From Plumapathes pennacea (lineage: Eukaryota > Cnidaria > Anthozoa > Antipatharia > Myriopathidae): DNA of 64,000 bases. The position numbers and the translations under genes are program-made. The stretch's first letter is position 1; each line of letters begins with the position of its first letter. Positions 1 to 64,000 of this stretch are shown piece after piece. Location of the stretch: positions 320,001 to 384,000 of the forward strand of contig OZ038468.1 in the NCBI GenBank assembly GCA_964036295.1. The letters are read 5' to 3'. The notes beneath the pieces were generated by a model that was not told the DNA's origin, ran no database searches, and was given only the letters and a program-made list of their open reading frames with translations.

Positions 1-45
1 ATCTATGGCTATCTGCGGTTACATTAACTAATTTGTCCATTACAG

Positions 46-1638
46 GTTCAACGTAACTTGGAGACGCCGGTAGATAACACTCCAAGTATAACGCATCTAG
101 CGGCGCAACTCGAAGAATACGGCAAAGCTCTCCAACAACACGAATCGAAAATGGGAGCGATACAGCGAGAGCTGGGGCGAGCATCCCCGGTGACCAACGT
201 CCCCGGTTCCCTGGGAGTTGGCGGGACTTTAATTGCATGTGAGAGGCGCATGGACAAATTTGATCACCAGATCACTCTACATGATGTTCAACTGACCGAC
301 CATGACTTGCAGATTAAATTGCTAGAGGCCACCTCTTATGGTGGGACGTACATCTGGAAAATTGACCGGTGGCAGCAAAGGTAAGGCTTTAATTTGTGTA
401 ACTTAGTAAACCAACTTAACCCTTTCACTCTCAAGAGTGACCAACTTCGATTTTCTCCCTCAGTTTCTTACCAGAAACATATATGATACAGTAGGGAGAA
501 CTTGGCTTTTGATAGTTTGCTAAGATGAAAGGTGGTTAAACTATCAATTCTCACTACATCACTCATACATTTTCTTTTTAAAAGGTTGAGAGAATCTGCA
601 TTTTGAGCTTGCGAGTAAAAGGGTTAAAGGGGTCCTCTCGACCACAGTCCTTTGCACGCCGAAATCCTTGGTTCCGCCATTTTTAGGGGGCCCGAACTCG
701 AAAGATGAATAGCAATCCACTTTCATCCGACTCGTTTGAGGAGAAGATTAGTTTCTTTTAATCTAAAAGTGTTACTAACCTACTTTTCTTTTGATTAATT
801 ACGTTATTTCGTGTTGGGAACCAAATTCAGCCTTGGATTTTCCAGATGTAAACACTGAACCTTCCTGAACCTTCCGCTTGAGTCATATATTTTACACCTG
901 TGTTCAAACCAACTTGCGTCACAATGATTAAAGAGACCCTCTTACCGTAGATGCTTTGCGCGTATATGTTTATGTTTACATCGGGAGCTCGACTTTCCTG
1001 AGGCAACCACGTTATGACCGATCGATCTGACTGTCGCTGCTTGCCGTAGTCAATGCACTTTTTGAGTTTGTGCTGATATATTTCGCGATAAAACGTAGAA
1101 AAACATGAGAATTCGCCATTTTCGAAAATGGCCGCCGTCAATCACTGGGCGCGCAAAGCATCTACAGTGAAAGCGTCTCTTAAGGCTAATCGACGGCTTT
1201 TATTTGCACAGAATGCAAGACGCAATCAGCGGCAAGACTCTTTCGATATTCTGTCCGGGCTTTTACGTGGGTCGGTTTGGTTACAAGCTATGCGCGCGCG
1301 TCTACCCAAACGGCGATGGTATGGGCAAAGGTTCGCATCTCTCGATGTTCTTCGTGGTAATGCGAGGGGAGTACGATGCTCTACTGCCCTGGCCTTTTAG
1401 ACAGAGAGTCAGCTTCCGCCTCCTGGATCAAAACGGGGGACCACCCATTGAGGATGCGTTCCGTCCGGACTTCGCCAGCGCAAGTTTTAAGCGACCGACA
1501 ACCAATATGAATGTCGCGTCGGGTTGTCCCCTCTTCGTCTCGCACAGCACTCTGCGGACACGCGGCTACGTCAAAGACGATTTCATGTTCATCCGTATTG
1601 ACATTGACAAAGCTGGTCTCCCTCCTGTTTGCCTGTAA
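46..1638 (+). CDS. TRAF: TRAF2/3-like adaptor, 3' part (last two exons)
   Basis: Seen: exon 46-380 follows an acceptor (TTACAG) and ends at AAAG|GTAAGG; exon 1212-1638 follows TTTGCACAG and ends in TAA. The split codon AG|A joins them in frame. The first exon encodes a heptad-like coiled coil and the start of the MATH/TRAF-C domain (TYIWKIDRW). The second encodes the rest of MATH, with the hallmarks YGYK-like FGYKLCARVYPNGDGMGKG, MRGEYDALLPWPF, ASGCPLF and YVKDD. Known for the family: TRAFs trimerise through the coiled coil and bind TNF-receptor, IL-1R or TLR-pathway tails with the MATH domain, passing signals to NF-kB and MAPK. RING and zinc fingers should lie upstream of the window. The MATH sequence sits between vertebrate TRAF2 and TRAF3, so I do not choose one. 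Confidence 0.9.
416..627 (-). mobile_element. TTAA-flanked MITE copy A (in TRAF intron)
   Basis: Starts TTAACCCTTTCACTC and ends GTAAAAGGGTTAA, so it has inverted ends and TTAA on both sides. The interior is the reverse complement of the copies at 31450-31861 (for example CAGTTTCTTACCAG and ATTCTCACTACATCACTCAT). It lies in the intron between the two TRAF exons. Confidence 0.8.
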
Positions 1639-1908
1639 ATGACCTCGCTTTTCGTTGTTTGACAAGACGCGCCAAGGACATTTGAGAGAGAAGAAAGGAA
1701 AGGCGTGGTGACTTGTTACTAAAGGTGATATGCATTCAGTGCAATGCTTCATTGAGCAGTACCGTACATACTCACAACATTGTTTCCTAACGTCCCAAAT
1801 CCGCTAGTCTCTAGTCCAGTCAGATTAATTTGCGTTGGGATTCTGTGGTTATAGTTTGTGATTTATGCCTGAGTTATTTGACTGTTCGGTAAAGACTGTT
1901 GAGTTTAT

Positions 1909-1914
1909 AATAAA
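1909..1914 (+). promoter_or_regulatory. Polyadenylation signal of the TRAF gene
   Basis: AATAAA lies about 270 bases after the TRAF stop codon, in the expected strand and followed by a T-rich stretch. It is the first canonical signal downstream. Confidence 0.6.
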
Positions 1915-3760
1915 GCTTGCTTTTTCGGTTGGCACTCGTTCACACGGCTCAGAAAACCTAACCTTGAAAAAATGAATTAAAGGCGAAAGGAGAACAACAT
2001 CAAAAGACGCGGTGTGAGCCACGTGAACGAGTCAAAACTGATTTTTCTTGTTTCTGTTGACGTGTTAGCCGTTACATTAGAAGCCAGCTTTGATAGATTG
2101 CTGTTGGTGGCTGGGATGCAGTGAATATATCGTTGTTATAGAATGCGACTTCGATTCTTCGTGTGTGATATATAATCTATACTAAAGGACAATGATTACG
2201 ATATAATATAAATGAAACATTATTTAGTATGATTATTAATATATTTTTATAATTATGTTAATATTATATCATACCACTGTATAACTACATGGTCAACAAC
2301 AGAGTAATCCTTATCCCACGGCTGTTTGATTTTTATTTAGCTATTTATTCCGCTGCTATTTATTAAGTTTCTACAAAAGATATACTGAATAATTGTTTCT
2401 TGCTTAATTTGTGTACTTTTGTGATCTCGTACGGTTCACGCATGCGTGCTTAGTCCTTCTGTCACGTGATCTCCATTTATTTTATTAATCGTGTGCGAAT
2501 AAAATTTCAAAAGAACTGTTCAGGATGTAAAACCATTTTGTTTTGGAGGAAATGACAAATCAGTGCGTCACGTTCATTTAATAGAAAGAGCTTAATTCAC
2601 TGGCAATGGGGTTTCCTGTCGTCTGCAAAGCTTTTACTGAACTTTGTTTCGTACTGTGTGATAGTCAGCTTAAAGAAGGTAATGCATGTACATTGAAACT
2701 CAGTTCAAAGTCAATCCATCATTATCATTTCGTTACCATACAGCGATACATCTGACAGGTTTCTTTTGATATACAAAATTATTGGTTTGGGGAACTAAGG
2801 AGTTACTGCCTCACCGCGTGCACGGTGCATGACGGGAAGTCAATTATTGCTACTCTATAAGTTTTTAGCACAGTATATATACACACCATCTAGAGTTGAC
2901 GTCATTATGACGCGAAATTAATATTCATTGGGGCTGAGAGTAATCTCGACCTGAACTATAAGCAACTTAGATGAAACTTCATACCTCAAACAGTCAGGCG
3001 CACATATTTCATAGCAAAGCGTTTAATTTGAGACATTAGCGCCAGTTCAGACGTCGCCAGCTTCGCGGCTCTCACTGGGAAGGGGAGGGTGGGGAGCGTT
3101 GTAGCCCGAGCGTGAACACAAAGGCGAGAAGCGGAAATCACTCGCGCTCGGACCGAACACCGTCTCCTCCCGTTCCTCGGGAGAGCTGATACCCAGGCTT
3201 TTTCAGACGTCAAATTTCTCACGAGCCGAAGCTTAACCCAACAGTCTTTTGATTCAGACGGTGAACGAGAAGTCAGTTGAAATGTTGAATCCGGGTCGAC
3301 AATCACTCGCACCGATACTGACACAATACAGATAATAACGACGCGTAATTTCGAGATTTGGCTTAAAATTGCAAGTCGCTATTTCACACCGCGCAAGCCT
3401 GGAACCTTATCTTCCCCTCCCCAGTCTTCCCCTTCTCGGCCCGTTATTTACCTGAGAGCCTGGAACCGGGTTGACTAAGTAACGCAATTTTTGCATGGTG
3501 TTACGCCGACGCAGACAAACTATTACTACTACTACTTTTACCAGTAATCAACAATTTAATGGTGTTACACTTTTAAACAATCGGCTTCAAGATAACGGCA
3601 GTAGCGCAGATCACGTGTCACAACGAAGAGTCCCGGATGCTCAGTGCGCCCGCAGTGAACTGTGCCGCTTACTTTACTATTCTGTTCGACTGACAGAAAA
3701 TTGTACCTTATACTGATTGGGTAATTATAGGAAGCAACCCTTATACGAGGCTGGACCTGG

Positions 3761-3851
3761 AAGGTCACGCGATCACAAGGGATGACGTCATACAATCAGG
3801 CAAGGTCACGCCATCACGCCATCACAAGGGAACGACGTCATACAATCAGGC
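3761..3851 (+). repeat. Tandem duplicated CRE-bearing block upstream of TRIM copy 1
   Basis: Unit one (3761-3801) reads AAGGTCACGCGATCACAAGG followed by ATGACGTCATACAATCAGGC. Unit two (3802-3851) repeats it with a small internal ATCACGCC insertion and CGACGTCA in place of TGACGTCA. The block ends 34 bases before the TRIM ATG. It could be promoter DNA or 5' UTR; the CRE reading is inference from motif identity. Confidence 0.6.
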
Positions 3852-3885
3852 TTCATATCACATTGCAATCTCGTGATTTGAGAAC

Positions 3886-6062
3886 ATGGAGGTGAAGCAA
3901 TTGTTTGATCTCCTGAGGAAAGAAGCCGAGTGCTCTTTCTGTATTCATCCAGTCAACAAACCCAAGATTTTGCCATGTCTGCACAGCTTTTGTCTCGACT
4001 GTCTGAACAAATTCGCGGCCATCAGAAGACGACAAGGACACACAACATTCGACTGCCCCGAGTGTTTGGCCACGTTCCAGTTGCCCGACAACGACAAGTT
4101 CGATGCCTTTCAGACAGCTTTCCACAAAAACCGACTGCTTGATATTCTGGCGCTGGAAAAATGTGAAACAGGCAAGCAGAAAAACTGCGACAATTGTGAC
4201 GAAGACGTCGCTGCAAGTTCTTATCGCTTTAAGTGCCAAACATTCCTGTGTTCGGCTTGTCTTGACAAACACAATGGTCTCAGGATTACTAGACACCATC
4301 GCCAAGCATTGCTGCAGAATTTACAAGCAGCCGACGTTGAAGCACTGATTCAAAGACCCGTGCTGTGTGACAAGCAGTACCACGAGAAAGAACCACTGGA
4401 GTACTACTGTGAAGACTGCCGAGTTTGTATCTGTCATAAGTGCGCATTTGTCGAGCACAACAAACATTCGATGCTCGACATTCCACGGGTCACTGAACAG
4501 CACAAAAGGCAGATAATCCAAGGTGTGGAGCAGATGAAGTCCAGAGTTTTAGAGTCCAAGCAGGAAATTGAGAAAAGCAAGAAAACCTTTAAAGGCGTTG
4601 AACAACAGATGGAAGAAGCAAAACACAAAACACAAGCGACGGTTGAAGAATTGATCCGAGATTTGAAAGAACACGAGGCGAACATCATGAGAGAACTGGA
4701 CGAGGTCCACCAGACACAACAACAAGCTCATTTGGTAGAACTGGAGAACTTTGAGTTGAGTTTGGCTCAACTGAATAGCGCCATTGAGTATGCCGAGGCC
4801 ATTATCACAAGAAACATAGGCCCGGAAGTTCTTCAAGCAAAAGAGGCTATCACTCAACGATGTGATAAGCTGCTGGCAGGCCAAATAATCGATGCGCACA
4901 AAGCTGTTCGCGTGGGCTTGGTGACGAATGATAAGCTGTGTCAGACCGTGCGCCAGTCGGTCCTGGGGCGAGTTGTTGTGAGCTTGACTGACCCATCACG
5001 CTCATTGGCTGAAGGCAATTGGTTTACAAGAAGCAAAGCGAAGAGAGAGAGAGAGAGCTGAGTTCACAGTCACCACAAAAGATGCTGAAGGGCAACAGTG
5101 TTATGACGAGCTTGACCAAATCACAGTCCATATTCAAACAGCCGCACAAGAAGAAACTGAAGTGAAGATTGAAGACAAGAAGGATGGGACCTATCACGTA
5201 ACTTATGTGCCAGAGAGATACGGACAACATCGCGTGATGGTTAACGTAAGTGGACAGCCGCTGACTGGTAGTACGTGGAACATTCGTGTGACTCCACATC
5301 AGTACCAGGCCTACTCGTCATTTGGGAAAGGACAGTTTGACAGTCCCTTGGGAATATTTGTGAGCAGCACTGGGAACGTCGCTGTGACTGATTTTGGTAA
5401 CAACAAAGTGCAAGTGTTCACTTCGGAAGGAGAAATCCTGAGAGAGTTTGGTCAGGGGATATTGGAGAGATATCCGATAGCTGTAGCATATACCAGTTTG
5501 GATCCCATTATTGTGACAAATAGTACAACTTCACATGATAAAAAATGTTTGTTGTTCACAGAAAGTGGGACATTTCTCGGGAAATTCAGTCATACTACTT
5601 CAGGGGTCTCTGGGGAATTTCTGTCACAAATGATGGTCGCGTTCTTGTATTTGACGTAATTAATCGTGTTGTGAGGGTCCTTTCCCTGATGGGAAGAAAT
5701 TGCTTCAGTCCATCACCACGCGGTCGGCCCGCATTGGACTCCCATCTGAGCCAGATTTTTACAAAGAGAAGTTCTTTGTGTCGTACACAGCAAAAGATTG
5801 CATCAAGTTTGATGTGACAGGAGAATATCTTCACGACATTGGCTGCAAAGGGACTGGGGACGGGCAGCTTCAGAGACCACATGGTATTGCTATCGACAAG
5901 TTCGGTGACTTACTGGTTGTTGATGTAAATAACCACAGAGTGCAGGTGTTCACAACTGAGGGAGAGTTTGTCTGTCGAAACCTGAAGTATTTTCCTGTGA
6001 ATGAAAGAATTGAACGCCTGGGATCTGTGACTCGTCACTATATTCATTCATCAAACTTGTGA
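3886..6062 (+). pseudogene. TRIM (RBCC-filamin-NHL) copy 1, frameshifted
   Basis: Intronless and closely similar to the intact copy at 6182. The frame opened at 3886 stays intact for 391 codons and keeps the RING (CSFC, CLHSFC, CPEC), two B-boxes and the coiled coil. Near 5029 an extra base plus a GA-repeat expansion (5041-5057) shifts the frame and a stop follows at 5059-5061. The filamin and NHL parts then continue in other frames: from about 5065 to about 5610 in the second, briefly in the first, and from about 5700 in the third. The last NHL repeat is missing: after EGEFV the sequence diverges. So there are at least three frameshifts. It is either a pseudogene or a gene that now makes only an RBCC protein lacking filamin and NHL. 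Assembly error is possible but three independent shifts make it less likely. Confidence 0.8.
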
Positions 6063-6181
6063 ACACTTCGTTATATCAATTTCCGGTGAGTTTTTATTAG
6101 TTTCGAAACAAAGAAAGCAGGTTGTGAAAAATTAGCATATTTAGCACAGACGTCACGCGATGGTATCGATTATTCAGCATC

Positions 6182-8416
6182 ATGGAAGTAAAGCAGTTGT
6201 TTGATATCTTGAGGAAGGAAGCCGAGTGCTCGTTCTGTATTCACCCATTTAACAAACCAAAGACTCTGCCATGTCTGCACAGCTTTTGCCTCGACTGTCT
6301 GAACAAATACGCGGCCACCAGGAGAAAACAAGGATACACAACGTTCAACTGCCCCGAGTGTTTGGCCACGTTCCAGTTGCCCGACGACGACAAGTTCGAT
6401 GCCTTTCAGACAGCTTTCCACAAAAACCGACTGCTCGATATTCTGGCGCTAGAAGAAACCAGCACGAGCCAGCTGAAAAACTGCGACAATTGTGAAGAAA
6501 ATGTCTCTGCGAGTTCGTATTGCTTTGAGTGCCAAGCAGTCCTGTGCGAAGCTTGTCTCGACAAACACAATGCCTTAAAAATCACAAAAGCTCATCGCCA
6601 GGCGTCACTGGAGAATTTACAGACAGCGGACATTGAAGCGCTAATTCAAAGACCCGTGCTGTGTGACAAGCAGTACCATGAGAAAGAACCACTGGAGTAC
6701 TACTGTGAAGACTGCCGCGTTTGCATCTGTCAAAAGTGCGAAGTGGTGGAACACAAGAAACATTCGATGCGCGACATTCCACGCGTCGCTGAACAGCACA
6801 CAAGGCAGATAATACAAGATGTGGAGCAGTTGAAGTCCAGAGTTTCAGAGTGTAAACAGGAAAATGAGAAAAGCAAGAAGAACTTTGAAGGCGTTGAACA
6901 ACAGATAGAAGAAGCAAGACACACAACACAAGCGACAGTGGAAAAACTGATACGAGATTTGAAAAAACACGAGGCGAACATCATGAGAGAACTGGACGAG
7001 GTCCACCAGACACAACAACAAGCTCATTTGGCGGAACTCAAGAACTTTGAGCTGCGTTTGGCTCAACTTAATAGTGCCATTGAGTTCGCCGAGGCCATTA
7101 TGACACGAAACATGGGACCGGAAATTGTTCAGACAAAAGAGGCCATCACTCAACGCTGTAATGTACTACTGGCCGACCAGACAAAAAATGCACACAAGCC
7201 AGCTGTCCGTGTGGGCTTGGTAACAAATGATGAGTTGTGTCAGACCGTGCGCCAGTTGGCCCTGGGCCGAGTTGTTGTGATCCTAACTGACCCCTCACGC
7301 TCATTGGCTGAAGGCAAAGGTTTACAAGAAGCAGAGTGTGGAGAGAGAGCCGAGTTTACAGTCATCACAAAAGATGCTGAAGGACAACAGTGTTACGACA
7401 AGCGTGACCAAGTCACAGTCCACATTCAAACGGTCACACAAGAAGAAGCTGAGGTGAAGATTGAAGACAAGAAAGATGGGACATACCACGTGACTTACGT
7501 GCCACAGAGACACGGACAACACCACGTGATAACTAACGTAAATGGACAACCGCTGACTGGTAGTCCTTGGAATGTTCATGTGACACCACATCTGTACCAG
7601 GCCATCTCGTCATTTGGTTCAAAGGGAACTGGTAAAGGACAGTTTGATGGTCCCTGGGGAATATCTGCGAGCAGCACTGGGAACATCGCTGTGGTTGATT
7701 CTGGTAACAAGAGAGTGCAAATTTTCACTTTTGAAGGAAATTATCTGAGAGAGTTTTGTGCTATGAGCCAGGAGTCATGGCCTGTAAGTGTAGTGTACAC
7801 CAGCCCTCATCACATGATTGTTGTGCTAGATACGTTATGTAATTACAGAGCTGAACTGTTCACAGAAAATGGAAAATTCCTTAGGCAACTTAGTCCTGTC
7901 CATCATAAGCCTAAAAACTGTGAGTTTTGGGAAGTCTCTCTCGCAAGTGATGGCCGCGTTATTGTGTGTTACAGACTGGATAAGACTGTGATGGTCCTCT
8001 CCCCTGACGGGGGAGAATTGCTCCAGTCCTTTAGCATGCAAGACTGCAGTGGATTCCCACACTTATCAATTCTTCACAAAGAGAAGTTCTTTGTGTCGTA
8101 TCGTCAGGAAAACTGCATCAAAGTGTTTGATGTGAAAGGAAAGTATCTTCACGACATTGGCTGCGAAGGAACTGGAGACGGACAGTTTCAGGTACCATGT
8201 GGTATTGCTATTGACAAGTTCGGCGACTTACTTGTTGTTGATGCAGACAATCACAGACTGCAGGTGTTCACAACTGAGGGAGAGTTTGTCTCCAAGACAG
8301 GAGGTCACGGCACAGCACTTGGTCAGTTTGACTCGCCAACATACGTAGCAGTGTCAAAGGACGGTCACGTGTTTGTTATAGATAATCATAACGACCGTGT
8401 ACAAATCTTCATGTAA
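6182..8416 (+). CDS. TRIM E3 ligase, RING-B-box-coiled coil-filamin-NHL
   Basis: Single exon, 744 residues. RING near residues 16-60 (C16, C19, C31, H33, C36, C39, C57, C60). Two B-boxes follow: NCDNC...C (about 100-140) and VLCDKQYHEKEPLEYYC...H (about 158-197). A long coiled coil spans about 200-340, a filamin/ABP280 Ig domain about 355-470 (KDGTYHVTYVP, GSPWNVHV), and NHL repeats fill the rest (for example GTGDGQFQVPCGIAID and DNHNDRVQIF). This is the TRIM2/3/71 architecture. Known: such proteins are ubiquitin ligases whose NHL propeller binds RNA or protein partners. Cnidarians have many lineage-specific TRIMs, so orthology to one vertebrate gene is not claimed. The start is the first Met directly before the RING and matches the tandem copy. 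Confidence 0.92.
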   Translation: MEVKQLFDILRKEAECSFCIHPFNKPKTLPCLHSFCLDCLNKYAATRRKQGYTTFNCPECLATFQLPDDDKFDAFQTAFHKNRLLDILALEETSTSQLKNCDNCEENVSASSYCFECQAVLCEACLDKHNALKITKAHRQASLENLQTADIEALIQRPVLCDKQYHEKEPLEYYCEDCRVCICQKCEVVEHKKHSMRDIPRVAEQHTRQIIQDVEQLKSRVSECKQENEKSKKNFEGVEQQIEEARHTTQATVEKLIRDLKKHEANIMRELDEVHQTQQQAHLAELKNFELRLAQLNSAIEFAEAIMTRNMGPEIVQTKEAITQRCNVLLADQTKNAHKPAVRVGLVTNDELCQTVRQLALGRVVVILTDPSRSLAEGKGLQEAECGERAEFTVITKDAEGQQCYDKRDQVTVHIQTVTQEEAEVKIEDKKDGTYHVTYVPQRHGQHHVITNVNGQPLTGSPWNVHVTPHLYQAISSFGSKGTGKGQFDGPWGISASSTGNIAVVDSGNKRVQIFTFEGNYLREFCAMSQESWPVSVVYTSPHHMIVVLDTLCNYRAELFTENGKFLRQLSPVHHKPKNCEFWEVSLASDGRVIVCYRLDKTVMVLSPDGGELLQSFSMQDCSGFPHLSILHKEKFFVSYRQENCIKVFDVKGKYLHDIGCEGTGDGQFQVPCGIAIDKFGDLLVVDADNHRLQVFTTEGEFVSKTGGHGTALGQFDSPTYVAVSKDGHVFVIDNHNDRVQIFM

Positions 8417-8508
8417 ATGTTTAAACAGGCAATCAATTTCTATTTTCGTTTTATTAGTTGACGCAAAATACCCTGCGAGATACTGGAAATTTCATTAGTG
8501 TCACTGTA

Positions 8509-8668
8509 CAGTCAACTCCTTCTTTGGACACCTGGTAGAAGCGATCCCTGTCGTTTCTTTAGTCATTTACGGCTCTCACCGAACTATCTATACAACGGAC
8601 ACTTCTCTATAAAACGGACAGTTGAAGCCGGTCCCCATGGGGTCGGAGGTGAGGGAGTTGATTGTAAT
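8509..8668. mobile_element. Short Tc1/mariner-like relic (ACAGTCAACTC ends)
   Basis: Left end ACAGTCAACTCCTTCTTTGG and right end GAGGGAGTTGATTGTA are imperfect inverted repeats. The inside has the ACGGACACTTCTCTAT type motif also seen at 26846, 27190 and 59983. The superfamily assignment is inference. Confidence 0.45.
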
Positions 8669-8888
8669 TAGACGAGAGTTTGACTAATTACCAAAAGATA
8701 ATTCTTGCCGAACAGCTGACAAAATGTGAAGGCGGTGTGCAATTGATGTAATTTCCCGAGTTAATCGTGTTCGTGCTTTTTATTTTATTTTATTTTATTT
8801 TCCTTGTTTTACTGATTAATAACGCTTTAGTTACTTTAATTATCTGATCTTCCACAAGACAGGATCACAAATGTTGTACCCCATTCAA

Positions 8889-8894
8889 AATAAA
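8889..8894 (+). promoter_or_regulatory. Candidate polyadenylation signal of intact TRIM
   Basis: AATAAA about 470 bases after the TRIM stop, plus strand. A closer canonical signal was not seen. Confidence 0.4.
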
Positions 8895-9051
8895 AGTTGA
8901 CTGGTTCATCTTCTATCCTACTGCTTATGACAAACAACATACACGGCCACCCAGTGTCCCTTCGCCATTTTGGAAAACACATGTACAGTGGAACCCTGCT
9001 GTCTCGAACTCGGCTATATCGAACTCGGTTATATCGAACTCTCCGCTAAAC

Positions 9052-10428
9052 TTAGAGTCTGGTGTCTTGTACATCCAACTCGCCTTGTTTTGTTGCAACA
9101 TTTTCAAACGTCAAGTTTACGAACCCCATCTCTTGGGAAGTAAAATCATTGCTGTGTGGCAGATTAAGAAACTCTGTACTTTGAGCTTCTTTCAAGGAAA
9201 CTTGACGCACCGACACTCTCGATTCGTCCACATTCCGGAAAGAGAAATCGGGCGAGTCTGCTGCACTTCTTGGACTGTTCAGCACAAACTTTGTGCACAT
9301 GATTGGATCCCGACGACGCACGACGTCATTTCGATTAGGGCTCCAAGCTGACTTCGATTTTTCAGACCTGTTCTCGGTGAGATGGTCACTTCTATCCCGC
9401 GTCTCTGAGCAGCAGAATATCAAGCGAACATATCTGACGTAACCGCGACGAAACTGCTTGGTTAGAGTTCCGTACACGATGGGGTTAATACAGCTGTGCA
9501 GATACATCAACGCCTCGGCGAAGTTCCAAAACTCGTGCGATAATTCACGGTTGTCTTCCCCGCCAAAGTCGAACAAGATCCAAGCAATCTGATTGGGCAG
9601 CATGCACGCCATGAAAAGTATGATGATGGTCGCCACGGTTCGGATGATCTGCAGATTGTCCGCTCTCGTCTTGTGTTGCACAAGTTCTCCACGGCTATTC
9701 ATTGATGTCCTGCTCGGACCTTTCGTTCGCACGAGAGAAACTGCTATCCTGACGTAAACTCCTGCAATTACAAGCGAAGGGACCGCGTACTGAATCCCGA
9801 ACAAGATCGCTGTGTAGATTTTCCGATAGTTGTCGTTTGGCCAATCTTCGGTACACTTCGTTTCTTCCGGATTTGCCACGATCATCAAGGGAAGTATGGT
9901 AATCACAGAACACAGCCAGACGACGAAGATCCAGATCAAGGTGGTTCTTAGTTGTATTCGCGGTTTTAAGGGGTGTAGAATTCCCCGACTTCGCTCGGTT
10001 GCCATAGACACCAGGGTAAAAACACTTGCGGACAAAACGACCGACATCATTGGCCAAATGATCTTGCAGTAGAAAAAGGTTTTAGTAAACGACGAAAATA
10101 GTTCGTAAGTGTAAAAGGGCAGAGAAAGTGTGAGAAATGCCAAGTCGGAAAATGCTAAGTTCAAGATGAACACGTCGTTAATGCTTCTTCTACGCTTTGC
10201 CTTGACCACAAAAATAACCAGGAAGTTCCCGATTATCCCAATAAGAAATAGACTGCAATAAAGCAAGGCCTTAAGGTTTCTCTCCGTTTCACTGCTCGAT
10301 CCAGCGCTCGTATCGTTCACATTGGAGCCGTTGTTGCTCTTCATAACTCCCGACAGCTGTTCTGAGTAAATGTAGTGAGGCATATATCTTAACGTCTTGT
10401 GTTTGTCGACAGCGCGATCCTTTGTCAT
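9052..10428 (-). CDS. Class A (rhodopsin-family) GPCR, neuropeptide-receptor-like
   Basis: 458 residues in one exon. N-glycosylation sites at N33 and N38 precede TM1 (about 54-76, GNFLVIFVV). TM2 has LAFSD (D95). C121 and C192 fit the conserved disulfide. The TM3 end reads TERSR (144-148) instead of DRY. TM5 is about 205-230, TM6 about 262-285 with CMLPNQ in place of CWxP, and TM7 has NPIVY (315-319). The tail is long and Ser/Arg-rich. Known: such receptors signal through G proteins at the plasma membrane. The overall look is of peptide receptors, but the ligand cannot be read from the sequence. Just before the ATG, on the minus strand, TTTTTTGAACAG looks like a splice acceptor, so 5' exons may lie upstream. 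Confidence 0.88.
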   Translation of the reverse strand: MTKDRAVDKHKTLRYMPHYIYSEQLSGVMKSNNGSNVNDTSAGSSSETERNLKALLYCSLFLIGIIGNFLVIFVVKAKRRRSINDVFILNLAFSDLAFLTLSLPFYTYELFSSFTKTFFYCKIIWPMMSVVLSASVFTLVSMATERSRGILHPLKPRIQLRTTLIWIFVVWLCSVITILPLMIVANPEETKCTEDWPNDNYRKIYTAILFGIQYAVPSLVIAGVYVRIAVSLVRTKGPSRTSMNSRGELVQHKTRADNLQIIRTVATIIILFMACMLPNQIAWILFDFGGEDNRELSHEFWNFAEALMYLHSCINPIVYGTLTKQFRRGYVRYVRLIFCCSETRDRSDHLTENRSEKSKSAWSPNRNDVVRRRDPIMCTKFVLNSPRSAADSPDFSFRNVDESRVSVRQVSLKEAQSTEFLNLPHSNDFTSQEMGFVNLTFENVATKQGELDVQDTRL

Positions 10429-12873
10429 CTGTTCAAAAAATATTTATTCCATATTGTCATTCAAGTGCGCAATATTCAAATAAGAGGACGTGTAATTTGG
10501 AAAGTTGCTAATGTTCATTATAGCTGCAAATGTTTATCATAATGACTGTGGTATTGGTCTAGTTATTGTCAACGGTTTCTATGAAGGCAGTTTTCTTATG
10601 AAGTGAAATTACCATGACATTTCCCGATGAGAGTTTATATAATTTAACATTTTCACCTTTGACTAAAAATTCTATATCTTTTGGTTAAAATTATACGTTT
10701 GAAAACGGACGCATTGGCCGAAAAACAATTTATCTTGCTGTTCTTTAATTCAATTAATCTGACGTGCGGATGCTCCTCAAGTGCGATGTATAGCGTTCAG
10801 CCTTATTGGACGGAATATATTTCAGTGAATCCATCGAAGAAAGAACTTTTTAAAATTAGAATTCATGGACCATGAGAAGCCAGCAAGTCAACAAAAAGAA
10901 ATTCATAGAACGGAGCTGACTGCAAATCGTATTCGAGGAAAATATTATTGTCTAAATGTTATTAACTGAGAACTCAACCAGCTGTCGTTTTACTTGCTAA
11001 TGACAGTGTTGTTCCATCCAGACTCGGGGAAGAAAATGCTCTACTTCACATTAAAATAGGAGCATGAAAAATAGACATTGGTGCTCTGTAAAACTGGGTT
11101 ACAATATTGTCAACTAACGTTGATTGAAATACGTCACTTTTACCCCAAAGGTTGCAACCGTGTCAGCAGACAGCTTAATTCTGCTCATTTGATTGGCCAG
11201 ATTTAAACTCGTGACTATAGACACAACACGTCATACTGACTCACTCGCGTCCAATTTGATAGCAGGGGACAAGGAAGTCTAAAACCTTGCTATCTTCTTT
11301 CAGGGTAAGAATAATTCAGGACCGATTTGGGCTTACAGTTGCCTGGCAATCATGAGAACCAATCAGAGCTAGGAACAGCTGGGGAAAGTACTTCTTCTCT
11401 TGAGCACTTTTTTTTTTTGTCAAATGCAATCTTGTTTCCATTCTCGATGCGTCTGCCGGTTCAGTTAGTGTCAAACAAACTTTACGGCTTTTCATGTCTT
11501 AGAAGTCATTGCAGTGAACTTTTTGCTCACACAATACAGCGGTTTTTTCTACGCTTCAGTGAAAGCATTTATCGTATCATTCTCTAACTTTTTGTTCATG
11601 GTATCTTGCATGTGATCCTATAATAAAGCGTTTGTCTTTCTAGTCAGATCTTAGCACGGGTCAACATCAATTTAATAAAAAATCAAATTGCTTGATGACC
11701 TGCGAAAAAATCTCACTTTTTATCCACCATCTTATTCCTTGCATCGGTTTAGTAAGACAAGTGCAGGGTTAGACAACACGGGTTTTGATCAAAATCTGCG
11801 CCGTTTTAACACACTGCGGTCTTGAGCATGACATTTCATTGGATGCTACTAAAAAAAGACCACTTTCGCCGTAAAATGATAATATCGCTTTCGATGAGAA
11901 ATCCAAAGTGTTCTTCAGTTTCGTTTCAAATTGGCTTACTTTGTTTACTTGTCTTACACAGCTAAAACTAATTTAGCTAAAATAGAAAAACGTCTTACCT
12001 ATAGCAGCCTGAAATGTTTTGCATCGACTAGCATCGTAGGTTTAGAGGACTTAAATACAGCCTCTTACTTCAGTGTCTAAGGAAGGCCTTGTCTTCGGAA
12101 AGATGTAGCTTCTCAAATTGCACGTTTCCTTGCAAAATACACATTCGATTGAACATTCATAATTAGGTCTGTCTAGTTGTCGGAAGTGAAAATTTAATCA
12201 TTCATCATTTTTTGTGACTTCCTGAAAGTATGATTTCTAGTTTGAATGGTCTTATCCTCACTCACTTACGAGAACAATGCTTGGATGTAACTGTATCGTA
12301 TTTCACAGCTTTCCATTTCCTGCAGAAGAGCAATGACTTTGCAGTTGTGTTCTTTGTTTAGATGGATTGCTTTTAATCAAGTATACATTTTGGCAACTCT
12401 TGTAAACAGTGAGTCTAACTTTGTGTTAAAATTTGTTTAGGATAAAACCACTTAGTTCTATACAGCAACCACAGTGATTTTCCTTAGCTGTGGCAATAAC
12501 TGCCTCTACAATTTCTAAGGATTAATGCATTCGGCATGACGTCCTTTTTTTTCGGGGAAAATTTTGACTTAAAAAGGCCGTGAAAAATGTTGCGAAACTG
12601 AGTGCATTATTTGTCAGCCGATATACTTTATCAGAAACGTGACTCTGACGAGAGAAGTTTGCGTCACTAATGAAAATCAATTAGGCTTAAAAATACCCTT
12701 TTTTACATGCTATGAATCAACCGTGAAATCGCATGAACAGGTTACATGTTGGCCACAGAGCAAATGGAGGTAGAATTAGAATATATCAAATCTTTTTTCC
12801 ATCTCTGATTTGTATCGCAAATCTTTCTTTTGATTATTATTAGTTACGTTTGCGTATTGTTTCTAGTTGTCTA

Positions 12874-12874
<1 letters not shown>

Positions 12875-12904
<30 letters not shown>
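12875..12904. repeat. (TA)n microsatellite
   Basis: About 15 uninterrupted TA units. Confidence 0.95.
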
Positions 12905-12907
<3 letters not shown>

Positions 12908-14789
12908 CAGACAAGCAATGACTCACGTCCAGGCCCCGCCGGCCAGTAGCACTCGCTCAGCTCACAACTGGGCAAAGTCAATGAACCATAGTTTCACTCG
13001 ATACACTGTAGTACCAGGAAAATATTTCGTCGTGGCTTTTGAGCTGTGAGATTTTCACCAGAGTGCATTTTTAACATAACCGTATTTCATAGTTACAAAA
13101 CGCCCTTGCTTTAAACGTCTTTGATAACGCTGATTTTTCGGAATAAGATAAAAAAAAAAAAAAAAAAAAAAAACATCAGTTTAAGCTAAAGTTCACAAAA
13201 TGAAATCCGTGAGTTGTTTCCGGAGACCAAGAAAGGATTATAGAGATTATAGAAACTTGAAAGTCGAATAGATCAATCAGCTAAAAATGGTAACCAACGA
13301 AAAAGGAAACAGTCCAGAATCAACGACAATTTAGAAACATTAATGAATCAGAACTACGTGTATACACATAAGCTAAAACATTTTCCTAAATCATTGCATT
13401 ATGCTACAAAGCTGGAAATTTTGTCCGTTTTATGAAAAAAGATGGAAGCCCGCAAAGTATACAAATTATGCGGACTGGGCAATAATGCCAGCCCTAATCT
13501 ATTGTTGCAATTAAAATAAACTGATGTCTTGCGTTACAGTTTGTTTACAGAGCCTTGCCGGGAAACAGATTAAAAGAAGTCAATTAAATCCTGGCCAATC
13601 GCGAGACTTCAGTCATTCTAAAAGTATTATATACGCACTGTACGTACCTTTGGTTTGTACAGTAATGTGTTATTAACAAACTTCTAATACTGCTTCAAGT
13701 ATTGTAAGTATTCACAAGACTCTTTAACGTACCTTATCAACAAGAGAAAACAAAATGTAAACATTTCTTCTTGTCGGCTTTTTGTTTATCAGTAATATAA
13801 ATTACATATTCGTTAATCCCTGAGTTGTTTCTTTGCTAATGTTCCCTGTAACGTCAAAAATTTTACTATGCCACAAATTAAAACTAAAACCTGTATTTTT
13901 GTTGAAACGGCCTGACGTGATAATAAAAAAAGTCATATTTTTCAATATGCTCTGTAACTGACACTCATCTTAAAATTCACTTAGACAAACATTTCGCGGT
14001 TGGCAAGTATTTTAGGCCCAAACGCCATTCAATATCTTCTTCACAAAATATGAACAAATTGCTTCTGTAAAATGTCTTTCGGAGTTATTTTCAGTGCCAC
14101 AAGATTTAGTGAATGTACAGCACAAGGCGCGCGTAGAAAGGCTAAGTATCACGTCTTGATAAAGCTGTTGATATAAGCAGCTCGCTTACTTTGTGTAAAT
14201 GACCTCACAACGATGCAGAGCAATAAATCATTCACGGTTATAAGGATTTTAACGGCGTCAAGTGTTCAAGAGCATTGAAGAGTGTAAGTTCAAAATATCC
14301 CTGTCTTAATTGGTGATTTCATCTCATTTCGGTCCTAGTTTCGAATTTATAGCGTTAAATCAGTCACAACTCCAAAAAGAGAAATCTGAACCTAAACTAC
14401 TGAACTTAATAAGGCTTTAAAGCTTAGGCAACCACAGATAAGCTGATAATATACATTCCCGCTAAAGTCCAAAATCTGAGCTTTCACTTAAGGTTCTTAG
14501 TAAGTCAATATTGGCATTAGAATTGTCGAAGGGATAACAGATATGCACCATCAAAGGGTGATACTTACGGCATTCACAGTAAACAAAAGTAAAGCTTCCA
14601 ACCAAATTGAAGGATCTAGGATGAGTCCCTGATCATGTAGTTTCATGCAAGAGCTGAATTTCTCCCTGCATATTTCGCTGCCAAAGCTAAATTGACTAAG
14701 TGATCAGTTGGTAATTTTTAAATTAAACAATCGATCAATTGATTGGTTGGTTGATTGGTGTGTTGATTGATTGACTGCAGTGCTGATCA

Positions 14790-15210
14790 GCCCCCCCGGG
14801 GGGGGGGTTACTCAAAGGACTTTTGTACGGGGAGGCTCCGCCCGGACTGTCAACCCCTTACCCTTTAAAATACCATCCTGGGGGCAAAATCGGAACCCTT
14901 TTATATACCTCCAGTACAAATGCACCCCTTTTTTTATACCTTTGATCAGGAACGCGATATTCTTCAACAGATCATTTATTCAGTTCCTAAACTGGCTTCC
15001 CACTTTTAACAAGGCGGAGTTTCCGGTCTTCCGCCGTTTTTTTTTTCTTCCGGTTTTTCCTGGCGTTTTTTGTACCCCTTTAAAATACCAAAATTATTTC
15101 CTCACTCCACCCCTTTTATTGACCCTTTAAAATACCTAAAAAACGTCATTTTCCTATACCTTTTTTATACCTCGATCGTAAAAATACACCCCTTTCGGGC
15201 GGAGCCTCCC
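14790..15210. mobile_element. Repeat element with inverted GC-rich arms
   Basis: GGGAGGCTCCGCCCG at 14830-14844 is matched exactly in inverse by CGGGCGGAGCCTCCC at 15196-15210. Between them are several TTTAAAATACC and CCCCTTTT-type repeats and the region starts with C and G runs (14790-14808). The open frame across it is low-complexity and not a gene. Confidence 0.55.
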
Positions 15211-15473
15211 ATAGCCGTATAGCCAATCATAGGGAGTATTATTAGAACGTCTTTATGGCATTCACGAAGATTTTTGCTGGAATTATATAATGACACTGAA
15301 TGAAAAGAAGAACGGAAGAAGAAAGAGATCAAAATGGAAGAGATTTCCAAAAGTTACTCCTGTTCTAAGAACAAAAATACTCAGTCCTGATTGATTAAAA
15401 AAAGTCGTCTCTGATTGGTTCCGATGAACCTCATGTTGTTGCCGCTGACTTGATAAAACGCCGAAATTCGAAG

Positions 15474-18400
15474 ATGGCGTCGCTTCCGTACAGTTTACTG
15501 TTGGTTTTCGCGTCCTCGTTTCTGGAAACAAACTCGCTAGACAATGGTCTCGCCAGAACCCCACCAAGTAAGAAAAGATATGAACCACGCCTCATAAACC
15601 CGGGACTATAAATAACTCAACTCAACTTAGTTCGTATATCACGCGATCGTCATGGGGCATGTTAATTATGAAAACATCAAATATTATTCGTCGATCGGCC
15701 AAGATTTACAACTTTGTTTTGCGTGCATGTTATAGATAAATCTAGCTATGCTTTTCAGTTTGTAACGGAATTGCAGTTTGGTCTAAAAATTATTTCACTT
15801 TTGTTATGGCATTTTGACTGCGCAGTGGCAATGTTATTTTTACTGTAGTCATCCATCTTGGGTCATATTTTTTTGTAAAGTGGGCTGGATGGCCTGGGAA
15901 AGGTTCCGCTGCAACACTGATTGCGAAAATGATCCCAACAACTGCATCAGGTATTTTACATTAATAATTTAAGCTCTTATTGTTTTTTTGTGTTTTGTTT
16001 TGCCCTGATATATAATGTGCATGCTGATTTACATATTTGTTATTTCCTCAGAAGGGGAAGGTAATGGAACACAGCGACACTGTTATTTCAGAGTCACTGT
16101 TCAAACAAAAATGCGTAATCTTCCATACCTTTTCCAGAACTGTTCCCCAAAATTTGTGGTCTATGTTTATTGTCCCATATCAATGTTACACACTAGCTAG
16201 CTCAGACCAAAAAGACAAGATCTGTACATGAGAATATTGTTATATTTCAGTGAAAAGCTGTTTATGCAGATGGCTGACCGCATGGCAGCAGATGGATACA
16301 AAGATGTTGGATATTCGTACGTCAGCATCGATGTGAGTGAAAAGATCATGTGAATAATGGGACTGTTTTTACACAGCATCTGTATCATTCAGCTGGCGTA
16401 CATGTGCTGCTGTTTAATCCTGAACATGTACAAGTCAGTAATTTTCAAGATCTATAGCATACTCATTCAATTAACCTCAAAATTATAATTTATTTTAAAT
16501 TTATGCATCTGCATTTTACTGTCACAAGATTTTGAGGTGGGAAATGCATTGTGATGAAATCTGGGTTTTCTATGCGACAAGAATGCATTATAAATTCAAT
16601 ATTCAAAATTCAAATTTTATAAGTTACAGTTGTAATTTACTGTAAGTTAGTAGCAGCAATATGCTTCATTTTTACGTGTAACTAATATTCAGGACTGCTG
16701 GATGAACATGAAACGCTCTGAAAGTGGAGAGCTCCTGCCTGACCCACAGAGATTTCCAAGTGGAATCAAATCCTTAGCAGACTATGTGAGTTTGAACCTT
16801 AGTTTTGGTGTCCACATGCAAAATAATTTATTGATCTAAAGCTGCTCTGCTTTAATTGTGTAAAATCTGGTCTTTTAACTCACGGCTAAACTTTATACAC
16901 TCGACGACCACAATGACTCAGAGCACAACCAATGCTCAACTCAACTCAACTCACAACACTGATGCCAGAACTATGCCAGAACTACGCTAGCTATACCTTC
17001 ATCAGCACTACACTAGCACTCAGCTATTCTAAAGTATACATACTACAATTATTGATTTTATACCCTGTGAACAGAGCTTTCTAATGCTGGTGCTTTTGTT
17101 TTCTGTTCAGATACATGCCAAGGGCCTAAAGTTTGGAATCTATGCTGGTCAGTGCTTATTTTTCTGTGTCAATTAGTTTTTCACATTCTGAGATTTTAGT
17201 TGACAATTCATTTTGTTCGTTGGCCATTAGACTATGGGACGCACACATGTGCAGGGTATCCAGGGACGATCGATCACATTCAACAAGACATGGATGTGAG
17301 TATAGTTATTAGTACACTAAGTGTCTTGATGGTCTCTGCCTGCCAACTCTCACATAAAAAGATGTAAAACTTCTAGATCTCACATGGACCAATTTCTCAT
17401 GCTTGGCTGAAAAATTCGGGCTATTACAGCCTTAATTGACAAACTTTTGAAAAAATTAATATGGAACTAATTCAAAGCGATACAAGAGAGGATTTTCCAA
17501 CGTAAGTGCTGCAGTGCTTTCCCCACATTCTCTGAGTTTTAAAGGGAAAAGCCCTGGGGGTGAGGTTGTGCTTTGAAAACTGGAACTTCAGAACATTTTT
17601 GTAAATCTTCAGAATGCCTGCAAACATCTGCAGGCCACCTTTGAACAATTCTCACACCTTTAACTTGTCAGATATATCCTGCAGTGTGAATCATTTACAT
17701 GAAATAATAATACTGGCTTAAAAGAGAAAGAACTTGGTACTTATATGTTATCTTCCAATCCTAATGTCTTTCAGACCTTTGCTGGCTGGGGTGTGGACTA
17801 CTTAAAACTGGATGGTTGCTATGCCAACTCATCCTTGTTTGATACCGGTTATCCTAAAGTTACAAAAGCTTTGAATGCCACCGGACGGAAGATTGTGTTC
17901 TCTTGCAGTTGGCCTGCATACCAAGTTGGTGAAGGAAAAAAGGTTACTTTGCAGTTTGCATTTTCAAATGTTTTGAATGGGAGTCTTGAAAACTCCAATT
18001 AAACTAAAATTAATTTGTACAAACTTTTAAGTACAGGGTAAGGACCATTGTACTGTATGTTATATATCTTACTGTAGTTGGCTAAATGCAAGTTATTTTG
18101 ATTGATTTCAGCCCAACTACACCTTGATAGCAGAAAACTGTAATTTGTGGAGGAACTACAATGACATCCAGGTATAACCTTACTCAGTCTATTGGAAATA
18201 AAATCACTTGAGAACAGTATAACGAACTGGCATTTGTCGCTTTGAGAACAAAAGCAACAGTACCGCTTCATGCATTCAGTACAATCCACATCCGTTCATA
18301 CAGTTATGATCTCTGCTATTTAAAGCCACCATGGACTATAGCTATAATATACTAAGTATTCTCCCTATGGCACAGCCATAAATACAGACACTTTTGAGTT

Positions 18401-20077
18401 TCATTCCATTCCATAGTGCTTATAAAAACCCTCATACAAACTTGCACACAGCTCTTGATTTATAATAATATTCTCGTATTATGTACCTTGGCACAGGATT
18501 CGTGGGACAGTGTGCTGTCTATTGTTGACTATTATGCCAAAGTTCAGGACGACCTTATTCCTGCTGCAGGCCCTGGACACTGGAATGACCCAGATGAGGT
18601 ATATGTCATTTTATACATGCAGCATCTATGTATCAAGTGTGTTTTAGCACTGGTAAACAATGATTGATTTATTGCCTGTTTTCCAATTAATTTTTATACC
18701 ATAGCTCCTGTACATAATCAATGCATAAGCTATCATGCATTTTACCAAATTACTGACCTATTATTCATTTTAGTTGATTATTGGTGACTTTGGTCTGAGC
18801 TATGAAGAATCCAAGACCCAATTTGCTCTTTGGGCTATACTGGCCTCTGTGAGTACGCTTCAATGTCCTATTATACTTCCTTTGATTCTGCATAATTTGT
18901 AAATACTGTACTGTCTTAATGAAAATTCCCTATGGTTGCATTAGTCAGGAATCCAGCAATTTATGAATAATATCATTCTACTCTATTAACTATATATATT
19001 TAATTTTTCAGCCTTTAATTATGTCTACTGATCTGCGCAACATTGCACCATGGGCCAAAGAAATTCTGTTAAGCAGGTGACTATGTAAAGTTGTTTATAG
19101 ATTATTTGAGTTAATGTACATGTACTGTCAGTAGAAACATAAGAGATCTTAGAGTTACTTGTTCCGTGTTCAAAACACTCCTTATTACAGTGTGTTTAGT
19201 AAGATAAAAGGATGAGGCAGCCATTTCTCAACTTTTGTATTTTATAGATAGATTTATGTATCACCCATCTTCATTTGTTTTGTTTGCAAAATCTATAGGG
19301 AGGTTATTGCTGTCAATCAAGACGTAATGGGCAAGCAGGGAAGACGCGTTTACCAGGTGCATTATTGAATACTATGTATTATCATGGTACTTATTGTACA
19401 CTATTTTAGTATGTTTATATAACAAGCAAAAGTTTATAGTATGTGATCCAAACACCAATACACTCATGAGTATACTGGTAAAATTTTGTTGCCTCTTAGA
19501 GGTGGAGCGGGTTCAGTTTGATTTTAATATTTTTTTTGTACTTGTTTGACATTGTTATAAAATACTAAACATTTTTTTCTATGTTTATCTAGAACTCAGG
19601 ACATGAAATTTGGGCACGCCCACTGTCTGACGGCTCGGTTGCAGTTGTCCTGTTCAATCGACGGACGGATCAACCTACTGAGATCGAAGCTTCATTTGAC
19701 ATGGTATGTTTAGGAGAAATATATATATTGGAGGGAAATAGTCACAACACTTAATGGCTTTGAACCTTACTGTTTGATCTCTGTGATACTGCTGCAAAAT
19801 GTAAGGTCTTTCATAAGTCGACATTTTTCCACAGTTCTTTGTTTCACTAGACAGTGTTATTTTGTTATTATTGTGGTCATGGCCATGTCTAATTAGAATT
19901 CTTTAAGTCAATAAAATGTTCTCTGTCCCTCAGGTTGGTCTGTCAGCAAAAGAAGCCAATTCTCGTGATCTGTTTCAACAAGAAGACCTTGGCTTGTTCA
20001 CTGACAAATTCAGTGCAAAAGTGAACCCCAGTGGGGTGGTGATGGTCAAGCTGACCCCCACTGGAGTGGTGTGGTGA
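15474..20077 (+). CDS. NAGA: GH27 alpha-N-acetylgalactosaminidase-like, copy 1
   Basis: Exons: 15474-15567, 15881-15950, 16251-16332, 16693-16785, 17111-17147, 17231-17295, 17775-17942, 18112-18171, 18497-18598, 18774-18848, 19012-19076, 19299-19356, 19593-19703, 19934-20077; 407 residues, all phases agree. A signal peptide (about 1-21) precedes [20 protein letters not shown], as in animal NAGA. The nucleophile is the Asp of YLKLDGCY (D160); WNDPD (253-256) supplies the acid/base region. FSCSWPAY (S192, A195) has the small Ser/Ala pair that in NAGA replaces the Glu/Leu of GLA, so N-acetylgalactosamine is the expected substrate. Works in the lysosome or outside the cell on glycoconjugates. Odd: WNDPD is followed by Glu where the family has Met, and exon 7 uses a weak donor (AAG|GTTACT). 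Confidence 0.92.
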
Positions 20078-20744
20078 CAATTTTCCTCTCGGTGATTTTT
20101 GATCAGCCCTTTGCTATGCTCTTTGTGTAAGCATGCTTTTTCACTGGAATGATTATTCTGAAAGGGCATCAAGTTTTGGTCACTGCTGCTTTGGATAGCT
20201 AGTTTCTTTACAGCCTTGTCTTTTGGCATAGCCATCAATTTCCCAATTAATGCAATAATTTTGACAAGCAGGTTTTCCTTGTTTGTAGAAGTAGACTTTT
20301 GATCTAGATGTTGACCTGGAAACATGTTTATGAGTGCTGCATGATCAGAGTCAAACTTCTCCTTTCAATATAAAGTCAACCATATGCAATTTAGTATGGA
20401 GAAAATATCAGATGATCTCTTACTTAGGTTAAAGCTGATCAGAGTAACTTTTCTCCTGACTCTACTTATGCATTCTTTTCAGCAAAGTTTAAGAGAATTT
20501 GGACCTTGATAGACTTAACATATCAGTGGCTTAAATTTAAGTTTATTTGCAATTTGTGTTTCAATATAAAACAGTGAGAAAATGGAAGCTTAGTAAAGTT
20601 TATATCTTTAAAGTAAGACTGCTGTATCTGCAAAGAAAATATGGTCATGGAATATAGAAACAACTTTCTTCAAATTTGTATTGTTACTGTCTTTATAGAA
20701 ACATGTCAAATATTTTTTGCTGCATAAGCATAAATTAGATAGAA

Positions 20745-20750
20745 AATAAA
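20745..20750 (+). promoter_or_regulatory. Polyadenylation signal of NAGA copy 1
   Basis: AATAAA about 670 bases after the stop, followed by TTGTTTATGTTTTGG. It lies before the start of copy 2. Confidence 0.55.
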
Positions 20751-20899
20751 TTGTTTATGTTTTGGCACAAAGTTTTGGTGTGTTATTCACTTCACCCTTC
20801 TATTTCCTCCTTCTTTTTCTTCTGTTTTGTCGTTTTTTACCTTTTTTATCCGCCACATTTTGTTTTGTTTTCATCGGGGAAAACTCCTTGATTGACAAA

Positions 20900-20907
20900 T
20901 GACGTCA
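20900..20907. promoter_or_regulatory. CRE-like palindrome before NAGA copy 2
   Basis: TGACGTCA, 50 bases before the ATG of copy 2. It matches the CREB/ATF consensus; function is inferred. Confidence 0.5.
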
Positions 20908-20957
20908 TTATTTCGGATTTCCCTTGAGGAGGTTGGGTTACCAAGTTTACATTCAAA

Positions 20958-23900
20958 ATGGCGGTCAACTGCGAAGGAATGTTCATTCTTCTGGGAACAT
21001 TTGTTGTCCTTTTCGTGCAGGAAATCGTTGGATTGGACAACGGATTAGCCGCAACTCCTCCTAGTGAGTAGTATCTCTTGAATGAAGCACTTAAAAAGAC
21101 GAAATGTGGTGATGCAGCGCTTAAAAAATATTTTGTTTTGAATTCGTCGGCAAATTTTAGAGCGATCGCGCGAGTTCTAATCTAAAACGATTGTAAATAT
21201 ATCCACCCTGCCAAACGAAATTTAGCTGGAAATAACTGTAGTACAAGCAGTTTTTCTCATTTCAAATCGGGACCATTAATCGAAGCGGATATATGCACAA
21301 TGATCACAGCTGTTAAAGATGTTTGTTTTCATTAGGACCAGATTTCGTTCTTGTTCCTTAGTTGTTATCAGATGATTTTTTCGATAAACACTGAAGCGGT
21401 TTTATCATTTCGACTTTTGTCACTGATTACAAAAGTACTGAAATCAGATTCTTTTTGCTGATTACGTTGTACTGTATTGTGTTATGTCTGTCATTGCTGA
21501 TTATGATCTTACTTTCTGTTTTTCTTTCCGTTTTTTCCTCCGTTTTCTTTTTTCTCTCTCTATACAGTGGGATGGATGGCATGGGAAAGATTCCGATGTA
21601 ACGTGGACTGCAAAAATGATCCAAACAACTGCATAAGGTCTCTTGGTTAATATTTGACAGGTTGCCTCATGACTCTGATTACAGCAGCTTGAATAAACAC
21701 CACCAGTTTAATCAGTCCATTAATCAATTAATCACTGATAATTATTGTTACAATAACCAATCAATCAATCAATATTTTCATCACTTGCTCTGACAAAGGG
21801 CTCCGATATTCTTTTACGGTGTCGACTACATCGACACTAAAATAGTTGATACATGATATTTATTTTGTCTTTCTCCACACCAACAGTGAAAATCTTCTCT
21901 TTAGTGCTAGTTTTCTGTAAACATATATGGCTAATCAATTAATCAGTCAGATTATCAATAAATCAAATCAGTTGATCAAGATATCAGTCAATCAATCAAT
22001 CAATCAGGAGTCATGATTGATTTATATATTTTCCTTGAATGCTGTAATCATTGTCATGATATTATAATTGTCATCATGATAAAATAATCATTGTGCTATG
22101 AATAGTTATGAAAGACAATATTTAACCATTAATGTTGATATCCAAGTTACAAACACTATCCACAGCGAAAAGTTGATTAAAGAGATGGCCGACATGATGG
22201 CATCTTGTGGATACAAAGAAGCTGGATATGAGTACATCTGTATTGATGTAGGTTCAATTCTAATTTAATACTTATCAAATAACAAAATAATAGTTCACTT
22301 AACTTACATGTAATCATACTGTCCAAGTATTAAAAAAATTATACATCATAATAATGTGATCTAAACATAGTTTTATAAGCATCTTAATTTTGAAAAAGAT
22401 CATTACCTTATTTTGTATTACTGGTTATCCATTTAAAATGCATTGTAATGAATTGTAGTGTTGGTTTTATGAAAGTATTAACCATACAAAAATAGTGAGA
22501 TTGATTGTATTGTATTTAGCTCAGTACACTTAAATTCAACACTACTGATCATTGTGGCATTAAAAATTGCTCTTTGCTCTGGCTCAACATGCATCACTCT
22601 ACAATAAATAATTTATTGTAGGACTGCTGGATGGCAAAAAATCGAACAGAAAAAGGAGAATTACAGGCTGATCCCATAAGATTCCCAAACCAGATGAAGC
22701 ATCTGATAGAATATGTAAGTAAAGATGCTTTTTAATTACTGAATTTAAGTACAATTACTTGTCTTCCCCCATCTAACTAGAGGAATCTTTAAACCAACAG
22801 GTCCATTCAAGAGGACTCAAATTTGGTATTTATGCAGGTAATTTGTAAGACCTCAATCTGCTTGCAAAAATATATATTTTGATATTGCTTTGTTGTATAG
22901 AAATGTTTAAATATATAAACAAGGAAGGGAAGACATAGAAAAAAAAGAGATAAAAAGGGATGAGAAGAGATAATAAAAGGGAGGAATAGTTGTTTCAATG
23001 TTGAGTTTTTCCCTGTAAAATATAATTATTATTTTTAGATTATGGAACAAAGACATGTGCTGGTTACCCAGGAAGCATTCATCACATTAAACAAGATGCA
23101 AAGGTATTTACTTAATGAACAACTCATTTCTATGCATCAAACTGTTGAATTGTCGCAAAGAATTCTTTGTTAAAGATGTTAGGCAGGAGTTTGTGCATGA
23201 TTGAACCTGAAGTTCAGTGTGCAGAGTATTTGACATGCATTAAGTTCTGTGTGATTGACTTTATATGTATCTCTTTATTTATAGCAAAATACTTTTGCTA
23301 CCATGGAAACAAAGTATATCAGACCCTTAACCCAGCTGCCATCTTCCAGACTTTTGCAGATTGGAAGGTTGATTATCTCAAGCTTGATGGCTGTTATGCA
23401 AGTCCAAATATTATGGATGCAGGCTACCCAAAGTTTATGCAAGCCCTGAATGCAACTGGCCGTCCTATAGTATTTTCCTGCAGTTGGCCGGCCTACCAAG
23501 TTTTCAACAACATGACGGTGAGCTAATCCAGACCTTAATGACAAATTATTTGATGCTTAGGCGGGGCAGCTAAGCTGAGCCTAGTATAATCATGTATCTG
23601 ATCCAAAAATCAATAATAAAATCTATAAATTAAAGTGATGTCATGTTTTTTATACTCTTCTAATGATAAATACTGGTCTTGCATATATAAAAATGTACTT
23701 TGGGTTTGAAGGTTCTGATCAAAAGGCAATCATCACTTCATCATTATGTACTTAACTAGCTGATGCATTCCAATGCTCTGAATTGGAAATAGCTGGCATC
23801 TTTAATGAATTTAAAGTCATTTTGAGAATTTCTCAGCCGAACTTCAAGATATGGGGAAATCTTGTCAAGATTTGATGGGAGAAAAAATATCATTATTGAC

Positions 23901-26900
23901 AGGAATTTTTTATAACCCTTGGATGAATCTGTTTAGACTTAACACAGGATATTCCAGGACTTTGTTGTGGCCCAGTGTTTGTAAAAAAAAAATCAGCAGG
24001 ACCTTGTAAAAGATCTTACTGAGGTTTATCAATTTCTCTCAATTTTGAGAAGAGAAAAATTGAACAATCTAGTTTAGTTACCCTGTGCAAATATTTCAAA
24101 ATGAAATCCATATACAACTGAACTTGGCAAAACATTGTTGCGTGAAGGCATTTGCTGTCTTGCAAGCAAAACAGACCATTATACTATGAGAATTTTAATT
24201 TTAATTTTAATTTTAATTTTAGTAAAATTTAAAAATTTTACTTCTCCTTGACATCAATTTTGTTTCCCTTTTACTAGCCCAACTATGAAAGTATCGCAAA
24301 ACACTGCAACTTATGGCGTAACTATGGAGATATTCAGGTAAAACACTACTTACATATCCAATGGAGAGCTGCCCAGAGTAATACATGACTGCTTCTTTCA
24401 TCCATCATTGCGTCAGTAATATTGCTGAAGTTCATATCTTTCAAAAGTTGTTCTGAAAAAAATAAAGGAAGACTTTTGTATCACTGAAAATTGAGGGACC
24501 TTTAATTACGTTTCAGGATTCATGGGGTAGCGTTGTTAATATTGTTGACTGGTATGGAAATAACCAGAAAGACCTGATCAAAGCAGCAGGGCCTGGTCAC
24601 TGGAACGATCCAGATATGGTACGTTGCAAATACACAAATGCAACCAGTAGTCTTCGTTGATCTCGCGGGTACTGACATACCAACAAGTGTTCAACAAGCT
24701 ACACTTTCTTTTATGTACCAGTCGTTTAACATTGCAATCAGGAGTGTCAAGAGAGTCTCGCAGTGTTGTAGTTTCAGCTTTATTATTACGAATTCGAGCT
24801 GTCCAAGCGAAAAACCAGCTGTGCGCGCTTGAAGGTGAAATAATACGGGCAACATTTTCTTGCAACTTGTCGTGCAACAAATTTGCGGCCTGTTGTTGCA
24901 CGTATTACTACCTTCGCACGCAACTTATTCTGCAACAAAATTTCGTGTTGCGAGTTGCGGCAACATGTTGCAAAAAGTGGAAGCCGAATCTACTTTTTGC
25001 AACATGTTGCCGCAACTCGCAACGCGAAATTTTGTTGAGTGCATAGGTAGTAATACGTGCAACAACAGGCCGAAACTTGCTACGCTGTTGCACGACAAGT
25101 TGCAAGAAAATGTTGCCCGTATTACTTCACCTTAAGCGATTTTGTCGCCTTCTTTTTTTTTTTTTTTTTTTTTTTTTTTTGCGCGGGAATTCTTGACAAG
25201 ATCTAGTCTCCCAAAACTCCGAGGGCTGATTTTTTTAAACGAAGCCTGACTTAGACCTGGTTTATCGCTAAATTGAAGGTCAGACAAAGTCTGTAAACCA
25301 GGGTTTGCCAAAAGCTAAATTTCATTTTTCGAACCAGGATAGGCGTCGGTTCATAAATACCATGTTATAGCTGTGGTCCAACAAGCATGGCTACTGTTTG
25401 GACTTTGTTTAGATCAAGACTATCTTAGCCGCAGTCTAAATCTTGTTTAACAAATCGGCCCCGACTGTTTCGGTAGGGAGCCCGAAAAAACGGTTTGGAA
25501 ACGAGTTGTTTGGGGGACGCTTTGTGCTTTTTTTTCCGTCTTTAAAGCGAAGAATCACTTGACGACCTCTCACTTACATTTATCCTGATTTGGTCGAAAG
25601 TTTGATCAACTTTCACAGCAAATCAGGTCGCTATTCCTGGCGGGAGAAATCGTCGCTTATGCGGAAGATAGACGGGTTTTATTTCCTTGATGTGGTTGTC
25701 AGGTATCTTGATTTTTAACTTGGTGCATTAACTAATTTGTTCATTCTGTGCGTTTTTCCTTTTTTCAGCTGATCATTGGCGATTTTGGTCTGAGTTTTGA
25801 GCAGTCCAGGTCCCAGTTTGCTCTCTGGGCAATTTTGGCCGCGGTGAGTGTTAACGTTAACCAACCCTTCATATTGGTTAAATTATTCGTTTCAACGTGC
25901 CAACAGCCGTCCTGTCGAGGCTTTCCGAGCAGTTGTCGAGATTTACCGAGCACCTATCGAGACGTACCGAGCACCTATCGAGACTTACCGAGCACTTGTC
26001 GGGACTTACCGAGTACCTGTCGAGGCTTTCCGAGCATCATGATAACTATGTACAAATTAGCTGCTTTCATTCGAATGGTCACAAATCTTTGAAGGATCCT
26101 TGATGTATTTAATCCTCTGTACTAGTTGATCGATGATGGCCACACTAATACTGCTCATAACTTTGTTTTTATCTTTAGCCACTCATGATGTCCAACGATT
26201 TACGGGATATTGATCACAGATCTAAGGAAATTCTTCTCAACCAGTGAGCTCTTTTGCGGTATAGTTGTGTTTCGTCGAACGTTATTATTCCGTTGTTTCC
26301 AAGTTCTGTGTTGCTATGTAGTTTTTCTTTCCTTTTCTCGTCTCTTTTTCTGAACTAGACCTTTTTTCTTTCCCTGACTTCAATCTCTTTCCAAAGCGAA
26401 ATAATTGCTGTTAATCAGGACAAATTGGGACGACAAGGAGAGCGAGTGTTTCGGGTGAGGCTCCTGGCGCCAATTCACTAAACATTTACACTTGTATTTT
26501 ACAAGTTGGACCATTATTCAAACACCACTAAACGGACTCCAATCGGACAAAAGTTTGCAAAGTATTACAGATATAGGTCTCAACTGTATAACTGGAACTG
26601 AATTGGTCATGGTATTGGATTATAAAGTGTGTTTTAACGTGTGGGGAAATTGGCCCAGCTTGTGAAATACACTTTTTGTAAATGTTTTTTTGAATTGGCT
26701 CCTGTTTGTTATTACAGCGTAATACACTGCATATGATGCAATGCAAAGAGTGTTTATTACACTAACATACAATGCCATACCATAACGCGTTAAAGTTAGC
26801 CGTATCATAGAACAGAATATCGTAGAATATTGGCATATTACATAGCGTAAACAGTCTCTCTAAAGCGGACACTTCTTTAAGGCGGACGGCAAGCAGATTT

Positions 26901-29900
26901 GGTCCTTGCCGATCTTCACGGCTTGTTCTCTGTAACTGAACTCTCTCTAGTGCGGAAACCTCTCTAAGGCTGATACTAAGTGCAAGTCCTATGGATGTCC
27001 GCCTTAGAGAGGGTTCACTGTATAGAATAGTATTAACCTCTTTGTATTGGTAGCGTAGCAAAAGACATAGCATGTTACGACATTGCAGTATAGAGGGAGT
27101 AAATTAGTTAGCTAGCATAGCGTACTATACAACACAACAATAGGTTACGATGGCCTTTGGGCCCAGTTCAGACATTGACATTTTTATCAGCCGAACTCAA
27201 ACAGTCAACTCTCTGTACGCGCACACCTCTCTAAGGCGGACAACATGTATATTTGGTTTTTGCCGATTTTCACTTGTTTTTCTGTAACGGCAGCAGGGGC
27301 GGATTTAGGGGGGTGGATTGGGTGGCTAGCCACCCCCTCTGAAGTGGCAAAAAATAAATAAATAAAAGAGTTTTGGGTATTTTGAAATAAAGTAAGAAAA
27401 TAATCAATCTGGACATGTGTCTCAATATATGTAATTTTGTTTTCTAGTCAAACCAGTGATTAAAATACACTATTTGATTTTCTCTTACGTGAGTCGGAAA
27501 TTTTTGCGCTTCAGTGTCTCTTGTCAACTCTAACAAACTCTGCTTCGGGAGAACGGCAAAGTCTGCTGTACGGCATCCACGTGGTCAGGCGATAACTATG
27601 TCAATGGATAAGTGAAACTTGAATGTGACTGTGACGTCAGCCAAAAAATGACAGCATCCGCACTAAATTGACAAAAGAAGGAAGAACTCCGCCATGCACA
27701 CTGGTTCACAGAACTGATTTCGCTGTCGAAATTTCAGTATACCAAATACGAAATTCGCTGTCGGTTTCATTATTATCGGTGTCGCTGTCGGAATCTCCTC
27801 GCAGCCCCTTGTCGTTCGTCGCTAGTTCGTAGCTCTCGTGTCGCCGTTTCAAGGCCGTGTCGCCGGTTCGGAATTTCCCCTTACAGGACCCTATTTGTGA
27901 AGTAAAAAAAAGCGTATTTGCCCATAGCAACGGTTACCACCGAACAGCCTCGCTCCCATGAAATCGCCGCCATATTTGCAAACGGCTGGAAAACTGATCA
28001 GGCAGGTTTCCTCGAAGCCCAACATGCCTAAGTCATTTCTTATCAAGAGGAAAACTTCGAAGGCCACTTCACGTGATGACGACAGCGGAGAGATTGATCA
28101 AGGTGAGATGCGTGCGTATATTTCATGCACTGGTTTTCCCAAATCGCAACACGGCAGGTAACAAGTGTAAGAATTCGAAAGAGCGCTGCTTCTTGGTCAG
28201 GGCGTTTCCTGTATTTTCTGCTCAGATTTTGTCTCTCGTTCTAACCTAAACGGCAAATAGACTAGCTTGGGCTTCTAGCGGAACGGCAAGAAGATCAAAA
28301 TTTTGAGCAATGTGTGGCCGCGAGGCGAATTCGGTAAGTAATTCTAGTTTGTATCACACAGGTCATGAGGCAAACTGCCAGAAAGAAACGCAAATTGCCG
28401 GGGTTAGCGCCCAGAGTCAAGAAAAACCAATCGGCAACTCGCCCGTGCAGTTATGGAACGGTTTAGGAAAACCTTACGCGTACCCAGCCGAAGTAACCTC
28501 GGCCCCTTTGCTCCGGACCAGCAAGGGATTACAAAACAATACGAAACTTGAGGCGAAGGATATCGATGAGCAACTGAGTGTGGGAACGTCTGGAAACCAC
28601 GGGCCGCAACATGAATGTACGCAGTGTCAAAAAAGCTACTCGACTTTGTCAGGCCTCAAGAAGCATCAACAGTTGCACTGCAACAGCCTCAACACACAGC
28701 AGCAGAAGAAACCATTCACCTGCAAATATTGCGGCAAAGTGTATATTTCCCTGGGTGCGTTCAAGATGCACATTCGAACGCACGCGCTGCCTTGCAAGTG
28801 CAAGATGTGTGGAAAAGCATTCGGCCGGCCGTGGATACTGAAGGGCCACATCCGAACCCACACGGGGGAGAAACCCTATCAGTGCCCCAGTTGCAAAAGG
28901 GCGTTCGCCGACCGATCGAACCTTCGCAAACACTTGTCAAGAACATGCACACGTTCTTCCGGTTCTTTTTCCCCGATGTCTTAGCTGCTAAAGCACGAAG
29001 ACACAGTTTGCCCGGACTTCTCTCAAGACTGAAGACACACTCGTCAAAGCTTTTTTTTTTTTTTTTTCTGTCCTCCCTGAAGAACCCCGCGCGACGGAAA
29101 CTTAAAACTGATGAATTCAATTAGAAATCGACATGTCATGCGAGTTGAAAAACTACTCTGCTAAAACAGAAGGAGGGGCTTGTTTGTCAATGAATGGTTC
29201 CACGAAGCGTGAGTTGAGTTCGGCGTCTCAACCAGGCCAGAGTGTCCAGAATACACGGCATCTTACTGACTAATCACTGCTAACGTATCACATACACTAC
29301 CTTCTTTTTGTCATCAGCAACGCAGAGATTTTCCAGGCGGAAAGTGTCTACCGCTTTATCATTTCCGTACTTCGAGGAAGTCGTTCAATAATTTTCGTTG
29401 TTTCATCTTCGTTCGCTCTTGTCTGCTCGTTAGAGTATCTTCTGGCGATTAAGGAAACTGCCTTTGTGTTCGTCCAACCTTTTCCACAGCTTCCACGGTT
29501 GAATTGAGCGAAGAAACAGCATTAAAATCTCGATTGAAAATCAGAGAGCTCCAGCGAAGTGCAAAACATACGGACACGAAATGGATTATGAAAAGCACTC
29601 GAATATTCACGCGGCGATTTCCACGTGCAAATACTTCACGGGGGGCCTAGATGGGTTACTGTTAAGTGTTATGGGCCTGAATTTTTTACTGTTAAGTGTT
29701 ATGAAGCCAAAGAAATAAATGTTAAGTGTTTTGTTTGAAAGTACAGTTAAGTGTTACAAGACTAGATATTACGTAAAACAAGAAAATAGGGCCAAGATGG
29801 GGTTTACTGTTAAGTGTTATGGGCTTGGATTTCTTACTGTTAAGTGTTAGGCAGACCCCCCCCCCCCCCCCCATCTAGGCCCTCTTCACGTGTTCGCGGT

Positions 29901-31114
29901 TTTCAGAAAAAAAGGGGTATTTTATCAACACCTGTTGATCAAAAATATATTATACTTTGAAAGGGGAGGGGAGGGGGGAGAAAAATGGAGCTCGTTTCTA
30001 AACGCAAATAAAACAAATATACATAAACGACAATAATTTTCTGATCATCTCAGTAAGTTATTTAGTTTATTTATAATTTATTTATAAGCAATAAGAAATT
30101 ATGTAAAAAATGTATACAAGCGCTCTCATTGTATTTCTGTCGAGTAACGAGGGCAGTTTTGGACGCAGGTGTACAGGTTTGCCGTCCCTCCCCTCCCCCG
30201 TGTTTCGTGTGGAACTTTGTGACGTAGTGGTACTCAGTATTGTATTTGTTACGTGGAGGTTTGTCGCGTGACTGAATCAGTGTATTTTTAATTGCCAGAG
30301 TAACACTGGTGTGGAGATTTGGCGTCGCACCTTATTTGATGGTACAGTGGCCGTCGCGTTATTCAGCAAGAGAGTGGATGAGCCCGTGATGGTACAGGCC
30401 AGCTTTGACTTGGTGAGTTGTGCAGGGCGTTGAATGTATTGTGTAATGACCGCCGAGTGATTGATTACATGACCAACTGACTGATCGGACAAATGACTCA
30501 CTCTTCCGCTGAAGAGTCTGTCACCTTAAGGTTGACGTGGATTTTACGCCGTGAAGATTGTGTAAGCTGGCCTTTTGAGCCTTATCCCTTCGTCAGGTGC
30601 TCGGTAAGTCTCGGCAGGTGCTCGTAAATCTGGACAGGTGCTCGGAAATTCTCGACAGGTGCTCGGTAAGTCTCGACAGATGCTCGGTAAGTCTCGACAG
30701 ATGCTCGGTGATCTCGACAAGTACTTGAGCGTTAGCCTTTCGTGACAGTAAGTCCTCTGACTGGCTGATTGACTGACAGACTGAGACTGACTGGCCTATT
30801 CATTGACTGTGTATCGTAACTTAGCTCTCTTTGTTTATTCTCTGTCTAACGTGCAGGTCGGGATCAAAACAAGTAAAGCCGCCGCCCGTGATCTTTTCGC
30901 CCACAGGGAACTCGGTATTTACGAGAAGAGCTTCAAAGCAAAAGTGAACCCCAGTGGGGTGGTGATGGTCAAGTTGACGCCTTGCATATGCCAACCCTGT
31001 CTGTGTAGCAAGGATGGAACAAAGAAATCACACGATAAAAAGAAAACGCAGGACAAACACAAACGGAAAGTCATCCACAAACATTTAAAGCTGCGCGGGA
31101 AAAATAACGCTTAG
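20958..31114 (+). CDS. NAGA: GH27 alpha-N-acetylgalactosaminidase-like, copy 2, with basic tail
   Basis: Exons: 20958-21063, 21568-21637, 22166-22247, 22622-22714, 22801-22837, 23039-23103, 23350-23517, 24278-24337, 24517-24618, 25769-25843, 26179-26243, 26397-26454, 30299-30412, 30857-31114; 450 residues. Exons 2-12 equal copy 1 in length, proving tandem duplication. It has a signal peptide, [28 protein letters not shown] (nucleophile), FSCSWPAY (Ser/Ala pocket of NAGA) and WNDPDM, so it is predicted active. The conserved end [12 protein letters not shown] is followed by an added tail of about 45 residues: [12 protein letters not shown] and then many Lys/His ([16 protein letters not shown]). 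The 3.8-kb intron 12 holds a Snail gene, and other introns hold a 311-bp hairpin element and 21-bp minisatellites. Lysosomal or secreted action is expected; the tail's role is unknown. Confidence 0.92.
24827..25137. mobile_element. Foldback MITE in NAGA copy 2 intron 9
   Basis: Starts GCTTGAAGGTGAAATAATAC and ends GTATTACTTCACCTTAAGC. The two arms of roughly 145 bases are near-perfect reverse complements (for example GCGGCAACATGTTGCAAAAA against TTTTTGCAACATGTTGCCGC), with a short centre at about 24975-24992. Peptide frames across it are artefacts. Confidence 0.85.
25153..25180. repeat. Poly-T run
   Basis: About 28 T in a row, 16 bases after the foldback element. Confidence 0.9.
25911..26036 (+). 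repeat. 21-bp minisatellite, cluster 1
   Basis: About six degenerate units of CGAGACTTACCGAGCACCTGT in NAGA copy 2 intron 10. The same unit recurs at 30595-30720 in inverse orientation and at 32543-32649. Confidence 0.85.
26846..27020. mobile_element. Mariner-like short element (AGTCTCTCTAAAG ends)
   Basis: Left end ACAGTCTCTCTAAAGCGGAC and right end GTCCGCCTTAGAGAGGGTTC are imperfect inverted repeats. A related fragment lies at 27191-27290. Both are in NAGA copy 2 intron 12. Confidence 0.55.
27191..27290. mobile_element. Fragment of the same mariner-like element
   Basis: ACAGTCAACTCTCTGTACGC followed by CACCTCTCTAAGGCGGAC resembles the left half of the elements at 26846 and 59983; no right end seen. 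Confidence 0.45.
27632..27639. promoter_or_regulatory. CRE-like palindrome upstream of Snail
   Basis: TGACGTCA about 390 bases before the Snail ATG. Confidence 0.4.
28024..28984 (+). CDS. SNAI: Snail-family zinc-finger repressor, nested in NAGA copy 2 intron 12
   Basis: Two exons, 28024-28102 (CAAG|GTGAGA) and 28362-28984 (after TATCACACAG), joined in phase; 233 residues. The N-terminus [10 protein letters not shown] is a SNAG repressor motif. C2H2 fingers: C112/C115/H128/H132 ([15 protein letters not shown]), C147/C150/H163/H167 ([14 protein letters not shown]), C173/C176/H189/H193 ([18 protein letters not shown]) and a fourth, C201/C204/H217/C222 ([12 protein letters not shown]). These are diagnostic of Snail/Slug. 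The usual fifth finger is absent; the protein stops 11 residues after the fourth. Known: Snail binds E-boxes and represses epithelial genes during gastrulation and EMT. An in-frame ATG at 27958 exists but would bury the SNAG motif, so I prefer 28024. A third possible start, at 28310, would lack SNAG. Confidence 0.9.
29641..29883. mobile_element. TIR element with internal TGTTAAGTGTTA repeats
   Basis: Left end GGGGGCCTAGATGGG and right end CCCATCTAGGCCCT are inverted repeats, flanked on both sides by CTTCACG (29634-29640 and 29884-29890), a likely 7-bp target duplication. The interior has six copies of the core GTTAAGTGTT, four of them as TTACTGTTAAGTGTTA, and a C run. It lies in NAGA copy 2 intron 12, downstream of Snail. 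Confidence 0.75.
30595..30720 (-). repeat. 21-bp minisatellite, cluster 2 (inverted)
   Basis: About six units of ACAGGTGCTCGGTAAGTCTCG, the reverse complement of cluster 1, in NAGA copy 2 intron 13. Confidence 0.85.
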
Positions 31115-31449
31115 TTCACATCTCGCCATTAATGTCCGGAAAAGTCCGTTAAAGGTTCTGTTTTTGTTGTTGTTGTTGTTGTTGTTGTTGTTTTTTTTTT
31201 TTTTGTCAGCAACTTGTCTTGCAACGCTAATATGAAAATTACGACAGGTTTCTAAAGGGATTGGTTCAGCAACTAATGCAACGGCGATTTCTGCAATTGT
31301 CACAAAATGCAAAACTTAGTTCCACTTGGGAAAACTTGCGCGCAACAAAATGTAGCCAGTCAAGTTGCAGAGATAGCATGTAAAACTTGCAGTTCTTTAG
31401 ACACTTGCGATACAAGTCGGTAGGAAAATTGTACAGTACAACAGCACCT

Positions 31450-31657
31450 TTAACTCTTTCACTCCTGAGCTCATAATACAAATTCTCCCAACCATTGAAG
31501 AAGAAAATGTATGAGCAATGTAGTGATAATTGATAGGCCAATCAGCTTTTATCTAAGCAAACTATCAAGTAGCAAATTCTCCATACTGTATGATATATCT
31601 CTGGTGAGAAACTGAAGGAGAAAATTGAAGTTGATCACTCAGGAGTGAAAGGATTAA
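31450..31657 (+). mobile_element. TTAA-flanked MITE copy B1
   Basis: 208 bases. Starts TTAACTCTTTCACTCCTGAG and ends CTCAGGAGTGAAAGGATTAA. Its right TTAA (31654-31657) is shared with copy B2. Confidence 0.85.
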
Positions 31658-31861
31658 CTCTTTCACTCCTGAGTTCATAACACAAATTCTCTCAACCATT
31701 GAAGAAGAAAATGTATGAGCAATGTAGTGAGAATTGATAGGCTAATCAGCTTTTATCTAAGCAAACTATCAAGTAGCAAATTCTCTATACTGTGCGATAT
31801 ATCTCTGGTGAGAAACTGAAGGAGAAAATTGAAGTTGATCACTCAGGAGTGAAAGGGTTAA
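31654..31861 (+). mobile_element. TTAA-flanked MITE copy B2
   Basis: 208 bases, nearly identical to B1 and directly abutting it through a shared TTAA. Ends CAGGAGTGAAAGGGTTAA. Confidence 0.85.
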
Positions 31862-32302
31862 CGATGTGTTGGTGCGAGTAATCTGCCGCATACATCCATG
31901 TAAATAGAAGAGAATTATTTTCACAAAATCACAAGTAAAATCATCTTACAAACCGTTTTACTCAAAGTTGACTGTGAGTGGTCAGCGTGCTGATAAAGTA
32001 ACCAATCAAGTGGCGCGCAGAGTCTATTATGACGTCACACCTGGGCTCACCTCGCACAAAAATACGTCACAAATACGTCACCACACTGCGTTTTGATTAA
32101 TAGAAATTTGACCAATAAATAAAAGACAGTAATGCACAGTTTCCCTTGATTCCCTATTGATATAACTATCAGGAAGCAATTAGATTATTATAAAAATAAA
32201 GTTATACTTATGGTGGCATCACGTTTAGGATAAACGGTCTCAATCCAACGCATTTCTAGAGTCCTATGCAAGCAAATTCTGTTTGTAAATACACATTCGT
32301 GT

Positions 32303-35300
32303 TTACAGCGTGGCGGTCAGGTTTTCCAGTACATGCGGGATTTTCTCCATGAGTGTGAGCACAATACGGTCGATGTATTTCCTGAGTCTTTCATTATCAG
32401 CCGACAGATCTGCAGAAAGAAAAGGAATCGCGAGGAATTAAAAAACGCCGTAAAGTTAGATGCCTGTTTACAGTGACGCAAGAAACTACAGCAAGCCATC
32501 AAGGCCTGGCTAAACAAGACCAGCATGAAAACTGTTTTGTTGCTCGGGACTTACCGAGAACCTGTCGAGATTTACCGAACATTATCGAGACTTACCGAGC
32601 ACCTGTCGAGATTTACCGAACACTATCGAGACTTACCGAGCACCTGTCGTCGCAATCTTGTAATTTCGTTGAGTAGTTCAGACCGAGCTACCTTGCCTTT
32701 TCCGTCCTGCGTGACGTCATCGCTCTTCTCGTTCCTCGCATTCCCTGAGAAATAAAGTTCAGTAAGGATAACTTGGCTTTTGATACCTTACTCAGTTCTC
32801 ACTACATCATCCATACTCTTTATTCCGTAAAAGTTTGGGAGAATCTGTTATTTGAGCATGGGAGTCAACAGTTAACTCTGCTGGCTACTCACCTTGATCG
32901 TTGTGATCTTTCTCAAAGCTGAAATTCACCGTAGATGCACCACGGCCTCCGGACTTTGTTACCATGACAACCGGCCCACAACCTCTCCACGGTCGTGTGA
33001 CGCAGGTCAGCTTGGTGGGAGACTGGTACTGAAGAGTTGGCAGCAAATCACAGCCACACACACTCAAAGACAATACGTCTTCAGGAGAGATTCCTAACCC
33101 GCGCCCGCGAAGCGTAATGCGGGTTCCCCCAGAAACGGGACCAAACTTCGGCGATATACCAGTGATTTCTGGCGCTTCGTTTTTCCGCTCGAGTTCGTCG
33201 GATGCTGGCGCTGAGCGTGATTCTAAGGAAGGTGAACCAATCGTTTGTCTAGTATCTGGAACTCGGAGGGAAAACTCAGAATTTTCAGAGCGGTGATTGG
33301 CGTTGTTGAGGGGTTGTTCACCAGGAACTTGTAGTAACGAAGAGGAGTGGAAAAGGTCTGTTTTGGAGCCTTCGCTTGTTCCCAGGACTCCGCTGTGTCT
33401 TCGCCTCAACAATCCCAGCGTTAGAGTATTACACGAAGAGTATAAATTTTCCATGGATCTCGAGCCATTTAAAGACACTGACGAGCTTTCCATAGAGGCT
33501 CTTCTTTTTGTCCGCGTGTCCTTTATGAAGCTCGGGGTTTTTAAACTCCACTTCGCTCCTACGTCACTTTTCTTCTGGTATGACGTCACCCAGCAGTCGA
33601 AACATAACTCGCCACCGACGGCAACGTTCTTCTTGGTCAGCGGCTCCCACCGCCGTTTAGGCGAAGCTGACGCGATTTGAGCCAGCGGTACAGTCACTGT
33701 TCCCAACACCTCTTCTCTGTCTGTCACGGTTAAAACCAGCGGTACAGATTTCGTTACTTGTCTGAAAAGGATTGTGTGACATCGACAAAATTTATGCTGA
33801 TGGTCGGTATGTGTCAGCATTTTAGAGCCGTTTTTCGGATGACTGTCGAAACCTAAATCCAAAGCAAGTACACCGTCAATCACAGAGGCTGTAAGAAACT
33901 GAAACAATCCAAAGTACTTCGCGTTTGGTGTTATAATGCTCCTGATTGGCCAAGAACGCTGCAAAACTTGTTTGGACCAATCAAGAAAACGCACAACCGA
34001 ACGATTATTTTCGACAGTCATCCGAAAACGGCTCTAAGAATTGCAAAGAAGCCACTACCCATGATACTCTGCGCGCTCGCCTTCCGCCATTTTGAAGTCT
34101 CGCGCCCAAAGCATTGTGGTCGCGACTACAAAATTTTCCCCACCCCACCTGCCCCGGAAACCTGAGCGCTACACTATCTTCTCAGCAAAATAACTGTTGT
34201 AGGAAACTGAGTCTTCTAACCGTCTAGTGGCTTATTGTTTGAGCTGAAGTTCGTGCATTTTGCTTGTGTACAAAGTCGACAACAAGATCTCGCTTTCATG
34301 AAGTTCTTGTCCTTTCTTACGAATGTGAAAGATGCGGCGGGTACGAAAGTATTCGAGAAGAGCTTTCCACTTTCGCAAGTTACAGACTTTTTACTTTCGT
34401 GATAATACCAAAGTTGTATCTACACATTTTTGTGTACGTGTGCCGGTTTTGTGAATTACGACCCCCCCCCCCCCCCCCCCCCGCTGTAGTGTCGCTGTAG
34501 TGTCTCAATCGTGGTCACTGTCCTGTTGTTTTTCTTTCCAATCTCTCTAGTCTTTTCTGAAATCTCAGAATTCAGATTTTAAACTGGAACTCGATCCCAA
34601 GCACAATAGAAAATTAGCACTAAAGAGAACTTGATTTAGACTGCGTCGGCAAAGAGAATCACGTGTACAATGAATCGACTGAGGGTCGATGTGTGAAAGT
34701 CAGACGCCGTAAAAGAATTGGAAGCTGAAAGCTCGACAAAGGGCTAGCGTTTGAAACGTCAACTTCTCTTACGGAGTCTATCTTTCACACATCGACCCTA
34801 ATAAGGGTTCAATTCATTTTACACTATATCCCAAGCAGCAGAATTACAGACCTAGAATTAAAATAAACGTGCGCTTTTTAATCAAACTGATGGCTTTTGT
34901 CCAGCTTGCTATCAACCAAGCTTATTACAAACTTGTTTCGTAAAAAAATCATTTTTATACATCAGAGCGTTTCGCTGCGTGAAGTGATCAATGCGTTCAA
35001 CTATACAAAATAACAATCATAATGAAACTGACTTGCCGAGGTTTCGAAAACATCGCCGGTAAATATAGTAGCAGTTTGAATGGCACCAAACTTTCACCTT
35101 TTATTATATATATTCGCCAAAAAAATTACACCCACTCAATTTTGCATAACAAAACAAAGAAGAAGACATTTGACTGCTTAAATTAATTTACTAAAATACC
35201 ACGTCAAACCCGCGATTTGGTAAAAAGTAATTTAACACCACAAGGTCGGTCATAAAAATTCAGTTCAATGCAAAATAGACACATCTATTATGAAATGAAT

Positions 35301-36355
35301 TTAAAAAAAAGCCAGACACGCTAAGAACATTGCAAACAGACTTATAAATTGGTAAAACGACTTCCCTTGCAATAATTTGGGGTGTATAATTATTATCAGT
35401 TCAAATTTTCTTTTGTTCGCATTCTTTTATTTAGAACTACAATCACATCAGTGAGATATACAGAGAAAACGGATGCTAATTAAGGATTTCACACAACGGC
35501 TGATGCAGTTCTTCGACAGTCGGGAGCAGGTGAAATCGCAAAGAAACTAATTTGCATATGAAAAAAAAAAAATTGCAAGGCGATCTTTTTTGGTTAATAA
35601 ACTTCCAATAGAGGGCACCGCATCAAAGCAGATATCATATGACAGCACGCACATAGCTACCAACCCCTTTTAAGAAGAATGCAAGCGAAAACAAGTCCCT
35701 TACCAACCTCAGGAAAACAAGCAAAATCCTTTGACAGATTGTCAAAGGGACGAGAGGTCCTGCGAATAGATTATTTCACCTGGTCTATTCAGTCTAATCG
35801 ATCTCTGTCCGATTCAAACGGCGACGTCTTTCGCGCTTTTTCGCGTCAAATCTCGTCCAAATCTCGTCCGTAGGCGAGAATTTAAAAATGCAAATCCGCT
35901 CTATAGAACTCGCGATCATTCTTGCTACTTACAGTATCACAACTTCTCTTAATGCCACTAAGTATCATTAGTAAACGTAGTTCTTTGGTCCCGAGTCTGG
36001 CTGGATTTCTTCGTTCAGTACTTACATGGTAGATTCTTCATTCCAGGTCGGGTTACTTCCTTTCGCGCATTCAGTTTTGAACTTCTCTTTTCCGATGCCA
36101 AACACAACATAAGGTTTACACACAACTGAAAACAAAAGCCGAGAAATGCAGTAACTCAGCGACATCAACAAACCAACAGTCAAAACAAAAGCAGTCATCC
36201 CAAATGAACGTCTTACCATCTGAGCCTCGCTTCGGTTGTAAATTCCTCGCCGCATAAACTGCAAAAGCAAAAATAGCCACTGAGTATTAACTCAAAACGC
36301 TCGTGAGTGATTTGTAAACCAACTTACTGATCACATTTACTTTCTGCGGCTCCAT
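32303..36355 (-). CDS. C2-IPT/TIG-FIP protein (class I Rab11-FIP-like with Sec5-type IPT domain)
   Basis: Minus-strand exons in order: 36355-36328, 36258-36217, 36125-36026, 33761-32893, 32409-32303; all phases agree, 381 residues. The C2 domain (about 5-105) runs across exons 1-4: VNVIIYAARNLQPKRGSD, CKPYVVFGIGKEKFKTEC, NPTWNEEST, LVLTVTDREEVLGTVTVPL. A Ser-rich linker follows. Residues 252-340 are an IPT/TIG domain with the Sec5 (EXOC2) signature: ITGISPKFGPVSGGTRIT, and KSGGRGASTVNF at 326-337. The last exon gives NERLRKYIDRIVLTLMEKIP, a Rab11-binding FIP helix. Known: class I FIPs use C2 to bind membranes and FIP to bind Rab11 on recycling endosomes; the Sec5 IPT domain binds Ral GTPase in the exocyst. 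Combined role is inference. A possible extra exon lies at 32697-32744. Confidence 0.85.
32543..32649 (+). repeat. 21-bp minisatellite, cluster 3
   Basis: About five units of CGAGACTTACCGAGCACCTG type, in the last intron of the C2-IPT-FIP gene. Confidence 0.85.
32697..32744 (-). other. Possible 48-nt cassette exon of the C2-IPT-FIP gene (GC-AG donor)
   Basis: On the minus strand TTATTTCTCAG precedes GGAATGCGAGG and a GAAAAG|GCAAGG site follows 48 bases later. Inclusion keeps the frame and adds 16 acidic/polar residues (GNARNEKSDDVTQDGK) before the FIP helix. The non-canonical donor makes it uncertain. Confidence 0.3.
32746..32875 (-). mobile_element. TTAA MITE copy C, truncated
   Basis: Lacks the outer left end; the right part (ATACCTTACTCAGTTCTCAC, CATGGGAGTCAACAGTTAA) matches copy A. 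Confidence 0.65.
34461..34482. repeat. Poly-C run in C2-IPT-FIP intron
   Basis: About 22 C in a row, within the 2.3-kb intron 3. Confidence 0.9.
34682..34803. repeat. Inverted repeat with GGGTCGATGTGTGAAAG arms
   Basis: GGGTCGATGTGTGAAAG at the left is matched in inverse by CTTTCACACATCGACCC at the right. A related left half with AAAGAATTTGAAGCTGACG occurs at 51540-51610, so it is a dispersed repeat. Confidence 0.6.
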
Positions 36356-36414
36356 GTTGAAAGTTGAGCCTCGTCTGATTGTTTATGTCATTTTCTCTTT
36401 GCTCGCGTTCCGAA

Positions 36415-36490
36415 TTTCGCGCGAGCGCTCGCTTAGTAACCGCGCCAAGAAGACTTTTAGTACGGTTACTAAGCCGACGCTCGCGCGAAA
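36415..36490. repeat. 28-bp hairpin upstream of the C2-IPT-FIP gene
   Basis: Left arm 36415-36442 (TTTCGCGCGAGCG then GCTTAGTAACCG) pairs with 36463-36490 (CGGTTACTAAGC then CGCTCGCGCGAAA) around a 20-base loop; only a 2-3 base mismatch lies in the stem. It is 60-135 bases upstream of the gene's ATG. Confidence 0.75.
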
Positions 36491-36699
36491 GCATGGGAAA
36501 GAAAGGGAGTGAACGCGTGAAAAGAAGGGAATGGAACGGGAAGCAACGGGGAATTACAGGGAACACAGGCGAAAAGGCAACGAAGAAACGTCTCGCGAGG
36601 GCTGGTGGTCGCAGGATGCGGTACTCACGGGTAGCCATGTTTCTCAGTGCGGGGATATTTATATGTGCAGTGGGGCAACGGCAGAGGGGCTAGGCAGGT

Positions 36700-37760
36700 G
36701 AACCATGCTGATGCCAGAGACCCTTGCCCGGCGTTCCCTCAGGTTCTCGTCGTCCGTTGCCTGTGCACTGGCGCCGGCACCCTCGACAACAGCTGGTCAG
36801 CACCCTTTCTCCTGGAGCGCATTTGCCTGGTCGAGGAGCTGCCCGAAGAGCCACCTGCTACGATGGACGACCCTAACCTACCCTTGGCCGCCCTCGGGTG
36901 GACGTCCCCTCACCTAGTGCCTGTTCTGGTTGGGTGCTCGCTCCGCCCAGGAAGTGGTTCAGCAGCTGGGTCTGCAGCCTTGGACAATCAGACACCAGCT
37001 GTTACCTGTCGCAGAGGAAACTTGAGTCCAGCTCTACTGAATCCTCCGAGGCTGCTCCGTCCGTGTCTGAGCTGGAATGCTCGTCGCCCTGCTGGTGGTC
37101 TCGGTCAAGGAGGTACTCCGCGTGCCTGCGGTTAAGCACCGAGCCAAGCTCGGCCAGGCTCTGGTCGAGGTCGTCGGTACCCAGTGCAGAGAAGGTCAGG
37201 AAGTCAATCCTGTACTTTAGCATGCTCTGCACTAGGTATTGGGGCTGCCTGCACTGGCCAGGAAGAGCTCTGACAGGGTGAGGCCCAGGTTTGCCATGGC
37301 CTGCCTGGAACAGAACGCCACAATGTCTTCAAGTGCTATGCTTCGCATGGCCTGGTTGGAAATCCTGGGTGGATTAGCTGAAACTTTAATGACAAAAATC
37401 TCACCTGTCATGTCTCACTCGTGCAAGATGGCGGTTGCATGATGCAATGCCTGTTGGGAGCATGCCCTCCAGGCTGGCCCCTGCACTCAGCAACAAGGCT
37501 CTCTTGTCTAGGGCAGCAGGGGTGCTGGTGGCCTTAGTGCTTTCCTAAGTGCTTTTCTTGTACTCCTCTGCAATCCTTGGCCTCGCTGAGAGCACTGCGC
37601 GTGAACCTCCTGCAGTAGGCCTTACACTGCTGGACGCTCTTGAAGGCCCGAAAATATATGGAGGCATGCCCGGCAGCTGATCCAGAATTTCCCCCTCCCT
37701 CTCGTTGTTCACATGGCGGTGCAGGGATGGGGTGCACCTGCAAATAATCACAGCCTATCA
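36700..37760 (-). pseudogene. GC-rich decayed coding repeat, family not recognised
   Basis: The block is far richer in G+C than its surroundings. On the minus strand several protein-like stretches in different frames are seen, such as YRIDFLTFSALGTDDLDQSL (within 37002-37232), TPAALDKRALLLSAGASLEG and LDQLPGMPPYIFGPSRASSS, broken by stops. This looks like a decayed transposon or captured gene; I do not recognise the family. Confidence 0.4.
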
Positions 37761-37860
37761 CCATGCACACTGAGGTATCGTTTTGGCCATACACAAGTAG
37801 CAGAATCAGTAGGTAAGTACACAAGGCTGAATACTAATAGAAATACATACATATCCTTTA

Positions 37861-37913
37861 GGTGTGGAAGGTTGGGAGATTCTGCATATTGAACTTGGGA
37901 GTGAAAGGATTAA
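37861..37913 (-). mobile_element. TTAA MITE copy D, fragment
   Basis: GGTTGGGAGATTCTGCATAT and TTGGGAGTGAAAGGATTAA match the right end of copy A. Confidence 0.65.
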
Positions 37914-38288
37914 GCCAAATTATAGGTTCTATGGGGGGACAGGATGGGGTAGGGATTACTCATAAAAATTTACTGTGAAGACCCCTTCAGACCAAAATAT
38001 ATACAATTATGTCCCATCAAATATTTCCTCTCATGCGTGATTGGTGGAATTGTGACATGTGACCGAATAAGGATCAGCAAATAACCCCCGCCTGGTGAAC
38101 TATTGCTCTTTATTGACAATATCTGAACACAGTTTTATATATTTAATCACAAAAGACATTACGAGATGACTACCGAGGAGGATATCAATTCATTGGTCAA
38201 AAAAGCCATTTTAGAAAGTACCAAGAAGGTTTAGAGTCCCCGCGCCATTATTTGCGCTGTGAGAGGAAATATTTGAAAGATGATAAAG

Positions 38289-38471
38289 ACAATAAACTAC
38301 TTTTGGCTTTGGAAATATGCACGTGGGATAATTGTCCTTGGACATTATCTGTTCCTCGAAGCTCACAGTTGCCCTTGAGCTTCGCTCTTGGGTAACTGTT
38401 TGCTTCTCAGAACAGATAATATCCCCGGACAATTATCCGTGCATATTTCCTCGCCAAAAGTAGTTTATTGT
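38289..38471. mobile_element. Foldback element
   Basis: ACAATAAACTACTTTTGGC at the left is matched in inverse by GCCAAAAGTAGTTTATTGT at the right; further inside GGATAATTGTCC pairs with GGACAATTATCC and ACAGATAATAT with a near copy. Arms are about 75 bases around a 60-base centre. Confidence 0.75.
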
Positions 38472-38930
38472 TTATATATATTTGCACCCTGATTCAGACC
38501 AAATCAATAACCTATTCAAGACTAAAGTGCTTGAAAAACAAAAAATCCTTTGGGGTGACACACACCTATCATATGACAAAACCCCTGGGTGGCAGGTGAT
38601 CTAGCTACTGGAGTTCAAGATTTATTGAGTTTGTCACGCATGGTGACAGGAGGATAGGAAAAGGACTTTCGTCCCAATTGACACCCATCTCCCTTAAGTA
38701 CAAGGATTATGAACAAAGACTTTGAAACAGATAAGTACTAAGCCACTTCCAAAATCCCTTTAGAGTACAAGCTTGTCAAAAAGGGCATGATCTGGTGCAT
38801 AAGTTATTACCTACCTTAAATATTCTTTATCCGTTCTGCAGCAGGGAACTGGGTATCACATTCTCTTTAGAGGAATCAATCTGGGCAATTCTCAAGAGTC
38901 TGGTTCAAAACATTACTGAAAGTCATGTTA

Positions 38931-42864
<3,934 letters not shown>

Positions 42865-42868
<4 letters not shown>

Positions 42869-43075
42869 CCCTTTTCACTCTCAAGATCAAACTGCGGTTT
42901 CTCCCAACCTTTTAAGAGTAAAATGTATGAGTGGTGTAGCAAGAATTGATAGCTCAATCAGTTTTTATCTCAGCAAGTTATCAAAATCCAAGTTCTCCTT
43001 ACTGCGTGATATATTTCTGGTGAGAAACTGAAGGAGAAAATTGAAGTTGATCACTCTTCGGACTGAAAGGGTTAA
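42865..43075 (+). mobile_element. TTAA-flanked MITE copy E at the dehydrogenase stop
   Basis: 211 bases, TTAACCCTTTTCACTCTCAA at the left and GACTGAAAGGGTTAA at the right. Its left TTAA contains the TAA stop codon of the dehydrogenase (42866-42868). Confidence 0.85.
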
Positions 43076-43118
43076 GTTAGTAAATAGAGCGGTTTTCGAA
43101 TGACTGTCGTGAAACCAA

Positions 43119-43124
43119 AATAAA
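43119..43124 (+). promoter_or_regulatory. Candidate polyadenylation signal of the dehydrogenase
   Basis: AATAAA about 250 bases after the stop and just after MITE copy E. Confidence 0.4.
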
Positions 43125-46100
43125 AAAATCTATCACAAGGGCGGTACGAAAACACTTCTAATCAGCCAGGAGCCAACAATAATTTGTAATAAACACTCTC
43201 CTAACCCGCATTATGCATTACTTACTCTGATGATGGACACGCTAGAAACGACTCAGTTATACCTATTATGGTGCCAGCTTTTACTCACTGACATTTAGTC
43301 TGATTCATCATACGAAATTTACAATTTGCAATGTTGACTATCCGGCTATGTTGAATCATCGTAACTCACTTGATCGCAATGTAATGTTTATATTTCTGAA
43401 CATTGATCGAGGAAAGGGGAGCAGATGAGGCAATAAGAGCTGTGAGAATGGAGTGATTTAAGCATTTAAGTTTAATTGGCGACCGGGATCGTATAGCTTT
43501 CTCAAGCATGCAATCTCTTGGTGTTACTTTTATTTTTATTGCTTGATTGACCAGAGTAGACTGCAGTTCTGGACCATTGCTTTAATTTTCCAGTTTGATT
43601 ATTTGAATGTGAGGCGAGTATTTTTTATCCAGAGAGGTGCAATGTTTTGTCCGGTCATAGCACAGATAATTTGTTTTGGCATTTTATCAGAAATAAATCT
43701 AATCTGTGTGTGAATATTTTGCTGGCACATGTTGCTGTATATTGATATTTTCTTATACCTCCTTTGTTGTTCAAGTGCTTTGAATCTGGCCATCGTTCAT
43801 AGTTATCGTGGGAACAGAAGGTAATAAAAAATTACTTAAGATCTAATCTTGCTGTGTTAAGTACGGCAGGCTTACGAGTTGGTCTGTTTTGTCTTAAACC
43901 TATATTATTCAGTGGTATAAACTGACTTTCAAAACCTTGGTTGTACTTCGTTACAGTTTTAACTTCTACATTTAAAGTATAGACGTGGGGTGGGGTGGGG
44001 GGAGAGGGTGGGGTTCAAGTGGTTGAAACCCTTACCTTATTTCAAAGCGTAATGTAGGATATTTTTACCCTATTCCAGATTAAAGAGACAAAATCAAACA
44101 AACTAGAATGCTCGAGAACCGGTGATACCCTTGCGCATACATGTACGGCTTTATACGAGTGTCCCCCGTCCCCGGGGTTTTAAGTCATGTTTGCTGATCG
44201 TTACCTGACGTACAAGGAATTGACAAATCTCACAATTGTAGAAGACGAGTGTATCATATGTTATTGCTGTTCACTTCAGCAAAACATGTTTGTTCAGAGT
44301 CAAAATTTACGATGAGAACATTATGGGCTTTTTTTATGAAGCATCGGCGTCAGTCAACTGAAAGAACAATAGGGTATTAATAAATCAGATATGGTTTGGA
44401 TTCTTTTTTTTGTTTTTTGTTTTTTTTTTTTGTTTTTCGGCTTTTTTATCTGTAAAATATACGGGCCTGACACCGCTCTGAAACGAGGATTTATTCACAG
44501 TCTTTATACTTCTTTTGAAATTAAACGAGAACTTCTATAAGGAGCTTTTGTCTTTGGCTCTCAGACCAGCGATGTTGGAGTCTGGACTTTGTCCCCATAA
44601 CGAAAAGGCTTTCGTCACGTCAATAAGCAAACTATTTTTACAAGTCACGATAAATCCGACCACAAAGGTCAGGAAATATGGAAGAAAATCTAAAGGAACG
44701 AAGAAAAATATCACGGACGGAAAGCGTATATTGGAAGAAAACCACAAAAATGCTTTTTGTGCAAATTCGCGAGATAAAAGAAGCTCGGCCGAACTCTGTG
44801 TCAAGAGTAAACAGCGAAATATTGCTCAAATGCGGTCTGACCTATCTTTTAGATATTGAATCTTAGAATGTCTAAAATAGCCGAAGAGATTCCTTTTGTT
44901 TTCATGGTCTCAAATGCAATGCATGTGTAATACTAAAATGCTGTATGACGAAGGGTTTTATGTTATAAGTGTGTTCATGCGTAATAGCACGAGATATATT
45001 TTCCTATGCTGTTCGAGGGGCTCAGTTTTTCCGGTCTACGTGCAACAATCCGTCTTAGTGAATTAAGTGATTCCGTGGGAAACAATGAAGTACTTAAAAT
45101 CAGAGGATCATCCTTATTACTCCTACGTGACTTGTATTGGACATTGTGCCATAATATGATAAAATCTATTGACCTTTAATCAACGCGTCACATCGCCTCC
45201 TGTCACAGCTACAGTCGCACATCGTTCTTTCGTAAACTAGAGAGTTGACTTCCGAATGTACCGCTAAAACGCCGTTTTAGGCCGTTTTTCTTCCTTTTCT
45301 ACTTTACATACTTGAGAGAACATCAAGTGGTACAAAGCAGGGCAAAATTTTTCTGTCCAAGTTGTTGGTGTTACAAATGAACCTAATTGGGATAAGAAGG
45401 GTGAGGGGGCGAGATTCTGTGCCTCCCCAAAGGGTATTCGCTTTCAAGCATTTGAAAGAGCTAAAGAAGGTATAGATTTATTCTGGAACAGCGTAGCAAA
45501 TTTTTTGTTATTTTGGTATTTGATCTAGCAGGTCTGAAAAAGAGAAAGTGTTGGGATACAAGTTTGACTCGGCGTCGAAAAATAGTATGTTGTCGTCTGA
45601 AATTACACGGCAAGCCGTTTCCAGAACCGGCCGGCACAAAATTATCGTTTGAAACATGGCGCTGGCATAATACAGATTATGCTATAATCTTTTCTTTGTG
45701 TTCACGAGATCACCACATGACAGTGTCTTTGCTAAATTATGTGCTATGCATCACGCACGGAAAAGAAACTTTAGTTTGTAAAAAGTTCTTTCTTCTGGCG
45801 GTTTTGTGCTGGGAAAAGCAAATATAATTTGATCCTATTGTGTTTGCGCTTGTGTCGAGCTTCTTTATTATGAAACTAAGGAGGCTGGCTTAATCATATC
45901 TATGAGTGTCAACACACACGCCCAAACCAGTCAGAGTCATTCGAATTTTAGTGCTCTTTGAAACTATCAATTATAATTTAAAATAAAAACACTGCAGTCA
46001 TGAAAATATCTGGAAGATATCGAAGCTACCACTTCATCTCAGTCACTTGTTCGCCGAAGTGTCCTCGTCTTGTCATAGTTACTCGGCAATATTTTTTAGT

Positions 46101-47332
46101 GGACCCGTCTCTGTGAAAAACTATAAGACAAAACTGTAACATTATGAAGCTTGCTTTCTTAATCTACCTGTGGTTTTGGAGATTTTTAGCGCCAGTATAC
46201 TTATATTTCATTTCTAAAGATACAGTAATTTTGGCGCCTCTTGGTACTAACACTCTGTTGTATAACCGCTTCATTCCAAGCTATTTTCAGTGTATCGTAG
46301 GTGTCTTTCGAGAGCGCATTGCTTTTGTGTATTTTACGATTGTCACCTGGATCATAATGGCCCCTCCTAATAAAGGATTCATTTACAACTCCGCAGGTTC
46401 AATATCAGAAATTTGTTTACATATAGTTGTAGTTACAAGACAATGGCAACTCTAACTAGATTATTTACTTCTTACACTTACAAATTGAATTTTCTGTGCT
46501 TTTCACCGATCCATAATGCGATCTTGATCTTGCGAAGGAAGCAATAAAGCACTGAGACCTGTACAAACCTACCCGCTTCGGGTATATATTCCCACACCAA
46601 TATTATGGATGACTTTCACATGGGAAAAACTGACTGCGGAATTTGTCATGAATTCTTTTACTGAGAAGCGAGTGTTTTTCTTAGGCTTTTTTGACCTTTG
46701 GAGCCGTGGAATGACCAGCACAAAGACCAAAAATAAAGCGGATCCTTGAAATGGAAAACGAAAAGTCAGTTCTTATCGCAGTCTAAATCAAGTAAACTTC
46801 TAGTGTTGTACAATGACTGAATTCTTTGAATTTTCTTTGGTTGACTCGGAAATCGATTCACGACACGCAACTTGGGACATCCCCGCTGAAATTGGAAAGC
46901 GAAAATAGTAAGACAAATTGCATCAGCAATAGCCATAAAAAGAATAGTATTTTTGGTCATAAGAAACACCGGATGATTTCGTGTAAGAGGCGAAATTGCC
47001 GTGTAATATATATAATCCAGGTATCAAAGGTTGGTTTAAAGCTCAAATTCCAGTTTGATTTATGTAACTTTGATTCGTAAACAATAGGATTTTACATACG
47101 TGTCGATCTTTGAGTTGTCACGTTTTTCATCATCACCGCCATTTTGGATAAAATATTGCGTCAGAAACTATCTAAAACTGTCTCAAAAATACTGCTCTAT
47201 CTCAAAGGAAGTTGGTGAATTTTTCCTTGTAGCAAGTTGAAAGTTGGATTCATATCGTATTGCTTTCAGGTTGGTCGAACATTCTACATCCTGCGAGAAC
47301 AATAGGAAGTCAAAGCTGTGAAAGAGGTAAGA

Positions 47333-47340
47333 TGACGTCA
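47333..47340. promoter_or_regulatory. CRE-like palindrome upstream of LARP6
   Basis: TGACGTCA 128 bases before the LARP6 ATG, close to an E-box-like CACGTG at about 47346-47351. Confidence 0.5.
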
Positions 47341-47467
47341 TTCAGCACGTGAGCGGTTTGTATAAAGAGAAGCGTAATTGACTAGGTTGGCAGATTTTCG
47401 ATGTGTCGGTAAGGGAGCGGTAGAGCGTTGATTTAATCCACTATTCCTTGGTGTTGTTGTTCAAAAG

Positions 47468-48829
47468 ATGGCTGAGGTTCAAAACGAAGGATCGGTGGTT
47501 AAGGAGAGCGCTTTGAAAGTCGAATCGTCGCCTAAGTTGCTGGTGAACGGAACGGAATGCGTTGTCATTTCAGACCGCGATGTTCATTCCAATTCATCCG
47601 AGGAAGATGATCACAAGCGAATTTTTCACACGGATTCGGAAAACGAGAGGCGAGGGACGCCGGAGCCGTTTGAGCCTCCTAGCGAGGAACTTACAGAGAA
47701 GATCGTAACACAAGTCGAGCAATATCTGAGCGACGAAAACCTGGCGAAGGACGCGTTTCTGTTGAAGCACGTCCGCCGAAACAAGGAAGGTTTCGTCAAT
47801 TTGAAACTGATAACGTCGTTTAAGAGAGTGAAGTCGCTCACGAAGGATCACCGAGCGGTTGGTGAGGCTTTAAAAGTGTCCGAGAAGCTTTCCTTGAACG
47901 CTGAAGGAACAAAAGTTAAAAGGAATTCGCCTCTTCCGGCCGAACTACTCGAGCGGAATCCAGGACGGACAATCGTAGCGACCAAAATAGGAAACCCATC
48001 TTTTGACAGCGTCAGCGAAATGTTCTCCAAGTGTGGTGAAATAACGCTGATACGCATACTTCGACCCGGGAAGCCCGTACCGAGCGATCTAAAAGCGTAT
48101 TTCAGCAAGAACCCCGAAATGGAGAAAGAAGTTTGTGCCGTGATCGAGTTTGAAACCATGGCTGCAGCTGCACGAGCATGTAGCGAGCTATCCAAAGAGA
48201 ACGGTATGCATGTAGTGGAGTTAGGAAAGGCGAAGAAGGAGAAAGTCAAGGCTAAAGTGAAGAGCAAAGACCGAGGGAGTGACACAGGAAAAGACTCCGA
48301 GGACGAACTGGAGGATAGGGGCAGGCGAAGGAGAAACAAGAAAAACAAAGATAAAAGGCTTCAAGAGGTGATGGGAAGCAGATCAGACGGAAACCACAGC
48401 AGTTCATGTTCCTCCGATACAGACAGTCCCTACAGCTCATTCAGCAGCTGCCGTCGCAGGTACAACAGTGGGGGTAGCGGGTCTGAAGGGCACCTTACCC
48501 CAGGAGGTACCCCTCGCAGTAGCCAGCCTGGGTCATGGCGGGAGAGTAGATCTCCCCAGAGCAGTCCTGAGCCATCTCGACGGCGGTTTGCTGATCCGAG
48601 TCACAAGGAGGGAAGCAGTAGTGCCCCCAGCAGCCCCTGGTCTCAGCGACGCAAAGCTGCTTCGCCTAATGCACATGCATCTGGAAAAAGTCCCTTGGCT
48701 GACTCAGAACCTGTGAGGCATAAAATGGTCCAGTTGGAGGGAATACAGCGCTTGCCCAAGGGACCTGATGGTACGCGAGGGTTCCACTCTGGTTTCGGTC
48801 GAGAACGGACACTTCTTGCAGTAGCATAA
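47468..48829 (+). CDS. LARP6: La-related protein 6
   Basis: One exon, 453 residues. An acidic N-terminus precedes the La motif (about 72-155: IVTQVEQYLSDENLAKDAFL, EGFVNLKLITSFKRVKSLT). An RRM-like domain follows (about 167-260, with GEITLIRILRPGKPVP and AVIEFE). Then comes a Lys/Arg/Glu-rich stretch, a long Ser-rich disordered segment, and the LARP6-specific C-terminal motif RLPKGPDGTRGFHSGFGRER. Known: LARP6 binds stem-loops such as those in collagen mRNAs through the La module and controls their translation; the C-terminal motif binds partners such as STRAP. Being a single exon is notable, since the family usually has several; a retrocopy that kept or replaced the parent is possible. The start is the first ATG and fits the family. 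Confidence 0.93.
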   Translation: MAEVQNEGSVVKESALKVESSPKLLVNGTECVVISDRDVHSNSSEEDDHKRIFHTDSENERRGTPEPFEPPSEELTEKIVTQVEQYLSDENLAKDAFLLKHVRRNKEGFVNLKLITSFKRVKSLTKDHRAVGEALKVSEKLSLNAEGTKVKRNSPLPAELLERNPGRTIVATKIGNPSFDSVSEMFSKCGEITLIRILRPGKPVPSDLKAYFSKNPEMEKEVCAVIEFETMAAAARACSELSKENGMHVVELGKAKKEKVKAKVKSKDRGSDTGKDSEDELEDRGRRRRNKKNKDKRLQEVMGSRSDGNHSSSCSSDTDSPYSSFSSCRRRYNSGGSGSEGHLTPGGTPRSSQPGSWRESRSPQSSPEPSRRRFADPSHKEGSSSAPSSPWSQRRKAASPNAHASGKSPLADSEPVRHKMVQLEGIQRLPKGPDGTRGFHSGFGRERTLLAVA

Positions 48830-50944
48830 GGGGTAATGGCTCAGCCAATTAATATTTATTGATAACACTGCTGTAACTGGTCCTGTACCAATAATTATTA
48901 TCTGATTTTAAAATTATTAAAAATGTACAGTAACTTTAGGTTTCGTGTTATAGCTTTTAGATCACAGCACAAATATTAGATCATTTTGGTCAGAATAGCC
49001 TTGGGTTAGGGTCTTGCTGTGTTGGTTGTTGGTTGTGATTTCAGACAAAAGTAGTTTGAATTGTTTAAGCCTGAGGTAATAATCTAAGATGCAGTTCATG
49101 CACTGATGCATGTTTGAGTTTGCTATAGAAATGATTAGTACCCAGAACTTAGAGTACATATAGAGAGTACATATACATGTTTTGTGGGGGCAGTAGATAT
49201 TAACTAACTACATTTAAGGGTCTTGTCACAATTTGTAAATAACTTGAATTAGCATTTTTTATTCTTTAGAGGGGTGGGGGTTTGGCAACAGTATTTGTTG
49301 CTTAGGAAGAGGCATGACTTTGTGCACAGTTTACATTTAAAATAATAAGCTGATTATTATTATTGCAATTATTTACTTAGCATGATATGTGATAGGGCGC
49401 ACATTGCACAATATTGATATCAAGTTCCTCCTTATCAGGATCATGTAAGGCTTGACTGGTTCACTCTAGAATCCCAGCCTTTAAAACCTACATTTTCAGA
49501 ATGTTTCAGTAATATTGTTACAGTATACAAAATTTGTCTTTAGTAACAAACCTTTGATGGTTTGCTTGCCAGCTACTTAAAAATATTGATCCCAGGGTTA
49601 TTCTATCATAATATTATTATTTTGGTTGGTATTATGGTTGAACCTAAGTATAAAATTGAAATATTCTCCTAACAAAGCTATTTAGTGACACCACCGTTAC
49701 ATTGTTGTATAGTTAGATGTTTTGAAGCAGACATGATGGGGCATAGAGTGCATGAATACTCTTCCATATTTGTCTGATGAATGTCAGGAACTTTAATAAA
49801 TGAGATGTTGAATTTTGTCAGTCTTTCGTTATCACTCTTTGGTTCCAAATTTCTTACAAAAAAAATCTTAATTTTTATTCTTATTGCCAGCCAGTCCACC
49901 ACATCCGATCACACCAGACGGGCATTGTCCTACATTTAGCTCAGATGCAGCAACAGTCACACTTTAAAGTTCATAATATCTTTATAACCTTTGAGTTATC
50001 AACATGAAATTTTCAGGGGATATCACGAGTTGCCACGCTTTTGTTTAGTCAGAATGGTGAATTTGAATAAAGTATTTTTTCTGAGAACTCTGAAGCTAAA
50101 CTTGGCAGCATGCATTAAATCCTCAAATCCCAAGCACCACCCCCTTGAATAAGTGCCTCTACTGTCCATTGTAAGAACTATACAAACGGCTTGCGTCATG
50201 TTGTTTGTGGGTGAATATTGTGCATTACAACAATATATGACTATATGACCAGCTGGCCATGATTTGGGAAAAATTAAATAGCACCCCCTTTTGAATATCT
50301 GCCCCCCTGCCTTATCCTAAATTTGAAATATTAGCACCCAGGGTGCTTATTTGAGGAGGGCTGAGGTAAAGAGAGATTTGTGAAAGGGTGACTTCCTCAC
50401 TTGATCAGAGCTTAAGTTTTGATTCCGGTTCAGTTATTCAGCAGCCAAGATGCTTAATGAATTTAAATACCCATCATGATAATTAATCCTGATTCAAAAT
50501 GGTGCTGAAGGAAGAGAACAACTTGTTTATAGATCTGAACCAGCCACACTGATTTGAAAAGAATTACAGGATATTGTGATATTTAGTAATAATAATTACC
50601 AGATGTAATAGCTTATTTATCTTTAGCTGAACAAAGTGAAGTGTAGCGAGAGATGATAAACAATTTCTCAAATCCCAGAGTAACAGATTTGGTGTAGCAA
50701 AGGCAATATTGTAAAGGCGTCAGTGTGAGAAATGCTAGTACATAAGAAGCAAACAGTCTGAGCCTGGAGATGGAGTCAGTGCAGTCTTACACTAGAGGGG
50801 ACATGTTTGGTTTTCCTCTTGCTAATTGTTTGAGTTTGTGTTTCAGTACGTGTTGGTGCTCAAGTAATTGAGAAATTGATATTTTGACCACATTATATTG
50901 TACCAAAGTTGTTGTGTACAATACCAAAGTGATCTTAAAATGCT

Positions 50945-51190
50945 GGGCCCAGTTTTTCAAAGCACGATTAGGCTAATCCTGGATTAGGTGTAAACTTTAT
51001 TGTAATTTATAAGCCTGAAAATGTGAAGGTTTTGTCCAGTGCAACGATTTTCTTGATACGTTTTCAGCTAAAATAAGCTTTTTAATCCATAATCATTTGA
51101 ACAAAACCCTGCATTTTATCGGCAGAGAGGTCGTCAGAAAGAATTTCGTTAATCCTGGATTAGCTTTATCGGCTTTCAAAAAACCGGGCC
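50945..51190. mobile_element. MITE with GGGCCCAGTTTTTCAAAG ends
   Basis: Left end GGGCCCAGTTTTTCAAAGC, right end GGCTTTCAAAAAACCGGGCCC, clear inverted repeats. TAATCCTGGATTAG occurs inside both ends. A decayed relative lies at about 40885-41065. Confidence 0.75.
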
Positions 51191-51539
51191 CTGAAGATAA
51201 TGCTCGAATATCAAGATAACAAAGTAAAATTCTAATAGCTTAATCCACACACAGAAGGTGTCACAACAACAACAACAAAATCATACAGCTGTGGTCACTC
51301 AAATATTGCACAAAATATAATGTTGACATTTACAACTTGTCAAGGGTACAGCACTTGCTCAATTGACTAACAAATATTGCCGCCAAACAAAAAAGCTGTC
51401 CTTTTACTTTGGATGGTGGATGATGCAATAAATAACTATCCCTTCTTGTGAACACTAGGTCCTTAAATCAAATTAGGAACAAAATAGAAACTAGATTGAC
51501 TGTGTCAACATAGAAAAATATGTATAACTTGGATTGACT

Positions 51540-51610
51540 TAGGGTCGATGTGTGAAAGCTGGATGCTGTGAAAGAATTTGAAGCTGACGTTTTGAGCACT
51601 TAACAGCCCT
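51540..51610. repeat. Dispersed repeat fragment related to 34682-34803
   Basis: TTAGGGTCGATGTGTGAAAG and AAAGAATTTGAAGCTGACG match the left part of the repeat at 34682. Confidence 0.6.
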
Positions 51611-52508
51611 TCATCTGAGCTAATAGAGAGTTAGGGGACAGGAGAAGGTTTATAAAGGTTGAGGTGCACTGACCTCAGAGGAAACATGGATTTGTGGCCA
51701 GGCCGAGCTATAATTATTAGGTTAAAGAAACGAATGTAACAAATTTTACATTTGATCCAACTGGGAACAAAATAGACAATAAATTATTATGGAACTCAAC
51801 ATTTTTATAAATGTATTTGTCAATACAATAATATTGACAGCACTCTAGGAGTGTTGCAAATACAAATATATTCTACATTTTAATTTATGAGAGGCTCACA
51901 GGCAAATGATAATTACTTAATCTATGCATAAACACAAACAACCCTAATCCTAGCAAACAATAACATGACAGTTATTGACTCTCAATACTTTCATTTAGAA
52001 GGCTGGACAATGTTGCACAATTCGAAATGAGAGAACATTTGTGAAATAATAAATTTAAAACTTCTCATTATTAAATATGTTACTCCCACCAATATAATTT
52101 ATGAAACAACAACTGTTTTCAATATGAACTGGAGGCTAGAAATGATGACCGAAACCATGTGAAAATTTTCACAAAGAAACAGCCATTTGCACTGAGAACA
52201 ACTGGTCTCTCCAGCCATTTTTTTAAACTCAGAAGTGACGCCCGCATCACTTGGGTTTTCTTAGGTGCAAATGCTGTATTTCATATCCATAACTTTAAGC
52301 ATTATTTATCTTGCAGAGCAAGCTTGCTGTGTTCTACACATCAGTTTATGATGAGAATGTGAAATTTTACAGTTTTCAGTTCACAAGGTTTAAGGCATAT
52401 TTCATAGCCAAAAAGATAATAATGAACGCTTACAGGCTTGGAATGCCTGTTAATAAGACAAAAAAATTTGAAGATTGTAAGAGATGTCCAACAAGAAAAC
52501 AACAAGGA

Positions 52509-52542
<34 letters not shown>

Positions 52543-52888
52543 GTGCCTAAAACAATACCATAAATGTATCCCTATTTCATAACATAAATATTATGAAAAG
52601 GAACACTTAGGTATGGAACACCATGAATAGAATGTTAAAATACTATAAACATCCTACATAGAAAATATTTAGTGCAGGTAGCTGTTATATTTTGAAATAT
52701 TAACTGCCAAATGCACTTTTCCGCACTCATGAACATAGAATGTTGTCAGATGACTGGTGAAAACTAAAACCAATTTAAGTAAGCATAAATCACAGAGGCT
52801 GTGAAAAACACTCAACCAAGAAACCAATCAGCAGAGTGAGGAAATGTCATAATGCCTCTTGCTGGCTGCTTTTCATGAGAATAATGCT

Positions 52889-53096
52889 TTAACAATTTCA
52901 CTCCCAAGCTCCAAATACTGAATTTCTCTTAACCATGAAATAAGAAAATGTATGAGTGATGAAAAGAGAATTTGTGTTATAATCAGCTGTTGTAGCAAGG
53001 TATCAAATGCCAAATTCTCCATACTGTTATAAATCTATGATGGCAAACTGACAAGAGAAAATTGAAGTTGATCACTCTTGAGAGTGAAAGGGTTAA
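52889..53096 (+). mobile_element. TTAA-flanked MITE copy F
   Basis: 208 bases; TTAACAATTTCACTCCCAAG at the left, TTGAGAGTGAAAGGGTTAA at the right. Confidence 0.85.
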
Positions 53097-53870
53097 ATTT
53101 GCTACTGGGTTGGCCTAGAATGCAGCCAAACTTGTTTGTCTGTTCCGAAAGTGGAACAAATGTAAAACCAAAGCAATATTCCATGATTACTTTTAACGGT
53201 CAGCCGAAGATAGCTCTAAAGTACTGGTAAACAGGATATTATATTATGACATTTCCAATGGAATACATTTCAGATTGCACCGCTGGCCTACTGTGAAAAT
53301 TACAAAAAGGTTAATTTTATAATTTAATAGTTTAGGGTTTTGGAAAACCTTGAAAAATAATAATTATAAAGTTTACAAGTTACTTTTCTAGCAATGTGAC
53401 TAAAATAATCAACAAACTGTGTAAAAATACATGTACACTAAAAATACTTTGACATTTAATTTTAAAATAAAAATATTACTTGTGCATAATTATCTAATGT
53501 TGTGGTATAAACAGTTTTAGAGGTATAATAGTTACTTTCATAATTTTAATATTAGTATCATTTTGTAATTTATTTTGGTTCAATGCTCATAAATTAATAA
53601 CTACTGAAAAAGGATATTATTTGTATTATAAGTACCTAATATATTACACAACAATAGTTACATATTACACACTACTTTATATCACTGTAAATCCTACTTA
53701 CAAATCCTGGTCTTACACAACAATTTAGGGGCTTATCAAATGCTCCTGGAACACTAACTCTTCTCTATCTGTAGTACACAAAATCTACATTACTATGAAT
53801 GTCAAACCATTCTTTCAGACTATTTTTCTGTTACCAGCCCATGACAAAAAGTGGGAACTTTACGGTATTT

Positions 53871-55304
53871 CTATAGTGGCACGCAGAATTCATCCTCTGA
53901 AAGAGAACAGTTTTTCTTGAACTGTTGCTTTAGATTTTCTTGTAACATCTTCAGGCTTTCTCTGACCTGTGGTGATGGACAGAAAATTCAGTTTATTGAA
54001 TGTTCTGGATTCAAACCAAAAAAAAACGTCAAAAACCTATTTAAACAGTGCATTTTTATAAAAAGACATGTTCATTGGCACAAAAAGAAACAATTTTATT
54101 CCATAATGTGGCCAATTCAATAAAACATTATTTTGAAAGTTAATATTTTACAGACAGACAGACAGACAGAAGTTTGTTTGTACCTTGGTAGATATTGTAA
54201 TGTATATTGAGTACATCAGCCAAATAGAAGGAAGTATTAAGGTACTGGCTATCTGGAATAGTGACCATTAGGGCTAATTGGGCCAAATAGTCAACAAGTT
54301 GGATAGATTGAAGCTTATAAATTTCTTAAAACCATTGCCAAATTACTTATGGAGCTAATACATCAGCAACTAACATTTCTCATAGACTTTGCATTTATAA
54401 CCTTCTCACAGACTACAATCCATTGTTTAGATTTAAATAATAATTATTAGAACAGACAATGTTACTGGTGTAAATATTTTATTGGATTGGCCCTTGTTGA
54501 TTTTATTTCATCTGCAGTGAACCATAAAATTGGATGTTGTTGTACAAGGCTTCAATAGTTTAAAGCATTTACCAATAGCCTGCTTATTATCAGTTTAACT
54601 TAATTACCTGTGTTATTGCTTCCAGATTAGCAGCAATTATGGTCTTGAACCTGAAGTTTGTGGTCATAAAGTGAACATCAATATTGATATAGAACTATTT
54701 TCTAAGCGAACTTGGTCAATTAAAAATATTAATGATAGCTACGGGAATTGTGATCAGAAGTGAAATGCTGCTGAACAGCTTATCATTCAGTATATAAGCT
54801 GCTGTATATTTGCTCTGTGTATAGCATTATAGCAGATACAAAAGGATGTAAAAAAAAATTGGTGTAAACAACTATAATAATGGAAAACCACATGTGGTAA
54901 AGGGTGGAGCAGTAATTTCTGTGGTACAGTACAACAGATTACACAAAAGCTACTGAAAATGTTGGAGGAAATCTTGGTCAGAATACTGCCTGCTATGAGA
55001 AAACTGCATACCATATAACTGCTACTACTACTATGGGAGAAACACCCAATGATCTGGGAATCATCCCTGATTTTAACCTTCTACTGGCCATATGAAAATT
55101 ACCAGACAGTAACTTCTCGACAAACTACAGAATATACTGGTGAGACATCTGTTGGAGCGTGCTCTTTAGAGTTATTTCTGTTTAAATCCACAAGAAAAAT
55201 AACACGTAAAGAGCATGCTCCAACAGATGTCTCACCAGTAGAAGGTTAAAATCAGGGATGATTCCCAGATCGATGGGTATTTCTCCCATAGTAGTAGTAG
55301 CAGC

Positions 55305-55398
<94 letters not shown>

Positions 55399-55406
55399 TA
55401 AAAATA

Positions 55407-55456
<50 letters not shown>

Positions 55457-55470
55457 GTAATAATAATAAC

Positions 55471-55508
<38 letters not shown>

Positions 55509-58500
55509 CAACAATAATAATAATAATAATATTTTTGTGCATACCTGGTAACTTCTGCATTAAATACATCTTGTCTTAATCTCAATATTTGTTTCACAGA
55601 TTCATGTCTGTGAAGAAAGATATTTTGTGAGTTGCATCTATAGAGCAGACTTTTATACAAGAGTGTGGGGGGCAAGTACTGAGCTTTAGTCTTTTTTATG
55701 CATTTCCCCTGCAATAAATTACAGGAATTATATTACTGCAGTGATAGAGTGCTAAACACTTTAATACCACTCCATAAAAAGTATCTAGGTCTTGGTTCCA
55801 AACTGTTGCATTAAGTTGTGGTTTGTTTATGCGCAGAGGGGAAGTGGCTATCTTTGCTTAGTATACACCACACAAATGAATAGTGCTTTTCGCGTGCTCT
55901 GATTGGCTCCTCAATCTCGGAATATCAAGTACTATTCACCTCCCGGCGACTTCCGGTAAAACAAAATGGCACGCGAGCCCAATTGTTTGAAGTCAATCTA
56001 CAGTCCGAGGGGCAACCAACCTAAGCCCTTATGTCGAGCACTGCTGCATGAGAAAATTAAAGTTGATCACTCTTGGGAGTGAAAGTAAATGGAAAGTTGT
56101 TTTAAAACTGTTAATATTTATCTCTTTTACTACTAGTACTATACTAAATGTTCTTCTGCCTTCAAGCCCTGTATTATGTAAAATAAATAATTTCAAACTG
56201 AATGACACTTACACAGACATATGCTCAGGATGTCTATTTGTTCCAAGAATCCTCGGCTCGAGAATGGAGATTCGATAAAACAAATAACAGCTTGAAACCG
56301 TCAGGAGCACAATTCTGCAAACAAAAGACATTAATATCCATTACATTTTTTAACTCCTTCACTCAGTAACAGTAGACCTGTCCACTTGAACTAGCTAAAG
56401 TGCATCTTACGTCAAATGTTTGGATTGTACATACAGTATGTCTAAATATAATGAAAGTATACACACCATCAGAAAAACAAAATTTTAAAAGTATTGAAAA
56501 TACTTACAGAAATGACACAATTAGAATAAAGAGTTGCTCGCTTGATAATCTGCAGATGAAACATTCAGAATGAGAGTGATGTGATTTTAATGGCATTAAT
56601 TATTGCACCTACCACATTTTCTTATATTTTCAAATGAGTTGAAGCTGTTGCCAACAACAATTAATAACAGAAATAATATTAATACCTTCTCATGAGTTTA
56701 ATGCTAACTTGGACATATGAATACAGCATCTCAGCAAGTGATGCCAGCATCACCACTAGACGTGCTGCAAGAAAAATAAAATAACTTTATGGACAAAGAC
56801 AACAAGTTTTACTTTTTTTTCTACTCCAACCAGTTATTTGGAAATGCAAAATAATGCTTTTTTTTGGGGGGGGGGGGGGGGGTATTTTGTTGAGGGGCAG
56901 AATACTATGGGGGTTAGGGATAGATTTGTAAGCTGAAATTTCCAGCTGACACCAACATTCACCGAATTATGCCAAACTTAATTCTAAACATAAAAAATTT
57001 CTTGTCAGTTCTAGGTAGACTGTTAACAGCACAAAGGAGATGAGGCACAGATGCAAGACATTGATGTGACTTTGTGGGGAAACAAGAGAAAATATGTGAA
57101 TCCTGAGATCAGGATTGTTTGCAGAAATTTTAAAGGGTACACCCAACTGAATGTAACCATGGTAAAAAAAATTTCGCTCTCTGTCTGTTTACTTTATTAT
57201 TAATTTTATACTCACAGTGAAGGGTAGTTTTGAATTACTCACCAAACATGCTTAGTTTAACTGCTCCTTTGTTCTTTACAGCCTTCCTTCCTCTTGATAA
57301 GGATGCTTTGCTGCCGTGTCGAGTCAGTACCTGGTCGGGTTCGGCCATTTCATTAAGATGATGCTTTGAGTTGCAAACTAAACATTGTCTATTTTCTTTG
57401 CATTGTAGGCAAAAGTGGTGGCCTTCTTTTTGGCAGTTCTCATTGGTATCTACATTTGAAAGAGTCCAGAAGAAACAAAGATTAGCTCTTGCCACAACTA
57501 TATTAAAAATGAAAAAAGAAAAACATCACTCTGTGTGTTGTTTACATAAAAATGATCAACTGTGCATTACAGGGCTTTAATTAGCATGAAGTATGTATTG
57601 TAATACATCATTCAATGAATTGCTGTAATAATTGTACAAGTCAAGAGTCTAGTATAGAAATTCAAGTGAAGTTAAATCAATAACACTGAATACTATGCTA
57701 ATGTATTGTACAGCCTGGAACATCAACACTGAATGTGAAAAGGTACAATTTCATGGACTGTTTCAAAAGATGGTCAAAGGTGTGAATACTCTTGGAGATT
57801 TCAGTCAAAGTTCAAAGTGCTGCATTGCAAAGGAGCAAAGTGCAAATTATGTTAAGAACTCCACAGTACCACCATTTCCAATGCTCCCTTCGTCCTCCTG
57901 ATCTCCATCATCCTGTTCCAACTTGACATCCTCCTGAAGTTCTGTTTCATTCACCTTACAACAAGAACACTTCACATTACAACAATGCAGACAAATCTCA
58001 CAATCAGTCAGCTGACCGTTGGACAGTACGTGGGGAGGGGCAAGGTGTTTTATGTATCAGCAGCAAAGTACTGTAGTTTCTTCTTGTTGTAGGCTGCAAG
58101 TCCCCCACCCTCAACAAAATGTCTCAGAAAAGTTGAAAATCTGATCAGCAGAAATGCCCTCAGGGAACTCACCTTGTCTGAAGACTCATTTTCACTTATG
58201 GACACCTGAGATTCATTCAAGTCAATCTGTGAAAACAAACAAACAAACAAACAAACAAAGAATGATGAATTAAACCAGGTTACTGGTAGTCATTAATCTT
58301 GCCAAAAACATTGCATTAGAGCCACAGTTGGGCTTGTTTCTCACTCAGTTGGGCTACCAATTTTTGCACGAGAAAGACAAACACAAACAAAAAGCAGGAA
58401 GAGTTGAGAATAAATTAAATAACAGCTTGAGGAATAATGACAGAGCAAGGAGTAACAAGGAAAAGAAATAAAGGAGAAGGAAAGTAAAGGCAGGATAGAA

Positions 58501-61500
58501 AAGAGGAAAGAAACATTTCAGGAAGGAAGAAAAAAGGAACTAGATAAAGGACATAATATTCAGATGATATTTCTATTTTTATTTATATCTTTTCACAAGT
58601 TTTGCACTCCATTCCAATATTCTTACCTTTGCTTTTGAAGAAGATTCCTCCCATACTTGAAACAAGAGTTTATATACGGTCTCCCGAGACAGAAATGAGG
58701 AGAAGAAATGCTACAGACAAAGAAAGCAACACAGTGAGTCAGAAATATCATGACAAGGGGATCCTCTTCACTTGCCAAAGTCAATCACTTGTCAAATTCC
58801 CAAAAATAATCCCAGCAATTTACTGTAGATTCGTCCCTCTATTAAACAGCCACCTTCATTAAATGGCCACCTCTATTAAACAGCAACCTCTATTAAATGG
58901 CCACCTCTAATAAATGGCCACCTTCATTAAATGGCCACTTCTATTAAGCAGCCACCTATGAGGTCCCAACTACAATCCTGGACAAAATTGTGTGGGACAC
59001 AGTATCCTGAACGGCTCTCATCTTACAGATTCAATGGCTATGTATCCCCCCCCCCCCCCCCTCCCCCCCTCCTGGACAATGTTGAAGACATAAACAATGC
59101 ACACACATCATGTCCTGGTTCTCCGCTTTTCAACATTGAAATGGTAGGGGGGAGAGGGAGTGTTACTGTTGTGTGAGAGGCACAAATCATGTCCACTGTC
59201 TTGCCAATTTTGTCCAGGATTGTACCAGATGTTTTGTGTTGCTTCTTTTTTCACAGTATATTAGCCAAAGTAGGATTAAGCATTCCATATACCTTTTCCT
59301 CCTCAGTGCAGATTAGAATAGCATTAGGCACCACATAAACAGTCTTCTCGCGTGTGATCGACACAATCTTGCTGCAGTCAATAGTTACTTGAGTTTCCCA
59401 GCCAAAAATGTTAGAGTAGAAGCAAAACCATCCCTGGCTGATGTATAGTCGACCTTGAAGCAAAATCTCACGACTCAGAGCGCAGGAGAAGTCTGAAATA
59501 ACAACATCAAGATGTATAAGTATTAAGAATGTCCACATTTGACAAAGCTCGTGAATGCAAATTCTCCCAATAATTCAAGAAGATGTATGAGTGAGGTAAA
59601 AAATAGAATTGTTATAGAGAAATATCACAGAGGTAGATGCCCAAACAGCTTTACAAAAACAACATTCTCAAAAGTCCTGCACCAAGACTGACACACAAGA
59701 TCGTAGTGTGGGTCTAGAAGAGGCAAAGCTTGGCACATTTTATAACACTCTTTGTTCATAAAGATTGAGATCAGCAATGCCATTAATATATTGATGAGGT
59801 CAACCACAAAAAACAGTTGTGTACCCGCTTGTGTGATGTAAACCATAGATTCTCCAGGCCTAATGTTTGCCTTTAATATAATAAGATGTTAACTACATCA
59901 TGTAGTGCTTCTATCTATAATTTTATGCACACCTCAAAGGACCTTTTAAAACATCTCACACCATTTACAAAATATGTAATTATACAGTCAACTCTCTCTG
60001 AGGTGGACACTTTCGGGACTAGATTTAGTGTCCACCTCAAAGAGAGTTCAGTTACAGAGAAACAAGTGAAAATCAGCAAGGACCAAATCTGCATGCTGTC
60101 CGCCTTAGAGAAGTGTCTGCTTTAGAGAGGTGTCTACTTAGAGAGAGTCGACTGTCTTTACATACTTCTCAACAATGCATTTTATCCTTTTTGCTTAGAA
60201 ATTCAAGAAACTGTCACATCGTTTTATCCTTAGATCAAGTGGTCTGGACAAATGTGAACAATGGGATATATGTATTCATTACTGACAGTGACAGTGCAGA
60301 AAAAACTTACCATTTATTGGAAACTGATCTTTGGGTACAGTCTTAAACAAGTGATGAAACTCGTCGTACGGCGTCTTTGTTGAGAGAAGAGACTGAAAGA
60401 TAGAAGGTAAGACTGTTAGTGACAAACATTCTTACAATAACCCTTTCACTGATCCAAGTTAAAAAACAGACTCTTGAGTGACAAACTTTCATCTGAGCAA
60501 GGTATCAAAAGCCAAATCCTCCTAATACTACAGGGTGTATATGATACATTTTTGTTGAGAATATGAAGGAGAAAATTGAAGTTGATCATTCTTGGGGGTG
60601 AAAAGGCTAAAAGCCTTGTGGACAATTCTCTTACTGGAACTAAAACTCAGTGCATATAACTGTACTATTTAGACAATTTTCATGCAAATAACAGAGATGT
60701 CCTGTTAGACCAAGGCAAAGTCAGAGAGTATAACAGTCAGGCTTTGACCTTGCTGTTGTCCAGTTGTCCCGGACAAATGAAAACATGCTGGGGCAACCAC
60801 ACAGTGTGCAATGATTGTACCTTAGGCAACCAATGGCTTTGAGAAAAAAGGTGCAATTTAGTTCCACACATTTGACATTGTGCTGTTTGACATGATGTGG
60901 GGCAGTTCAATATTCAGGACAGGACGACCAAAACATGACTTAATTGTGGTTGCTCCTAGGACAATTGAGCACAAAAGTTAAGTTCCAACCCTCACAAAAA
61001 CAGAAGGAGACTGATGTCTACATGCAGGTTTATGTGCACCTGCAGAGAGGTCAGACAAGATTATAATTTTGCAGAAAAAATAGACCTGAAGCTAGCTGCC
61101 ACAGGAAGGCCACATTCATTTGTTCAGTATCAGTGTACAGGCCACAAATCTTTTAAATCATGACATATCATGTTTTAAAACCACAATCCTTCAAGGTGGT
61201 ATCAATCACACCACTGGAGTGAGTTATATTGGCTTGAACTTAAAATTAATTTTCACAATGAATAGCCAAGTGGAAGTGCTATGCACCAAGGTGAAAAAGT
61301 TATTTTAACATCACAATGCCTGGTACTATCTGGAACTTATGCAAATGCTACTGGTCTACTGTTTTATATAGTTCCAAGGACTAATTTAATTTGATGAATA
61401 CAGCTGCTTTCAAAATAATGTTGTTGTTAGCAGTTTTATGTGAAAATGCTAAACGTAGCTTGAAAATTGAAAGTATGTTGATTCAAAGTGGCTGGTTCAG

Positions 61501-62536
61501 AAATACTGTAAATAAACCTAAATATATGGTATTGTATAACACAAAAAAATTATAATATTCACATACTTCACAATACTGTGATAAATACTAATTTAAAAAT
61601 ATGGTAGTATGAAGATATTACTGACATTTTTACAAAACATGTTTTTCACAGTCATATAAACACCAAAACATCTAAAGGAAGTGGATCTTGTAAATTAGAG
61701 AACATATTATTTCAATAACAGTTCCAAGTCAAAAAAATAAAAAAGCAATAATTTGCACCAGCATAAATAAAAATTTGAGACTACCAGCAAAGAAGTTACA
61801 GATTATGAGCATTCTCTCGGCACTAGCAATTTATACAGAGACATATTGTTTTAAGGGTTGAAAATTCAACCAGCATTATTTTGCCAAACAACATGGAATG
61901 TATTGAATAACTCTGTTTAATTTACAGTCATTTTTTATGATAGAAAATAACAGATGATTTAGAGCCTTTTGTAACTTACACACGAGACATACGAGCTTTG
62001 ACCATTTTAGAAAATATTTTTCTATTCCAAATTATCAGAGAAAAAAATTAAATAAACCAGCCAAGGTTACAGCCAGTCAATGCAAACATTGTTTTTTTAG
62101 GCAGTAAAATTGAGTATTACAACACAGTTTATACTTTAAGATTATTTGCTACATGTGCTGTTAATACAAAAAACATGCTTATAAAAGAATCTTCTTGACA
62201 TATACAAGACATAAAGTAGACCGAGAGAGCTGTATGGTTTCCCTTCTACAATACAATAAATAATATCATAACCTGTCTACCACATTTTGGGCATAAAAAC
62301 AAGCTATTTGCCCCTTAATAGTTCTGCACTGTTTTAGATGAGCACTATTTACTTTGTGTGGTTGGTTCACTATTTGTACAAAAATTATGCAAGTCTGGTT
62401 CACTTTCAAGTTGTCTTACCCATCTATTAGTTGAGACAGCAGATCTGCGTCTCCGATCCGGGCTGCGAAACAAATCATCCTTCGATTTGCCAAAAACTAT
62501 GTTCCTTCTCCTAATCTTTCTCCTAGTTTGACTCAT
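53871..62536 (-). CDS. GRAMD2: GRAM-domain membrane protein (GRAMD2-like) with two Cys/His clusters
   Basis: Eleven minus-strand exons: 62536-62420, 60392-60311, 59492-59293, 58710-58627, 58226-58173, 58011-57873, 57449-57243, 56764-56686, 56549-56508, 56314-56213, 53961-53871; phases agree, 398 residues. A basic N-terminus is followed by a GRAM domain (about 49-155: FHHLFKTVP, DFSCALSREILLQGRLYISQ, WFCFYSNIFGWET, VPNAILICTEEEK, HFFSSFLSRETVYKLLFQVW). Then come Cys cluster 1 (183-197, DCEICLHCCNVKCSCCK), Cys/His cluster 2 (231-256, CQKEGHHFCLQCKENRQCLV then CNSKHH), one membrane segment (about 326-347) and a short helical tail. No VASt lipid-transfer domain is seen, which fits GRAMD2 rather than GRAMD1/Aster. 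Known: GRAMD2 marks ER-plasma membrane contact sites. An alternative donor/acceptor pair at the last junction (56215/53966) would change one residue to V-R. Confidence 0.88.
55021..55301. mobile_element. Foldback element beside AAT microsatellite
   Basis: GCTACTACTACTATGGGAGA at the left pairs with TCTCCCATAGTAGTAGTAGC at the right, and GAGACATCTGTTGGAGC with GCTCCAACAGATGTCTC inside. The left arm is interrupted at about 55088-55137 by extra sequence bordered by ACTGG on both sides. In the last intron of the GRAM gene. Confidence 0.75.
55304..55531. repeat. (AAT)n microsatellite
   Basis: About 230 bases of nearly pure AAT with AAC and AAAAT variants. It explains long Leu, Ile and Tyr runs in translated frames. 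Confidence 0.97.
56050..56086 (+). mobile_element. TTAA MITE copy G, fragment
   Basis: GAGAAAATTAAAGTTGATCA and CTCTTGGGAGTGAAAG match the right end of the family. Confidence 0.6.
56860..56883. repeat. Poly-G run in GRAM gene intron
   Basis: TTTTTTGGGG followed by about 18 further G. Confidence 0.9.
58838..58957. repeat. 17-bp minisatellite (CTCTATTAAATGGCCAC)
   Basis: Seven direct units such as CTCTATTAAACAGCCAC and CTTCATTAAATGGCCAC in the GRAM gene intron between exons 3 and 4. Confidence 0.85.
59546..59610 (+). mobile_element. TTAA MITE copy H, fragment
   Basis: GCAAATTCTCCCAATAATTC and AGATGTATGAGTGAGGTAAA match the left-centre of the family. Confidence 0.5.
59983..60157. mobile_element. 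Mariner-like short element, complete
   Basis: Ends ACAGTCAACTCTCTCTGAGG and AGAGAGAGTCGACTGT are inverted repeats. Inside are GTGTCCACCTCAAAGAGAG and GTCCGCCTTAGAG motifs shared with 26846-27020. In the GRAM gene intron between exons 2 and 3. Confidence 0.65.
60440..60612 (+). mobile_element. TTAA MITE copy I, diverged
   Basis: AACCCTTTCACTGATCCAAG at the left, TTCTTGGGGGTGAAAAGGC at the right; GAGAAAATTGAAGTTGATCA inside. TTAA ends have decayed. Confidence 0.65.
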
Positions 62537-64000
62537 TTCTTGAATATAGAGAACAAAACCTGAACTTGGCTTGCCTGCCTTTTCATAATCTCAAAGTTTC
62601 TACTCTACTGAAATAATATTATGCAAGGAAGCTGCAGTCCATTACCTATTCATGCAGGCAACACTATTGGGTTATCTGATTGGCTTCTGTTGGAAACAGG
62701 TGAATTCTTTAAACCAAAATAGATTCCACCAATGAATACAAATTGAAGCTCCTCTAATCACTGGAGAAAATTTCCACAGAACGAAGGCTCTATAAACCAA
62801 GATTGCTCCTCATCAATGTTTCATTTCACCATCAAAGTTCAAGGCAATCTTGATAATACACTCAAATAAAACACTCAGCCAGAGAGAACACTATTTTTGC
62901 ACCTGCTTGTTGAAAATGGCTCAAGATGACCATGATTTGTACATTACAAAAAACATTTATCATAATTACAGAATATGTGTTTTCTACTCTAAAAGCATGT
63001 CAGCTTTTAGTCTAGGAAGATCTTAATATTGTATTCACTCTGAAAATGACAACATTTTCAATACCAGGCTAGTCAAATACAATAACATTGTTCATACACC
63101 ACAAACATACAAGAAATTGCCCAGTTCCCACAAGCCTTTTTTAATTTACTGATTTAAGCAACTCACATTTCAGATGCTTTGACTCATTTCATCTTGAAGC
63201 CAAATGTATAGATTAAATAGTATGTTTGGTGAATTTTAACCCAAAAGTATTAAGCAAGCTTCACCAAATTTAAAACAATGTTAAGACAATACAGTGGTGC
63301 GAGAGATAATTTATATGCAAGCACACACCACAAAGGAATTCTGTCACCCGTCAGCAGGTATGACTTGTTCATGGAGAAATCTGAAACTAAGAGCTTTTGA
63401 ACATTTTTCTATCTAAATTACAATATTATTTTATAACACATTTCATATTTTTTCTCCAAAAAAAACACACTTTAGTTGAAAACCTTTTACCTCATAATGT
63501 TAAAATTAAAAATACAGAAACTGTTCGACAACAATAATCAGTATAATATTTACCATTATATTACAAGTGGCATGTTGGTTTGAATATGCAAATTATAAAT
63601 TCTTGGAAAGTTAACAAACCCACTCAGCTTGAATGTGAGTGCCATTTTAGAACATTATACTCACTCTAAAACCAGTGATGGCTCAAAGCCAATAGCTTTT
63701 TATTTCACTTAATCTAAATGGGTTATTAATAAAGTAGGAATTTAGATAAGAAGTTTCCTTGCATTAGCAAACTTTGTAGCTGTCAACATATTAGGCAAAC
63801 AATACATGCTATGACATTAATCCATTCTTATCACCAATCACATGTAACTTATAATGTAGTCTATTTCACACACTGTGCCTAGTCCCATGTTTTCAGTCTC
63901 AATTTTTATAATTTCTAAAACTACTTTTTCAAATTCTCCAAAGTTTCACAAAGAAAGTGTATTGGAGATGTGGCGAGAATTGATAAGCCTAATCAGCTTT
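62537..64000. other. Upstream region of the GRAM gene
   Basis: AT-rich and without a supported exon. A TTAA MITE copy J begins near 63928 and runs off the window (GATGTGGCGAGAATTGATAA then GCCTAATCAGC). Confidence 0.5.
63928..64000 (+). mobile_element. TTAA MITE copy J, cut by window end
   Basis: TTTCAAATTCTCCAAAG and GAGAATTGATAAGCCTAATC follow the left half of the family. Confidence 0.55.

Follow-up and report, generated by a model that had tools for sequence, protein, structure and literature searches.

A predicted protein of Plumapathes pennacea combining a C2 domain, a Sec5-type IPT domain and a Rab11-FIP helix

A gene on the minus strand between positions 32303 and 36355 of the window (the whole stretch of 64,000 nucleotides that was analysed) is predicted to encode a protein in which a C2 domain, an IPT/TIG domain of the Sec5 type and a Rab11-binding helix of the FIP type follow each other in one chain. 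The preliminary description had claimed this combination, and its presence in one predicted protein was confirmed: Pfam finds C2, TIG and RBD-FIP in this order. We propose, at a probability of about one half, that the product is a dimeric Rab11 effector of the FIP type whose Sec5-family IPT domain would also bind Ral-GTP. If this is true, one molecule might read two switches of membrane traffic, Rab11 and Ral, simultaneously, and the C2-IPT-FIP protein would bear on the assembly of animal Rab11 effectors. In the literature searched, with many subscription papers outside its reach, no description of an IPT domain within a FIP was found. Databases may already contain the architecture without anyone having noted it, and it may occur widely among animals.

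Gene structure and domain content

The gene consists of six exons with GT-AG introns and compatible phases (Table 1). It had been described as five exons that join in phase; the in-phase joining was correct, the number was not, and exon 5 is the one that had been overlooked. GT donors and AG acceptors in fitting phases are present at the junctions named at that time (33761/36026; 32893 and 32409). Due to the length and phase of exon 5, skipping it preserves the reading frame, so that the shorter version of the protein also looked sound: the product has 417 residues with exon 5 and 381 without it. Exon 5 could be a cassette exon.

Table 1. Exons of the C2-IPT-FIP gene and location of the IPT domain and the FIP core (positions in the window; residues of the 417-residue protein).
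Feature	Position	Strand	Remarks
Exon 1	36328..36355	-	ATG, first strand of C2; donor GTAAGT
Exon 2	36217..36258	-	C2; acceptor TTGCAG, donor GTAAGA
Exon 3	36026..36125	-	C2; acceptor TTTCAG, donor GTAAGT
Exon 4	32893..33761	-	869 nt; last part of C2, linker rich in serine, entire IPT/TIG; acceptor TTTCAG, donor GTGAGT
Exon 5	32637..32744	-	108 nt, phase 1-1; coiled coil begins here and leads into the FIP helix
Exon 6	32303..32409	-	FIP Rab11-binding helix and stop codon; Pfam RBD-FIP
IPT/TIG domain, Sec5 type	32915..33172	-	residues 254-339; Pfam, match to 1UAD, tree; genome search finds the same place
RBD-FIP core, YID motif	32321..32398	-	residues 387-412; Y394 I395 D396

Residues 58-98 of the C2 domain and the entire IPT domain are encoded within exon 4. 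Their joining is thus independent of splicing, which is needed only for the link from IPT to FIP, and this link spans two introns. When exon 4 is read through unspliced, a stop follows two codons past the exon end. That the gene model is an artefact, with C2-IPT and the FIP helix in different transcripts or the locus in decay, is in our view very improbable: although the exon 5 donor is provided by a 21-bp minisatellite array (32544-32649, minus strand) that overlaps the 3' end of this exon, frames and splice sites are intact throughout, and the register of the coiled coil continues over the junction of exons 5 and 6. No ATG precedes the FIP core helix in the open frames around exons 5 and 6, so neither of these frames could start a protein alone. 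In addition, a search of the genome found no close second copy of the gene.

In the 417-residue protein, Pfam assigns residues 5-98 to C2 (E 2.4e-15) and finds TIG at E 4.1e-11 and RBD-FIP at E 1.5e-4. The RBD-FIP score of 21.9 bits lies below the Pfam cut-off of 23.3, but it rises above the cut-off when the 71-residue end is scanned separately (24.9 bits). It amounts to 27.2 bits for exon 6 placed behind the end of exon 4, and to 25.6 bits at this gene in the whole-genome search. When the 71-residue end was shuffled nine times, no shuffled version gave a family match at E up to 10. An NCBIfam scan of the protein returned nothing at E up to 1, and an Rfam scan of positions 29000-40000 gave no hit. 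Pattern matches to possible relatives were obtained among viral contigs (17) and prokaryote contigs (39), none of which could be confirmed, as is expected for an animal gene.

The IPT domain and its kinship with Sec5

Judged by its sequence, the IPT domain belongs to the Sec5 family, and the case for this assignment is stronger than first shown. Against the Sec5 structure 1UAD it scores 64.4 bits. Single plexin domains reach at most 23.3 bits among the matches listed (n=5), and whole plexin chains, which contain several IPT domains each, up to 43.3 bits. A plexin-type IPT was rejected on these scores and on the position of the domain in a tree. For the tree, 22 TIG matches were extracted from the genome, which has at least 112 of them, and two shorter than 60 residues (C1_27992093 and C12_13200374) were left out; the remaining 20, the IPT domains of two Sec5 proteins and the IPT domain studied make up 23 rows, 20 of them distinct. 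Among these rows, the best match of the IPT domain is human Sec5 (40.7%, 65.1 bits), followed by the genome's own Sec5 (40.4%, 62.0 bits) and by another IPT at 39.3 bits. The relation is reciprocal, as the genome's Sec5, after human Sec5, best matches the IPT domain studied (62.0 vs 26.2 bits). All three stand on one side of a branch with a support of 96/99 in the tree of 23 rows, 20 distinct.

The Sec5 gene of this genome is a separate one, located at G000:C2:30.01-30.04 Mb, where the helical body of Sec5 (PF15469) is found at C2:30.02 and 30.04 Mb. Its IPT domain lies in two exons, joined here by sequence alone, vs one exon in the C2-IPT-FIP gene. The domain studied is about 40% identical to both Sec5 proteins, which are themselves 64% identical in this region; by this measure it is not a recent Sec5 copy. 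The pattern suggests that it split from Sec5 before the Sec5 proteins of humans and of this animal parted, but a faster clock in the C2-IPT-FIP gene would look the same, and the two Sec5 domains are joined in the tree at only 92/51. IPT-repeat frames also occur in large groups elsewhere in the genome (G000:C6:21.1-23.3 Mb and C12:0.12-0.13 Mb), and several of these are identical or nearly so.

Two residues of Sec5 that are important for Ral binding, T11 and R27, are conserved in the IPT domain as T257 and R275. T11 is predicted to form a hydrogen bond with Ral Y36, and the exchange T11A strongly reduces the affinity for RalA (both reported in PMC12407918). R27E rescues the binding to the RalA mutant E38R (PMC3382198), so R27 of Sec5 should face E38 of Ral. 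The KSGGRG-ST stretch, which had been named as a Sec5-like motif, is better conserved in the IPT domain than in the genome's own Sec5 (RSGGVGKCM). The Ral side appears to be in place as well: the best Ral match in the genome is 83% identical over 150 residues and retains Y36, E38 and K47, numbered as in human RALA. An IPT domain with the equivalents of T11 and R27 predicts binding to Ral and not to the exocyst.

It is rather unlikely, but deserves consideration, that a true effector of Rab11 is encoded whose IPT domain has stopped binding Ral and simply mediates other interactions or acts as a spacer. Compared with either Sec5, the domain is longer by two residues between the first and second strands, near the strands that face Ral, and together with the identity of only about 40% this means that the Ral surface may have changed; its GPVSGGT, near the Ral-facing strands, resembles plexin IPT domains (GPxxGGT) and not Sec5. 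These differences have to be set against the conserved T11 and R27 equivalents, the KSGGRGxST stretch and the grouping with Sec5, all of which argue for a domain that would still bind Ral. A single-sequence AlphaFold model of the isolated IPT domain was unusable (pLDDT 44).

Relation to known Rab11-FIPs

With the class I Rab11-FIPs (RCP/FIP1, FIP2 and Rip11/FIP5) the predicted protein shares the N-terminal C2 domain and, by prediction, the C-terminal Rab11-binding coil described for this class (PMC3279423, PMC7397465). The helix, however, differs: over 24 residues, just 8 are identical to FIP1 and 8 to FIP2, vs 13 to FIP3. The nearest PDB chains to the FIP end are also those of FIP3; chains of FIP1 and FIP2 are in the PDB library, but the 29 chains matched at E up to 10 include neither. 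A search of the genome with the FIP2 helix gave no match, which is uninformative by itself.

The comparison of the C2 domain does not discriminate. Its score is 39.3 bits against the C2 domain of FIP2 and 36.6 bits against the next best, a C2 domain from the same genome. The FIP2 domain prefers three other C2 domains of the genome (45.4, 43.9 and 41.6 bits), and plant C2 domains in the PDB score about equally with that of the predicted protein. The class I label was thus rejected as unproven: with a helix nearer to FIP3 and a C2 domain not tied to class I, the idea of a class I FIP to which an IPT domain had been added is not supported. Class I Rab11-FIPs are not known to have an IPT domain. 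The SDPY turn of C2 domains usually carries an aspartate; here the turn reads CKPY, and because this aspartate is missing, calcium-dependent membrane binding by the C2 domain is unlikely.

Class II comprises FIP3 and FIP4, with Nuf as a member from the fly. Although the helix is closest to FIP3, these proteins have N-terminal EF-hands, and Pfam detects none in the predicted protein. Exocyst Sec5/EXOC2 has the IPT family and the T11 and R27 equivalents in common with it but contains a helical body, and PF15469 is absent from the Pfam matches of the predicted protein up to E 10.

The RBD-FIP family was matched at five places in the genome, two of which are above the cut-off: the C2-IPT-FIP gene and C4:13286628 (57.5-58.4 bits). 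About 10 kb upstream of the C4 place, the same strand carries EF-hand-like frames, whose best matches (E 2.2e-4 and 8.4e-4) are below the Pfam cut-offs. The C4 gene is probably a class II FIP, for which we infer that the EF-hand-like exons and the RBD belong to one gene. A third FIP on C6, suggested by two places with 22.0 and 21.6 bits, both below the cut-off, was provisionally rejected. Downstream of one of these places, 6.2 kb were searched with a loose motif for the remaining half of the domain; it matched twice, neither time in a FIP-like sequence, and tblastn found nothing better than E 0.24 there. A coil frame beside the C6 place weakly resembles TPR (19.4 bits, below the TPR cut-off).

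The C2-IPT-FIP gene is the only C2-bearing FIP that was found in the genome, in a search that a helix split by an intron could escape. Taken together with an IPT domain that seems to have split off before the Sec5 proteins separated, this means that the gene may be an ancient fusion from which the IPT domain was lost en route to the vertebrate class I FIPs. We put forward only tentatively that C2-IPT-FIP is a third Rab11-FIP architecture, in which one dimeric chain would read both Rab11 and Ral.

Predicted coiled coil, proposed function and surroundings of the gene

The YID motif of the FIP helix is conserved (Table 1); FIP3 with the exchange I738E and FIP4 with YMD-to-AAA are reported to be deficient in Rab11 binding (PMC3279423). 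The RBD forms a parallel coiled coil with two Rabs bound in the complexes described (PMC7397465). A heptad core can be read in the predicted protein (L370, I374, L377, V381, L384, N388, L391, I395, I398 and L402), with an unbroken 3-4 register across the junction of exons 5 and 6; its ten core positions comprise nine hydrophobic residues and one Asn. All four core positions in exon 5 are hydrophobic, a result obtained in 1.1% of 200,000 shuffles of the 18-residue stretch, but this figure flatters the register, which was first picked by eye.

The coiled coil would dimerise in parallel and bind two Rab11-GTP on recycling endosomes. The genome encodes a Rab11 at C2:3.046-3.048 Mb, where three exons match with identities of 96%, 93% and 80%. 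The IPT domain would bind Ral-GTP via the same surface as Sec5, and the C2 domain would add membrane contact. Most probably, such a protein would act as a coincidence adaptor for the two GTPases and keep Rab11 carriers at sites of active Ral.

A bridge between Rab11 and Ral/exocyst, as proposed in the preliminary description, can be followed only in part. Ral binding is predicted from the domain; the step to the exocyst is weaker, because the Ral effectors Sec5 and Exo84 are reported to bind Ral competitively (PMC3382198). Since the IPT domain of Sec5 contacts Ral and Ral effectors compete, the protein would rival Sec5 for one and the same Ral. Any route to the exocyst would then be indirect, by way of a second Ral or of the link between Rab11 and Sec15. 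FIP3 and FIP4 were reportedly linked to the exocyst by Fielding in 2005; this case also ties a FIP to exocyst traffic, but via separate proteins and not through an IPT domain in the same chain. The competition for Ral (PMC3382198), which an IPT domain with the same contacts should join, would also fit a protein that sequesters Ral from the exocyst and damps Ral-exocyst tethering at recycling endosomes. We regard this as improbable: it is purely inferred, and the binding of Ral by a dimer need not use up the supply. A 2025 preprint (PMC12407918) calls it unresolved whether the exocyst also takes part in secretion via recycling endosomes, and it is in this traffic that the proposed dimeric effector of Rab11 and Ral would work.

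The 21-bp minisatellite (consensus TCGACAGGTGCTCGGTAAGTC) occurs at three places within 7 kb: 25915-26022 (-), 30590-30719 (+) and the array at exon 5. A search of the 290-Mb genome with one of the arrays, in a mode that skips simple repeats, returned only those three places. The consensus unit contains the splice-donor sequence GGTAAGT. Pieces of a GH27 alpha-galactosidase extend over 17703-31111 (+), with Melibiase_2 at 17703-17999 and Melibiase_C, just below the cut-off, at 30791-31111. Their 3' end would face that of the FIP gene. Between the GH27 pieces lies a C2H2 zinc-finger frame (28307-28981), and between them and the FIP gene there is a 204-bp direct repeat (31450-31862) in two copies that are 95% identical. 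Further away in the window are two adjacent RING/B-box frames at 3877-8413 (+), the second of which adds filamin and NHL repeats and is presumably TRIM2/3/71-like. Two long open frames were also found, one with a rhodopsin-type GPCR domain at 9055-10443 (-), the other at 47432-48826 (+) with a La domain and, weakly matched, SUZ-C.
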